Source: Trissonchulus latispiculum (taxonomy: Eukaryota; Nematoda; Enoplea; Enoplida; Ironidae). From it: a stretch of DNA of 64,000 nt. The notes beneath the pieces were generated by a model. It was not told the origin of the DNA and searched no databases. It saw only the letters and a list, made by a program, of their open reading frames with translations. Shown in pieces: positions 1-64,000 of the stretch. The stretch's first letter is position 1. Each line of letters starts with the position of its first letter. The stretch lies in assembly GCA_030248195.1 (NCBI GenBank), contig JASAND010028376.1, positions 1-64,000 of the forward strand, given 5' to 3'. The position numbers were made by a program, and so were the translations under genes.

Positions 1-465
1 TTTACAAGACAAAACTTGTAAATTTTACTGGAGCGACCTGTTATTTCAGAAGGGGGGGGGGGGGCAGGTGCGGGGGGCGGCCGCTGCCAAAATATTTTCG
101 GCGGGGAGCGGCCGTTACAAAAAAAATCACCCACGGGGTGTTGGAAGACTGAAAATCTGAAAAATTCAAAAATTTCAGTCTTCAAAAATTATGACCACTG
201 TCGCCCTTATATACAAAGTTTGCGTTATCAGCGTATCGAGTAGTTTCCTGTAGAGTAAACCTGTAAACCAGTGAAAACTACAGGTTTCATTTGTTTTGAA
301 TACTAGTCTAACTTGTAATCCATTCTACCAAAGTATATCCGGAATAACCACCAAGGATGACCTGTAGAAATTACAAGAGTTAACCTGTATTTTCTACAAA
401 AGCTTTTGTATTGATCATCTACAAAAGTGATTCCTGTAGTTTCTACTGGAACATTTCTAAGAGTG
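1..465. mobile_element. CACTCTTA-ended MITE, partial inverted copy
   Basis: Non-coding. This stretch is the reverse complement of 2877-3336 with few differences, and it is cut by the window edge. It ends at 465 with TAAGAGTG, the complement of the CACTCTTA terminus of the copy at 2877-3622. Both copies are studded with CTACAGG/CCTGTAG motifs and include a G-run and a GCGGCCG-rich patch near 50-115. It is probably non-autonomous because no transposase ORF is present. Confidence 0.6.
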
Positions 466-2876
466 TATAAAACTCTAAACAGACACTGTGTCACTGTGGA
501 ATTAGAATTTTGAATTAGGTATTTAAACAAATTGTAATTAATTTTTGAAGTTAGCGAACTGCCGAAATTCGCAAAAATGAGTGTAATTAAGTTTTGCTTA
601 GCTGCATATTATAAAAACTAGAGGTCCTCCTAACTAAAATTTCTAATTCCACACTGGCACAGTACATATATAAAGGTTCCAACGATACCCAATGTTGCTT
701 GGAATCCTTTGCCAGTAGAAAATTTTTGGCGCAGAAATTAACCTTTTTCTCTAAAATTGTGAAAATTGCTGATTTTTACAGACAAGCATTTTACGACCAG
801 GCTATATTTTAAAATTGCATATTTTTGCATTTCAGCATATTTATTAATTTATTGATTCATAAAAACTTGAAGTTGACTTGCGAAAATTTGCTTCAGTTGG
901 CTGCAGAACTGTCGTACTCGCTCATATATAGGTTGCACACAGTTGATGGCTCGAACTTGCGGGCTGAAACGAACTGAACGAAACAACTCAAAATTTGAAC
1001 TTGATATGCACGACATATGTGGTTAGTTTAACTGTGAAAATGAACGAAATCCGTGATATAAAATTTTTCATGATTGGATTAGAATTAGATTGACTGCTAG
1101 CTTAACATAACTCAAAGGATGAATTTGGCATTAATTTAAGCTTAAATGTTTTTCACCAAAACTAATAAATTTAGAAAATTTGAAAAATTACAAATCAAGC
1201 AAGGAATTTTAGCGTTTGAATTTATTATTTTAATCACGAATACCACAATAGTTTGAAAATTAAATTTAAAATATGAAAAACTTTGGTGCCAGTCTATTTT
1301 CATATCTAGAAATTTTATTTCTAGAAATATCTGGAATACACGACTAAATTAAAACTTTAAATGAAAAATAAATTTAACATATGAAAAACTGGCTCTTTAA
1401 AATATGAAATACGTTGGCTCCGGACTATGTCATAATTTTCCGGAAATTTCATTTTTTCTTACAAAATATCAAACAAATCCCAAAATTTACTAATTTCCAT
1501 ATTTTCATCAACAAAATTTGCACTTTCAAAATTTTAAAATTTTTGGAATTTGAAATCTGGATATTTTATCTTTTGTAATTTTCGACCTTGAATTTGAGCT
1601 TTGTATCAATTTAAATATTGACATAGTTAAATAATATTTGTGCATGAGCTAACGTTTGAAATGAGAAAAATCACTCAGAATTGCTGATATTTCCATATGG
1701 GGCAAAAGATCTTTGTCCCATGTGCACATGGAGCAAAGATGTTGGCCCATATGCATATGGGACAGAAATTCTTGCCCCATATGCATATGGGGCAAAAAAC
1801 TTGCTCCATGTGCATATGGGGCAAAATCTCTTGCCTCATATGCATATAGGGCAATTATACACATGGTCCGTAGCATATGCAGTGTTTTGATAACATGCAA
1901 AAGGCTCATCGAAATAATTTTTTGTGAGATGTGGTCAAAGTGCAAACTTGGGCTTTGCAGGTGGACACGGGTGGATATTAACTAAGATGCATGGTGGTTG
2001 ACCAAATGAGCCCGATTTTTCCTAACTAATGTATCTGCTGTAGCTGCCTGTTTTTTTGCGAAAATTGTATGGTTTTGTTTATCTCTATTTATAATGCTAG
2101 ATTATAATCGATGAAACCACCTTTGGTGGCATTTCGAAGGTGTACGTGTAAGTCAATCATTCCAAAGTCTCTTCAGAATCGCTTGAAACTTTGCACATTA
2201 CGAGACTGTCAGTGCACCAAAACGTGCAGGTAGTTAGGTTGCTAAGCACCGCTCCAGTGTTTACAAATAATTCCTAGTTTGCTTAGCACTGCTGGGATAC
2301 CGAACCGGATTCTCGAAACAAGGTACGAGTTCAATCCTAGTCGATGCAGATTGCATATCACTAGCGAATACTGGCTCAACCAGTTGTGAAGTTAGCACGG
2401 ACAGGGAAGATATAAATTATTCATGAGTTGCTAAGCCTAAGTTTATTTTACGATGAAATTCATAAACGCTCAACGTATTTCCTTTCTTCTGTGTAAATTT
2501 CCTAGCCTTTAGCTAATAGTTGAGATTCTCCATTTTGGGTTGGAAATTAGTGGCAGTTGAGTTTAGGTGCGTGTTCGGGGAAGTCGATGCGAGTTTTAGG
2601 GGTTAATTTCAAATAGATTGGTGCTTGTTTTTTGGTGCATAAAGTTTATTTTTGTTGGATTCTAAGTTTGTGTAATCTACTCTCTACTTTGTTAATTTCT
2701 GGCATTATCTGAGTGCGCTATGTGAACTGAATAAATCCGTTGTAATTTTATATTTCGTCTTAGTTGGTCAGGTCGCTATAACTCTCGGATATCGCACACC
2801 ACTGTTGTTCACCTGTAGTTTTTGGAGCTTAGTCTAAGCATTTGTGTATTACTTTCTCACAAAGTTTCAGCTTATG
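466..2876. other. AT-rich non-coding stretch between two inverted MITE copies
   Basis: No supported gene. The short ORFs here are broken or generated by the tandem palindromes at 1690-1870. The rest is AT-rich sequence with no domain I recognise. It could be host intergenic DNA or the interior of a larger composite transposon bounded by the two inverted CACTCTTA elements. Confidence 0.5.
1690..1870. repeat. Tandem palindromic minisatellite (CCATATGCATATGGGGCAAA-like)
   Basis: Five or so imperfect units of about 36 bp. Each is centred on the palindrome CCATATGCATATGG or a variant (CCATGTGCACATGG) and is followed by GGGCAAA or GGACAGA. The unit is self-complementary, so both strands give spurious ORFs. 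Confidence 0.8.
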
Positions 2877-3622
2877 CACTCTTAGAAATGTTCCAGTAGA
2901 AAGTACAGGAATCACTTTTGTAGATGATAAATACAAAAGCTTTTGTAGAAAATACAGGTTAACTCTTGTACTTTCTACAGGTCGTCCTTGGTAGTATTTA
3001 CTGGATATGCTTTGGTAGAATGGATTACAAGTTCAAGTAGTATTCAATACAAATGAAACCTGTAGTTTTCACTGGTTTGCAGGTTAACTCTACAGTAAAG
3101 TACTCGATACGCTGATAACGCAAACTGAGTATATAAGGGCGACAGTGGTCATAATTTTTGAAGACTGAAATTTTTGAATATTTTCAAATTTTCAGTCTTT
3201 CAACTCCCCGTGGGTGCTTTTTTGTAACGGCCGCTCCCTGCCGAAAATAATTTGGGAGCGGCCGCCCCTGCACCTGCCCCCCCCCTTTTCCGTTAACAGG
3301 TCGCTCCAGTAAAATTTACAGGTTTTGTCTTGTAAAAACTACAGGTTTGGTATCTGATTTAGGATTGTCAAAAAAGTAAAACAAAACTACAGGTTTCTCT
3401 AGTATTTTCTACAGGAAACTCCTGTAATAAAAACTACAGGTTTCCTTAGTATTTTCTACAGGAAATTCCAGAAATTTTTACTATTCGAGAGGCCTGTAGA
3501 AAATACAAAAGTTACTTTTGTGGAAAATACAGGAAACTCCGCTAGTGACAGACCGCACAGGAGCGCTTTTGTAGAAAACTACAAGAATTCCTGTAGTTTC
3601 TACAGGAGTCTTTTTAAGAGTG
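2877..3622. mobile_element. CACTCTTA-ended MITE, complete copy
   Basis: Starts CACTCTTAGAAA and ends TAAGAGTG, with the terminal 35 bp or so forming an imperfect inverted repeat that includes TACAGGAAT. It is 746 bp with no ORF. A TG dinucleotide flanks both ends (2875-2876 and 3623-3624), so the target duplication may be TG, although this is weak. The same family is present in inverted orientation at 1-465. Confidence 0.6.
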
Positions 3623-4557
3623 TGGATCAATCATGGGAGTGATATGTGGCATTTAGCACTCCCAGAATAAATTGTGTTTTACTAATAAACGAAAGGCGTT
3701 TCAATCGTAATAATGCATTGCTCAATCACAGTAAGGCCTAACAAGTTTGGCTCAATCGGTTTTGGAGTTGTCTCATTCAGTGGGGATGTCAGGTGTACAC
3801 ACGTAAAACAAGATGGAGAACAAGTAGGAAAACGCTCCTTGCAAATCCTTGGAAACGCCAATAGGAGCGAGCCATGATGGCCATGGAACAAGATTTCAGC
3901 AACCAGGAGAGGATCTGATCAGACATGTGCAGGAGGGGAAGTTTCGGGGGCGGGGCTGAACCGGGCCAACCAAAAGTCCGGATTCTGGGGGAGGGGGGTT
4001 TAGGGTCCCCTTTGAGGGGCGGTGAGCTCCCGGTATGGGGGAGGGGGTTAAACCGTCTCCCCAAACACCCCAAGCACATTTATGGATCTGATCAACGACT
4101 TGCTGCAATATAGCTGCTTTTAGTAGGATAGGTTTCAGAACTTTTTTGTGACATTTTTACATTATAGTCCCAGTATGGGCCTCAGTTTTAAGAGTGCTAG
4201 TTTTGCATATTTCGGGTTTTAAGTTGATGTTCTCCTAGAGCTAGATTTTACAAGGGGGGCAAGGAGCTCGCTGCTCGCACTACGTTTTCCAAACGAATTT
4301 TGGAGGTAGCCAATTGTCAAAAAGATTTTATACCGGCTGCCCCCCTCGTCACATAATCCTGGATCTGCCAGTGCGTGGGGAGGGTTACAACTAAGATAGA
4401 AACATGCCACAATGCCGTTTGTTTCTGAATAGGCTTTCATGAAAGATTTTCTTTCATTAAACACACATGGCCGTAGCACACAGGAAAGCTAAAAAATTCT
4501 CTATTGCTTCAACCACAAATTTAACAAAAACAACCATTGTTTCGACATCAATTGAGT
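3623..4557. other. 3' flank of UGT-A with a GC-rich patch
   Basis: No gene seen. Positions 3930-4075 are unusually GC-rich, with runs such as GGGGGAGGGG and a partly palindromic GAGGGG/CCCC arrangement bounded by GATCTGATCA-like sequence at 3900-3925 and 4083-4096. From about 4330 to the UGT-A stop, pieces match the UGT-B 3' flank (for example ATCCTGGATYTGCCAGTG near 4365 and 37965). The gene duplication therefore included 3' flanking DNA. Confidence 0.5.
4500..4505 (-). promoter_or_regulatory. Degenerate poly(A) signal of UGT-A (AATAGA)
   Basis: On the minus strand, 53 nt past the UGT-A stop, the sequence is CAATAGAG. The same place in UGT-B reads CAATAAAG, an intact AATAAA hexamer. The single change suggests a weakened cleavage signal in copy A. 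Confidence 0.45.
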
Positions 4558-4840
4558 CTAATCCAGTTTTGGTCGTGGATTCTTGCGTTTACAGCAAAGT
4601 CCTAGACTGCACTTGATAAGCTTGTAGAATATTGTAACTATTGTCGCGATGATGACGACGTAGCAGAGAATCACGTCCAGTAATAGGTACTGGAATAGGT
4701 TCAACTCATTCGCTGCCGGAGCCAGCTGTTTCAAAGGTCCGAATTCTGCCAAAAATTCCACCCATTTAACGGCTTGATCTGCCGGATCAAACGGTTTTTT
4801 CTTCATCATCCTGGAAAGACGTCTGGCAGTGGATAGGTAT
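4558..4840 (-). CDS. UGT-A exon 5: C-terminal helix and tail
   Basis: The acceptor TTTTCTAG precedes 4840. It encodes the end of the C-terminal domain (FDPADQAVKWVEF), then a hydrophobic span (QYLLLDVILCYVVIIATIV) typical of the single UGT membrane anchor, then a Cys/Lys-rich cytosolic tail ending in KLD. The reading frame is intact to the stop at 4558. Confidence 0.85.
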
Positions 4841-7800
4841 CTAGAAAATACAATTTCGAAAGCTGGTACGTTTAGGAATTGTGATTTACTCAATGATTCG
4901 ACTTCTAATTCCTACTACTTATTCCAGGCATGACTTGCATTCCATAAAGGCTTAATGTTTATACAATGAGTGACTTAATTTATATGCGTACGACTTAAGG
5001 TGCTGGTATTCTTTTGTGCAGTGCATTTTTGGTGATTTTTTGAAACACTATAACTTTCTCAATTTTTGGAGTTGGAAAGAGCTTTATACATCGTCTTAAA
5101 GCCTATAATTTTTACATTTATATGAGTCTACGAAACTAGCAAAATTAGCAACAAAATAGCTAAAATGTTCTGACATACTGAATCTGACAGGCTGAATTTG
5201 ACCAAACCTTTTTGAACACTGATTTCTCAAAACTGTAGAAGCGGCCAAAATTTCTTCTTGTGCCATGATATGAAGGACATGTGTGCCGAGGGACATTTTT
5301 TGGATTTGGTTCAACAAGTCTCAATACTCCAGAAAATCCGGCAAATGTGCGGTGGCACGAAATTTTGCAACTTTGTGTTCAGTTTTCTCGTAACTGGAGT
5401 CGTTTTAGCTCAAACCAAGAAAACTGTCCCTCCGCAATAGGGCGAATTTTCATTCTGTCAAAATTCAGGCAAATCCGTTGGGTAGTTCTTGAGAAATCGA
5501 TGTTCAAAACAAAATAATCGCAGTTGTGACAAACAGGGAAGGAAACTGGGTCATTATTTCTGACCCATGACCCACTTGACCCAAAAGCAAATTTGACCCA
5601 GACCCAAGGCGACCCATGAAATTTGAAAATTCCGTGACCCAGACCCAAATGACCCAACCGCTTTCGTGACCCAGACTCAGCTGACCCAAGAATTATCGTG
5701 ACCCAGACCCAAATGACCCAATAAAATAACTGGAACTAAACTGACTTTACATTTCCTTTTGTGAAGTGTTTTTGAAACTGTGACACGGAACACAGTATGG
5801 GCCAACACCATGTAAATTTGTAAATAATTGGTAAATAGTAGTCGGTAAATAATTGGTTAGAATCCAGCAAAAAATTCTTCTGAAGGAGGCTGTATGTTCG
5901 GAGCTCCTCAATCTTGTCATTTTCATTATTTTTCAACAATAGTTATTTTACTTGGAAGACCTGATTGGATGATATTGCAAAATATTTAAAATTTTCGATG
6001 GAAGTGTTCGATGGCTTTTATTACGCGAACCGGCGCAAACATAATGGCCTGACAAGTCACAGCTAACTCTATTGATTCCAGATAAACAATACTAAATTCA
6101 ACTTAAAATTCGCGCCGAAGGCGCGAAAATTTTTTAGCCGCGACAGGTTTACGTATGATTGGAACAATGCCAGATCTTCGAATTTAGAATTTGGTAAGAC
6201 CCTGTGACCCAGACCCAAAATGACCCAATCCTAATTGCTGACCCAAACCCAAAGTGACCCACAGGAACCTTGACCCAGACCCACACTGACCCAACCGGTT
6301 CACCAAATTCGTGACCCAAGACTCAGTGACCCAAGCAAAAATGGCGACCCAAACGACCCATGACCCAGTGACCCATGACCCAGTTTCCATCCCTGGTGAC
6401 AAAATGGTTTTTCGGCCAAATCTCTGGCAACGAACTCCAGCAAATAAGTATTGATGAAATGTGCAATTGGACAACTTATCGATTGAGTATAAATAGACCA
6501 AAATTGTCCGTAAGATTTGGCAGTAAGTCACAAAAAACTAATTTTGGATTTTTTTAGTAAGGCCATTTTTTGGACCCCAAAAATCGTTTTTGGCTTATAC
6601 TGACTTAACAACTAGAGATAGCTCAAAAGTTGTAAAAGCAAAAATGTTCATTTTGGTGCCGTCTTTCCAGCCACCCAACCAATCCGGAGTAGCGACTATG
6701 TACTGAAAGAATAATGGCAAAAACCAGAAATTTCTTATTTTTGCACCTAAAAATGCGGGACTGGTCCCAGAATGTTAAAGAGCACAACAATAGTGTATTT
6801 GGAAAGTTTCATCCACTTTCATAAAGAAATAAAGCCTATAGGGTCAAATTTACACAAAGCGATACCAGCACCTTAAGTATCGACTTACGTATCTTTTGAT
6901 AGCATAGTCTTAATCTTTTGGGAGATCGTTTCCGAGGTTCTATCGTCAGGCCACAGCATCATTCCGATTCCTGCCTTCTCCACTCGGAGCCCGTTTCCAT
7001 ACTGATCCCCGAGCAGCGGGATGACCAGCATCGGCACTCCGGCGTAGGCCGACTCAGAAATGCTGTTGAATCCGCCATGGGTTATGAACAGCTTCACATT
7101 TTTGTGTCCCAAAATGATAAAGCTTCATATGCACCTATCTCATACTCTAGATCAGGTAAATGCAAGAGTCCATAATTCTATTAAATATCAGATGAAGAGT
7201 AAGCCACTAGAGTGCTCCTCTTCTTGGAATTGCGTAACGGTGTTCCGCCCACAATACGCGAATATTTCCCCGTTTGGTGGGTGAGTAGTCAATATCCAAT
7301 TAGATTGCAGACACTCCCTCCCGTTTGGGGTGGGGTGGGTAGACAAAAAGGGTTTCCGTTTGGGATGGTCGGCAAAAGAAACTAAGTTTAGCAGAATCTG
7401 ACTTGCTGCTCACGACCCCCCTCCAAACGGGGACCTCATTTTGCTACCTATCCCCCCCACTAAACGCCAAACGGGAACTTCTTTTTCATACTCCCCCATC
7501 AAATGGAGACCTTTTTTGCTACCCCCCCCCCCCCATCCAATCAGGGCCTCCATTCTATTCCGCCTCTCCAAACGGGTACCCTTTTTGGAAATTTGTGAAA
7601 ACTACCGTAATCCTATGCGACACCCTCCATCAAACGGGGAGGGGGTTTCTACAATCGAATTGGCTGTTGCCAACTACCCCCCCCCAATCTAACGGGAAAT
7701 TCAACCGCCCATGAACCAGTGCCACCTGAAATGGCGACTGCAGCAGTAGAGGGGTTAGCTCTTCAAGGCAAATGCCCTACACCATCTCCGGTTACCTTCG

Positions 7801-10800
7801 TACCCAAAGGATGGGACACCGCACTGTGCCGTAAGCTGTTTTATCACCCTAACATGCCATTTAAGTTAACATTTTGGCATTCTTTTAATGTGTATCGCCC
7901 TAGCCAGCGAATTGGCATATTAAAGGCATTGTATTAGAAAAATTAATTAAATATCATCTTTTATTTTTTCGGAAAACAAGTGTAATGTAAAGTAGTAGCG
8001 GAGATGCTACTACCTACCTTCTTCGTTTTAACACTTTCCTTTTCACTTCCTTTTACTAAAACTACTCAAAAGTTCATTTGCATAGTGCCGAAGTGTTCAT
8101 ATGATGTAATAGCTTCTAGGCAGAGTGGGGTGATGTTTTGATATAGAGCGGCTGTGTTCTTTTGCTTGGGGACTTTCCTGCCCCAAGTTTCCTGTCTGCA
8201 CACCTTCCCCCCTTTTATAATATTGTTCCCCCTACCCGGTTTCTTATTTTGTCCCTGTTTATACAGTGTGATTTTTCCATTTTGCCTTGTAATTTAATCC
8301 TGCGCCCTTTTTTATTGTCCCCCCTATTCACTTACACTGTCGGGCAGCCCGCCTTGTGTTTGTCCCCCCCACTTGGGGAGCCCGAGTGGTTTTTATTGTG
8401 ACTTCCTGCCCTGTATTTGTTACAATTAAACTGTTCCGTTACCTCCGATTTATTTAATTAATTTTAATTACTTTCTATTACCGTATTCTCGCGCTTAAGA
8501 GAACATGTTCTCTTAAGTGAAGTGGGCAAAAATGGAAATTTTTTGGATTTCACTTAAGAGAACATGTTCACTTAAGGTGGTGATTCCTTTTGGAGACATC
8601 GACTTTGAACCCTTAATACTCATTCATTACTTAGTGTTATGAAGCCATTTTTATATCAGAATGGAGCTAAACATTTTCTCTTTCTAATGAATGCAATAAA
8701 ACTAACTTCAGTCTTTGGAAACTATCTTAATGGATTTTCGAAGTGCTTTCATTTTCCAGATTTTTTGCAAACTAAAGTAAATTTTTTCGTGAGGCATCGG
8801 CTACATTATTCGATTCCACTATCAAATAGCTGGGGGCCGTTTTTTAATTATCATGAAATCACTCTTCGCTATGAAGAAATAAGCTAAAATGTTTGCGCAA
8901 CCTGGATTTTGCCTACTTTTCGCAACTTTAGCAAGCGGCCACTTTAGCTAGAAAGCAGCAATCGGGGCAACTAAAAAAGGCCCCCTGGGTATTTTTGTGT
9001 AAAACATGTCTAGTAAGTGGCGACCTAGCTTGTATAGTGAATGCTCCACAATCGCTGGAAAAATTTTGGTTATGTTTTTGCAAAAACTACATTTTTTGTG
9101 ATAGCAGCTCACGGGGTAGGAGTTGGAAGATCATCATGCCTCGGATAATCGGCCTCGACGAGACCTTCAAATCGATACCCTTAGTTTAATTTTACGGCTT
9201 GCGTAGCTCGAGAAATCGTGAATTATTTGATTTCTGCAAAAATGACAAGTTTTCAACGCCAAAATAAAAAAATCAGCTATATCTCACTATCGGCAAAAGG
9301 TAGAAAGTTGCTTCCAAAAGCAAAAATGTAGAGCACAACGAGATCTTTCAAATGAGTATAATCATAACTATGCAGTTGCTGCTCAACTGTCAGAAATTTG
9401 CGAAAACCGTCCTGAACGGAAATCTCAAATTTTTGAAGCGGGATTGCGCGGAGGGCGTTAGAATGCTAAATGAACTTATTTTGGAAAGCTTGATCAAATT
9501 TCATCTTGGTTTGATCCGTCAAACAACAATATGTGCCCAAAAGGAATCACTACCTTAAGAGAACATGTTCGCTTAAGTAAATGTCCAGTACCACTATGAG
9601 GCGTTTGTGTTTTAATTTTTTATATTATAATTAATTACTATTGTTTCTGTTTGTGGTATATTTGGTTTGGAAGGTTACTTTATCTTGGAAAAACCCAGAA
9701 TATTTATGAAATTTGACTTTCAAAAGCAATTCTTCAATTTATGCTGCGTATTTTACCGATTTCACTTAAGAGAACACGTTCACTGGGTGTTCCCTTAAGC
9801 GCGAGAATACGCTAACCAGATTTGAGTTTTTAGGTATCTGGGTAGGATTCTGGGACTAACCCGGAATTTATTGTTGAACTGAGCCAAAGTTGGTTCCCCT
9901 CATTTCTGTCTGGCGCTTCCCGAAATTACCCAGTTCCCTTCACCTTGGCGAGTTTTGTTAGCGTGTTTTGAGCCGCCTGGACAAAAGATCTCCACTCGCA
10001 GTTTGCAGGTCAGCGTCCATTGCGTCAGTCCTTAGAAGCGTGTTGAGCCCGGTGGTTTAAATCCCCGACACAACCCATTACACAAGATGGTAACGCATTT
10101 TAACACGAAAATGGCTTGTTTTCTTACATCTGCAGAACTTAATCTGGTTAATTTAGCCAACTCTCCCTTCGAATACTTTGATTGTATTAGCACAAAGATA
10201 AGATGCAGTTTAATGTTTTTAATTCCTAAAGCTTTACAGAAGATGCCGACCTCGTTAAGTTTACTGCAGTGGATAACCTTTGGGAAGACGGTCTTGATCT
10301 AAAATAACGCAGCAATTATGCTAATTATCCTTTGACAATCAATCAATCAATCAATCATATTATGGTCACTCTTTCCGGTTGCCAATATCAATATACAATT
10401 TCTGCATTTTACAGAAGAGGTAAAGTCAATATCAATGCATAATTTTTGCAATGTCTACAATTCACGAGAACTCTGAACGTGACCAGCCTCCGGCTTGTGA
10501 ATCCACCTGTCATTCTTGATTTCAGCATTTTTTCACAACTCAATACAACAATACACCGTACCGTAGTGCCAGCAATAACCTTAGTTTTAGTCTTAGTAGA
10601 AGAAGCTTCCCAACTCTATTCCGTCACCCCGTCCCGAAACCGAAACCTTTTTCAAAATCGGGATCGGTCCAAGCACTACCAAGTGGTTTGTATTTTGACT
10701 TCCTGCCCTGTATTTGTTACAATTAAACTGTCCCGTTGCCTCCGATTTATTTAATTAATTTTAATTACTTTCTATTGACCAGATTTGAGTTCTTAGGTGG

Positions 10801-13745
10801 CTAGGTAGGATTCTCGGACTAGCCCGGAATTTATTGGTGAACTGAGCCAAAGTTGGTTCTCCAGTTCTGTCTGGCGCCCCGTTGGCGTCCCTCGAAACTA
10901 TCCAGTTCCCTCCCTCTTGACGAGGTTTGTCAGCGTGTTTTGAGCCGCCTGGACTTCCACTCGCAGTTTGCAGGTCATCCATTGCACCAATCCCTAGTAG
11001 CGGCGTTGAGCCCGACGGTTTAAGTCCCCGACACAACCCATTACACAAGATTGTTAATGCATTTTAAAATGAAAATGGCTTGTTTTCTTACGTCTGCAGA
11101 AACATAATCTGGTTAGAATTCAGTACCTAATCTTTTGCAAAGTTCCCAAGCCGTGCCAATCGGCCGAGAACGCTAAACATCCGAACTTTGCACTATTACC
11201 ATTATTTTAACTTAACCTACGTATTTAAAGGGGGGGGGTCAATCTTTCGGTCATCGCCGATTTTTCTCATTTTCATATATTTTGTACTTCCCATAACGCG
11301 CATAACCCAGGCGCGCATAACAAGACACTTGAATTTGTTGCAGAACTAATCAACTATAAACATCGAAAAATGAAAATTGGTTAGGAAATCTTTTCAGCTA
11401 CCAAAAATTGTGTGAGAGCAAATGGGCGCACGAATCTAATCTGGACTAGGTAAGGTATCTGTACGAGGTTATTTCTTGTGGGGCTGCTGAATTTTTATGA
11501 ATTTTCAAAGTTTAAGGAAGTAGGCTTTTGCTTAGAGTGACTGTACTAATGTATAGGTCATTGAATATTTAGACATGTCCTGAAGAAACCCTTCAGTATA
11601 AACTCTTCGCGTTTAGATATTATTAGCACGGTATATTGCTAGAGCTTTATTTTGCATAAAACCAATCCCTATCAGGGTCTTTCAGTATCTCACAGTTTTA
11701 GTTAATGTCATTGTTCATCGAAAATCATCATTTTCCGAAAATTTCACGCATTCTAAAGTCAACCAAAACTTATGGAATCTCAATAAAATTTGGAGTGCTA
11801 TAAGGCAGGCATAATGTGCTAATATGCAAAATTTCATGACAATGCATTGCGATGGCTACAAACTTCTTTTGCATGGCGGACAACCTGTCAATCTGTACCT
11901 GTAACCTGTCAACGTGTACCTGTCAATTAACTGTCGCAAGATGTCAAAAGTTTAGAAGTAAAATAATGTTACAAGTTTACCTAATATGTCAATTTGTGGC
12001 GCCCATTTGACCTTATGAATATTAGGAAAGTTGTTCAATTCTAAAAAGTCGCCGTCAAATTTCCAGATTATTTCTTGCTTCAAATCCTTCAGCGAATTTA
12101 GATAGTCCATCTAGACATAAGATGTCCATAAATAGTCTTAAATTCCGCGTAGTAAATGAGTATGTCCAACTTATAAAAGGACTAAAAATACTTATAAACG
12201 GACTAAAAATATACTGAAAAAGTCTATCACTTGATAACATTAGGCATTTAAGGTTAGTTTATTAGTCAAAAATCCTGAATAGTTGACATTCACAAATTCT
12301 AACTAAAAATTCAGTTGAAGCACTAACCCTCATGTCTTGAGGCATAGAGGTAGTATTAGCAACGCTGCCAAATGAGAACAGAACAACACCATGGGCTTTG
12401 GCTCTCTCACTTTCTACTATTTTCAGCCATTCCTAAAAAATAGCAAACGTATACAAGTTAAGAACTGCATATACGAAAGAACTATTGTGTTGACGCAATC
12501 AAATATCGACTTATCAGAAGCACTAAATTTCTTCAGTTCTCCAAATGAGTGGTGGTGTAGACTTCAATCGCTCTGCATAACTCTCAATAAAAGTAATAGC
12601 GGGATAAAACTGGTCTAACTATGCAAATGCAGAAATTGGACAATTTGAGTGGCAAGTATCTATTGATCGGCACTCCCGCATCTGCTCGTCGACACAAGTT
12701 GAGCGAAGGCGTCGTTGCTGTTGAGCGAGCAATGCAATTATCCTTACGGAAGGATTATGATACAACTTTCTAGCCAGTTGATGCCCGAAAATGTCGACTG
12801 CAGCGGAATGAATAGAAAATTAATTAGCAGTAATTGTTACTTCTTTAGTTTTGCTTTTAATAAAAGAAAATTAGGTAATTTGCTCACAGCGCCCAGTGGT
12901 TTGCTGGCCGACATTGCGATACCGCCAATGTAGATAATATTTGGCATAAGTGGTCTGGTATAGTCCAAAAAAGGATCTGCATTGATAAACTGTAAATCCG
13001 TAGTCCTGAGCAGATCTACCATTCGAGGAAACTCAGCGCCAAATTTTTCTTGATAAATGTTATCAATTGGTGGTAAAAGCAGAAGGGAGTATACTAGGAG
13101 AAAAATGGTGCTTGTTGCGACATTTCTCATTCGCTCAAAAAAGGTCATTTGATCAGTTGTAACCGTTAGCCCGCTGGGTACGTAGGACAGCGGTATAGGA
13201 GTGTTGGAGTACCAAGCCATGGTATCAAGATGGAAAGAAGGTGAAACCCAAATTTTTCCCGGAATTTTCAACAATTCCACAATACCAAACGCACATATAT
13301 CCATGATATGCAACACTGCAACATCAAATTTAGTTTCCTTCAGGGTAGACATAATCTTTACGTTGCTGACTGTTGCATTGCATGCATCCGTAAACAGTTT
13401 TGCCATATCGCCGAGTTGTCGAAGCATTAGTGTTTTCACTTGTTTTTCATTCCAAACCATAGCAGAAAACGATTGCTGAAAGTCGGCATTGGATTCTTCA
13501 TCCGTTGTACGAACAACCAATTCTCTAACCCTGGGGTCCAATTTCGGCTTTTTGGCATTCGGCATAATGATAGGATTTAGGATTGTAACAGAATGGTTCT
13601 GTTGGGCCAACAAATTCGCCAGCTTATACTGGACTACATAATGACTCGAGCTCATGCCTGGAGAACCCAGTAAAATATTGTAACTCTGTGCATTTGCTAA
13701 CAGAGTTAGCAAAACGAAAGAACTATAGCCTAATCGAAAATGCAT
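4558..13745 (-). CDS. UDP-glycosyltransferase, copy A (five exons; probably decaying)
   Basis: Spliced gene model with exons 13745-12888, 12432-12328, 12110-11981, 7108-6889 and 4840-4558, giving 531 codons plus stop, the usual UGT length. The family transfers a sugar from a UDP-sugar to small lipophilic molecules, with the catalytic domain in the ER lumen. Visible parts are a signal peptide (residues 1-21), catalytic His35 and probable partner Asp149, the FSFGS strand, the donor-binding signature (WAPQ, then THGGFNS, ESAYAGVP and GDQ) and a C-terminal membrane helix with a basic tail. All donors are GT and phases match copy B exactly. The odd point is exon 4, whose preceding dinucleotide is GG rather than AG, so normal splicing looks impaired. 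Intron 3 is 4.9 kb against 0.2 kb in copy B. Either a recent pseudogene or a gene using a non-canonical acceptor. Confidence 0.8.
5554..5730. repeat. GACCCA minisatellite, block 1
   Basis: Repeated TGACCCA and GACCCAGACCCAAATGACCCA units. Minus-strand ORFs reading as WVTWVWVT strings are products of this repeat, not genes. Confidence 0.8.
6204..6393. repeat. GACCCA minisatellite, block 2
   Basis: Same repeat as 5554-5730, separated by about 470 bp of unrelated AT-rich sequence. Both blocks lie within the TTAA-flanked element in UGT-A intron 4. Confidence 0.8.
6889..7108 (-). CDS. UGT-A exon 4: UGT signature; acceptor lost
   Basis: Encodes HKNVKLFITHGGFNSISES, AYAGVPMLVIP and GDQYGNG, the core of the UDP-sugar binding signature. 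The donor GATAC|GTAAGT is good. Just upstream the sequence reads CATTTTGG|GACAC where copy B has CATTCCAG|CTCAT, so the invariant AG has become GG while the coding sequence is untouched. The nearest upstream AG (in GAAG, 16 nt away) would shift the frame. Confidence 0.8.
7269..7695. repeat. Degenerate CCCCC-ATCAAACGGGG minisatellite
   Basis: Imperfect units built from a C-run, AAACGGG and a T-rich spacer, with several long C-runs. At 7269-7365 the motif appears in the opposite sense (CCCGTTTGGGGTGGGG), so the array is roughly a foldback. It lies in UGT-A intron 3. Confidence 0.65.
7716..7940. repeat. SINE body fragment
   Basis: Matches the interspersed repeat at about 40270-40400: CCAGTGCCACCTGAAATGGCG here against CAGGAGTGTCACCTCAAATGATG there, followed by a shared GACTGCA, a purine-rich GAGGGG and a GTTACCTTC block. 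It has no tRNA-like head here. Coding potential is not supported. Confidence 0.45.
7941..8480. other. Intronic sequence without a recognised gene
   Basis: Part of UGT-A intron 3. It is T/C-rich with repeated CCCC runs. The last 85 bp (8396-8480) recur at about 10690-10774 as the left half of a local duplication. Confidence 0.5.
8481..9812. mobile_element. TA-flanked DNA element with CGTATTCTCGCGCTTAAG ends
   Basis: The ends are inverted repeats: CCGTATTCTCGCGCTTAAG on the left and CTTAAGCGCGAGAATACGC on the right, followed inward by AAGAGAACA-type palindromes. A TA lies on each side (8479-8480 and 9813-9814). The paralogous sequence near 10770 reads straight through as TTCTATTGACCAG with no element, matching the joined flanks TTCTATTA plus ACCAG except for one base. 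This supports a TA duplication. A second element, 8576-9554, is nested within it. Confidence 0.75.
8576..9554 (+). mobile_element. TTAA-flanked 980-bp element, copy 1
   Basis: TTAA at 8572-8575 and 9555-9558 bounds an element that starts GGTGGTGATTCCTTTTGG and ends in its near-complement. It is 979 bp and colinear with copies at 38823-39804 (inverted) and 45486-46467. The short ORFs inside are not conserved between copies, so it is probably a non-autonomous piggyBac-like element. It is nested in the TA-flanked element 8481-9812. Confidence 0.75.
9813..10140. repeat. Local duplication, copy split by a transposon
   Basis: With 8396-8480 this forms one copy of a sequence duplicated at 10690-11115 (CCAGATTTGAGTTYTTAGG, GAACTGAGCCAAAGTTGG, GTGTTTTGAGCCGCCTGGAC and so on). 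Divergence is moderate. The TA element inserted only in this copy. Confidence 0.75.
10336..10356. repeat. AATC microsatellite
   Basis: About five tandem CAAT/AATC units. Confidence 0.9.
10690..11115. repeat. Local duplication, uninterrupted copy (empty site)
   Basis: Colinear with 8396-8480 plus 9813-10140 but lacking the 1.33-kb TA-flanked element. The pre-insertion site is at about 10770-10780. Confidence 0.75.
11116..11980. other. UGT-A intron 3, 5' part
   Basis: No gene seen. Contains a GGGGGGG run near 11231 and repeated AACCTGTCAA / CGTGTACCTGTCAA phrases at 11885-11935. The splice donor of exon 3 is at 11980. Confidence 0.5.
11981..12110 (-). CDS. UGT-A exon 3
   Basis: Acceptor GTCTAG|ATGGAC, donor ATATTAG|GTAAAC. 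130 nt, entering in phase 0 and leaving in phase 1. It encodes MDYLNSLKDLKQEIIWKFDG and ends with KVKWAPQIDIL, the start of the UGT donor-binding signature. Confidence 0.85.
12328..12432 (-). CDS. UGT-A exon 2
   Basis: Acceptor TTTTTTAG|GAATGG, donor ATGAGG|GTTAGT. 105 nt, 35 in-frame codons including HGVVLFSFGSVANTTSMPQD, the first strand and loop of the UGT C-terminal Rossmann domain. Confidence 0.85.
12888..13745 (-). CDS. UGT-A exon 1: signal peptide and acceptor-binding domain
   Basis: ATG at 13745 followed by a hydrophobic signal (LGYSSFVLLTLLANAQS) and YNILLGSPGMSSSH, where His35 is the expected catalytic base. FDVAVLHIMD supplies the probable Asp149 partner. The exon ends KPLGA at GCT|GTGAGC. 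Copy B ends at the same codon, and beyond it the two sequences diverge, which supports this donor. 286 codons, phase 0. Confidence 0.85.
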
Positions 13746-13811
13746 ACTAGAAGTGCAAACTACTCCTTCAGACTGTATTGAAGGCGGCTAATAGTAACCA
13801 AGCAAATATGG

Positions 13812-13818
13812 CTTTATA
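13812..13818 (-). promoter_or_regulatory. TATA box of UGT-A
   Basis: Minus-strand TATAAAG, 67-73 nt upstream of the ATG, within ATTATAAAGCCATATTTGC, which is identical in the UGT-B promoter. Confidence 0.65.
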
Positions 13819-13848
13819 ATACAGACTTTTATCATCAATATTTTGGCT

Positions 13849-13856
13849 CTTATCAA
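13849..13856 (-). promoter_or_regulatory. GATA-factor site of UGT-A (TTGATAAG)
   Basis: Minus-strand TATTGATAAGAGCC, conserved in UGT-B at 43940-43947. A second GATGATAA lies at about 13828-13837. In nematodes such TGATAA sites drive intestinal genes through ELT-2-type GATA factors. Intestinal expression is an inference from that. Confidence 0.5.
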
Positions 13857-14094
13857 TATTGTGCACGCAGGTTAAAGAAACCACAAAAAAGAAACCACTG
13901 TGAAAGACATTAGCTGGTTTACTACACATACATAGACGGAATCCATAAAGTGTACTATTAAAGTGTAACTTAACTTAACGTAGTGATTGACTTCCTAATT
14001 ATTTAAAACTAAATTAACTATTGAAACGATTATATCAGAGAAGAAATTCTTTCTACGGAGGATCTGCCTTAGGAACCTCGTCCAAACTAAAAGC

Positions 14095-14098
14095 GTAT
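14095..14098. repeat. Target-site duplication GTAT, left
   Basis: GTAT immediately before the 5' LTR. The same four bases follow the 3' LTR at 36357-36360. Confidence 0.8.
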
Positions 14099-15286
14099 TG
14101 TAATGTGTGTATGTTTTAGTGAGTTTATTTGAATGTGAGATTTTAGTAAGAGTGATAATTTTAGTGTGAAATGTGGTTTGTGTGAAATAGTGTAGATTTG
14201 TGTTGAAATTGGTGTGAATTTGACTATTTTCTATGTTAAAATATGTGGTGGTTTAGTCAGCCCACTTAGCTGCTAGGTGGCGCTGTTTGTCCTTTGAAGT
14301 TTCTCTGGATGCTCGCTGAGCATCCAGTTTGCAAAGGGAGTCTCAAATCCAGCCAATCAAAATTCACTAGGCATCTCTCTCAGCCTTCACTTTAAAAACC
14401 AGTCAGTTTTTAGCTTTTGTCTCTTTCGTGTGCGGCTGTGGTTAGTGTTTCCTTTACGCGCCTATTTTATTGTGTTGCCCTTTGCTCACTGGACTTCAGT
14501 TGCTGTGTAAGTGTAAGTTGGCGTGTGTTTCTTTTAATACATAGACTCCAAGGCGACCTTGTGAGTTGAATCAAAATTATTTAGTGGGTCAATCTAAAAT
14601 TACTAGTGGTACTCTTTTGTGTGTAATTCACCTTTTTAATCGGTAACTAATTTGGCTGTTTATTTTAGAAAGGGGTTTTAAGATGCCAAACCAAATAGAT
14701 TAGTTAGCCGCGACGGCTTAGGGAAGTATTTGTGAGATATTAGTTTTGTTGAAGGGTGCAAACAATTGATTAATTCGTTTATGTAGACTGCTTTATTCAT
14801 GCCATGCTTTTGTGTAACTATTCCTAGAGTGTACGTTTGTTTGAAATTCTTCTGTTTTGTAAGCTTTGTCAATGAATATTCTACTGCTAAAAATTCTTGA
14901 TACTTATGTACTTTTCGGGAGTCTCTCCCCTGTTTAAATATAATTAAATGTTGTCTCAGTAGCTGAGCCAATAGGGTGTTTTAGTTAGGCATCTATTAGA
15001 ATTGCATAGTTGGTAGGTAGGACTCTGAGTTATTTTCCAAGTCTAGGTAGGCTAATAATTTACTGAGTGTGTATTTAACTTAATCAAAGTTTCTTTAGTA
15101 GTCCAGTAGTAAGGCAGTCCTTCGTCCCTTTAGTTAGCTCCTTTAGTAATTCGTTAGGCTTATTTAATTCTTGGCGATATCCTGCCCAGGTCGACTGGAA
15201 CAAAAGTCTCCTCCAGGTTCGTCGTTTCCATACGCGCACAGTTTCCACCCGTAAAGTTTGGTTGCCCTTACCCTTCCAACTTTACA
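14099..15286 (+). repeat. 5' LTR of retroelement 1
   Basis: 1188 bp, starts TGTAATGTGTGTATG and ends CCAACTTTACA. It matches 35168-36356 with about six substitutions and two small indel clusters. An apparent 97-codon minus-strand ORF inside both LTRs is present only because the LTRs are copies of each other. Confidence 0.95.
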
Positions 15287-15539
15287 TTAGGCTGCCAGTC
15301 TTCCACCGTTGTCTTTTCTTAGTTCGGCTCTTTTCATTTTTCCGCTTTTGTCATTATAATAGTGTATTTGTTTTTCCTTTGTGATTTCTCAGATTTGATC
15401 TCCTGGTATTTCTATTGCGTTAGTTATTTAGTTGTTCTTTTACGTATTCCATTTTAACTTGTTGTTCTATTTTAACTACTTGTACGTGCTTAATTGTCGA
15501 ATTCTCATTTTGTATAATTTTCCTCCGACTTTTATATAA
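15287..15539 (+). other. 5' leader of retroelement 1
   Basis: Sequence between the 5' LTR and the first ATG. It begins TTAGGCTGCCAGTC. The usual TGG-starting primer-binding site is not obvious directly after the LTR, so the primer tRNA cannot be named. Confidence 0.5.
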
Positions 15540-16490
15540 ATGTCTGTTCAACATTCCCCTGTGAAGACGTCTAAGGCTTCGACCAAACCGGCTGAGACGG
15601 CTACTTCTAGTGACGCGACGGATAACCGGCCCTTGAATGCAGACGGTTTCGGACGGCTGTTTCCCCCACCGGCAATGAGTAAGAATTCTTCTACTCAATC
15701 ATCGTCTAGCCAGGCATCGGCGGGCCCTGCTTCTACAAGCGCTACGCTTAGTAGACCGTACTTGCGGTCAGATTCGGCCAAACATAAGGCCTCCAAAAGA
15801 GAGGAATTATTTGAAGATGTCATAGATCAGGGTCACGACGACCAACAAGAGGATGAGGCCTCACAGAAGACCGATGAATTCCTGTCACCCACCGATCAGG
15901 GCGAAGTGATCGAAGAAGAATGGGACGAACAGGCAAGTATTAGAGATCAATTGGAGTTTCTTCGGCTTAAGCTAGCTCGGATTGATTCTACTCTCCGGAG
16001 CAGAGAGCCCGATAGGGATCCGCTAGCAGCACAGGTGCCAGGTATGTCCGATGTATCAGATTTAAGAGCTTTTGTTAATCAGTTGGAATTGAATTTATTC
16101 CAACAGCGACCAAAATTAGGGTCGGATAGCTCAATCATACGTAGACAACCTGGAACAAGGCCGTTACCTCCGTTCACTCGCCCTAAGCCACGACGGCAAG
16201 AGGGGACTGGAAGTTCGCGACAACCAGGGGTAGCAGGCCCTAGCGAACCAGCCGTGTCAGGCCCACGGTATCGCTCAACAGCTCACATTGACCTCACAGG
16301 TCAAAACGCCGCCCGAAACAGGCTAGCAGTAGCCAACGGCCGGACGGGGGTGATCCAGATCAAGAACCGGATAGGAAACCGAAAGTGCGCGGACCCATGG
16401 ATGCGTGGGTGGTCCCGCTACGGGACCAACCCACTGTACCGGTCCGACACCGGCCCCAAACGCCCGATACTGCAGGCCTGTTCCGAGTGA
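15540..16490 (+). CDS. Retroelement 1 gag ORF1 (N-terminal, unknown fold)
   Basis: 316 aa from an ATG at 15540, the first ATG after the LTR. The N-terminal half is Ser/Thr/Pro-rich and probably disordered. Residues about 85-130 are acidic, followed by a likely helical or coiled segment (IRDQLEFLRLKLARIDSTLR) and a basic C-terminus. It overlaps the next ORF by about 100 nt in a different frame: codons shift by -1 from ORF1 to ORF2. It may be an extended N-terminal part of Gag made as a fusion by -1 frameshifting, or a separate protein. I found no canonical in-frame slippery heptamer in the overlap. The function is not recognised. Confidence 0.65.
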   Translation: MSVQHSPVKTSKASTKPAETATSSDATDNRPLNADGFGRLFPPPAMSKNSSTQSSSSQASAGPASTSATLSRPYLRSDSAKHKASKREELFEDVIDQGHDDQQEDEASQKTDEFLSPTDQGEVIEEEWDEQASIRDQLEFLRLKLARIDSTLRSREPDRDPLAAQVPGMSDVSDLRAFVNQLELNLFQQRPKLGSDSSIIRRQPGTRPLPPFTRPKPRRQEGTGSSRQPGVAGPSEPAVSGPRYRSTAHIDLTGQNAARNRLAVANGRTGVIQIKNRIGNRKCADPWMRGWSRYGTNPLYRSDTGPKRPILQACSE

Positions 16491-18133
16491 GAGGCCTGAC
16501 CGAACAGGAATATGGTGTGATCAGAGGCTTGCTTACAGCGTGGATAGCAGATATCCCACAACAAACATGGGAGGCACTCGAGCAGAACTTTCCTCGAGTC
16601 TGTATGGAGCTGTTGCGTATGTGGCCTAATCCAAACATGGACCCGGATACAGGGGCTCCCCCGTTCCAAATGGGGCAGTCGAAGCCAGCCCGGCAGCCGA
16701 GCCCAGAGCCGGTCCGTAGCCGCAGAGGGAGCCAGCAACGGGTTCCACCAATTATAGATCTGGATTCTTCTGATGATCAGGTGAGAGGATCGCCGGTGGC
16801 GCAACCCCGCCGGCGTCGAGACGATACACGGCGATCTAGAACCCCATCACGGGGCTACCAGTCCCCGTCACCCGTGCGTAGAACGGCTAGCCCTAGGCGC
16901 TATTCGCGGGACCGGGATTACCCTGCCTCTCGGCGAGAGCGGTCGCAACGACCACGTACTTCGGAGCAGCGAGAACCCTCTTCATACGAGAGTTTCAAAC
17001 ATCTGGGTGAATACCTGAAGGGCTTTAAGGGGGTTAAACCCTTTCAAGGGTCACAGAGCAGCATCAAGTTCACTAGCTGGTTGGCGAATTTCGAAACCAC
17101 AGTAAAAGTTCATGACGTGCCAGCTGGTATGAAATATAGAATTCTGTGGACCTTACTTGATGACAAGGTCAAAGAGTCTATGACCCCCTGCCCACCGGAT
17201 ACTTTCGAGGACCTATTGACTAGGATCCGACAACTGTACGAACCCTTGCCTGTCACTACGGAACAATATGCGGAGCAATTTTATAGCCGGATGCAGGAAC
17301 CGCGCGAAAAACCACACGACTATATGGCAGCGCTGCGCTTGCCAGCAGTGCAAGCCTTTCCGTTTGAACCTGGTTTTGATAGGGAAAAGAAGGTAGTGGC
17401 TCAGTTCAAGAGAGGTTTGAAAGCGGATTTGCGTTCTAGAATGGCGGCCCCACTGGCCGACATTCAATTCTGGCCCCATATACGGGAGAACGATTTGATC
17501 ACCCGGGCTCTCCATATTGTGGAGTCAGTACAGGTAGAACTGGATAAAGAACAGGCCGTTATGGTCTTTAGTGCCCAGAGTCAGGGACCACGAGGCTATA
17601 ACGCTACGCAGGGGCGACCCCAACAGGACCAACAACGGTTTCAACAACAGAGCCAGAATCAGAATCAGAGCCAGAATCGTAACCAGGGTTACCAACGGAA
17701 TGACGAACGACCACCACCACGCCAGCCTATGGGCAGGTGTTGGCAGTGCGGTCTGGTTGGCCATAGACAACAACAGTGTCCGGATTACCTGCAATACCTG
17801 AGCCAGCATGATCAGGGCCAGCAGCAGGCTAGGGGTAATACTCATCGACAGTACCGGGACAGAGGCCAGGAGGGTGACCCCCCTGCCCGGAGTCGCTACG
17901 ACCAGAACCAACGGAACCAAGGGCAAAGGAATCAGGATCAGCGTAACCAGCAAGAGCCGCAACGGCAACAAGGCCAGCAGGACCAAAGGAATCACCGACA
18001 ACAACCGGTTAGACCCCGCTCTATTAGCCGGGGTTATGTAGGTCCACGTCCACGTCGGAAACGGGAAACGAGAATGCGGGGCACGGGCAGTAGACCTGGC
18101 CCCGTGTCCCGCACCGACAAAGCCGTCTGGTGA
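16397..18133 (+). CDS. gag: Retroelement 1 Gag (capsid and zinc knuckle)
   Basis: Open from about 16385; the first ATG is at 16397. It has a Ser/Arg-rich leader, then a Ty3-type capsid region from about 17000 (FKGVKPFQGSQSSIKFTSWL, YLKGF, QLYEPLPVTTEQYAEQFYS, HIVESVQVELDKEQ). A single CCHC knuckle CWQCGLVGHRQQQC follows, residues about 452-465 counting from 16385. After the knuckle come very Gln/Asn/Arg-rich sequence and a basic tail, which probably bind RNA. Capsid forms particles and the knuckle selects element RNA. The stop TGA is one base before the next ATG (TGAAATG), an arrangement compatible with termination-reinitiation for ORF3. Confidence 0.85.
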   Translation: MDAWVVPLRDQPTVPVRHRPQTPDTAGLFRVRGLTEQEYGVIRGLLTAWIADIPQQTWEALEQNFPRVCMELLRMWPNPNMDPDTGAPPFQMGQSKPARQPSPEPVRSRRGSQQRVPPIIDLDSSDDQVRGSPVAQPRRRRDDTRRSRTPSRGYQSPSPVRRTASPRRYSRDRDYPASRRERSQRPRTSEQREPSSYESFKHLGEYLKGFKGVKPFQGSQSSIKFTSWLANFETTVKVHDVPAGMKYRILWTLLDDKVKESMTPCPPDTFEDLLTRIRQLYEPLPVTTEQYAEQFYSRMQEPREKPHDYMAALRLPAVQAFPFEPGFDREKKVVAQFKRGLKADLRSRMAAPLADIQFWPHIRENDLITRALHIVESVQVELDKEQAVMVFSAQSQGPRGYNATQGRPQQDQQRFQQQSQNQNQSQNRNQGYQRNDERPPPRQPMGRCWQCGLVGHRQQQCPDYLQYLSQHDQGQQQARGNTHRQYRDRGQEGDPPARSRYDQNQRNQGQRNQDQRNQQEPQRQQGQQDQRNHRQQPVRPRSISRGYVGPRPRRKRETRMRGTGSRPGPVSRTDKAVW

Positions 18134-18134
18134 A

Positions 18135-18866
18135 ATGGTCTGTGCGGTTCAAGCGTTTGTTGTTACTAATTCTAATTTTTCTAACAGCCCTGATAACGAA
18201 CCCTATTGGAATCATGGTGGTCTATGGAGTAGTGACTCGGAAAGTGAGGGTGAAGGAGGCGACCCCCTTCTCCCACCGGACCGGGAACCTGTCTGCTTGT
18301 ATTTGAATAAGGATACGAATCGGGATGTGAACCCCTGGAAATGTCCGTGCAAAACCTGCAAGCAAGTACGCCGACGGGCTGAATGGTTCCCGGAAGAGGA
18401 AGTGGTCCTCGCAAACGGAGGTTTCCCAGACGGGGGTGATGTAGTCTATGATGGCGAAGGCAACCTTCGGCCATATAAGTACTGGAATCGCTGGCGTAAA
18501 GAGGTGAAACCTTTTGGTGATGGAGGGGCTTCCCATGAACGACCAGTCCCATATAATAGGCGCTGGAAACAAGCACCGGGTACCGAGTGGAACATGCTTT
18601 CGGTAGTGCGTAAAGCCATGAAGTGGCAGGAACAGTCCGCAGCCATGGCGGCGCAGACTCGTGCTAGGCAACCTGGCACGGGCCCAGCTCGGAGGCAAAG
18701 GAAAACATCTACCTCGAAAGAGGTACAAACGGACCCTATCGAGGTTATTCGGCCTTTACAACAATGGACGCCAACTCGGACAGAGAATCAATTGGGAGAT
18801 GGGGCTTACCGCAAAAGCCCTGGGGAAAACCAGTGTAAAGATATTTATTTGCCAGTAAACGGATAA
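18135..18866 (+). CDS. Retroelement 1 ORF3, unknown, Cys-motif protein
   Basis: 243 aa from an ATG at 18135, directly after the gag stop. It has an acidic start (SSDSESEGEGGD), then CLYLN and a compact WKCPCKTCKQVRRR cluster that could bind a metal, then VVYDGEGNLRPYKYWNRWRK and a basic C-terminus. A broken homologue occupies the same place in retroelement 2 (62688-63242), so it is a real, conserved gene of this lineage. I do not recognise the family. Its 3' end contains AAAGCCCTGGGGAAA, a motif that recurs at the pol start and at the 3' LTR junction. Confidence 0.65.
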   Translation: MVCAVQAFVVTNSNFSNSPDNEPYWNHGGLWSSDSESEGEGGDPLLPPDREPVCLYLNKDTNRDVNPWKCPCKTCKQVRRRAEWFPEEEVVLANGGFPDGGDVVYDGEGNLRPYKYWNRWRKEVKPFGDGGASHERPVPYNRRWKQAPGTEWNMLSVVRKAMKWQEQSAAMAAQTRARQPGTGPARRQRKTSTSKEVQTDPIEVIRPLQQWTPTRTENQLGDGAYRKSPGENQCKDIYLPVNG

Positions 18867-19441
18867 TTTAAATTAAATAAGATTTGCTAGGTTCGTGAGT
18901 GTGCGCATACTAGACTCGTAGACTCGACCCTAAACTCGCTATAACTTCCTAACCGACTACAGCAGGCGCCGGCAGTCCAATTTCGGTACCGGGAGTTTAC
19001 TGTTTTTATATCAAAATTACAAAATTGACAAAAAGCATAGAAAGATAATTTTATAGTTTACAGCAAATAACATTTCCAGAGATGTGAACAAAAGCACAAA
19101 CAATCATTACCTCACCCAAAAATAAAAGAAGAAATCCCAAAGTTTGGAGGGCTTTGAAACCCCCGATCAAAATACCTGCTAAGAGTAAATCCCCCGTTGA
19201 GCACAAAAGGGCAGGTGAAAAATGCAACCACTCCAAAGGAGAACTTTGACAAGACTGACTTTTCACTAACTTTCAATGGCGGACATAAAATTAGCTAGGA
19301 ACCGAGGTTCCTACACAGAAGGACAATTTTACGTTTATCGTTCATAAAGATAACACTGCATTTTGAGTGATTTAGATGAAAATCAAGGAGAATAACCGAA
19401 AATAGTTCACACCAGGCCCCTGTAAATGGGGAGCAAGCTAA
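18867..19441 (+). other. Gag-pol gap of retroelement 1
   Basis: 575 nt with stops in all frames, between ORF3 and the open pol frame. The direct repeat AAAAGCCCTGGGGAAA lies at each end (18813-18828 region and 19440-19455). The gap could be an insertion between copies of that motif or an intron: CTTTCAG at 19475-19481 resembles a nematode splice acceptor and CAGTGTAAAG near 18831 a weak donor. Neither reading is proven. Confidence 0.5.
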
Positions 19442-22400
19442 AAGCCCTGGGGAAACCAACCCTCGGGTACTGGGCTTTCAGCAGTAAGCACTGGGGAAAC
19501 CCCAACGTCAGATCTGGCGGTCACCACTCAGGTGGTGCCGGAAACTCCCACCTTCACGAAGAAACCGCCCAGTATTGTGATCACTGGGGCGTCTCCACCC
19601 AAGCGACCGAGTTCCCTGAAACCTTGGTCAGCAGCGAACAACCCTAGTCGGAGAGAGCTAACGGAAACGGACGTCTCAGATGACGAATCTGGTACCTCGG
19701 GCCTCACGTTAGCGCCCGTTGAGGTTCACGAGTCTGGAGCTACTCTAGTAACACCTTTGAAATTGCGCAAAGACACTCAGGGTGAGTGGGAACCGGTAGA
19801 AAAAGGGACAAAACAGCCAAAAGTATCGGTACAATCCGGTATACCTACCCGTAATAGGTTCGCCCTATTGGAAACCCCAGAGTATGCTGTACTTCGACAA
19901 GGTTGGGCTAATGTTAGCCAGGCTGTCCAACAAGCTCAGGTGGTCGCCCAGTCTATCGGCGAACAGATTCAACAACTGGCTGTTAACGTAACGTCCGTGA
20001 CGGACCAGGTATGCCAGTCTACTCAGAGTTTTGAACAACTATTGGCTGAGTTTGTCCAGAAGGATTATGAACGGACCTTAGAACTCCAACAGAAGGGAAC
20101 CTTCCGCGAACCAAATCAACCTATCTGGTCGGAGAACCCACCGCAACCCCGCAAGGGTAGACGGGGGATTCGCCTCAACGACCCGAATGAGATCATTGTG
20201 CTAGATAGCACACCTGTAGACGAGGATCCGGCGCCTGTGGCGCAGGAAGAGACTTCCACTAATAAGGACGACGCTCCAGTACTATCACAGGAAGAGGTCG
20301 TAACAACCTCTGGAGCACCCTCCCCATCTGAAAACTTAGTTGAGCGCGACACGACTACTGTAGGTCAGCAAGACTTCACTCCTACGGATTTGGGGGACAA
20401 GTATGGAATATGGGACTTGGAACAGCAACTTCGTGCTTCTCTCAGCCCTTGTCAACGAGTCGAGCTTAACCTAGATGCAGAAGCTAGTGACAACGAGGAC
20501 GATAGTGGGCAACCCACAGCGCAGACTAAGCACCTAAACAGAGCGGTCCTATCGGTACTGAATGGGACGGTACCATTTTTCGTCTCACAATGTACCCATA
20601 TTGCCTTGAAGAAAAGCCCGTACGTGATTGTGGAGGTCAGAGGCATCAAGACATTAGCCCTGTTGGATACAGGGGCCAACATTTGCCTGATGTCCAAGCA
20701 TTTTTTCGATCAACTTAATAGCAACAAACGTTTACATCTGGATGAGACGAAAGCTACGGAGGTGGCTACGGCTGCCGACGACCGGAGCCTAGCAATATTG
20801 GGTACCACCAAGATTGCCTACAAATTACATGGTGTTCGGTATGAGTATACTTTTAATGTTACAAATAGTTTACAACAAGATTTTATCATTGGCTATGACT
20901 TTCAGGCAGATCATAACTGGGTGATTTTTCCCCATCAACACCTTCTTTTATGCGACAGGAAGAAGGTACCCCTGCTGACCCCAGGAGACCTGCAGGCGTT
21001 AGCTAATCGATTTAGTATAGCCGTGTCATGTACGGTATATTATTGTATGCGGGAAACGTGCAAATTACCTCCTAGGTCGGAAGTTATGGTACCGGTTCGT
21101 TGTTGGCTTGGGGGTGCTGTAAAGCCAGCTATCAATCAGGCAGTCGTGTTTGAACCATCAGAAGAAGTCCTGGAAGACTATGAAGTCTACCCAGTGCCTG
21201 GAGTCTTGGAAGTATCTTCTCAAGTCAACTACATCAAGGTCTATAATCCCCTGGATCGAACGGCACAATTGCCAAAGGGGCTACCCCTCGGACAAGCGGA
21301 GCCAGTCACTACGGTCACGGAACGGCAAGGGTTTCGGTATGCTGCCGAGTTAGGTGTTAATTTTGCACAAGCGAACCCTCATCTGGCTAGTTGGGCGACC
21401 CATCCAGCCACCCGCCTGAACGAGAAAGAGCTGCGTCACGCCCTTGAGGAGGTCGAGCAATTGGAGCCGTATCACCCAGGTGATACGGTCCCTATGGTTA
21501 ATAGTGTGGGTAATGAGATACCAGTTCCAAGGTGGGTCGACCCCACAGTGTGTGTCGCTGAGGCTGACCAGAACTGGGGTTACGAGGAACCCCCGGCATT
21601 GACGGAAAAAGGCCTCCAGGCCTTTAACGATATGCATTATTCCGCTGACGAAATGACGTCACAACCTATGCCATCCTTAGAGGAACGTCAACAATTCATT
21701 GACGAGAATGTAGATTTTGATTCTATGTTCCTTGACGACGAAGGTAAAGCGAAATTAAGGGATATATTGGTCGAATTTTATGACGTGGTCGCCAGACCGG
21801 GTAACCCGGGACGGACCAAAGTGGATCAACATGTGATTGATACGGGTAAGGAAGGACCAGTCAAGGGTAGATCTTATCGGTATAATCCCAAAGATAAAGC
21901 GGAAATCGAGAAGCATATACGAGCAATGCTGGATGAAGGGGTTTGCTCCCCCTCTACTAGTCCTTGGTCTTCCCCGTGTATCTTGGTCGGCAAGAAGGAT
22001 GGGACCACACGTTTAGTCATTGACTACCGACGGCTAAACAAGATTACGAAGAAGGACAATTACCCGCTGCCCAAAATTGACGAAATTTTGGATCAACTCC
22101 AAGGGGCAGTGATATTCTCGACTATCGATCTAGCGGCTGGGTACTGGCAGGTAGAGGTCTACCCAGAACACAGGGAGAAAACGGCCTTTGTGTCCCATAT
22201 GGGCCTCTTCCACATGAATGTCATGCCGTTCGGGTTGTGTAACGCTCCCGCAACATTCCAACGTTTAATGGAAAAGGTTTTGACGGATTTACCTGTATAT
22301 ATTGACGATGTATTGATTCCTTCTGCAGATCAAGAGGCCCATTTAACGATGATCAGGTCGACCCTGACTCGTCTGCGAGACAATGGCCTACGTATTAAAC

Positions 22401-23566
22401 TTAAGAAATGTTGTTTTGCTCGTGAATCCGTTCCCTTCTTGGGCCACTACGTGGGACGGAACGGCATTAGTGTGGACCCGGACAAGGTTAAGGCTGTGTC
22501 TCAGCTTAAGCCACCAAAGGACGTGAAGGGCATTCGATCTTTTCTAGGAATGTGTGGTTATTATAGAAGGTTTGTGCTTAATTATGCTAAAGTGGCCGCC
22601 CCTTTAACGGACTTATTGAAGAAAGGGGTGCCGTTTGTTTGGTCTGAAGCCTGTCAACATGCTTTTGAGGAGCTGAAACGGCATTTGACTCAAGCTCCAG
22701 TGCTAGCCTTTCCCGATTTTGACAAAACTTTTTACGTGTCATCTGATGCCAGTAAGCAGGGTTTTGGTGCCATTTTGGAGCAACAATTTTCGGTGCCACG
22801 TAGCGCCGATAAACCGAATGGACCACGGGTGCTACGTGAGCGACCAGTCGCCTATGCCAGTAGAACCCTGACCCAGGGCGAGAAGGGTTATTCCGCGACG
22901 GAGATGGAAGCGTTTGCAGCTTTATGGGGTTGTCAGAAATTTAGGCATTACCTGTCATGTAAACAGTTTATTCTCCGAACCGACCATCAAGCAGTCAGGG
23001 ATCTACTGAATAATATCAAGGCCTTGGGTCAAGGTAAGCTTGCTAAGTTTGCTCTTAGTATGTTAGAATTTGATTTTACGGTGGAATATCGGCCGGGGCG
23101 CGAGAATGTGGGTCCTGATTGCCTGTCAAGATTGGATCCAATTGATGAGCCTGAAGATAGCGAACACGAAGCAACAGCGGCTATGTACCCACCAGAAGTG
23201 TTCGCCTTGACGGCGGCACTTCCTGCGCCTCCTACCCTGCTTACTTGGAAACGAGAACTTCGCGACGAAGAGGAATTTGCAGTTTTATTGGATTTCTTGG
23301 AACAGAAGAGGCTGCCAACCAACCGACAAGAAGCACAAGAGTTAAAGAAGTTACGGTCTACCTTTTTCATTAGAGACGGGGTGTTATATCGCTGGCATCT
23401 GAATAAACATGCAGAACGTAGAGGGCTACCCTTCCCTACTGTGGTAGTGCCTAAGGTCCAGCGAGAGCAGCTCTTGCAGGAGGCTCACTCTGATTTCACG
23501 ACGGGTGGTCATCGGGCCCACCAAAATGCTATTGCATACGTCAAAATTCTCTGCGCAGAAAGCTAA
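19442..23566 (+). CDS. pol: Retroelement 1 Pol: protease, RT, RNase H, integrase N-terminus
   Basis: Open from 19442 with no ATG until deep inside, so it is probably made by splicing or recoding. Counting residues from 19532: a Ser/Pro-rich and helical lead; an aspartic protease with LLDTGANICLMSK (Asp379); an RT with LVIDYRRLNKITKKDNYPLP, FSTIDLAAGYWQVEV, MPFGLCNAPATFQR and YIDD (923-926); an RNase H with SSDASKQGFGA (Asp1072), a Glu in SATEMEAF, RTDHQAV and GPDCLSRL; a connection; then the HH half of the integrase zinc finger (EAHSDFTTGGHRAH). Every catalytic residue looked for is present. The frame ends in a 242-bp hairpin element at 23539, which separates the rest of integrase. Confidence 0.9.
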   Translation, partial: KPWGNQPSGTGLSAVSTGETPTSDLAVTTQVVPETPTFTKKPPSIVITGASPPKRPSSLKPWSAANNPSRRELTETDVSDDESGTSGLTLAPVEVHESGATLVTPLKLRKDTQGEWEPVEKGTKQPKVSVQSGIPTRNRFALLETPEYAVLRQGWANVSQAVQQAQVVAQSIGEQIQQLAVNVTSVTDQVCQSTQSFEQLLAEFVQKDYERTLELQQKGTFREPNQPIWSENPPQPRKGRRGIRLNDPNEIIVLDSTPVDEDPAPVAQEETSTNKDDAPVLSQEEVVTTSGAPSPSENLVERDTTTVGQQDFTPTDLGDKYGIWDLEQQLRASLSPCQRVELNLDAEASDNEDDSGQPTAQTKHLNRAVLSVLNGTVPFFVSQCTHIALKKSPYVIVEVRGIKTLALLDTGANICLMSKHFFDQLNSNKRLHLDETKATEVATAADDRSLAILGTTKIAYKLHGVRYEYTFNVTNSLQQDFIIGYDFQADHNWVIFPHQHLLLCDRKKVPLLTPGDLQALANRFSIAVSCTVYYCMRETCKLPPRSEVMVPVRCWLGGAVKPAINQAVVFEPSEEVLEDYEVYPVPGVLEVSSQVNYIKVYNPLDRTAQLPKGLPLGQAEPVTTVTERQGFRYAAELGVNFAQANPHLASWATHPATRLNEKELRHALEEVEQLEPYHPGDTVPMVNSVGNEIPVPRWVDPTVCVAEADQNWGYEEPPALTEKGLQAFNDMHYSADEMTSQPMPSLEERQQFIDENVDFDSMFLDDEGKAKLRDILVEFYDVVARPGNPGRTKVDQHVIDTGKEGPVKGRSYRYNPKDKAEIEKHIRAMLDEGVCSPSTSPWSSPCILVGKKDGTTRLVIDYRRLNKITKKDNYPLPKIDEILDQLQGAVIFSTIDLAAGYWQVEVYPEHREKTAFVSHMGLFHMNVMPFGLCNAPATFQRLMEKVLTDLPVYIDDVLIPSADQEAHLTMIRSTLTRLRDNGLRIKLKKCCFARESVPFLGHYVGRNGISVDPDKVKAVSQLKPPKDVKGIRSFLGMCGYYRRFVLNYAKVAAPLTDLLKKGVPFVWSEACQHAFEELKRHLTQAPVLAFPDFDKTFYVSSDASKQGFGAILEQQFSVPRSADKPNGPRVLRERPVAYASRTLTQGEKGYSATEMEAFAALWGCQKFRHYLSCKQFILRTDHQAVRDLLNNIKALGQGKLAKFALSMLEFDFTVEYRPGRENVGPDCLSRLDPIDEPEDSEHEATAAMYPPEVFALTAALPAPPTLLTWKRELRDEEEFAVLLDFLEQKRLPTNRQEAQELKKLRSTFFIRDGVLYRWHLNKHAERRGLPFPTVVVPKVQREQLLQEAHSDFTTGGHRAHQNAIAYVKILCAES

Positions 23567-23780
23567 CCTTAAGTACCCCACGACAGGCTAGTTCGTGCAT
23601 GCTAAGCTAACCCGGTGTAGGTGACAACTGTTAAGTTAGCCTTAGCTGAAAGCTATTAAATGCACTATGCAAGCTAAGGCTAGCTGACCAGTTGTCACCT
23701 ACACTCGGTTAGCTTAGCATGCACGAACTAGCCCGTTGTGGGGTACTTAAGGTTAGCTTTCTGCGCAGAGAATTTTGACG
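23539..23780. mobile_element. 242-bp hairpin MITE inserted in pol
   Basis: Terminal inverted repeats of about 92 bp with about four mismatches, starting CGTCAAAATTCTCTGCGCAG, so nearly the whole element folds back. TA lies on both sides. The flanks together read TGCA-TA-TGCA, a palindrome, so the apparent repeat continues 6 nt beyond the element. It splits the integrase HHCC zinc-binding domain between its histidines and its CxxC. Removing it under either TA or TGCATA duplication (244 or 250 bp) does not bring the two pol frames into phase, so another small indel is also present. Confidence 0.85.
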
Positions 23781-23781
23781 T

Positions 23782-24825
23782 ATGCATATGGCTAGCCTGG
23801 AAACAAAGTATTGGTGGCCCCGCATGTCTCAAGATCTAGAGGACTTCATCGCTCAGTGTAAGCCCTGTGCAAAATTTAATCAAGGGCCACGTAGACATCA
23901 GGCTACAATGCAGAATACGGTGGTGGTACGCCGACCGTTAGACGTCGTGGCTATGGATGTGATGCACTTCACACAGAAGGAGACCAACAGAGGTAACACA
24001 TGCGTACTGTGTATAGTGGACTACCTCACGCGATACGCGGAGGCTTTTGCTATGCCCAATGAGCGGGCGGAAACTACTGCGTATTGGTATTTTAATGGCT
24101 TCGTAGCCCGGTGGGGCGTCCCTGCCCGAGTCCTGACAGATCAGGGACCGAACTTTATGTCTGTTTTCTTAAGAGCCTTGGTGGACGCTAGCGGCTCTGA
24201 GCGACTCAGAACTACTGCATATCACCCTCAAACGAACGGGGTAGTGGAACGCTTCAATCGGACAATACGTAGCCTGGTAGCCAAGTACGTGAACTGTTTT
24301 CAGTCCGATTGGGACGACTATTTGCCGTGGGGACTGTCCATTTACAGAGCAACGATTCACAGTGCCACGAAGGAGACACCTCACTTCTTGATGACAGGTA
24401 GAGACTACCGATATCCATTGGATAATTTCTTTCAGCTTCCTGGTGAGGAAGGTACCATCCAGAACTATAGCGACGCACGTAGCCAGCTACTGGCCCGGAT
24501 GAACGAAGCTTGGCAGTTGGCGCATGAAGCTTTGCAAGAGGCGGCATTAGTTAACAAGGAAAGGTACGACTTGAAAGCATCACCGGTTGAGTATAAGCCA
24601 GGTACCCTGGTTATGCTTAATATTGAGAACAAAAACGTACCTACAGGTTTGAGTAAGAAGTTACGGCCTAAATACGTGGGACCTTATCGGGTATTGGACA
24701 AGATTTCTGTAACGAATTATCGTATTGCTCGCACTAACGGGTTAAGTGACCCGGTGGTGGTTAACATCAATAGATTGAAGCCTTTTCAAGATGCCCCAGT
24801 CAAGTTGCCAGTCGTGACACTGTAG
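23782..24825 (+). CDS. pol: Retroelement 1 integrase core and GPY/F module
   Basis: 347 codons continuing Pol after the hairpin element. The C-x2-C of the zinc domain (QCKPCAKF) is followed by the DDE core: Asp59 in MDVMHF, Asp120 in LTDQGPNF and Glu156 in GVVERFNRT, with the usual 35 residues between the second and third. The C-terminal part contains RPKYVGPYRVLDKIS and INRLKPF, the GPY/F module of Ty3-like integrases. It integrates the cDNA, producing the 4-bp duplication. The ATG at 23782 lies at the hairpin border and need not be a real start; the natural protein is Pol. Confidence 0.9.
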   Translation: MHMASLETKYWWPRMSQDLEDFIAQCKPCAKFNQGPRRHQATMQNTVVVRRPLDVVAMDVMHFTQKETNRGNTCVLCIVDYLTRYAEAFAMPNERAETTAYWYFNGFVARWGVPARVLTDQGPNFMSVFLRALVDASGSERLRTTAYHPQTNGVVERFNRTIRSLVAKYVNCFQSDWDDYLPWGLSIYRATIHSATKETPHFLMTGRDYRYPLDNFFQLPGEEGTIQNYSDARSQLLARMNEAWQLAHEALQEAALVNKERYDLKASPVEYKPGTLVMLNIENKNVPTGLSKKLRPKYVGPYRVLDKISVTNYRIARTNGLSDPVVVNINRLKPFQDAPVKLPVVTL

Positions 24826-25935
24826 GTAACCTACAGTGTACGTAATTTGCAGCATTAGTTTCTGTAATAGGCCTTATGTAACGCAAGGGCCCTTGTACCT
24901 GTATAATAATGCGTGTTCATTTTTCTTTTAGGGACGTCCTATTTTTGTATTACCTAGGGTTTTAACTCTAACATTTGGTGTTGGCATCATTCGTGTTACA
25001 TAACCCTTGGAATAGGGTAGGGCTTAAATTTATTTTGGGGCCTCCTTTACGATTAATTAGTTTCGGTATAAAATGGGGTTTACTGTTTCTTATCTAGTTT
25101 TCTAATTCTTTAAACTTATGGCTGTAAAATAGGGCCATAAGTTTTCTTCCCTTTCTATTACCTACCCTAACAGGGGGATTTTCTCACTCTCAATTTTACT
25201 TTCAAATTTACCTATGGGGGTTTTCTCTTAATTCAACGGCATTGTCTTTCGCTGTAAATTGTTAAGGGGGCCCTATCATATCTTTCCGTCTATATAGTGT
25301 ATGCATTAGTGTATACACTGGGTGCGTGTGTGTAGGTGTGCTTTTAATCTGTGTGTGTGTGTGTGTGCAGTGCTTTTCTCCCTTTACGTAGGCTAACTAT
25401 AGGTAGGTCACCCTCTCTTGTGTGTGTAGTTTTTCTGTTCCTTTTTCCATCTTTTTCTATCACGCCTATCATGCTTTCACTTTCTGTTAGTTTTTGCACT
25501 TTTTCTGAGGCTTATTTTAGATTCTAGTGGCTGCGTGATTGTTTGGTCGGGGGATTTCAGTGGACGGGCACATGAGCCTGTCAGCTGGAAGCTATTGCAT
25601 GGGGATTTTTCTTACAGAACTTGGTTATGAGATAGTCACAATAAGGCTACCTTGTTGTGCTCATTTGCCTGGTCCACTGAAGATAGGGTCATTAGTATAG
25701 GCCAACGCTTGCTTTGCCACATGTTAACCGTGTGCTGCTTTTATAATTTCAGATTTAATTTGCGTGTGATTTAATCTGCTACATTACGCTTCTTGCGGTA
25801 TTCTGGACAACGAACAATCATTAGTCAATCTCGATCGGACCATTCATTATTTGCGTCGGACGATCAACTAACTGCTTGTGAATAATTTGGTGAAGCCTGC
25901 TCAACCAACTGGGATACTTGTGCTTGCCCTAGTTT
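24826..25935 (+). other. Non-coding stretch between pol and exonuclease ORF
   Basis: 1.1 kb, T-rich, without an ORF of note. It contains a GT microsatellite at about 25353-25368 ending in GCAG. Together with the lack of a shared frame, this suggests that the downstream protein is expressed from its own spliced or internally initiated RNA. Confidence 0.5.
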
Positions 25936-27465
25936 ATGGGCAATCAATTCGCCTTCCGGGTCCAGAAAGACTTTCAAGAAAGACAATCACCTGTCCCGAG
26001 AGATCCCGGAGACCTTAACGATTTGGACGAATACCCGATTCCCAATCAGCGATTTTGGGACGTTGTGACACTTATGGATAGACCAGAGGCAGAGAAGCCT
26101 CCTGAGGAGGAAATGGATCAACAGCCCGGTCCGAGTCAAGGACAGCAACAGAATTTTGATGTCACAGGCATTTTAGGAATTTCGACGACTCGCGCATCAG
26201 ACCTGCCAGCGACTGGCATGGCTGGTGGCGAGGCAGACCAACAGGTGCCCACTGGCGACCAGGGGTCCGCTGACGCGGATTCACAACAGGTGAAGGTTCT
26301 CTTGAAGCGAGCCGGTACCCCCGGCTTACCCAGTCCGGCATCAGTATTGTCCGACCCTGGCGATCAGTCTATTTTACCTACTCCCCCACCCCCTCCAGTG
26401 AGTGAACTACAGCCTGGCCCGAGCCAGGCTGCGATCAGTGCCAGCCGGTCCATTCAGAATTTACTAGACCCGATGACAAATCCCAGTCCTCTGCACAGAA
26501 CCGCGACGGTTCCTGAGGGGCTCAACCTTTTAGGACTCGCGGCCTCGTCGGCCTTACAGCAGGAAGGGCAGCAACAAGCCGCGTCGCCGGCTCAGATGGA
26601 GACTTCAGATAAGGAGGAAACCTCCTCACAGCTCGAGCGCGACGCCAGAGCACGGGCAGGCGCCGACTATGAGGATGTGTCAGATGAGGAAAAGGACTCG
26701 GAGGATTTGTTTTCAGAGGAAAACCAACCGGCTCATGGGGAGGATAATGCGGCCTCCGATGACATTCAGGTCCTGGAGGAAGTCCAGGGAGATGCGGAAC
26801 CGGTAGTGGCCCAACAACAAGGTATGGATATTGACCAGGCAGTTGCTGCTGTGGCCAAGGCAGCCATCGCAGGGGGCTATATGGTCCCACCGGCTCAGGC
26901 AGGTGTGGTCCCTCCAGTTCCGCGACTTCGCCCTATAGCGACGGAGTTAGACCGGTTGGACCCGTTTCGCAGGGAGGACTACGAGCGACTCGAGGTCCAC
27001 TTGCAGGTGTACACGGACGCGCTACTACGCCATCGCCAGTTCGGTGTTGAGGCACTAGGGGAGGAGTATGAAACAGCAGCCCTAGCCTTGGGGGCCATGC
27101 TGACGGAGCAACTGACCGGACTGCCGGCCCCGCGTCCAAATTTCGCCGAGATCCGACATGATAACGACAACGAGAATACCTTTGTGATCGACTCACTGGG
27201 TCGCTTCCTCTATTATTTACCGGACCTGATTACTCTCTTAGGTGACGCCCCTCTGGTGGCTTTCGACGTCGAAGGGGGTAATGATATCCAGTTTGCAGTA
27301 CCACAGGATGGGACGATTACCATGCTTCAGTTCATGGGCCCTGTAGGCCAAGTCTCGAGCGTGCCGTCGACCGGTGACCTTCGTGATCATGGTAGAGTAC
27401 ATTTTGGCACAGCTGAAGGAATTCGGACCGTTTCTCCAGCTGCTGGAGCTATTAACGGATTCTAG
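25936..27465 (+). CDS. Retroelement 1 ORF4a: acidic protein ending in exonuclease motif I
   Basis: 509 aa from an ATG at 25936. Residues about 1-320 are Pro/Gln/Asp/Glu-rich and probably disordered. From about 335 a folded region begins (TELDRLDPFRREDYERLEVH), leading to FVIDSLGRFLYYLPDLITLL and PLVAFDVEGG, where Asp444 and Glu446 form the D-x-E of motif I in DEDD 3'-5' exonucleases, followed by a second strand ITMLQFMG. The frame then runs out. The rest of the domain continues one base out of phase in the overlapping ORF (open from 27347), so a +1 shift or a one-base lesion lies at about 27350-27380. Homologous to retroelement 2 at 57505-58073. Confidence 0.75.
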   Translation: MGNQFAFRVQKDFQERQSPVPRDPGDLNDLDEYPIPNQRFWDVVTLMDRPEAEKPPEEEMDQQPGPSQGQQQNFDVTGILGISTTRASDLPATGMAGGEADQQVPTGDQGSADADSQQVKVLLKRAGTPGLPSPASVLSDPGDQSILPTPPPPPVSELQPGPSQAAISASRSIQNLLDPMTNPSPLHRTATVPEGLNLLGLAASSALQQEGQQQAASPAQMETSDKEETSSQLERDARARAGADYEDVSDEEKDSEDLFSEENQPAHGEDNAASDDIQVLEEVQGDAEPVVAQQQGMDIDQAVAAVAKAAIAGGYMVPPAQAGVVPPVPRLRPIATELDRLDPFRREDYERLEVHLQVYTDALLRHRQFGVEALGEEYETAALALGAMLTEQLTGLPAPRPNFAEIRHDNDNENTFVIDSLGRFLYYLPDLITLLGDAPLVAFDVEGGNDIQFAVPQDGTITMLQFMGPVGQVSSVPSTGDLRDHGRVHFGTAEGIRTVSPAAGAINGF

Positions 27466-29908
27466 TTTACAAGCCCGTTGGGCTTCGGTGGACATCAAAG
27501 CTGATGCCTTACGGTTGGCTCGGGCCTACGGCCTTCAGGGCCTGGAACACCGCCTGGTCGAGGTCCAGGAATATTGGATTCATGCTTGGAACCTGCGACG
27601 ATCTAGTCAGTATCGTGACTTGAATTACCAGACTGATTTGCGACCACCGGACCCATATGTGCGGGATCGCTATGGGTTTATCACTGGCACAGGAGCTGGG
27701 TTGCGCAGGATGGCTGGTATGTGTTCTGTTCCTAATCCAAAGTTGAAGCGTTGTTGTACTAAGGGTATTCCGGTAGTGCCCCACGAAGGGGATGTGCGCT
27801 ACGCACTAGCCGATGTGGACGCCACCTATCATATACTGCGCCTTGTTCGGGAGTTATTGGATGCACGAGACAGCGAACTGGCGACTCAGTTGTCTACACT
27901 GCATAATGCCTACGGACCGGAAGTGGAAGCGGCATTGGAACACGAGCGAAGAAAAGGTCATGGGCCTCATGCGGGCGTACGGCACATGACACCCCTTCAG
28001 GGTCGTCCAACCCCAGACCAGGTACAATTTCAACAGATGATTCATGAACGCCTGCTACCTACGCATGATGTTCCTGATGCGGACCTACCAAGGCAGCGAC
28101 CGTTGTGGTCGTTTAGTTTTCATATGGGACCAAATATCAATGTGGCCCACACGCTACGGGAACCTATCTATCAACGATTTCTGGTTTTTATGCGAGCATG
28201 GACCAGATGGCGCTTCCAGCCTCGTGTCCTACCGGCCATCGACTGGCGTCGGGTGAGGGTTTCGCAGGATGGCAGATATCATGCTATGGATCCTGACAGA
28301 CCACAAGATCAGGTGGAATTGCAACCCAATGCGGAGTTGGTGGAACAGCTGAATGCGGCGGGAGCCCGGAGGGTACAGGACTACATCCCTTCGGACGGTG
28401 AAGGTTTCCCGGAGGAGGGTGAAACTCCAGCCTCGGCTGCTTTGGTGTTGCCTGACCGCGACGGTAAGCACAAGGAGGTACAAATTGTTCCACATAAGCC
28501 ACCAGTGTCGAGACAGCGGGGACCTCCTCGCTCACCACCATTGGACCAACCTAGTACCAGTCAGCAACGGGACGCGCGACGCGAGTCCCGGCAGAGGCAG
28601 ACTTCGCCGGAATTTTTGCGGTTACCGAAATCTCCTCCCAGGTCCCGACCCCCACAACGAGTGTATACCAATAGACGGTATTATGAACAGTCCGCTCCGC
28701 CTACGTCTCGTCAGCAACAGCGAGCTCGGTCACAGTCAGACGCGTCAAAAACCCGTAGCCAGCCAGCAGTGACTGCTGAGAGCCGGTTCGGCGCGAAGCC
28801 ATTGCCGACATGGAGAGACCCAGCGGAAATGTATCGACGAGCTCAAGCTCAGCCGCGGCCCCAACCGGGTCCGGTGTGGGCACATCCGGACCATGAATAT
28901 ATGCCACCTATACCGGATGAGTATTTAAGACAACAAGAGCGACAGGATCGGCTAGAGGGCGTGACGCCTTCTACCTCCCAACAAGCCCGTGAAGCGGAAG
29001 CAACACCACCTAAAAGACACCGGGCAGTTTCATCTGAAGAGGAGCGAGAACTGCGGGAACTTATGAAGTGCTTCCCACATATCCAGGATCCGATGGACCT
29101 GCTGGATGTTGATCCGAGCATAATGGAAGCAGTGCGGATAGTGCAGCGAGAGGAGCGGGCCAAGGCGTCAGCCGTGACGGCACCGCCAGGTCTAAGTCAG
29201 GTTCCGGCTCCCCCAGTAATTCAAGCTGCCCCAGTCACGGTGGCGGCACCCACCGCCGGACCTTCGGGACTGCAGGCCCAAGGAGCCGCTCCTATGGAGG
29301 TTCAACAGATTCAGCAACCAAGCGGTCTGGAACAACCGCTCTTGCAATTGATGCCATCAGCAGAAGTTTTGCATCAGATCGGATTGACTCCAGCAATCTA
29401 TGAAACTATACCTCCTCAAGTATGGCCCATGTTCAGTCATTTTGTACAGGCACTAACTCATCTAACGGCGAATGGCCGTATCGGACCCTCACGCCATATT
29501 TTTAATAGTGTGGCTATGTACCATCTGGCTCCAACGCCTAACCCTCAACCTACGGGACCTAACGACCGATTTATAGTGCCGGAACACGTGGCAGTAATGG
29601 ATACACGACAAACAGCAGAGACGCGCCGAACCGGGACGACCCAGTTTCGCCAATTCATTGTGGCGCCTATGTTAGATCGCACAGCGGCGGGATTTGACCC
29701 GTCCGCCTACTTGATTGCCATTGAACAAGGGATGCCAGTGCATTGGCAGGTCGTGGAAGCTTACATGCCTGGCCTGCCGTGGTTTCGCCAGGTTATGATA
29801 TGGCGCGACGCCAATAACGTGGTCCACCTGTCACCCTTACATCTAGTGGCTACGGTCAACCCATTAATACCGGGGGATGAATACTTCAGTCAGGTGAGTA
29901 TAGGATAA
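27347..29908 (+). CDS. Retroelement 1 ORF4b: exonuclease motifs II-III plus long disordered protein
   Basis: Open from 27347. Residue numbers count from GTG 27374. SVDIKADALRLARAYGL gives Asp44 of motif II, and GLRRMAGMCSVPNPKLKRC then RYALADVDATYHILRL gives the Tyr143-x3-Asp147 of motif III (DEDDy type). With D444/E446 of the preceding ORF all four metal ligands are present. The relatives I would expect are WRN/EXD1/Egalitarian-like exonuclease domains; this is judged from motif spacing only. A second conserved region follows (PLWSFSFHMGPNINVAHTLR), then about 350 residues rich in Ser/Arg/Pro/Gln, then a conserved C-terminal domain (GFDPSAYLIAIEQGMPVHWQ). Retroelement 2 has all three. The ORF ends through CAG|GTGAGTATAG, which looks like a splice donor. 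Confidence 0.75.
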   Translation, partial: AKSRACRRPVTFVIMVEYILAQLKEFGPFLQLLELLTDSSLQARWASVDIKADALRLARAYGLQGLEHRLVEVQEYWIHAWNLRRSSQYRDLNYQTDLRPPDPYVRDRYGFITGTGAGLRRMAGMCSVPNPKLKRCCTKGIPVVPHEGDVRYALADVDATYHILRLVRELLDARDSELATQLSTLHNAYGPEVEAALEHERRKGHGPHAGVRHMTPLQGRPTPDQVQFQQMIHERLLPTHDVPDADLPRQRPLWSFSFHMGPNINVAHTLREPIYQRFLVFMRAWTRWRFQPRVLPAIDWRRVRVSQDGRYHAMDPDRPQDQVELQPNAELVEQLNAAGARRVQDYIPSDGEGFPEEGETPASAALVLPDRDGKHKEVQIVPHKPPVSRQRGPPRSPPLDQPSTSQQRDARRESRQRQTSPEFLRLPKSPPRSRPPQRVYTNRRYYEQSAPPTSRQQQRARSQSDASKTRSQPAVTAESRFGAKPLPTWRDPAEMYRRAQAQPRPQPGPVWAHPDHEYMPPIPDEYLRQQERQDRLEGVTPSTSQQAREAEATPPKRHRAVSSEEERELRELMKCFPHIQDPMDLLDVDPSIMEAVRIVQREERAKASAVTAPPGLSQVPAPPVIQAAPVTVAAPTAGPSGLQAQGAAPMEVQQIQQPSGLEQPLLQLMPSAEVLHQIGLTPAIYETIPPQVWPMFSHFVQALTHLTANGRIGPSRHIFNSVAMYHLAPTPNPQPTGPNDRFIVPEHVAVMDTRQTAETRRTGTTQFRQFIVAPMLDRTAAGFDPSAYLIAIEQGMPVHWQVVEAYMPGLPWFRQVMIWRDANNVVHLSPLHLVATVNPLIPGDEYFSQVSIG

Positions 29909-30218
29909 CGTGGGGGGGGAATGGGGGGGGGGTGCAGACCCCCCCCAGACCGACAAAAAACGGGTAGACCCCCTCAGCGAAAAGGAAAAAAGGGCAGACC
30001 CTCTCGTCCAGAAAGGAAAAAAGGGCAGACCCCTCAGCGATTTTCACTGAAAATTGGTAATTTTTTAGCAAATTTTAGCGGTTTTTTAAAAAAATTTCTT
30101 AAAAATCGCTAAAAATTGTCTTTCTTATACTAATTTTCGGACAAAAACGTTAAAGATTCGCAAGTTTTGCTAATTTCGGGGCAGACCCCGATGAAATTTC
30201 GGACTTTTTCAGGGGTAG
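29909..30218 (+). repeat. Low-complexity insert with GGGGTAGACC/GCAGACCCC motifs
   Basis: About 310 bp between ORF4b and the next open frame, made of G-runs, C-runs and repeated GGGCAGACCC / GGGTAGACC phrases around an AT-rich centre. No coding sequence. A possible intron (donor at 29894, C-tract plus CAG at 30242-30253), but phases do not fit simply. Confidence 0.5.
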
Positions 30219-30752
30219 ACCAATCGCCGAGGTCGGGGTAGACCCCCCCCCAGAATCCGACCCCGTGTTAATGTGACGATGACCTTGGTGCTGTCCCCCG
30301 AAGTCCAGCAGGAAGCCGAGCGAGTTCGCGACGAACTGGATGTTTTACTGCTTCCCCCAGGTCCTACGCTACACCAGCGAGGCCAAATTTATCGGGGTTC
30401 TCGTGCGGCCGGCATGCCTATGCCCTTGTCCGCGGCAGTCCCATGGGGAGTGCGCACTAACTACGCCCCTCGACCTCAGACGCAGCATATGGCCACGCTT
30501 GTAGCGACTACACCTTCATCTGCTCCGGCCATGCTGGTTCCACCAATTCCGCCCGCCCCAATTTTTCGACCTGTTCCATCTCAAGGTACGGCTCATCCAA
30601 CGCCGGTGACCACGGCCTCGTCCAGTTATCCACCACGGTTCGGAGCGCCTCCGACTGGACCCTTACCTTCGAGACGGAACGATCGACGGGATAGTTCTAC
30701 CTCATCTCGGGCATCTGGTTATGCAGGGCCCCCACCTAAGAAATGGGCGTAG
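30219..30752 (+). CDS. Retroelement 1 ORF5a
   Basis: Open from 30219, first ATG at 30279. It begins LVLSPEVQQEAERVRDELDV, a short helical region, then Pro/Ala/Ser-rich sequence ending PPPKKWA at a TAG (30750). Position and the first helix match retroelement 2 at 54699-55268. The same frame stays open beyond the TAG into the Arg/Ser-rich part, so this is probably the first section of one protein. Confidence 0.55.
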   Translation, partial: TNRRGRGRPPPRIRPRVNVTMTLVLSPEVQQEAERVRDELDVLLLPPGPTLHQRGQIYRGSRAAGMPMPLSAAVPWGVRTNYAPRPQTQHMATLVATTPSSAPAMLVPPIPPAPIFRPVPSQGTAHPTPVTTASSSYPPRFGAPPTGPLPSRRNDRRDSSTSSRASGYAGPPPKKWA

Positions 30753-31367
30753 GATCGTGACGGTCGCGGAGCCTTGGGCGATGACTACGGCGCTTCAGCA
30801 TCTAGAGACGCAGGGTATCAGCGGAGGGATCGGTCGGACTCACGCGATTCCAACTATTTTACCTGTAGAGACGGTCTTGGACATGAATCCCGGTCTAGAG
30901 ACAGGAAAAGACGGGACGAGGGAGATCAAAGACCATCCACTAGCTACCAGGAATGGAGGCCGCTGCGGCCTACCCAGTCTCAAGGACCCCAGTTCAAGGG
31001 TCGAGGGCGCCCTACGGAACCACCCTCAAGAGAGCATGGATCAGTTTTCTCACCACGAACAGCGATGGCCCAGGGGCCCCAGATCCCTGAAGATCAGCGA
31101 CCTGGTACTAAAGGGTACTGGCGGGCATCTTACAATTGGAAACCAGCATCCACCCCGGTGGAGTCGAGACGTCGCGACGACGACCGGTATAGTTCTTACC
31201 GTTCACGAGCATCTAGTCAGCAGCGCCAGGCCCGGGTTTATCCCGAGGACCCACAGCGTAAGAGAAAGACGACGCCACTGCCTCCGTTTGGGGTTCCAGC
31301 TACATATGAACAGGTTAGGGACGTTCAGCGTACACGAACAGCAGGAAATTTTCCATCATTTCATTAA
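30753..31367 (+). CDS. Retroelement 1 ORF5b: Arg/Ser/Asp-rich region
   Basis: Same frame as 30219-30752, after the in-frame TAG. Contains dense RDRSDSRDSN, SRSRDRKRRDE and RSRASSQQRQ stretches, reminiscent of RS domains of RNA-processing proteins. Retroelement 2 has a stronger version in the same position. Ends at an in-frame TAA at 31365. Likely a nucleic-acid-binding or protein-interaction region; the function is inferred from composition only. Confidence 0.55.
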   Translation, partial: DRDGRGALGDDYGASASRDAGYQRRDRSDSRDSNYFTCRDGLGHESRSRDRKRRDEGDQRPSTSYQEWRPLRPTQSQGPQFKGRGRPTEPPSREHGSVFSPRTAMAQGPQIPEDQRPGTKGYWRASYNWKPASTPVESRRRDDDRYSSYRSRASSQQRQARVYPEDPQRKRKTTPLPPFGVPATYEQVRDVQRTRTAGNFPSFH

Positions 31368-32144
31368 ATTCTTCATGAGCAACATATTATCGCGAAACGC
31401 GACCAGTTTGGTAAGAATTTACTACACAATCACAGTGAGCCGGTTTACCCGCCATTCCAGTTGCTCCAGCCATACCCGGAACAGGTTGGCCACTTGGCAA
31501 CCCCGCCTCCAGCGGTTTATTGGCAGGATTTCTGGGGTAGATGGCAGGGACAACAACTCCCAGTAGCCATAGGCAGAGAAACGCCTCACCCGGCACTGGT
31601 GGCCTTTCGTCAGGTGGTGCTGCAATGGTTTGTTAATGTGAGTCAAACACCGGTGACTATGACTATGGAACTGTTGAGCCAACTGAAGCAGATGTTCCGT
31701 GAAGATCACCCTGACATGTACCAATATTTTGAGACCGGAGACCGTCGCACGCCAGATCGTTCTGGGTTTATTGCAACCTGGAAATTCAAAGAGATCGATC
31801 GTTCCCCGTATGAAGACCCAGAGCCAGAGGTGGAGATCTTCAAAGTGGTGAACTCCGCCGTGTGGGGTCACGCGGAGCTGCTCCGCCGATGTGTCCCGGA
31901 ATTAACACCTTATGCGCATGTCTTTTCTCGTCCAGCTTCGCGTGGTTTTCGAGATGTGTATTGTGCTGCGGTTCAGGAATTAGACCGCATGGAGGCGGTG
32001 CGGAGAGCTTTTTGGTACTGGTATCAACCACCTATGCAGGGTGTTCGCGCCGTGGCTCCACGGGAATTTTTGGTTCCGTATTTCCGCCAACATTGTAAGA
32101 ACTCATACATGCATACAGTTGAAGAGGGATTGCGTACGGATTAG
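31368..32144 (+). CDS. Retroelement 1 ORF5c: conserved middle domain
   Basis: Same frame continued after the TAA; no ATG is needed if read through. Contains VAFRQVVLQWFVNVSQTP, FIATWKFKEID and VNSAVWGHAELLRRCVPEL, which align with VALFRDEVLKWM, VWHSRWVIKDY and SSNARWATCLAMAALVPEL of retroelement 2. Ends at TAG 32142, after which the same frame stays open. A globular domain of unknown function conserved between two diverged elements. Confidence 0.6.
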   Translation: MLHEQHIIAKRDQFGKNLLHNHSEPVYPPFQLLQPYPEQVGHLATPPPAVYWQDFWGRWQGQQLPVAIGRETPHPALVAFRQVVLQWFVNVSQTPVTMTMELLSQLKQMFREDHPDMYQYFETGDRRTPDRSGFIATWKFKEIDRSPYEDPEPEVEIFKVVNSAVWGHAELLRRCVPELTPYAHVFSRPASRGFRDVYCAAVQELDRMEAVRRAFWYWYQPPMQGVRAVAPREFLVPYFRQHCKNSYMHTVEEGLRTD

Positions 32145-32972
32145 GAACCTGGGATTGTCTTCCCTATGCCGGAATATATTTATCAATATCGAAAGAGTGA
32201 TTTTGCGTGTCATGCGGAGGCGCTACGCTACATTACCCTTGACCCTAATCGTCTGGGCACCGAGATCAAGCTGGGGGTGCGACACCGCCTAGAGGTGGAA
32301 CCGTATTCCTTTGCAGTCGATTCGTGGCAGGGCGGCTATCAAGTGCGAACTATGTGCCGCATTCATTGGGATACCTTCTACCAGTCGGAGGAACTCCGCG
32401 AATACATGTTGCGTCATCCAGCGGCCCTCTACGGTGAAGCCTCGGGCGAGACGTTTTGGGGTTTTCGCCCGGCTCTGCCGGCACAGGTCATTGTGCGTGG
32501 AGTGGAGGATCTCCAACATGAGCAGTTTGATCAGTGGTTCCAGCGTGAGGCATGGTTTAGCGGTGCGTCTATCCATGGCACCTATTGGACCGTGATCCTT
32601 CTCTGGTTTACCCAGGGAGGACCCCAGGACTTCTATTCGGATTGGCAATCCCGGACTCCGCTCCCACAGGCGGAATACGACGAATTCATTCGGGTCATTC
32701 GGCGCCGGATTGAGCACGCACGGGAGAATTGGATGAACGGCAGAATGGCTCCGCCATTCTTCGCAGTGGATAATCCACCTACGGAGCTGCGAGCGGCTGC
32801 GCTGCGCATGCCGGTGAATCGCACAGGCGAATACATCGATGGATTGGCCCCGCCTGGACAGGAAAATAACGTCTACAGCCCTTGTATCTGCGTCGCCATC
32901 TTTGACCCTTCCGCCCCTCATCGTGCAGCTCTCCCAATCGATCGCCAGAGCCCGGTTTGGAACCGTTTCTAA
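32145..32972 (+). CDS. Retroelement 1 ORF5d: conserved terminal domain, unknown family
   Basis: Same frame again; an ATG at 32166 offers an independent start. It encodes a compact, Trp/Tyr-rich globular domain: HWDTFYQSEELREYMLRHPA, GETFWGFRP, HGTYWTVILLWFTQGGP, EFIRVIRRRIEHARENWMNG, APPFF and PGQENNVYSPCICVAIFDP. Retroelement 2 carries a clear homologue (52593-53567) with the same blocks, so it is under long-term conservation. It has no signal peptide or membrane segment and therefore does not look like an envelope protein. I do not recognise the family. Confidence 0.65.
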   Translation, partial: EPGIVFPMPEYIYQYRKSDFACHAEALRYITLDPNRLGTEIKLGVRHRLEVEPYSFAVDSWQGGYQVRTMCRIHWDTFYQSEELREYMLRHPAALYGEASGETFWGFRPALPAQVIVRGVEDLQHEQFDQWFQREAWFSGASIHGTYWTVILLWFTQGGPQDFYSDWQSRTPLPQAEYDEFIRVIRRRIEHARENWMNGRMAPPFFAVDNPPTELRAAALRMPVNRTGEYIDGLAPPGQENNVYSPCICVAIFDPSAPHRAALPIDRQSPVWNRF

Positions 32973-35167
32973 ACCGCTCCCCTACCCCCGGTTACTACCA
33001 GCGACTGGTGTAACTTTGCGTAATTAGCTCAACTTACCGCGACGGTGTAGTTGTAGCTTAAGTCCCTTTCCTATCACTATCGGCGGAGGTATCATTGTGA
33101 CGGCGGATGTATCATATCAGCGGCGGATGTATCATATCAGCGGCGGAGGTATCATTGTGACGGCGGACGTATCATTGTGACGGCGGATGTATCATACCAA
33201 CGGCGGAGGTCTCATATCATATCATATCATATCACGTTATCAATCCATCCTTCCAGCGGCGGTGTTATTTACTATCATATGCTATGCCATTTCATTTACC
33301 ATCATTGCCAATTTTCTGCCCTGAACCTCAATTCCTGACTACCTCTATTTTGGACTAATATCCCTGATTTGATTGCTCAATTATGAAGACGACCCTACGA
33401 TGACTTTTTCCAGAATTCTGATTCCCGATTGTGATTACCCGATGAAGACGATTTGCTCAATTTATGCCTCATTTCCCGATCCGTGCCATTCCAGCGATAT
33501 AGACGCTCTACTTCCCGATGAAGACGATTCCCATTTGGTGACTTTGAACTAGTTTATTTTTGCTTTAAATACAGATGTTTGCCTTTTTAATTTTTGTGTC
33601 GTATTTTTGTGGTATTCCTAACATTTAAAAACCTAACCTTTTTCCGAGCTATTCTAAATTTTAGAGTTTCTTTATTTATCTACTTACATTTTACCATTTT
33701 TCTTGAGTTTTTCCTATTTAAAACATTAGAAATTTTAACCATTTACTTAACATTTTACCATTTTCCTGGAGTTTTATTTTATAAATTAACCAAAATTTGC
33801 TGTATTTTGTAGTGATTTTGCCTGTGTTCTATGCATAATATTGCCTTTATATGTGATTCGTTGTACAGTTTTACATGTCATATTCGTATTTTGTCTGCTT
33901 TAATCACGTAACCAAAGTTATGTTCAAAAGTGTTACTAAAACCGGGTTTATTCTTTTCTTGCAGGTTTCCATTTCCATATTTTTATTAACGGGTTTTGAT
34001 TGCGGGTTTTCTGTCTTTTAACGAGTATTTTGTAACCTGACGCAACGTCAGAAGATGTGTGACGTACCAGCCATGTCCCTATTTGTACCCTTTACTGCCG
34101 CCACATTTTTATCAAAATTATTCTAAATATATACCTATGTCTTTTAGTTGTCCCAACGGTTCCTGTTCATATTTGTACCTGTTCTTTGATTTCTGTAAAA
34201 ATTTTATTGGTTAAATGTCAGTTTTGTTTCCCACCCCAGAGCGCCAAAGTAGTTCCCGAATTATATGCCCCCATTCTGTTTTAAGGCCTGCATGCGCGGT
34301 TGGGAGGATCTTCTCCAAAATTCTTCTTTTAAGGGACTTTCTATTCATATTTTAACCGGTGTTTCGTGTTTTTAGTAACTCTAAGACTCCATTTTAACCC
34401 CCTCCTAATTTAATTTACTTTATTTTTATAAGTACCACGAGGGTACTTGGGGACTCTCCGTACCCTTTTGGTCCTTTTTATACATGCTTAAGCATGTTTG
34501 GGGTTACTTTGTAACTCCTTTAATTTAATTTAATACTTATATTTTACTTAAAGATTCCACAAACTTACTCCTACTTACACGCGAAACACTGGGATTAAAT
34601 TCAATTCATTACCTATTCCTCTAAATTATTTTATTAATTATCTTTCGTCTTGCTAATTTTGCAGGAGATCCGTAGGGAACTGAGTTGGCGATGCGAGGCT
34701 AGGCCCCCACCCACCCAGCCGAAGATGGCGCACTCTAAGTTTAGCGGGAGGCTACCTCCGTACCCTAGTTTGAACAGACCCAGACGAAGCTGACATTTCG
34801 GTCCTTATTTTGTTTATTTGGTTTTCTGGTAATACAGGTACGAGATCCCCGCCGCTGCGGCTGGAGGATCATGGGTCGCCCATTCACGCACCTTCCCGTG
34901 GCATTAATATGGCAGTTCTCCATGCGTGTTTTTATGGCTGGTCTTCACTAGTCTTTTGACGCCATGTCATTTTTATTATGTTTATTACTTAGTCAAGTTT
35001 ACTATAGTTTCGTATTTTCGTATTTCTCTCTTGTATTTTGACTTACTTATGTACTGAGACCCATTTACCAAAATTCAGTCAAAAATTTTCACTGTTGGGT
35101 AAATTTCTTTCTTCTTTTCGGTTTATGTTGTCCCTCGCAGGAGCTCGGGCGGTAAGCCCTGGGGAGA
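32973..35167 (+). other. 3' non-coding region of retroelement 1
   Basis: About 2.2 kb without coding sequence, T-rich, ending in GTAAGCCCTGGGGAGA next to the 3' LTR. The purine tract GGGGAGA is the likely plus-strand primer site. Contains the 20-bp CGGCGG repeat at 33081. Confidence 0.7.
33081..33240. repeat. 20-bp tandem repeat CGGCGGANGTATCATNNNNN
   Basis: Seven units starting CGGCGG(A/T)GT or close variants, followed by ATATC pentamers. It lies 2 kb upstream of the 3' LTR and is non-coding. Confidence 0.85.
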
Positions 35168-36356
35168 TGTAATGTGTGTATGTTTTAGTGAGTTTATTTG
35201 AATGTGAGATTTTAGTAAGAGTGATAATTTTAGTGTGAAATGTGGTTTTGTGAAATAGTGTAGATTTGTGTTGAAATTGGTGTGAATTTGACTATTTTCT
35301 ATGTTAAAATATGTGGTGGTTTAGTCAGCCCACTTAGCTGCTAGGTGGCGCTGTTTGTCCTTTGAAGTTTCTCTGGATGCTCGCTGAGCATCCAGTTTGC
35401 AAAGGGGGTCTCAAATCCAGCCAATCAAAATTCACTAGGCATCTCTCTCAGCCTTCACTTTAAAAACCAGTCAGTTTTTAGCTTTTGTCTCTTTCGTGTG
35501 CTAGTGTGTGGTTAGTGTTTCCTTTACGCGCCTATTTTATTGTGTTGCCCTTTGCTCACTGGACTTCAGTTGCTGTGTAAGTGTAAGTTGGCGTGTGTTT
35601 CTTTTAATACATAGACTCCAAGGCGACCTTGTGAGTTGAATCAAAATTATTTAGTGGGTCAATCTAAAATTACTAGTGGTACTCTTTTGTGTGTAATTCA
35701 CCTTTTTAATCGGTAACTAATTTGGCTGTTTATTTTAGAAAGGGGTTTTAAGATGCCAAACCAAATAGATTAGTTAGCCGCGACGGCTTAGGGAAGTATT
35801 TGTGAGATATTAGTTTTGTTGAAGGGTGCAAACAATTGATTAATTCGTTTATGTAGACTGCTTTATTCATGCCATGCTTTTGTGTAACTATTCCTAGAGT
35901 GTACGTTTGTTTGAAATTCTTCTGTTTTGTAAGCTTTGTCGATGAATATTCTACTGCTAAAAATTCTTGATACTTATGTACTTTTCGGGAGTCTCTCCCC
36001 TGTTTAAATATAATTAAATGTGGTCTCAGTAGCTGAGCCAATAGGGTGTTTTAGTTAGGCTTCTGTTAGAATTGCATAGTTGGTAGGTAGGACTCTGAGT
36101 TATTTTCCAAGTCTAGGTAGGCTAATAATTTACTGAGTGTGTATTTAACTTAATCAAAGTTTCTTTAGTAGTCCAGTAGTAAGGCAGTCCTTCGTCCCTT
36201 TAGTTAGCTCCTTTAGTAATTCGTTAGGCTTATTTAATTCTTGGCGAGATCCTGCCCAGGTCGACTGGAACAAAAGTCTCCTCCAGGTTCGTCGTTTCCA
36301 TACGCGCACAGTTTCCACCCGTAAAGTTTGGTTGCCCTTACCCTTCCAACTTTACA
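35168..36356 (+). repeat. 3' LTR of retroelement 1
   Basis: 1189 bp, TGTAATG...TTTACA, about 99% identical to the 5' LTR. It is preceded by the purine tract GGGGAGA and followed by the GTAT target duplication. Confidence 0.95.
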
Positions 36357-36360
36357 GTAT
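36357..36360. repeat. Target-site duplication GTAT, right
   Basis: Matches GTAT at 14095-14098. Confidence 0.8.
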
Positions 36361-38115
36361 ATTCATAGCAAAGTACGCTTTTGAAAGCGTAGAATAAATC
36401 GTATATTACTACCGTAGGTTGTATGCAATTTTTTCCTTTTCACAATTGAAGTTTAAGCTAGTCTTTTCTCAATTTGACAGCCACCTGCATAACTGCACAT
36501 ACATGTAAAAGCAGTAACATTTAAAATACGAGTACAGAAAAACGAACTTATTAGAAAGCGTAGATTTACTTTCAAACCGTACGTGCGGTATGTTTCTAAC
36601 AAACAAACAACGTGTAATATACGGTTCACATTTGGACGAAGTTCCTTAGTCATTTGTGATTCCATTAGCTGTGCTTTCTCAGCCTGCTCCAATGGCAATA
36701 CTGTCCAACACACAGCAGAGTTTGATTAAGGACTATATGATTTGGTTTAGAATTAACAATAAGTTCAACGGCTGAACGAGCGTCTTGCTCAATATGTTCA
36801 AAAACACCTAAACAGCAATGCCAATAAACTTACACGTTGGGCCCTGTGGTTTTTTGCTGAGTGACCCTATCAAATAGAATCTAGACGGTCAGCCGACGGA
36901 TTTTTATGATGAACTGGTGCCTTTCTTGCAACATTTTACGAAGCTGTTACTGACTGCTGACGAGTACGCAAGTGTTTGCTTTGAGTGCCAGCTGAAGTCA
37001 TCCGAATAGGGCCAGCAATATATTAACGAGCTGTAAGAGCCTCCGAATGTTATCCTCAAGGAACGGGAACTGAAAGTGGAGTAACAGCCCTGGTGAGATC
37101 TGAAAGCGTCCTTACGGTCGAAGATTGCTAGCTCGGTTGCTAATGCCAGGTCATTGGACCTACAATGAACCCAATGACATTATTGCTTGAGCTACATTGT
37201 ATCCTACAAGCTGTCGAAAATGATAGGAATGATAAAATTTCGGGAATGAAACCATTTGATGCGCTCTGTGGAAGGGACTAGTATGGTGAAGACTCGCAAA
37301 GGATGCCCACACAATTCCGACATCCGGACAAAAATCCTGCTTTTTACTCTTACGGTCAGAATTCAATCTCTCCAGTGACGGTTGGCAAACCCCTTGCTCT
37401 AATCAATAATCAAAATTTCTTCGGTCGAATAGCCCGACAACTTCAGTAGGCACTCGAGGAAAGTCTTTCAACAACACACTTCCTGTGGAGTTATGCATAT
37501 TGCGCGCAACTTAGGTACATTTTCAAGCATTGGTCCCATTACAACTTGTTGTAATTTCGGGAAAAGCTTTCGAAGGATACCAGTACGAGCCAGACCTGCC
37601 AACTTCGTTTTTGCTAGTTTTGCAACGTCAACGTATCGGGGGGGGGGGTAAGTACTCAATTTTGGTATATCTTTGTGGTTTATCCCTATTAGATCGTTTT
37701 ATCAGCTCATCAAGAACTTTCTAATATATTACCTCGATTAGATAACTTTCATTTTCTATGATTTGTAACTTCATGGTATCAAGTATATACAGTTATCCGG
37801 TGAGCGCGATGGCGCGAAGATTTACCTTTAATGCATATTTCTTGAACGTAGAAAGGAAAATCTTACAATGTATCCGAAGAACGATTGTAGGCTATTGCAA
37901 AAATATAAAATTTCCTCAACTTCAGAATAGAAACATTTTTACTGAGGCCCATTCCTGTCACGAAATCCTGGATTTGCCAGTGATGGGGTAATAAAGAAAA
38001 ACCCAGCCTTACCGTTTGAAAAAAAGTAGAAATGTGTTTCTAAATAGGCTTTCATGAAAGCTTTTAGTTTTAAACTACAGCTGGTCGCTTTAGCAAACAG
38101 GACATTTATAAAATC
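36361..38115. other. 3' flank of UGT-B; possible degenerate coding remnants
   Basis: No intact gene. The plus strand near 36907-37010 can be read as DELVPFLQHFTKLLLTADEY and then meets stops and shifts, which looks like a decayed coding remnant I cannot identify. The last 150 bp or so matches the UGT-A 3' flank. A run of nine Gs lies at about 37640. Confidence 0.4.
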
Positions 38116-38121
38116 TTTATT
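38116..38121 (-). promoter_or_regulatory. Poly(A) signal of UGT-B (AATAAA)
   Basis: Minus-strand CAATAAAG, 56 nt beyond the UGT-B stop. The copy A equivalent is AATAGA. Confidence 0.65.
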
Positions 38122-38176
38122 GTTTTAAACAACAACTTTAACACAACAATAACAATTGCCACGACATTAATTAAGT

Positions 38177-38459
38177 CTAATCTAGTTTTTGCCGTTGGAC
38201 TTTGCGCTTACAGCAGAGTCCTAGACAGCATTTGATAACCTTGTAGAATATTGTAACTACAGTTACTATAATGACTATGTAACAGAGAATCACGTCCAGT
38301 AACAGGTACTGGAATAGATTAAGTTCATTCGCTGCCGGAGCCAGCTGTTTCAAAGGTCCGAATTCGGCTAGAAATTCGACCCATTTGACTGCTTGATCTG
38401 CTGGATCGAACGGTCTTTGTTTCATCATCCTGGAAAGACGTCTGGCAGTGGACAGGTAC
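38177..38459 (-). CDS. UGT-B exon 5
   Basis: Acceptor TTTTCTAG|GTACCTG. Encodes FDPADQAVKWVEF, the membrane helix LLLDVILCYIVIIVTVV and a Cys/Lys-rich tail. Same length as in copy A (283 nt). Confidence 0.88.
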
Positions 38460-41400
38460 CTAGAAAACACAATTTTGAAAACAGTTTCAGTCTTTTTTAA
38501 AACCTGAAGAATGAAAGGTATAAAGCTGCGATTCTGTTAATTTTTTGCTTGGGAAGGCTTAATAAGCTTCATTTCCTACGTTACATTAAATGCAGGACTC
38601 TGGAAACTAGGGTTGTCCCCGGGCCGTGTAGCGGGTCCGGAAAATGTTATGTTGGGCCCACCGGTCAGGTCCGCTACCGGGTTCGGTTTTAGAGACTGGG
38701 CCCACCAGGCCTGCCGGGCTTCCGGGCCCACCGGGCCTACCGGGCTGCCGGGCTGAGTTTGCCAGTTTGGGACTTGTTGCGGCCCAGTCTTGGGAGTCGG
38801 GGCCTATCACCTGACCATTTAAGGTGGTGATTCCTTTTGGGCACATATTGTTGATTGACGGCGTAAACCAAGATGAAATTCAACGAAACTTTCCGAAATA
38901 AGTTGTTTTAGCGTTCTAACACACTCTGCGCAATCGCGCTTCAAAAATTCAACATTTGCGTTCAGGGCGGTTTTTGCCAATTTCTGAAATTTTGGCAGCA
39001 GCTGCATGGCTATGAGTATATCCATTCGAAAGAACTCGTTAAACTCTACAATTTTGCTTTTGGAAGCAACTTTCTAGCTTTTCCCTATCGTGAGATATAG
39101 CCAATTTTCTTATTTTGGCGTCAAAAACTTGTCCTTTCTGCAGAAATCAAATCATCCACTACTTCTTGAGCTACGAAAGCCGTAAAATTTAACTAAGGGT
39201 GTCGATTTAAAGGTCTCACAGAGGCCAATTATCGGAGGCATGACCATCGTACAATTGCTATCCCTTAGGCTGCTATCACAAAAAATGTAGTTTTTGCAAA
39301 AACACGACCAAATTTTTTCCAGCGATTGTGCAGAATTTAGTATGCAAGCTAGAGAGTTGCCACTTAGCAGATGTGTTCTACACAAAAATACCCCGGGACC
39401 CTTTTTTAGTTGCCCCGATAGCTGCTTTCTAACTGAAGTGGTGGCTTGCCAAAGTAGTGAAAAGTAGGCAAAATCCAGGTTGCGCAGACATTTTAGTTTA
39501 TTTCTCCATAACGAAGAGCGATATCACAATAACTAAAAAAGGGTCCCCAGCTATTTGATAGAGGAATCGAATGCTCTAACCGATGTCCTGCGAAAAAATT
39601 TACTTCAGCCTGCAAAAAATCTGAAAAATTATACTTCTTCTAAAATACAGGAAAAACATTTTGGAAAGCCAAACTTAGATTCATTGTACTCATTAAAAAG
39701 AGAAAATGTTAAGCTACATTTTGATATAAAGATGACTTCTTAACTCCAAATAATGAATGAATAATAGTGGTTCAAAGTTGATGTCTCCAAAAGGAATCAC
39801 CACCTTAAAGCCGGGCCAAGGAGCGGGCCCAGGCTTTGGACCGGGTCTGGTCCGGGATTTGATTGGGCTCCGGGCCTAGTAGCGGGCATTGGTCTCCGGG
39901 TCGGGACAGGCCAGGGCCCGGGCTCGACCGGGTCAATTTCTTATCGGAACAACCCTACTGGAAACTTCAGCTCAAGCTTCAGGGTTTTACAAAAACCAGT
40001 TTCAGCTTCAGTCGGTGGTCCAAAATAGTTTCAGTTTAATTTTCAGTTTGAGGGTTTTCAGATTTTCAGATTTTCATTTTCAGATCTTCAGTTTCAGTTT
40101 CAGTTTTTGTGTCAGTCTTCTCAATGTAGTGTCGCTTTAAGTTTCTGTTTCACTGACTGAAATTGAAATCTGTACATCAGGTAAAGGTAACGGTTTAGCC
40201 CAGGAGATATCTCCGCCCTGCCACAGGACATGGGGTGCCGGTACTCATCCCCGGATTCACAGCCGTAGTGCCAGGAGTGTCACCTCAAATGATGACTGCA
40301 TCCGTGGAAGGGGGCCGGCCCTTCTACACAGACTCCTGTTACCTTCCCACCGTAGTGCTACCCATTTACCGAACAGTAAAGGATGGATAGCTGGGTTGGC
40401 TAGAGTAATCAGGAATATACAAAATACTGAACGAAAGAATGATGTCAGCAGCTCTGGCCCGAAACATTCAGGCTTGAGGTGGCGGTTGAACCCACAGCCT
40501 TTGGCGATCTAGGCCATCGCTATACCAATTCAGCCACCCAGGTTCAATTGAACGAAGCTTATGTTTGTATTTATTACCAAACAGTATTTACACGTTGGAT
40601 ATGTACGCATATAGCCCTGCCAACGACCGACACACACCTCGCTTTCAGTTTCGGCTTCATTTTCACTGCCTCAGCGTGCAGCGCTTCTACAAGGGCTGGT
40701 GGACCAAGAAGAAACCGAGGACGGGAGGCGTCAGGCACCCTCGAATCCACGAAACCAGGACCTAGCAGGGAGAAGAAAAGAGGGAGGCTCAGCTTTTCAC
40801 TCACAATTGAAAGTTAAGAATTGGCCCTGCCGGGTTTCGAACCACGGCCCTTCTGACTCCGGAGCTGACATGCTAACCAACTACACCACAGGGCCATCGG
40901 CTGAACTCCCGTTACAGGCTTATCAATCTTTCCTATGCCTGCTTCCCTTACAAACGTAACGTACTCGTTGTCGTGACTTACGTATCATTTGACAGCATAG
41001 TTTTAATCTTTTGGGAAATCGTTTCCGAGGTTCTATCGTCAGGCCACAGCATCATTCCGATTACTGCCTTCTCCACTCGGAGCCCGTTTCCATACTGATC
41101 CGCGAACAGTGGGATGACCAGCATCGGTACTCCGGCGTAGGCCGACTCAGAAATGCTGTTGAATCCGCCATGGGTTATGAACAGTTTCACATTTCTATGA
41201 GCTGGAATGTTAAAACAACACCAACGTCTGCCTTATATAATGAATGTAATTGCTTTATGTATGTTTGTTGTAGTTAACTATATGTAAAATTGTGCGAATT
41301 GTAAATTGCTTCTTCGCTCCTGTCGATGTGCTGAAAGCAGCCGTATCTCAACCACAACATGTCAAGATTAAAAAAACAAAATGTAAGTTATGTTAGTTCT

Positions 41401-43840
41401 ATGAGTCATAAAAAGTGCATACCTAATATATCAATTTGTGGTGCCCAGGCAACCTTATGAATATTATTGAATTTGTTCAGTTCTGGAAAGTCGCCGTCAA
41501 ATTTCCAGATTATTTCCTGCTTCAAATCCTTCAGAGAATTCAGATAGTCCATCTAAACAAAATAACTTTAATGGTCTGAAATTCTTAACTTCAATGTAGA
41601 GGTAAATATGTAGAGTGTGTACGCTTTATAAATGTGTGATATAATATTTGATGTCGAATCTTAAATTACATGTGAAGTAAACATTAGTAATCAAAAAGGC
41701 CATAAAATTTGAAATTTACGATTCGAAACCAAAATTCGGCTGAAGCACTAACCCTCATGTCTTGAGGCATAGAGGTGGTATTGGCTACGCTTCCAAATGA
41801 GAACAAAACAACACCATGAGCTCTGGCTCTCTCACTTTCCACTATTTTAAGCCATTCCTAAAAATTATAAAATAGTAAATATACAAAATAATAATTGCAT
41901 ATACAAATCTATTACATATCGAATCAAACATCATCCCTCCCAAAACCATTTTATAGCTGCAAAATGAACTGTTAAGAATTTTCTAGTGACTGATGGCTGA
42001 TCAGTAGCTCTGAATACTCTCAGTTGAAAAGTTAGTGAAATTGCTAAAATTGATGGTCGATGAGTAGAATTGCTAGAATTGCAAAAGATTGTGTAGAGAA
42101 GAATTTGAAGTTCTACAGTCCCGCAAGCACGTAGACTCGCGTTGTGTTCAGCTGCTTGCGTCGCGTTGCTGCGTGAGCAAGGTCATCTTTGGGTAAGCTT
42201 CTCCGGTGGCGCTTTTCAAAAATTTCATTTGAAAGTTCTAGGAATTTCCAAGAAAGCAGCAAAAGTCAACATGACAGATATTAGCGCGCGGAGCAAAACC
42301 CTTAGTTGGATCGAATCTAGATTAGATCTAGATCTGGATCGGGTCGGTGCTGGCTCTCTGTCTGGAGCTCCGGGACTCCGAAGATCTGGAGCTTCGCGGA
42401 GCTCCGAAGATAATGAAAGAAATAAGCCAGTTGCAATCAAAAATAGCAATTTTGAGTAGAGATAAAGCACTAAACCTTCCTTTAATGAGTGATAGAAGTT
42501 TGTAAACACATTCAGTAACAGTAAATAGAATGATAATGTTTCTGAAAAAATGGAACATTTGTTTGATGAGGAGAAAAATTGCCAAAACTAAAATTTTCTA
42601 TTAAACTCTTGCTCCGGTAAACCGGAGCTCTGGAGCTCCAGGACTCCGGAGCAGACAAGTTGCTCCGGAACACCGATTTTCGGAGCTCCGGCGCACATCA
42701 CTAATGGATAGTCTAGCTTAGTTTCGTACATCTTTAAGAGGAAGGCTATTAAAATTCTGTATCGCGCATTCAAGTAGCTTTTCCCGAAAGGCAGCCAAAA
42801 GATGGCAGCGTCACCTGACACAGTCGAGACAATCCCCAAAGTCACTTAGCGTTGGATTCTAATACGGATTTAACTAGTATTACTTAAAAATGTCTACTGA
42901 AGCAGAGAGCAGGAATAATTAATTAGTTATAAACACTAAATTGTAACTTAATTATACAAGATATTAAATCCAATTTTCTCACTGCGTCTAATGGCTTGCT
43001 GGCCGACATTGCGATACCACCAATGTAGATGATATTTGGCATAAGTGGCCTGGTATAGTCCAAAAAAGGATCTGCATTAATAAACTGTAAATCAGTAGTC
43101 CTGAACAAATCCGCCATTCGAGGGAAGTCGGGACCAAATTTCTTCTGATAAATTTTATCAATTGGAGGTAAAAACAGAAGGGAGTATACGAGGTGAAAAA
43201 TGGTGCTTGTTGCGACATTTTTCATTCGCTCAAATAAGGTCATTTGATCCGTTGTCACCGTTAGCCCGCTGGGAACGTAGGACAACGGCATCGGAGTATT
43301 GGAGTACCAAGCCATGGTATCGAAATGGAAAGAGGGTGAAACCCAAATTTTCCCTGGAATTTTCAGCAATTCCACAATTCCAAAGGCACAAATGTCCATG
43401 ACATGCAGCACCGCGACATCAAATTTACTTTCCTTCAAGGTTGACATTATCCTATCGTTATTTACTGTAGCATTGCATGCTTCCGTAAACAGTTTCACCA
43501 TGTCACCAAGCTGGCGCAACATTAGCGTTTTCATTTCCTTGTCATTCCAAATTGAGGTAGAAAATGTTTGTTGAAAATCGGCATAAGATTTCTCATCCGT
43601 TGTATGGACAACCAGTTCTCTAACCCTGGGATCCAATTTAGGCTTTTTGGCGTTCGGCATAATGATTGGATTTAGGATTGTAACAGAATGCTTCTGTTCG
43701 GCCAATAAATTTGCCAATTTGTACTGGACTACATAATGGCTTGAGCTCATGCCTGGAGAACCCAGTAAAATGTTGTAACTCTGGACATTTGCTAACAGAG
43801 CTACCAAAACCAAAGGAATATAACCTAATTGAAGACGCAT
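38177..43840 (-). CDS. UDP-glycosyltransferase, copy B (five exons, intact)
   Basis: Exons 43840-42983, 41857-41753, 41552-41423, 41201-40982 and 38459-38177; 531 codons plus stop. Every intron has GT and AG. Same architecture and residue numbering as copy A: signal peptide (RLQLGYIPLVLVALLANVQS), His35, Asp149, FSFGS, WAPQ, THGGFNS, ADQYGNG, C-terminal membrane helix and a basic tail ending KLD. It probably conjugates small lipophilic compounds in the ER lumen; the substrate cannot be told. The promoter has a TATA box and GATA sites shared with copy A. Introns 1 and 4 carry repeats, including a 982-bp TTAA element in intron 4. Likely the functional member of the pair. Confidence 0.9.
38610..38818. 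repeat. GGGCCC-rich repeat, left block
   Basis: Runs of GGGCCCACCGGGCC and CCGGGCTGCCGGGC within UGT-B intron 4. Continues at 39809-39945 beyond the inserted TTAA element. Confidence 0.6.
38823..39804 (-). mobile_element. TTAA-flanked 980-bp element, copy 2 (inverted)
   Basis: TTAA at 38819-38822 and 39805-39808; starts GGTGGTGATTCCTTTTGG and ends in its complement. 982 bp and colinear with copies 1 and 3 when reversed. It lies in UGT-B intron 4 and interrupts a GGGCCC-rich repeat. No conserved ORF. Confidence 0.8.
39809..39945. repeat. GGGCCC-rich repeat, right block
   Basis: GCCGGGCC / GGGCCCGGG motifs continuing the block at 38610-38818. Confidence 0.55.
39960..40165. repeat. TTTCAG-type minisatellite
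   Basis: Many imperfect (A)TTTTCAG / TTTCAG units in tandem. Confidence 0.7.
40190..40542 (-). mobile_element. tRNA-derived SINE
   Basis: The minus strand from 40542 begins CTGGGTGGCTGAATTGGTA, with an A-box-like TGGCTGAATTGG and, about 40 nt on, a B-box-like GGTTCAACC (complement of 40484-40492): a polymerase III internal promoter as in tRNA-headed SINEs. The body to about 40190 resembles the fragment at 7716-7940. The tRNA of origin is not clear. Confidence 0.5.
40822..40895 (-). tRNA. tRNA-like sequence (SINE head or tRNA pseudogene)
   Basis: 74 nt. The 7-bp acceptor stem GGCCCTG/CAGGGCC pairs fully, with a discriminator A; D-loop AGTTGGTTA; exact B box GGTTCGAAACC. The anticodon stem and T stem have mismatches, so it is unlikely to be a working tRNA. 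It lies in UGT-B intron 4, 90 nt from exon 4. More likely a tRNA-derived SINE head than a functional gene; anticodon not assigned. Confidence 0.45.
40982..41201 (-). CDS. UGT-B exon 4: UGT signature
   Basis: Acceptor CATTCCAG|CTCAT, donor GATAC|GTAAGT. Encodes HRNVKLFITHGGFNSISES, AYAGVPMLVIP and ADQYGNG. 220 nt, entering in phase 1 and leaving in phase 2. Confidence 0.9.
41423..41552 (-). CDS. UGT-B exon 3
   Basis: Acceptor TTTAG|ATGGAC, donor ATATTAG|GTATGC. Encodes MDYLNSLKDLKQEIIWKFDG and ends with VAWAPQIDIL. Confidence 0.9.
41753..41857 (-). CDS. UGT-B exon 2
   Basis: Acceptor TTTTTAG|GAATGG, donor ATGAGG|GTTAGT. 35 codons with HGVVLFSFGSVANTTSMPQD. Confidence 0.9.
42362..42700. repeat. 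GGAGCTCCGG repeat in two blocks
   Basis: Palindromic GGAGCTCC and CTCCGGAG motifs at 42362-42412 and 42610-42695, separated by about 200 bp of AT-rich sequence. Lies in UGT-B intron 1 and explains why it is 1125 bp against 455 bp in copy A. Confidence 0.65.
42983..43840 (-). CDS. UGT-B exon 1
   Basis: ATG 43840, signal peptide, YNILLGSPGMSSSH with His35, FDVAVLHVMD with Asp149, ending KPLDA at GCA|GTGAGA. 286 codons, phase 0, highly similar to UGT-A exon 1. Confidence 0.9.
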
Positions 43841-43903
43841 ACTGAAAGTGCAAGCTACCCTTTCAGACTGTATTGAAAACGGTTAGCAATCAAGCAAATA
43901 TGG

Positions 43904-43910
43904 CTTTATA
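43904..43910 (-). promoter_or_regulatory. TATA box of UGT-B
   Basis: Minus-strand TATAAAG in ATTATAAAGCCATATTTGC, 64-70 nt upstream of the ATG, identical to UGT-A. Confidence 0.65.
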
Positions 43911-43939
43911 ATACTAATTTTATCAGCAAAATTTAGGCT

Positions 43940-43947
43940 CTTATCAA
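43940..43947 (-). promoter_or_regulatory. GATA-factor site of UGT-B (TTGATAAG)
   Basis: Minus-strand TATTGATAAGAGCC as in UGT-A. A second TGATAA is at about 43919-43924. Beyond 43975 the two promoters no longer align. Confidence 0.5.
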
Positions 43948-43975
43948 TATTGTGCGGGTTAAAGAAACTGCGAAG

Positions 43976-44603
43976 ACTGCGAAGAGACAATTGATAATTT
44001 ACTACATGCATTTAAACGTCATGTAGTAAAAGATTACAGATGACATTAAATACTCACAAGATTTACAATTGTAAATTTGTTTCCTATCCGGTGATTTTTT
44101 AATTTTTAATGTTTCAATTTCACTTTTAATACGACAAGAATAAGTACACGTTTATCTTTCAGCTATATCTATTTAATGTTTAATTAATTAAAATTAGTAA
44201 TTTAATGGTTCGCTCTTATCAACCTTATTGCTGGCTGCACAAACAGCTCGAGATGATTCAGCTTCACTTATGCAATTCAGGAATCGGTTTGCACCAAGTT
44301 GCAACCAATTGCGCAATATCACATCTGACTTCAAAAATCAGGAGCTTTCGGGCTAACTTCCAGAATTTACTGATAAACCCCGCAAAGATTACAAGATTCA
44401 CAAATATAAACTGTTAACTTCCAGTAATTTTATCAAACCTCAAATTTACAAGAATGTAGGGGCCTTTTCGCGAACGATTTATCAGAGGTAGAGTCAAGCT
44501 TGAGCAGAGTTAAACCAGTTAAAGAAGTGAGTTTTAGCAACTCTTTCGCGAAAAAGCCCTAAAAGTGACTGCACTCTAATCCAAGTGCAAGGAGTTACAT
44601 AAG
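43976..44603. other. Intergenic region between UGT-B and the granulin-like gene
   Basis: AT-rich, no gene seen. The two genes are on the same strand; this stretch should hold the terminator of the granulin-like gene and the distal UGT-B promoter. Confidence 0.5.
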
Positions 44604-45257
44604 TTATTTGAGGCACATTCCAGCGATAGAAGGCACCGTTTGCTGCAAAAATTTAACCTTTTCCAGATAGCAGACCTGCGTTCCCTTGGGACAACACCCC
44701 GCACTATAGCCATGAATTTGACCGCAGCAATGATAATTTCTGAGACAGCAGACGCCCAGAGTTTCATTGCTGAACATGTGTGTCAGAACATTAAACATCA
44801 GATTTAGGAATTTAGGTTCCGGGATTTCACAACAGGTAGAGCCGAGTGGGCAGTAATAGGCCCGACCCGTCTGTAGCAAACATTTTTTCATGATCGATTC
44901 TATCGGGAATCCAGTCGAAATATTGGACTGGATCGACCCAGTAGTCGATACGAGGGTGGAAGCATTTAGAGTTTGATTTAGGGATACGCCAGATATTGCT
45001 TTCACTGTAGTTGAGACTGTACTGATCGTCGTATTTTGGGTAGGAGGTTGTTGCAGTGTAGTTGTGGAATTAGCGGAATTATTAGAATTCGATTGCAATG
45101 CAGTTGTAACACGGGACGAATTATTCCGATTGGACTGCATTGTAGTTGTGAGGTTCGAAGAATTATTGGAGTTCGAAACGTTAAAGTTTGAGCCATGTGC
45201 TAATTCAAGTTGGCTGGCAGCATCTAGCAGGCTTACAATCAAATAAGAAAGAAACAT
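44604..45257 (-). CDS. Secreted granulin-like cysteine-rich protein
   Basis: 217 aa, single exon, ATG at 45257. Residues 1-20 form a signal peptide (FLSYLIVSLLDAASQ). Residues 22-120 are Asn/Ser/Thr-rich with many N-glycosylation sequons and should be a glycosylated, extended linker. The C-terminal part has 12 cysteines at 126, 136, 142-143, 170-171, 177-178, 188-189, 196 and 215, giving the order C-C-CC-CC-CC-CC-C-C, which is the granulin pattern; GCCPKGTQVC matches the family's CCPxGxxC. Loops between Cys143 and Cys170, and between Cys196 and Cys215, are longer than usual. Granulins are secreted, stacked beta-hairpin peptides with growth-factor-like or lysosomal roles; which applies here is unknown. 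Confidence 0.7.
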   Translation of the reverse strand: MFLSYLIVSLLDAASQLELAHGSNFNVSNSNNSSNLTTTMQSNRNNSSRVTTALQSNSNNSANSTTTLQQPPTQNTTISTVSTTVKAISGVSLNQTLNASTLVSTTGSIQSNISTGFPIESIMKKCLLQTGRAYYCPLGSTCCEIPEPKFLNLMFNVLTHMFSNETLGVCCLRNYHCCGQIHGYSAGCCPKGTQVCYLEKVKFLQQTVPSIAGMCLK

Positions 45258-45445
45258 AGCAAGAATCGCGAACGAAAGAAAACTTTCTGTTCAGAACGGA
45301 AAATGAGAAAGTAGGAGATGCTTTCTCCACTAAAATATTTCTTTCCTTAATACTTCAAAAACTATTATTATCCTGATATAGACTGGAAATTCCTATGCGG
45401 CTATGACATTTTCATGAGATATGGCAGACCCTATTTCAAAGATTA

Positions 45446-47481
45446 TGTTGCGTTAGGGCTACTGTTGCGTTAGGACGCCCTTTAAGGTGGTGATTCCCTT
45501 TGGTCACATAAAGTTTGCACCATTATTACTCATTCATTACTTGGAGTTAAAAAGCCATTTTTATATCAAAATGTAGCTTGACATTTCCTCTTTTTAATGC
45601 ATGCCACGAAACTAATGTTGCTTTTCTAAAATATTTTTAACACATTTTAAAAGAAGTATAATTTTCCAGAATTTTTGCAGACTCAAGCAAATTTTTTCGC
45701 GAGACATCGGTTATATCATTCGATACCTCCATCAAATAGCTGGGGACGATTTTTATTTATTGTGAAAGCGCTCTTCGTTATAGAGAAATAAGCTGAAATG
45801 TGTGCGTTACCTGTATTTTGCCTACTTTTTCCAAATTTGTCAAGCGATTACTTTAGCTAGAAAGCAACAATCGGGGCAACTAAAAAATCGTCCCTGGGTA
45901 TATTTGTGCAGAACACATTTGTTCAGTACCAGCCCTCCAGCTTGCATGGTCAATGCTCCACAATCTTTGGAAAAAAATTGGTCGTGTTTTTGCAAAAACT
46001 ACATTTTTCATGATAGCAGCCTACAGGATGGCAGTTGGAAGACGATCACGCGTCGGATAATTTGTCCCTGTGAGACCTTCAGATCGACGGCCTTAGTTTG
46101 ATTTTACGCCTTGCGTAGTTCAAGAAATGTTGGATTATTTGATTTCTGCAAAAATGACAAGTTTTCGACGCCAAAAGAAGAAAAACCGGCTATATCTCAC
46201 GGTAGAGAAAAGCTAGAAACTTGCTTTAAAAAGCAAAAGTGTGAAGCTCAATGAGATCTTTCGAATGAATATAGCCACAACTGTATAGCAGCTGCCAAAC
46301 GTTCAGAAATTAGGAAAAACCACTCTGACCGGATATCTCTAATTTTTGAATCGGGATTGCGCGGAGGGTGTTAGAACGCTAAAAGAACTTATTTCGGAAA
46401 GTTTCGTCAAATTTCATCTTGATTTACGCCGCCAAATAACAATATGTACCCAAAAGGAATCACCACCTTAAAGTGACAGCTGTTAACTGGTCAGTTTTGG
46501 AAGGTGTAGCGTTAGGGCGCCCCTCTGTAAAGAGTTAAGTTGAGCGAAGTTAAAGAGAAGAAGTGTTGCGTTAGGGCGCTATTGTGTTGTGTTAGGGCGC
46601 CCTTGTGTTGCGTTAGGGCGCCCGAGTACAAAGTTAAGTTAGTTAAATAGTTCAGACAATAACTTGAAGCTGGCCCTTCTATTTTGTGTATATGTTTATT
46701 TTTCAGAATATTTTCACCATCAGAGCTTTTTGTATTTTAACAAAGTGCGACATAAATTTTCCACATGTGATTCAAATATTGGAAATTACAGGCGTTTCCT
46801 TTACTGTTAGCATTTGCGATACTAGAGAAGCTAGAAAACTATTAGTATATAGTTTCCTGCACTAGTTGCATGTATAGCAAGCAGAACGCTCAATTTTTTA
46901 CGGCAATTCTAAACTAAAATGAACTTGCATCAATATATTTTTGAGGTTGAAAATGTCAAAGTTTGGATTATAGAATTATACGAAATAATTCTAAAACTTA
47001 ATAAAAAATCCTAATTCCTCTAACATTCTCAAATTGTTTGCTCTTAATAAATTCTTGAAGAACAAAATGGTTAAAAACTACCTTTTTCTAATATTCTACT
47101 TATTCTAAAAACTAATTGTATTGAATATATTGAATACTGCAAATGGAAGTTTTCAAGACAAAAACAATGGAATAGGAACCAAGGTGGCATTTATGTACTT
47201 TGTACAATCTACGTATGTATAAGGTATGTTTGTTCTGTAATTTCAATAGTCCTTGATTCATTCATCAGGTACTATGAGTAATACAAAATTTATAACAGTG
47301 TATTGTGCACTGTTAACATAAGGGCGCCCTAACGCAACACTGGGTAGCCCTAACGCAACAGAAGAGCGATCTAACGCAACAGAAGAGCGCCCTAACGCAA
47401 CAGAAGGGCGCCCTAACGCAACAGCAGCGCTAACGCAACAAAATTGAAATGACCGAAGGTCAAAGGCGCCCTAACGCAACT
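45446..47481. mobile_element. Foldback element of GTTGCGTTAGGGCGCCC repeats
   Basis: GTTGCGTTAGGGCGCCC or close variants occur about six times on the left (45446-45482 and 46500-46625) and about seven times in reverse complement on the right (47320-47481). The AT-rich centre has no ORF of note. The TTAA element 45486-46467 is nested in the left arm. The shape resembles a foldback-type DNA element; no transposase is present and target duplication is not evident. Confidence 0.6.
45486..46467 (+). mobile_element. TTAA-flanked 980-bp element, copy 3
   Basis: TTAA at 45482-45485 and 46468-46471; starts GGTGGTGATTCCCTTTGG and ends in its complement. 982 bp, same orientation as copy 1, no conserved ORF. 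Nested in the foldback element. Confidence 0.8.
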
Positions 47482-48138
47482 TTACCATTTCAAATGGATT
47501 AAAGAATGGATTGAAAATCAGCCGGAATAGAACTAAAGGAAGAAGAAGAAGAAGGAGAAGAAATTTAAATTCTGAAAGCCGCATATATATAGCTGAAAGC
47601 CGCATAACATAGCTGACTAATGGGAAAAGATATTGAGCTAATATTTTCAGCACATAAACTAGGTACCATAGCCAGTGTTTTAGATCAATTTCAGCTAAAT
47701 CTGAGAAATTCAATTTTTTTCGATTTTTCAACATCCAAAATGCGAACGAACAATCCAAAAAAATTTCTCCGATTTGACTGAAATTGATCTAAAACATCGT
47801 TGAACGACCCAAGATTCGTCCTCGACGTGGAAGGCAGACATCCCATGCAGTCCAAATGGGAGTCTCCACGATGTCCAGTCACCGAATATGGTTGGTGACG
47901 TAGTTCCCGTTCTTTCAAGCGTAGGCTTGTGCGCTTTTGATCCATATTGAGTTGTACTCTCTTCTTACTCTAAACGTTCTTTTTGAAAAAGACAATTAAG
48001 TACAACTCGAAAATATTTCTAGGTACCCTCCCCCCAAAAATACAAATGTATACGTATATAAACAATTGTAGAAAATACAATAAATTGGTGTCAATTGTAG
48101 CAGATGACTGCTATTTTTGGCCTGAAAAAGAAACAATT
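47482..48138. other. Non-coding region left of the 910-bp tandem repeats
   Basis: Contains an inverted repeat with arms 47671-47720 and 47755-47805 (TTTTAGATCAATTTCAG type). A minus-strand ORF of 84 codons (47945-47691) reads through one arm and has no recognised domain. The left edge of the retroelement 2 LTR probably lies within 47945-48138 but could not be placed. Confidence 0.4.
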
Positions 48139-50880
48139 ACCAAAATTAACCTAAAATGAATGCGATTAGACAAGCACAAATCACAAACACAAATAAAATT
48201 ATCACACTAAAATTATTTGTTTATTAGGTACGAACTTTGGAAAAAATTCCTAGCTCAAATCCCAAAAATAGCCCTAAAATTAGCTCACCCCAAAAATAAG
48301 TGCTGTATTAGAGCCTAAGTTGAGGAGAGACAGGTACACAATTTATACACGTATACAAACAACACAAACCCTAGGAAAAAATTTTCAGATTTTTGACCCT
48401 AGGGGGGTTTACCTACCTAAGAAAATTGGAAAAACTCGTGCGCTGAACTCGAAGAACTACGGGGGGAAACCCCAACGAAACTAAAACAAAAATTGACAAA
48501 AGTTTGAAACAAATTTTACGAAGGGGTTCAGGCAAGAAATCCCTGAGCTCCTGGCAGCCTAATGTAGCGGGGCTAGTAGGTTTTCCTAGTTTTCCTACGT
48601 ACTAACACCGTTACCACGCCCAGACGTAGCGGACGCGGAGACCACGGCACAGATGGATAACGAACCGACTTCAAGAGACGGTCGGGACAGCCTCGCCAGA
48701 CAACATACGCAGGGGCAGATCCGATCCTAAGGGCGAGATGACTCGCACTCTCACTCACTCAGAATAGAACTACCTACCTAGCAGGAGCTCAGTGAAGACT
48801 AAACCTAACTAAATACACTTTAATAGAAATAGAAACAACAAGCTATTGAAGTTATAGAATAATAACAGTAATTAAATGGGTGGAACCCTCACACAACCAA
48901 CAAACAAACAAACAACTTACAGTTACGGTGACGAGTCAGCTAACGCACCAGTAGCTCCGGGGAAGAGCTACAAGGGGAGAAATTAATGGGAGTAATATAC
49001 AGCAATGGGGGAGAGAATAGCGTAGAAATAGCAAGCGCTCACAATGACAGAAATGACACCAAAATTAACCTAAAATGAATGCGATTAGACAAGCACAAAT
49101 CACAAACACAAATAAAATTATCACACTAAAATTATTTGTTTATTAGGTACGAACTTTGGAAAAAATTCCTAGCTCAAATCCCAAAAATAGCCCTAAAATT
49201 AGCTCACCCCAAAAATAAGTGCTGTATTAGAGCCTAAGTTGAGGAGAGACAGGTACACAATTTATACACGTATACAAACAACACAAACCCTAGGAAAAAA
49301 TTTTCAGATTTTTGACCCTAGGGGGGTTTACCTACCTAAGAAAATTGGAAAAACTCGTGCGCTGAACTCGAAGAACTACGGGGGAAACCCCAACGAAACT
49401 AAAACAAAAATTGACAAAAATTTGAAACAAATTTTACGAAGGGGTTCAGGCAAGAAATCCCTGAGCTCCTGGCAGCCTAATATAGCGGGGCTAGTAGGTT
49501 TTCCTACGTACTAACACCGTTACCACGCCCAGACGTAGCGGACGCGGAGACCATGGCACAGATGGATAACGAACCGACTTCAAGAGACGGTCGGGACAGC
49601 CTCGCCAGACAATATACGCAGGGGCAGATCCGATCCTAAGGGCGAGATGACTCGCACTCTCACTCACTCAGAATAGAACTACCTACCTAGCAGGAGCTCA
49701 GTGAAGACTAAACCTAACTAAATACACTTTAATATAAATACAAACAACAAGTTATTGAAGTTATAGAATAATAACAGTAATTAAATGGGTGGAACCCTCA
49801 CACAAACAACAAACAAACAAACAACTTACAGTTACGGTGACGAGTCAGCTAACGCACCAGTAGCTCCGGGGAAGAGCTACAAGGGGAGAAATTAATGGGA
49901 GTAATATACAGCAATGGGGGGAGAGAATAGCGTAGAAATAGCAAGCGCTCACAATGACAGAAATGACACCAAAATTAACCTAAAATGAATGCGATTAGAC
50001 AAGCACAAATCACAAACACAAATAAAATTATCACACTAAAATTATTTGTTTATTAGGTACGAACTTTGGAAAAAATTCCTAGCTCAAATCCCAAAAATAG
50101 CCCTAAAATTAGCTCACCCCAAAAATAAGTGCTGTATTAGAGCCTAAGTTGAGGAGAGACAGGTACACAATTTATACACGTATACAAACAACACAAACCC
50201 TAGGAAAAAATTTTCAGATTTTTGACCCTAGGGGGGTTTACCTACCTAAGAAAATTGGAAAAACTCGTGCGCTGAACTCGAAGAACTACGGGGGGAAACC
50301 CCAACGAAACTAAAACAAAAATTGACAAAAGTTTGAAACAAATTTTACGAAGGGGTTCAGGCAAGAAATCCCTGAGCTCCTGGCAGCCTAATGTAGCGGG
50401 GCTAGTAGGTTTTCCTAGTTTTCCTACGTACTAACACCGTTACCACGCCCAGACGTAGCGGACGCGGAGACCACGGCACAGATGGATAACGAACCGACTT
50501 CAAGAGACGGTCGGGACAGCCTCGCCAGACAACATACGCAGGGGCAGATCCGATCCTAAGGGCGAGATGACTCGCACTCTCACTCACTCAGAATAGAACT
50601 ACCTACCTAGCAGGAGCTCAGTGAAGACTAAACCTAACTAAATACACTTTAATAGAAATAGAAACAACAAGCTATTGAAGTTATAGAATAATAACAGTAA
50701 TTAAATGGGTGGAACCCTCACACAACCAACAAACAAACAAACAACTTACAGTTACGGTGACGAGTCAGCTAACGCACCAGTAGCTCCGGGGAAGAGCTAC
50801 AAGGGGAGAAATTAATGGGAGTAATATACAGCAATGGGGGGGAGAGAATAGCGTAGAAATAGCAAGCGCTTACAATGACT
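48139..50880. repeat. Three tandem copies of a 910-919-bp unit
   Basis: Units start ACCAAAATTAACC at 48139, 49058 and 49968 and are nearly identical. Each contains CAAACAAACAAAC microsatellite sequence. A 61-codon minus-strand ORF is repeated in units 1 and 3 only because of the repetition. The array lies within what looks like the 3' LTR of retroelement 2. Confidence 0.9.
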
Positions 50881-51150
50881 GAAATAACAATAATGAAGGG
50901 GGGAAGCGAGTGTTGTGCTGAACCCTCCCACGAGCGCCCCCTAGTGAGAATTTCCCCCAATCACGTAGCTCCCAAGTCACGAGGGGGGGGAACCCACCCA
51001 ATCCCAAACATACACGTTGGGGGAGCTACGTGACTTGCAAAGTTCTCCCAACCCAAGGTGATGACGATATAGAAAGCCTGACGGGTAGCTATGCTAGCTA
51101 CAGCCGCCAGCAAGGGAAAGGTTGACCGTGTGTCACCTTGATCCGTTACA
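48139..51150 (-). repeat. Probable 3' LTR of retroelement 2 (left edge uncertain)
   Basis: On the minus strand, AGCCCTTGGGAGA|TGTAACGG at 51163-51143 mirrors the retroelement 1 junction AGCCCTGGGGAGA|TGTAATGT, so the LTR starts at 51150. It runs to lower coordinates for about 270 bp and then into three tandem 910-bp units. The junction is found only once, so the units are internal repeats and not separate LTRs. The matching 5' LTR is off-window, so the end at about 48.1 kb is an estimate. Confidence 0.5.
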
Positions 51151-52592
51151 TCTCCCAAGGGCTCGCTATCCGAACTCCCGAGAGGATCACTGCACAAATG
51201 GCGAACTGTTACGTGAGCTGGACTCTCAACAAGTACATACAGTACAGAGCAATGATGCTACAAGTACTAAACAATACCAACTGTAGACTGCAAGTCATAA
51301 GCTCAAAACTAAACTAAACTAGTCAAAATTAACTACATAAGTGTAGAAAAACACAGAGAAAAACAAGAGATTAAATACGACATATTACAAGTGAATAAGC
51401 ATATACTAGGCATGATGAGACGCTAGTAACAGTCAAAAAATTAAAGCACAAGGAATGACAAAAATTATGCATAAGTATTTGGCCAAAAAATACACGTAGT
51501 AAAATAGAACCGTAGTATTAAACTGGGATTGTTAAGTAGCTTTATATGAAAATACATATGACTTTCCAAAAGTAACTCATGGGAAAGAGGGTTACCCTCC
51601 TTTGGAATGTATAGTCAAACGAGTGTGTTAATAAATGTTAACAAAGATAAGAAGATGAACTTTCAAATAAAATATTAGTTAAATTAAAATGTTTAACCAT
51701 GCTGAGCTAGGTTTTATCAGGCCTTCGCTCAACAAGGCAAACTGCCTATGATAATAATAACCATAATAATAATAATAACCATGAAAATACACACCGTTAG
51801 GGGTAGATCCTATGGGAACAAAAACCCACCCTCCAATGGTCAAATATTGTATTTTCATATGACGATGACGTCACTGGGTTTTTCGACAATAAATGGCATA
51901 TATATGGCAGAAATAATAAGGCAATATGGAATGATTCCTCGACAAAAATAAAGCACTGTACATAATACGAGCAAAGAAAATTGGCGTATAAAATACTAGT
52001 AGAAAAATACGAAAAATTTTAGATTAATATACGGCATAGTTATAACAAAAACACAGGTTCACAAAAACTGACTATACTAAGATAAATTCTAGGTTCGCAA
52101 AAATAAAACAGAAGACAGGATCGAAAACTACTAAACACAAAGATTATAGGTTCATAGAAAAACTAAATAAACTAGAAAACGTACGTACACAAAATTTAGA
52201 TACACATTACACATCACAGAGATTCGGCTCTTAAGTAAATACAATACAATTCAAAGAAAACAAAACACAACAAGAAACCAGATTCCAAATTCGTAAAGTA
52301 AAATTCAAAATAACATAAGCAATACAAAAGTGTCACTATCACAAAAAAACTAGATAAAACACAGAACTATATAGCGATCTGGATCCGAAGATCAATGGAA
52401 TTGAAGTCAAGTCCAGGTTCCAGCATCGGATGAACCGTCATCATGGTGGGCGACATGGATCAAGTCCAACCTGATGCCAGAAAAGTCATAATCAGAGGAT
52501 TTTACAACCAGGAAAGATGACTTTCCAGACTGCAAAAGTCATAGCTGATGGAATGAACGGATCATGGGACATGAGGCTCGATGACGACGCAC
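51151..52592 (-). other. 3' non-coding region of retroelement 2
   Basis: AT-rich with no gene. Includes an AATAATAACC microsatellite at 51748-51782. Equivalent to the 2.2-kb tail of retroelement 1. Confidence 0.6.
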
Positions 52593-53567
52593 TCAATATT
52601 CCCGCATGATCAGCTCTGTGGACCTGTGGAGGTCACTTGGATGTGGTTCCAAGGGATTCCAAATGGTCAGGGCAAAGCACGGGTGGAAGATATTCTTCTC
52701 CTGGCCTGGCTTCGAACAACCGGCAGTATGGATACCGGTCCAGTTCGGAGGCATATCAATTTTCTGATTGCGAAGGGCCACCGGTGCATGCTGACGGAAG
52801 AATGGAGGAGCGGGAAGACCACGGTTGTAGCGCTCGGCCACCGCCTCAATGCGCTTGCGTACGACGTCGAGGTAGGCGTCCAGACGGGCGCCAGACAGAG
52901 GGACACGGCTGAACCTATCCTCCCACAACTCATCAGGTCCCGCCTGCATGAACCAGAGGCCCACTTCGGTATAGAGGGACCCCTGGATGTTTTGCCCGTT
53001 CCAATTGGTCGTGTTGAGCAGGAAATTGTACTTCCCGTCAAAAGTCAGATTGTCAGGTTTGCAACCACGGGGAACCCGAACACCCAGACCCCACCAAGAG
53101 TCCGCGGAAGCTTTCCCGTAGTAACTTCCGATGGTTTGGACCAGAGATTCCTGCATTTCCACGGACTGATAGAACGTGTGGAAAATGATCAGCCGCTGGG
53201 TGAGCTGATCTGGACCCGACTGCCATCGCTCGATGCGACAAGCAGGCAGTGCAGCAATGGCTTGGTCATTGCTACGCTTGATAGCAAAGCCATCCTGATT
53301 GGGATGCTCCCTCACCAGGTCCATAACAACGTCCGACTGGCAGAACCAGCCTTTGCGTCCCTGGTACAGGTGTTCCTTGGTCCGAAACCCTTGATTCTCA
53401 AGCTGTTCCACCGGCAACGACACATGTGGCAGATGACTGTGCATGAATGAGAAGGCGTAGTCCGGCCCCAAATAGAAGCACAGGAAATGGCCCTCGTCGA
53501 CATTCGCGATGCCCTGAACGTTGGGACGATGATATCCGAGCATGGCGCTTTTCGGATCGTCATGCAT
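52593..53567 (-). CDS. Retroelement 2 terminal ORF, conserved unknown domain
   Basis: 324 codons, homologous to the ORF at 32145-32972 of retroelement 1. Shared blocks include TFYQSVEMQ, SWWGLGVRVP, GSLYTEVGLWFMQAGPDELW, YLDVVRKRIEAVAERYNRG, APPFF and PGQEKNIFHPCFALTIWNP. It overlaps the end of the Arg/Ser-rich ORF in another frame, so a frameshift separates them here. It is the best preserved part of this decayed element. No membrane segment; function unknown. The plus-strand ORF over the same bases is its antisense shadow. Confidence 0.65.
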   Translation of the reverse strand: MHDDPKSAMLGYHRPNVQGIANVDEGHFLCFYLGPDYAFSFMHSHLPHVSLPVEQLENQGFRTKEHLYQGRKGWFCQSDVVMDLVREHPNQDGFAIKRSNDQAIAALPACRIERWQSGPDQLTQRLIIFHTFYQSVEMQESLVQTIGSYYGKASADSWWGLGVRVPRGCKPDNLTFDGKYNFLLNTTNWNGQNIQGSLYTEVGLWFMQAGPDELWEDRFSRVPLSGARLDAYLDVVRKRIEAVAERYNRGLPAPPFFRQHAPVALRNQKIDMPPNWTGIHTAGCSKPGQEKNIFHPCFALTIWNPLEPHPSDLHRSTELIMREY

Positions 53568-54904
53568 CGGGTCCGCAGACGACGAGCATGCATGTGGGTC
53601 ACGTTGAAGTGTTGTGACTCGTACCGTCTAATCAGGTGCGGGTACCGGAAGAGTTCGGGCACCAACGCTGCCATGGCCAGGCAAGTGGCCCATCGTGCAT
53701 TCGACGACACGCGGTTGACGGGAAAGCCCTTGAAAAGCTTCCCGTGACGATCACGATAGTCCTTGATAACCCATCGCGAATGCCAGACTATCTTACCACC
53801 AGTCTGCTCAGACTCCGGGTTTGCCGACATGTGATTCGTCAGATGGCTGTCGCGGGCGCACATCTTCTGCCAGATGTGGTCCATAAAGTCAGGTGGGAAC
53901 CGTTGGGAGTCGTGGGCGTTAGCCTGCATCCATTTTAGGACCTCGTCGCGAAACAAAGCCACCCAGCGATGGAGTGTCTTCTGAGACGGGTCGCCCGGGA
54001 TGTTATGAGGGACCCACTCCAGGTTGTTATCCCGACAATAGATGATCGGATCGTCGGGCCAACGGTCCACTTTGATCTGCGCGACTTCAGCCGGTGTGGG
54101 TTGCTCGATCTTGAATTCGTCATAGATCGGATTCTCAGTTCCACGAGAAACCGTACGAGCAATGTCCCGATTGAGTTGGTCACAGAGGACGTTGACTAAG
54201 TAAACCTGAAATGGCGGAATGTTGTCCTTCGTATAGTTGGATGGATATTCGAGCGGAAGTTCCCGAATGGCAGAATTCCGACCATCAGGTTTCTTGATCG
54301 TCTTCACTCGTGGCACACGATAAGCCGGCGACTTCGGTCGTGATCGGCTCAACGCGTCAGCCGCAAGGCGTTTGTCACGATCATGACAAGACTCCGTATG
54401 ACGTTGAGTCTTCGGATAGGCTGGAGGTCGACGATCGTCGCGACGATCGCGAGATTCATGCCGACGTTCAGTCGAGCGATGACGCTCTTCTGAATGACGA
54501 TCCCGTGATGGTTGCCGATGACGGTCCGAATCACGACGACGAGCCGATGGTGATCGGTCACGGGCTGGCTGATGCTCGTGACGGCTCGTTGACGGACGGT
54601 GACCGCGATCATCGCGAGATTCCGGTCGTCGGTCACGAGACGCACGTGACTTTGGACGGGAATCCCGACGACGGGATGATGAACGCCGACGATGACGATC
54701 AGTCGATCGAGTGTTGATCGAGTTGTGATAGCGCTTGCCACCGATGAATCCGAGTCGGATCCGAAAGGACGAAAGCCACGACCTCGTCCCGAACCAGAAA
54801 CACCGCCGAAAACATCTGATTGAGAGGCAGTCCCACCGGATTTGCTGCCTCCCCTTCAACCAACGCGATGACGCCGGTCGACCCACCCTGGGATGACTCG
54901 ACAC
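53312..54904 (-). CDS. Retroelement 2 Arg/Ser-rich ORF with conserved middle domain
   Basis: About 530 codons open. The first third after about residue 55 is almost entirely RS/RD/RH/DR dipeptides (RRRSSSRRRDSRPKSRASRD), the composition of SR splicing proteins. Then comes a conserved domain (HRWVALFRDEVLKWMQ, IVWHSRWVIKDYRDRHGKLF, ARWATCLAMAALVPELFR) matching retroelement 1 ORF5c. After about residue 440 the true frame moves to the terminal ORF (-1), so the tail of this ORF is out-of-frame sequence. Confidence 0.6.
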   Translation of the reverse strand: MSSHPRVGRPASSRWLKGRQQIRWDCLSIRCFRRCFWFGTRSWLSSFRIRLGFIGGKRYHNSINTRSTDRHRRRSSSRRRDSRPKSRASRDRRPESRDDRGHRPSTSRHEHQPARDRSPSARRRDSDRHRQPSRDRHSEERHRSTERRHESRDRRDDRRPPAYPKTQRHTESCHDRDKRLAADALSRSRPKSPAYRVPRVKTIKKPDGRNSAIRELPLEYPSNYTKDNIPPFQVYLVNVLCDQLNRDIARTVSRGTENPIYDEFKIEQPTPAEVAQIKVDRWPDDPIIYCRDNNLEWVPHNIPGDPSQKTLHRWVALFRDEVLKWMQANAHDSQRFPPDFMDHIWQKMCARDSHLTNHMSANPESEQTGGKIVWHSRWVIKDYRDRHGKLFKGFPVNRVSSNARWATCLAMAALVPELFRYPHLIRRYESQHFNVTHMHARRLRTRCMTIRKAPCSDIIVPTFRASRMSTRAISCASIWGRTTPSHSCTVICHMCRCRWNSLRIKGFGPRNTCTRDAKAGSASRTLLWTW

Positions 54905-55268
54905 GACGAAGTTTCGAGCCGAATCGTGTCGCGGGGGCCGTAGGTGCTGCAGGTGCAGACGGGACCGCCGTTCCCATCAAAGTTCGGATGACAGACGGAC
55001 CCATCACCACATCACCAGTTGGGCGGGGTTCAGGAACCACGAAAGCGGACAGGTCCAGAGCCTGTTGGGTCACGGCCGTTAGTCCGATGTCAAAATGGCC
55101 AGGCCGCTTACAGAGTCCCTCATGCTCCCGCATGACCACGACCGGGTTGAGTACCTGCAGTTCCGCCAACTGCATTACCTGCATGAGCTCCGACTTCTGC
55201 TCCTTTTCCAGGAACATCGGGCCCATAACCTGAGAAAAGTTAGTGTCCCCGACACTCAGAGAGTTCAA
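54699..55268 (-). CDS. Retroelement 2 ORF5a-like
   Basis: 189 codons with MGPMFLEKEQKSELMQVMQL, a helical start that corresponds to the first helix of retroelement 1 ORF5a, followed by Pro/Ala-rich sequence. A +1 shift leads into the Arg/Ser-rich ORF. Function unknown. Confidence 0.5.
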   Translation of the reverse strand: MNSLSVGDTNFSQVMGPMFLEKEQKSELMQVMQLAELQVLNPVVVMREHEGLCKRPGHFDIGLTAVTQQALDLSAFVVPEPRPTGDVVMGPSVIRTLMGTAVPSAPAAPTAPATRFGSKLRRVESSQGGSTGVIALVEGEAANPVGLPLNQMFSAVFLVRDEVVAFVLSDPTRIHRWQALSQLDQHSID

Positions 55269-55819
55269 GGTGTTGATGAACGGTAGGATCCCAGGACCAT
55301 AGCACCACCGTTCCGTTTCCGATACAGGATGACCAGATCACACCACCGTAAAGCCGGGCCCGAGCCATCCGTGGGAACCCACCGATAAAGCTCCCAGAAT
55401 ACCGGGTTACCCTGATCCACCATCCTGAAGAAGGTTTCAGGATCGTACCCTGGCATTTCGGAGTCCACAGGGGGCCCCACCACATAGATGTGACGTTTTG
55501 GTTGATCAACGCCAATAGGCGAGTCTCGAAATAGGGCATTTAAAGTCAAGATCGATTCAGGAATCAGGATTTGAATATAGGGCTGAACCCTCGCGATGGA
55601 GACGTTGGTCGACGACTGAACCCCTGTTGACGGGTCCGTCGACGTGGCCAACTGGTTGATGATAACGGGCTGTTCCAACTTCCAGTGATAGAGTTCAGGA
55701 AGGTAGGCAGATGGGCCCGTGACACCACCAGGGCGTTCGCCGCAAGAAACCAGAAATCGTCTGGCCTCCTGGGACGAAGCATGAGGAATGTCTCCATGCT
55801 GGGCCAGAACCTCGTCCAC
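55265..55819 (-). CDS. Retroelement 2 C-terminal domain of the exonuclease protein
   Basis: Contains GYDPETFFRMVDQGNPVFWE and CDLVILYRKRN, which align with GFDPSAYLIAIEQGMPVHWQ and FRQVMIWRDANN at the end of retroelement 1 ORF4b. A conserved domain of unknown function. Confidence 0.55.
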   Translation of the reverse strand: MDEVLAQHGDIPHASSQEARRFLVSCGERPGGVTGPSAYLPELYHWKLEQPVIINQLATSTDPSTGVQSSTNVSIARVQPYIQILIPESILTLNALFRDSPIGVDQPKRHIYVVGPPVDSEMPGYDPETFFRMVDQGNPVFWELYRWVPTDGSGPALRWCDLVILYRKRNGGAMVLGSYRSSTP

Positions 55820-56433
55820 GGCTTGAGCCCAGTTGACGTCACGGACGAGCCGGACGTACGAGGAACCCTGATTCCTGATGCCAGCGAAGCTAGCCGAGCT
55901 CGCTGTTCGTTCGTGATAGGTGGATGCCAGCCTGATTGAAGGGCTGGGTTGGCCACTGTCAGCCTGGGTGCACAGGCTTCCAGAAGAGTCGGTTGAAAAG
56001 TCCCCTGTTGACGTTGGGCATCTTCGTCCGTAGATGTCGGTTCACGGCGTCCGACCTCTTCTGATGGTTGTTCTTCGTCCACAGAATATTCTTCGTCGAA
56101 TACCTGAATGACCTCTGGTTCTTCGGTCTCCTTTGCCAGGTTCGCAGCTTCCTGCTGACGAACAGAGGACCTGGTGCGACGTGGACTGATGGTGACCGCA
56201 GTTTGCGCCGGCTGGGATGACCCAGCCGTCTGATAGGTAGGACGATCCTCCACGTAACGGTGACCTCCAGAGTAAGTCACCGGAGGCTTCTCCTTCTTCC
56301 TCGGATCACCAGTCCCTTCGTGATAGTGAGTCAGAGATGGAAGTTTCTGCGGCAAGGGCGGTAGCTTCGTCTCCTTTTCCCGTCGCTGGGCAGCCTTTCG
56401 TGCTTCCACCAATGATTCCGGTTCATCGGCCAC
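55564..56433 (-). CDS. Retroelement 2 disordered middle region
   Basis: About 289 codons, charged and Pro/Ser-rich (EEPEVIQVFDEEYSVDEEQP). Corresponds in place to the low-complexity centre of ORF4b. The last 80 codons overlap the next ORF in another frame and are probably not real. Confidence 0.45.
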   Translation of the reverse strand: MADEPESLVEARKAAQRREKETKLPPLPQKLPSLTHYHEGTGDPRKKEKPPVTYSGGHRYVEDRPTYQTAGSSQPAQTAVTISPRRTRSSVRQQEAANLAKETEEPEVIQVFDEEYSVDEEQPSEEVGRREPTSTDEDAQRQQGTFQPTLLEACAPRLTVANPALQSGWHPPITNEQRARLASLASGIRVPRTSGSSVTSTGLKPWTRFWPSMETFLMLRPRRPDDFWFLAANALVVSRAHLPTFLNSITGSWNSPLSSTSWPRRRTRQQGFSRRPTSPSRGFSPIFKS

Positions 56434-56496
56434 CGTCTTCTCATTCCGAGGAGTGGATGACCACTCAGACTCCCCATCTGATGGTTGATCGTCAGT

Positions 56497-56943
56497 TCAT
56501 AGAAAACGATGGGCCGAGTCAGGCGGTAAGTCCGTTGGAGTGTCATTCGGATCCGCGTGATGATGGTGGTTTGCGACGATCGCATACCAGTTGAAATCCA
56601 GACCTCCATTACGTCGTCGTCGCGTCATGAACTTCAGTTCGTAGATGTTGGTCAGCAACTCCATCAGAGGCACCCAAGAAACCTCTCGCAGGGGATGGGC
56701 AGTGTTGCCCCCATCCTCCTCAGGCACAGACAATGACCAGGCGAAACTCCCCTTCAGATACTTCACCGATCCACGTTTGATAGTCAAAGCCCGTCGGCAT
56801 TTCATTTGACGGTCATGGAGAATAGGCGAAGCCATGGTCTTTTCAGGGGTAAACATCTTGGCCTGAGCGAGTGGGCCGAGCCCTAACTCTGCCTCCTTTT
56901 TTGACCTTCGCCCAGAGAGTTGGCGCGAAGGTATACCGTGCAC
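56497..56943 (-). CDS. Retroelement 2 conserved region 2 after the exonuclease
   Basis: 148 codons; GSFAWSLSVPEEDGGNTAHP aligns with PLWSFSFHMGPNINVAHTLR of retroelement 1 and continues through a Trp/Arg-rich stretch. It overlaps the exonuclease ORF, with a frameshift at about 56850-56940. Confidence 0.5.
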   Translation of the reverse strand: MHGIPSRQLSGRRSKKEAELGLGPLAQAKMFTPEKTMASPILHDRQMKCRRALTIKRGSVKYLKGSFAWSLSVPEEDGGNTAHPLREVSWVPLMELLTNIYELKFMTRRRRNGGLDFNWYAIVANHHHHADPNDTPTDLPPDSAHRFL

Positions 56944-57508
56944 TGCTCAGGTAGATCACTTGGATCCATTCGTCAGAAGGCAATGCATTAGCGACCTTCA
57001 CCAGGCAGGCATAGATGGCCAAAATGTCAGCAAGGGCAAACCTAGCTTCTTCTTCACTAGGCCAGACCGTACATCCCCGAAAGTCCACTGGTCGCAGTCC
57101 TTTAGGAGATGGCACATCGCAATATTCGCAGATTTTGCTAAGGGAGTGATGAGCATTGACATAGAATTCCTTGGTCGTGTCGGTGATATTTTCCCAAAAG
57201 ACCTCAGGAACCGTCGGATCTTGTCGGCGACGGGCCTGAATATAAGGAACCGATTGTGCGACGATCGCTCCCAGTTCGGCTGCATAGTGCTCCATGACAG
57301 TGAGACCACAAAATTTGGCCAGACGCAAAAAGTCGGCCTGACCAATAGCAACTACCATATAGACTGGCTCAGGTGGATGAAGAATGATCTTCAAGGCATA
57401 GAGGACTGGACAGAAATCAGAGGTTGATGCCAGAATTTCGCTGACCATGATCAAAAAGACCTTCGGATATCGTGATGGAACTGGTCCAGCGATCTGAATG
57501 ATGGTCAC
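56843..57508 (-). CDS. Retroelement 2 exonuclease-like domain, motifs II and III
   Basis: 221 codons. TIIQIAGPV is the second strand. VAIGQADFLRLAKFCGL gives Asp59 (motif II). HHSLSKICEYCDVPSPKGLR followed by ARFALADILAIYACLVKV gives Asp161 of motif III, with Phe157 where retroelement 1 has Tyr. With the D-x-E in the preceding ORF all four carboxylates are present. The LSKICEY...W..RPLS-like spacing before motif III is the pattern seen in WRN/EXD-type exonucleases. The start is out of frame with motif I because of a lesion at about 57505. Confidence 0.65.
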   Translation of the reverse strand: MTIIQIAGPVPSRYPKVFLIMVSEILASTSDFCPVLYALKIILHPPEPVYMVVAIGQADFLRLAKFCGLTVMEHYAAELGAIVAQSVPYIQARRRQDPTVPEVFWENITDTTKEFYVNAHHSLSKICEYCDVPSPKGLRPVDFRGCTVWPSEEEARFALADILAIYACLVKVANALPSDEWIQVIYLSSARYTFAPTLWAKVKKGGRVRARPTRSGQDVYP

Positions 57509-58073
57509 GGCGGCATCCTGTTTATTGCCAAACTGAGTATAGCTCCGCCTTCAATGTCCATGGCCACGACGCCAGTCGCTTGATACGTTTCCAGGATGTC
57601 CGGAATCGCATCAAATTGACCCTGGAGGGTTCTGATCAACCGTAAAGGTTGGAAGTGGTCCGACAAAGATAGATGGTCTTCGCTGAACCTGAATGACTTC
57701 TTCGGGTTAGAAAGCGATTGTACATCACTAATGGCTTCAGTAAGGCAGGCTTCTGGATGTTGCGTGTCGTACTCCTTCTCCCTGTTCATGAGCACCAACT
57801 TGAGATGCTTGAGTGCTGGAACTTCTCGAGGCCAGAGGTATGTTTTTTGGCTCTTTCCTGGAGATCGCCAGGGACTGCCTCGATTTCTTCACGTGATGGA
57901 TTTTCATAGCTGAGAGCGATGGCCTTCTCCTGTGGAGTCATCAGTACAGCATGAGGATAGTTAGGCAGGACATGCTCATGCCCTTCGAGAACCAATGGGA
58001 CGCTCTGAGCAATGTCGTCCATTCCTGCCACTAACCGTGGTGATGGTGCGTCGAACGCTCCTACCACTTTCAA
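57505..58073 (-). CDS. Retroelement 2 exonuclease-like domain, N-terminal part and motif I
   Basis: Two overlapping ORFs (58073-57786 and 57798-57505) that together precede the motifs above. The second contains LRLIRTLQGQFDAIPDILET and GVVAMDIEGG, where Asp81 and Glu83 are the motif I D-x-E. Frames shift at about 57790 and 57505. These breaks lie at different places from the single break in retroelement 1. Confidence 0.6.
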
Positions 58074-58672
58074 AATAATTTGATCCAGATGGCAACTAGA
58101 CTACTACCAGCTGAAGCAAGAAGCAAAAAGGTGTAGGTTCAACATGCAACAAATAACCCAAATTTTGCGGTAAGGGACCACCCACCAAAGGAATAGGGAA
58201 AATTTTGTATTGAGATAAAAATTAAATTAATTAGATTCTTAGGAAAAGTTTAAATTCGGGGATTAATTGGAAATAAAATTAAAAGAAATCTTAGAGAATT
58301 GTTGAAAGAAGTAATGAATCAAAACCCTCCCAACAATTAGAAATTAACCCCCACAAAAAGAAAATCTTAACCCAAAAAATGCAAAAACACAAAAATTTTA
58401 TCCCCCAGTGATGTTAATGGTACGTTGGCGTGACCGGTCTACAAAGTGGGGCCCCATAAGGCCAGTGCACATTCATACAGTAACCTTTATGAATGTTATA
58501 AGGTAGCTAATCTCACAACAAACATACGTATATAACCAACATACATTCCCTATAAAAACATCACCGGTATACCGTCCAAATTTCCAATGATGGTTTTAAC
58601 CACAGCATGTTGATTTCCATCCTGACCAACCTGGAGGTAGGATGACCTACCCTTCTTAGACCTGACCAAGGC
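58074..58672 (-). other. Non-coding gap between integrase and exonuclease in retroelement 2
   Basis: About 600 bp, AT-rich, no ORF. Equivalent to the 1.1-kb gap 24826-25935 of retroelement 1, so a spacer here is a shared feature. Confidence 0.55.
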
Positions 58673-58998
58673 TTAATGTAACGGCTGGGTTGGAACCTTG
58701 ACTGGCCGTTCATGATATGGCTTGATCTTCTCGATAGGAACCACATCCGGCTTGTCCTCTGTTCCAACTTTCTGGATCCGGAAATTGACTTCCGACATCT
58801 TCTCTATTATCCGGTAAGGTCCTTCCCATTTTGTCTTATCTTGGCACACATACCGGAAGGAGTTACTCCTGTAACTTTGCGCATCACCAGCATCCCGCGC
58901 TTGTAGTGGACCTCCTTGACCTTCTTATCAAAATTTCTTCTATTCTTCAGCGATGACGCTTCCAACGACTCACGAGCAGCCTTCCAAGCTCGCTCCAA
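58673..58998 (-). pseudogene. pol: Retroelement 2 integrase C-terminus (GPY/F), frameshifted
   Basis: AWKAARESLEASSLKNRRNF, then after a shift near 58807 a GPYRIIEKM segment typical of the GPY/F module, ending at a stop at 58673. It is out of frame with the integrase core. Confidence 0.6.
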
Positions 58999-59010
58999 CC
59001 GGAACAGATG

Positions 59011-60030
59011 TTATTGTGAGTAATAATCATAATTCTCCACCACCTCATCATTTCTACCATCGAAGAAATGATCCAGAGGCAACCGGATGTCGTGTCCAGT
59101 CATCAGGAAATGAGGCGTGTCACCCACTGAACTGTGAACTGAATTCCTATATGCGCAAAGCGCCCAGTTCACATAGTCATCCCAATCCGTTTGGTAGATA
59201 TTCGCGTACTTCATGAAAATAGTCCGGAGAGTCTTGTTCATTCTTTCCACCACTCCATAAGCCGTTGTCCGCTGAAGTTTAGATCCACTAAGCTGGGACA
59301 GTTTCGTGAACAGCTTTGACATGAAATTTGGTCCACGGTCCGACAGCAAATGCACTGGAACTCCCCAACGAGCGAGGAATCCATTAAAGTAGTAGTAGGC
59401 CGTCGTTTCTGCCTTTTCATCGGGCATCGCAAATGCTTCCGCATACCGTGTAAAATGGTCGATGACGACCAAAATGCAGGTATTGCCTCGAAGGGTCCTG
59501 TTCTTCGTGCAATGCATCACATCCAGACTGACCAAATCCAGAGGTCTGTTGACACGGACTTCATTTTGCAATCCAGCTTGAGGCCTGGCCGGGCCTTTAT
59601 TGAACTTGGCACATACCTTGCAAGTTCTGATGAAGTCAGCGAGGTCCTGTGCCATGGTCGGCCAATAATACCGTGACACAAGGCTCGCGTAGCAAGCTTT
59701 ATGGCTGCGATGACCACCAACCATGAAGCTCGTGTGCACTTCTTCCATGATCACCGCTCGGTAATCGTAAGGCACGGCGATCGATTTGAAGGCGTCACCT
59801 CTTCTTTGACCTCTTTCATCCATGTGCCAAACGAACAGGAGACCGTCCTGCATGAAGAAGTACGGCCGGAGTTTCTGCAACAGAGCAGCTTCCTGGTCAT
59901 CATCCGGCAGGAATTTCCGTTCAATCAAGTCCACCATGGGCTTGAATTCCGGATCTTTGCGCAGCGCGCGTTTCCACTCGGCGGAGGTGAGCACATCATC
60001 ACCAATGGCACAGATTTCCGGCGGGTACAT
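59011..60030 (-). pseudogene. pol: Retroelement 2 integrase core
   Basis: From the post-RNase H connection (MYPPEICAIGDDVLTSAEWK) through the zinc domain (HTSFMVGGHRSH, CKVCAKF) and DDE core: Asp in SLDVMHC, Asp in LSDRGPNF, Glu in GVVERMN. The five residues normally just before GVVER (as in HPQTN of retroelement 1) are missing, a 15-nt deletion next to the catalytic Glu. The zinc domain is uninterrupted here, unlike in retroelement 1. Confidence 0.8.
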
Positions 60031-60907
60031 GACTACGACATGGTACAGGCAATCCGGTCAACACCTTTTCCATGATCCTCTGAAAGGTGGCTGGTGCATT
60101 GCACAGCCCAAAAGGCATGACGTTCATGTGGAACAGTCCCTTGTGAGACACGAATGCTGTCTTCTCCCGATGCTCAGGGTATACCTCGACCTGCCAATAA
60201 CCAGCTGCTAAATCTATCGTTGAGAAGATTGCACTACCCTTGAGCTGGTATATGATCTCGTCGATCTTTGGCAGTGGGTAGTTGTCCTTCTTGGTGATCT
60301 TATTCAGTCTGCGGTAATCAATGACCAATCTGGTCGAGCCATCCTTCTTTCCGACCGGAATACAGGGAAAAGACCACGGACTTGTCGAGGGTTCGCATAC
60401 CCCCTCCTTGAGCATGGAGTTTATGTGCTTCTCGACCTCAGTCTTCTGCTTCGGATTCATACGATAGGCACGGCTCTTCAGAGGTCCATCCTTGCCTGCA
60501 TCCATCAGATGCTGATCGATTTTGGTCCGACCAGGATTACCTGGTCGGGCCACCACGTCGTAATATTCCAAGGGCATCTTCTTGAACTCCGCTTTGATGT
60601 CGTCCGAGCAATCCATCTTATCAAAATCTACATTGGCCTCAATATTCTTCAGTTTTTCTTGCTCTGCAGTTTCAGGACGTGGCTCCCGATCCTCAGCAGA
60701 GTAGAAATGTCCACCAGTGGCCGTTTCCGAAGGCATTTCCCGATCCTTATCCGCATCAGGATCAGTTGACTTATGGACCTCGGTTCTATGTTTAGGTTCC
60801 TGGACCGCATAAGTTACTGGCGACTTGGGCCGCTGGACCACGACTGCGTCAGCTTGTTCCATAGATGGCTTCAACGGTAAATCCAATGGATAAAATCCTG
60901 GAAACAT
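59999..60907 (-). pseudogene. pol: Retroelement 2 reverse transcriptase, truncated
   Basis: RT fingers and part of the palm: LVIDYRRLNKITKKDNYPLP, FSTIDLAAGYWQVEV, MPFGLCNAPATFQR. After EKVLTGLPV the sequence passes directly to the post-RNase H segment, so the YxDD motif, thumb and all of RNase H (about 300 residues) have been deleted. Catalytically dead. Confidence 0.85.
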
Positions 60908-60976
60908 CCTGTGTAACTTGCTTACACTTTCACCAACCTGTTCCGCCCATAGCGAATAGGTGGCCGGATGACCGAA

Positions 60977-61231
60977 CTATCTATTGAGATTGTGATGGAT
61001 GGTCTGCAAATCGACCCCTGCCTCCATTACGTAGGATGTTGGCCGTTCCGCCTCACAAACCTGGACTGCTGGAAAGGCCTCTCCCATTACCATTCCTTTA
61101 GGGAGGTCAACAATTTGGTCTCCTCCATTGTAGACACGAATGTAGGTGACCTTTGGCGTCACAGTCAGGACACCAGCCTGAGGAAACACTCCATATGTTT
61201 CAATAGCATCCGGGTTCGCTTCAAACAGCAT
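60977..61231 (-). pseudogene. pol: Retroelement 2 protease-RT linker
   Basis: YGVFPQAGVLTVTPKVTYIR and YNGGDQIVDLPKGMVMGEAF align with YEVYPVPGVLEVSSQVNYIK and the following residues of retroelement 1. Confidence 0.6.
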
Positions 61232-61943
61232 GAACTGGCTCTTCGGTACGGCTAGGCCTCCTGCCAGTAGCCTTTACCGGAACATCCTTTTCTCGACCAG
61301 GGAGCACTCTGACCCTTTCCCTGATGCACAAGTTGACCGCTGCAGCCAATGGGATATTGTACACCACCGATATCCCCTTCAGTTCAGCTGAATTCAGAAA
61401 CAACACTCTTCCATAGAAGGTGGACATGGAGCCACCACCAGAATGAATGCTGTAGCCCATATCATACAGGAAGTCATACCCTATCAGCATTTCCTGTTGT
61501 AACTCCGGAACCACATAGAACCTGTATGTCGTAGTTTCTGCCATCTGTCCTTGCGTTTGACAAAACCGCAACGTCAGTTTGCGTTGACCAAGGATCGTCA
61601 ATTTGTTTCCCTCTCCGGCTGCCGAAATGCTAGGCATCTCCGCCTCTATCATAGGCGTCAATGCGTGATGCTTGACCCTGTCATAGAACTCCTTTGAGAT
61701 CAATGAGACAGAAGCGCCTATGTCCACCAGACCCAGGGCAGTGACATCATTAATCCGGAAAAGGACATATGGCGAGTGACGTAGCGAGATGGAAGCCACT
61801 GAATTCGCAAAGTAGGCCGCCTCGCCGTTCATAACCTGTCGAACAGCTTCACGGATGTCCTTTTTGGCCGTGGTCAGCATCGTCTTCGGGGCGATCCGTG
61901 TCATCATCAGGTTCGGTGGCCTTTGACACCATTTCGACCACAT
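61221..61943 (-). pseudogene. pol: Retroelement 2 aspartic protease
   Basis: 240 codons. The active-site loop reads GLVDIGASVSL: Asp74 is kept but the second residue is Ile75 where retroelement 1 has Thr (DTGA). One base change (ACA to ATA) explains it. The fold continues (LLIGYDF-like MLIGYDFLYDMGYSI). Activity is probably reduced or lost. Confidence 0.7.
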
Positions 61944-62790
61944 TGGCGGTGTCTTCCTGACGGAATTTCTTCATGAATGCACTCAAAACCTGCTCGAAAT
62001 CCTCCATGTTGTCCACGACTGTCTTCGCTGCTGCCTTCGTTTTGGGGGTTTGCCGTCGAACGGCACCCTCCATTTTTCCCAGTTTATCCTCCTCTTGACT
62101 CCAGGCGTCCTGTGCTTTGATCAGTCGAGTCCAGTATGCCTCCAACATATCCGCGTCTACCTTGGACAAATCCAACGGATCAAATCTGTTGAAAGTCGGA
62201 ATATCGTCCTGACCTTTGGTGGAGGTCCGGTTCGCGGCTTTACGAGGAGTCTGCCAGGTATCACCAACTGACCTCTGGAGCTTCAATTTCGGAATAGCTG
62301 GAAATTCCTGGTTCGCAATATCGGTCTTCTTGGCAGTAGCAGACGTCGATGACGACGTAGGCTGATCCCGAGGTTCGTCCCCGGGGCTCGTGCGAGAAAC
62401 CCGAGTTGAACTCGAGTTCGAGGCACGAGCATCCGGTGAACTAGTTTCCGGATTGCAATCCTTTGATGCCTCCTGAAGTGACAAGCCGTCCTTGACCGTG
62501 ACAGCTTGTGTTGCCACCGAATTCATGGGTGACTGCTCCGAATCTGATTCCTGACAAACAGACCCATCCTGTGATTGAGCTTTGCCCTTCTTCTTCTTAC
62601 CATTTTTGTTGGGCTTCTTGGGTTTCTTCGGCTTTTTCGGTCCCCGAGGTTCCTGAAATTCCTCAGGTTCCTGACGCTCCTGAGGTCTCAGAGGATCCTG
62701 GGCTTGCCGTTGAGGCAAGTGAAGTCTTCTGGGGAAGACCCCGACCGAATTGCGATCCTGCTTCCGTCCATTATGCAGTACACAAGCCAT
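61849..62790 (-). pseudogene. pol: Retroelement 2 Pol lead region
   Basis: Lys/Pro-rich start (KKPKKPKKPNKNGKKKKGKA), then Ser-rich sequence, then a helical segment (WTRLIKAQDAWSQEEDKLGK, MEDFEQVLSAFMKKF) that matches the helical lead of retroelement 1 Pol. The last codons overlap the protease ORF in another frame. Confidence 0.6.
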
Positions 62791-63242
62791 ATGGAAGCAC
62801 TTTGCTTCAGGGTATCCTTCAATGCATTTCCAACGTGGGTATGCAATTCCTCCGCTTTTATCCTTCGGCCACCCTTTGGACCTTTCGGGCGCAGCCCTGG
62901 GCTAGATACCTTTCCGCATATGTATTGGTGCCACTTGGAGAAAGGACGCCTCCAGGGAAGTAGTGACAACCAATGACGCACCGCGCCGTCATATGCCTCC
63001 AAGCTTCCCGATATTTCCTTTTCAGAAATACCGATCACAAGGAGCACGACTCACTCTTCGAAGCCCAAAGGGGCCGAGCTTACCGTGGCCTGACTGTACA
63101 TTGAGCCGGCTCTTAAACTGCACCCATTACAGGTGAGCTTAAGTCCCGACCGGCTGGTGACCCAGTCGATAGCGATCGCCATCCGACCTCTCGATCGGTG
63201 GAAACCGACGGTCTGATCCGTGCCAATCTGCCAACCGTACAC
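62688..63242 (-). pseudogene. Retroelement 2 ORF3 homologue, broken
   Basis: Two short ORFs in different frames. 63242-63051 contains LKLTCNGCSLR, matching the WKCPCKTC cluster; 63047-62688 contains EAYDGAVRHWLSLLPWRRPF and GRRIKAEELHTHVGNALKD, matching VVYDGEGNLRPYKYWNRWRK and the C-terminal helix of retroelement 1 ORF3. Shows that ORF3 is ancestral to both elements. Confidence 0.45.
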
Positions 63243-63429
63243 GAACTTTGACCGTTTTCACCAGCCTTGCCTGTTCACTGGCTGATGCCAACTTACACAT
63301 CAACCAGCTAGGTGTGGACTGTCATCCACGTACCACGCATTTACCACTTAACATTCGCCTATTACGAATGCCAGCCCGACAAATGCGCCGACTAGACGGT
63401 ACCACAGCAGGATGTCAATTCACCCTTCG

Positions 63430-64000
63430 TCAGACACGGGGGGCCTTCAGCCACTCCCCCAGCGCTATATGGACAATTAACGTGCCCCTGGGTCCTCGCG
63501 GACCCGCTGCCGCCTGTTTCCGGCTAGCCTTGGGGTGCCCATCCCCTTGGCCATCTGACAAATCCCCAACATATTGACATGACCTGAGTGACGGAACTGG
63601 CTGGCTGGTCGGACCCAATGACCGACCTGAGATCCCTGTGATCCACGGTTCGGGAAATCGTGACCCTTGTGGTCGGGTGGCCTCCTAATCATGCTGACAT
63701 GACCGGCCTGCGGTTTTTTGGCGGGGGTCCGCTCCCCCATCATTCGTTTCCCGAATTGCCACCAGTTCGTTGACCAGCATTGCTTCCACCACCACCACCT
63801 CGTTTCCTGAACCCACCACCGCCGCGACCTGATGACAGGAAGCGACCCGAACCACGCGTTGCACCACCACCGCCGGGCGGGCGTTTCACTTCGAACTGAC
63901 CAGTGCCATCGTCCTTCTGTTTCAGCAAGCATCCAAAGAATCTGCTGTTGACCATTCTGAGCCAAAGTGGATCGTCACCCCAGAAGGTGATGTTCTTATT
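63430..64000 (-). pseudogene. gag: Retroelement 2 gag 3' part, degenerate
   Basis: The minus strand gives an Arg/Gly-rich stretch at 63955-63740 (GRGGGGFRKRGGGGGSNAG), fitting an RNA-binding nucleocapsid, then several short ORFs in all frames with no intact CCHC knuckle. The capsid part lies beyond the window. Confidence 0.45.

What the first reader, a model, noticed from the sequence alone, without database searches (positions are those of the whole stretch)
27265..27815. DEDD-type 3'-5' exonuclease-like domain encoded by an LTR retroelement
D-V-E, then D in DIKAD, then Y-ALA-D appear in order and at plausible spacing, with hydrophobic strands between them, in an ORF located between integrase and the 3' LTR. 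A proofreading- or RNA-trimming-type nuclease is not part of the standard Ty3/gypsy gene set. It might process element RNA or cDNA, or act against small-RNA silencing, since EXD1/Egalitarian-like relatives work with RNA; this role is inference.
Basis: partly seen in the sequence, partly recalled or inferred. Interest (0 to 1): 0.9.

Follow-up and report, generated by a model that had tools for sequence, protein, structure and literature searches.

The report
Exonuclease gene in giant retrotransposon
A very large jumping gene in a eukaryotic genome carries, besides its usual copying enzymes, a domain built like enzymes that trim nucleic-acid ends, in the same protein as a domain that resembles ADP-ribose-removing enzymes, and the related copies examined have kept the trimming site intact.

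Summary
Between integrase and 3' LTR of a 22.3-kb Ty3/gypsy-type element (14099-36356) lies a DnaQ/RNase D-like DEDDy exonuclease domain (27118-27946). In this copy a frame change near 27357-27365 splits it.

The domain belongs to a separate ORF3 of about 2,200-2,470 aa whose C-terminus is NADAR-like. Nineteen of 21 exonuclease places of this lineage have NADAR downstream. But 34 of 47 near-identical RT copies have neither listed, so ORF3 looks accessory.

DEDDy ORF3s are known from bdelloid LTR elements, and NADAR from brown-algal gypsy elements. I found no paper with both in one element, nor with such selection on the exonuclease. Activity, substrate and role are untested.

The parts
14099..36356 (+). 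whole element 1: Ty3/gypsy-type LTR element, 22,258 bp, flanked by GTAT on both sides
   Evidence: LTR pair; termini and 4-bp flanking duplication
14099..15286 (+). 5' LTR
   Evidence: 99.1% identical to 35168-36356; 8 mismatches and 3 gap columns
35168..36356 (+). 3' LTR
16292..18133 (+). gag-like ORF with a weak CCHC zinc-knuckle match
   Evidence: Pfam zf-CCHC_6 E 0.0062, below its cut-off
19442..23566 (+). pol ORF: protease-like, reverse transcriptase, RNase H
   Evidence: Pfam RVT_1 4.4e-31, RT_RNaseH 5.4e-25, Asp_protease_2 0.0002
23779..24825 (+). integrase ORF (separated from pol in this copy)
   Evidence: Pfam rve 1.8e-08, Integrase_H2C2 2.5e-08
25933..27465 (+). ORF3, first open piece: low-complexity N-terminus and exonuclease motif I (FDVEGG at 27262-27279)
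27118..27357 (+). exonuclease domain, first part (motif I)
   Evidence: tblastn with a natural open copy, 97.5% identity
27365..27946 (+). exonuclease domain, second part (motif II D 27503-27505; motif III Y 27800-27802 and D 27812-27814)
   Evidence: tblastn, 96.9% identity; positions read
29330..30431 (+). ORF3 conserved domain 2, unknown fold, split in this copy (29330-29902 and 30270-30431)
   Evidence: dN/dS 0.020-0.125 in open copies
31578..31940 (+). ORF3 region whose model weakly resembles dsRNA-binding domains (lead only)
32049..32882 (+). NADAR-like C-terminal domain of ORF3
56897..57714 (-). exonuclease domain of the second element (frame-broken)
52596..54313 (-). C-terminal part of ORF3 of the second element, with the NADAR-like domain

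Best explanation
The region is the DEDDy (DnaQ/RNase D-type) 3'-5' exonuclease domain of ORF3, an accessory protein of a giant Ty3/gypsy-type element. SHOWN: the fold, invariant catalytic residues in the copies examined, strong purifying selection, fixed position downstream of pol, co-inheritance with a NADAR-like C-terminal domain, and the existence of near-identical pol copies with no ORF3 domain listed downstream. INFERRED: in open copies it is a two-metal, Mg2+/Mn2+-dependent enzyme that removes nucleotides from 3' ends, most likely of RNA. INFERRED, LESS SURE: it serves the element as an RNA-processing or counter-defence factor (trimming host small RNAs aimed at the element, or cleaning modified 3' ends of element RNA), with NADAR stripping ADP-ribose adducts, rather than as an obligatory part of reverse transcription. 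My odds: exonuclease fold 0.97; active nuclease in open copies 0.85; RNA as main substrate 0.65; counter-defence role 0.4. The window copy itself is broken.
Against: No activity was measured. Pfam scores are below the curated cut-off (about 13-14 bits against 23.6), 9 of 19 members did not match at all, and the sequence profile found no DEDD enzyme in the PDB. The window's second element has Phe for the motif-III Tyr. The structural list does not separate RNA from DNA enzymes: WRN and DNA polymerase I exonuclease domains also match. Copies were chosen for open frames, which favours low dN/dS. The 34 of 47 figure rests on capped lists and could include nested, cut or masked copies. No expression data.
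Confidence: 0.65

Rival explanations
1. Proofreading or cDNA editing: the exonuclease removes mismatched or blocked 3' ends during reverse transcription, which allows a 22-kb RNA genome, much as nidovirus ExoN is thought to do (recalled).
For: Element of 22.3 kb. WRN and polymerase I exonuclease domains are among the matches. The domain sits just after integrase.
Against: 34 of 47 RT copies at least 97% identical have no exonuclease listed downstream, so this RT seems to work without it in cis. It is a separate ORF from pol. A flavi-like RNA virus of about 40 kb is reported to lack a known error-correcting mechanism (PMC11287256, title and start of abstract in a listing only).
Confidence: 0.15
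2. A catalytically dead DEDD domain kept as an RNA-binding module, like EXD1 or Maelstrom (described as inactive derivatives in PMC5408684).
For: Egalitarian and Exd1 are among the structural matches. Tyr is lost in the window's second element.
Against: All four acids and the Tyr are invariant in 20 of 20 copies over pairs as low as 20% identity, which is not expected if only binding were kept.
Confidence: 0.1
3. A captured host gene carried as a passenger with no function for the element.
For: Near-identical pol copies without it exist. [quoted passage not shown]
Against: dN/dS 0.03-0.10. Several diverged lineages with matching domain order, and largely congruent domain trees: 14 of 17 splits shared exonuclease/domain 2, 16 of 17 domain 2/C-domain, 13 of 17 exonuclease/C-domain.
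Confidence: 0.05
4. Self-restraint: a mut-7-like factor that feeds silencing of the element (raised in PMC5408684).
For: mut-7 is a DEDDy nuclease and Nibbler, which trims small RNAs (recalled), is the top structural match.
Against: Many open copies (27 of the rows lie in open frames of 2,000 aa or more) are hard to square with strong self-limitation; the paper itself notes that such elements would be out-competed.
Confidence: 0.05

Closest known systems
DEDDy ORF3 of bdelloid rotifer Juno and Vesta LTR retrotransposons (Rodriguez et al. 2017, PMC5408684; passages)
   Same: RNase D-like DEDDy domain in an extra ORF downstream of pol in an LTR element
   Different: There DEDD is reported changed to DEED, three of the four lineages carry dUTPase, and the ORF3 variation examined (env-like, GDSL-like) looked neutral. 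Here DEDD is intact, no dUTPase was found in pol, selection is strong, and ORF3 ends in a NADAR-like domain.
Terminons / Athena retroelements of bdelloids (PMC6431247, PMC5408684; passages)
   Same: giant retroelements with DEDDy among several accessory ORFs
   Different: Penelope-like RT, no LTR integrase; here a Ty3/gypsy-type LTR element
Dada DNA transposons with a DEDDy exonuclease domain (PMC3706591; passages)
   Same: mobile element with all four DEDD residues
   Different: DDE transposase, domain inside the transposase
Ectocarpus Gypsy lineage with NADAR in Pol, and oyster Tx1 LINE ORF1 (PMC12477816; passages)
   Same: NADAR domain in a retroelement
   Different: NADAR at the N-terminus of Pol or in a LINE ORF1, and no exonuclease is mentioned in the passages seen; here C-terminal in a post-integrase ORF3 with an exonuclease
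Nidoviruses with NADAR (PMC9503650; passages) and ExoN (recalled)
   Same: exonuclease plus ADP-ribose-processing domain in a large RNA-based genome
   Different: unrelated replication; ExoN is DEDDh-type (recalled), here DEDDy; a parallel, not kinship

Membership tests
DEDDy (DnaQ-like, RNase D group) exonuclease domain | motif I D-x-E, motif II D | tested here: met
   20 of 20 domains, 16 of 16 ORF3s, overlapping sets, both window elements
DEDDy (DnaQ-like, RNase D group) exonuclease domain | motif III Y-x3-D | tested here: met
   20 of 20 and 16 of 16 and window element 1; exception: Phe for Tyr in window element 2
DEDDy (DnaQ-like, RNase D group) exonuclease domain | DnaQ/RNase H-like fold | tested here: met
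   [not shown]
DEDDy (DnaQ-like, RNase D group) exonuclease domain | four acids meet in one metal site | tested here: inconclusive
   No coordinates returned. Residue positions (D49/E51 in strand 45-51, D128 in helix 125-136, Y227/D231 in helix 222-243) fit the known order.
DEDDy (DnaQ-like, RNase D group) exonuclease domain | metal-dependent 3'-5' exonuclease activity | not testable with these tools
   needs protein
Pfam PF01612 DNA_pol_A_exo1 (sequence family) | score at or above the curated cut-off | tested here: not met
   10 of 19 members match, best E 0.014; scores seen 13.3 and 13.7 against 23.6. Filed by fold and motifs, not under this model.
Bdelloid Juno/Vesta DEDDy-bearing LTR elements | DEDDy ORF downstream of pol in an LTR element | tested here: met
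Bdelloid Juno/Vesta DEDDy-bearing LTR elements | dUTPase in pol | tested here: not met
   no dUTPase among Pfam matches of the pol and integrase ORFs at E <= 1; so not filed as a member
Bdelloid Juno/Vesta DEDDy-bearing LTR elements | grouping with bdelloid ORFs in a tree | not tested
   bdelloid sequences were not fetched
Ty3/gypsy LTR elements | LTRs and pol order PR-RT-RH-IN, short target duplication | tested here: met
NADAR domain | Pfam PF08719 curated cut-off | tested here: not met
   9 of 13 proteins given match, best E 2.5e-05, best 25.0 bits against 35.1
NADAR domain | YbiA/NADAR fold | tested here: inconclusive
   [not shown]
NADAR domain | E and K seven residues apart (E43/K50 of the Phytophthora enzyme, PMC11543638, section read) | tested here: met
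   E42 and K49 invariant in 20 of 20, same spacing
NADAR domain | third catalytic acid (E125/D171 position) | tested here: inconclusive
   a nearby Glu in some lineages (YGEASGETFWG), Lys in others (YGKASTDPWWG)

The most novel reading that the evidence does not exclude
ORF3 is a self-contained counter-defence module of a giant retrotransposon, convergent with large RNA viruses: a DEDDy exonuclease that trims host silencing RNAs or modified RNA 3' ends, joined to a NADAR-type hydrolase that strips ADP-ribose from nucleic acids, possibly with a dsRNA-binding segment, shared with or lost by ORF3-less sibling elements that keep nearly the same polymerase.
Probability: 0.25. Interest if true: 0.88.

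Novelty: new variant of a known kind. Interest (0 to 1): 0.64.

Why it matters
It shows that the DEDDy capture seen in bdelloid elements is not a rotifer oddity if the host is not a bdelloid (734-Mb assembly; host not identified), and that the captured enzyme is under strong selection, which the 2017 work on bdelloid ORF3s did not find. The pairing with a NADAR-like domain suggests that some retroelements face ADP-ribosylation or RNA-end-based defences, known so far mainly for RNA viruses and phages. Copies with and without ORF3 but with near-identical polymerase offer a natural comparison.

Tried and rejected

Rows left out: one search used 89 of the 151 exonuclease matches (lineages A-C and fragments) against all 150 RT rows. 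One search used the first 21 exonuclease rows plus 3 fragments, the first 47 of 150 RT rows (each at least 97%), and the NADAR rows except those of more distant lineages and a second fragment of one place. By eye, no left-out contig would change a count. Two of the 19 exonuclease rows share one NADAR place (C11216). For the dN/dS, 16 pairs: 9 unsaturated, 1 at dS 2.69 (0.189), 6 saturated.

Full report
OBSERVATION. Motif I lies in ORF 25933-27465, the other two in ORF 27347-29908. A natural open relative aligns to 27118-27357 and then to 27365-27946, so the frame changes in between. I did not read across it; the two pieces were searched apart and open copies were used for the rest.

ELEMENT. 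LTRs at 14099-15286 and 35168-36356 are 99.1% identical, with 8 mismatches and 3 gap columns, so the insertion is young. GTAT flanks both ends. Protease-like, RT, RNase H and integrase matches in that order make it Ty3/gypsy-type. The integrase frame, ORF3 and other parts are broken in this copy. A second related element runs on the minus strand from about 52.6 kb to the window end (RT 51% identical) and has the same order: pol, exonuclease, domain 2, NADAR-like domain.

COPIES. The window is contig C19247 of a 733.8-Mb, 21,732-contig assembly. The exonuclease piece gave 151 matches (150 of 536 candidates scored, so a lower bound), and a distant member gave 143 (140 of 631 scored). By my count 27 rows lie in open frames of 2,000 aa or more without stops. 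Sixteen ORF3s aligned are 2,178-2,467 aa, two of them cut by the locus end. The exonuclease begins about 430-710 residues in.

SELECTION. Of 16 pairs, 9 are unsaturated, with dN/dS 0.028-0.096; one at dS 2.69 gives 0.189; six are saturated. Along ORF3 in five pairs, the exonuclease has 0.023-0.096, domain 2 0.020-0.125, the NADAR region 0.020-0.106, the three linkers 0.084-0.345. Copies were picked for open frames, which biases downward, but the contrast between domains and linkers within the same copies does not depend on that.

ORF3 AS A UNIT. Domain trees agree largely: exonuclease/domain 2 share 14 of 17 splits, domain 2/C-domain 16 of 17, exonuclease/C-domain 13 of 17, with two deep clades, and the window holds one element from each (element 2 is 92% identical to the L028 lineage). 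RT lies 4.4-4.9 kb before the exonuclease in 29 of the 35 pairs found among 150 RT rows. NADAR follows in 19 of 21 exonuclease rows, 15 of them at 3.67-3.70 kb.

ORF3-LESS SIBLINGS. Of the first 47 RT rows (each at least 97% identical to element 1), 34 have neither exonuclease nor NADAR listed downstream. For 10 of these, on the minus strand, the contig leaves 16 kb or more of room. The lists are capped, but copies of this lineage rank first in them. If it holds, ORF3 is dispensable in cis, which speaks for an accessory role and against obligatory proofreading.

MECHANISM. Shown: fold, residues, selection, linkage. From family knowledge: such domains remove nucleotides from 3' ends with two metal ions. 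Inferred: RNA is the likelier substrate, because most of the top matches act on or bind RNA; the role is RNA processing or counter-defence, with NADAR acting on ADP-ribose adducts. Rivals are proofreading, a dead RNA-binding domain, a passenger, or self-restraint.

COMPARISON AND NOVELTY. DEDDy ORF3s are described for bdelloid Juno and Vesta and for Terminons (PMC5408684, PMC6431247; passages), and a DEDDy domain for Dada transposons (PMC3706591; passages). A 2019 paper already calls the DnaQ-like domain a well-known accessory domain of LTR elements, citing that work (PMC6338049; passage). NADAR in gypsy Pol and LINE ORF1 is in PMC12477816 (passages), NADAR in nidoviruses in PMC9503650 (passages). 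The paper searches listed no paper that pairs the two in one retroelement; subscription journals are largely outside that library. Verdict: new variant of a known kind.

Noticed in passing
52596-64000 (-): Second related LTR element on the opposite strand, running off the window end, with its own frame-broken exonuclease and NADAR-like end; tblastn places suggest that its integrase-exonuclease spacing is shorter than in open relatives.
   Followed up: partly
23533-23786: Inverted repeat, arms 115 nt, 94% complementary, 24 nt apart, exactly where the pol and integrase ORFs of element 1 are separated.
   Followed up: no
29330-30431 (+): Second conserved globular region of ORF3, with no Pfam family; dN/dS as low as that of the exonuclease (0.020-0.125).
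   Followed up: partly
[not shown]
   Followed up: partly
own genome, e.g. C20528, C14237, C20654: Near-identical RT copies with no exonuclease or NADAR listed downstream: possible shorter ORF3-less sibling elements.
   Followed up: partly
15287-15310: The sequence after the 5' LTR does not begin with TGG, so a usual tRNA primer-binding site is not evident.
   Followed up: no
33061-33239: Array of 20-bp repeats (CGGCGGAGGTATCATTGTGA-like) between ORF3 and the 3' LTR.
   Followed up: no
48139-50889: Three head-to-tail copies of a unit of about 920 bp, 98-99% identical.
   Followed up: no
12840-13787 (-) and 42926-43882 (-): Two related UDP-glucuronosyltransferase-type exons (Pfam UDPGT 4.4e-29 and 1.3e-27) either side of element 1, within a wider duplicated stretch.
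   Followed up: partly
L013-L025, exonuclease domain: A conserved CC...G...PH stretch before motif III in one deep clade and absent in the other; possibly a metal or structural site.
   Followed up: no
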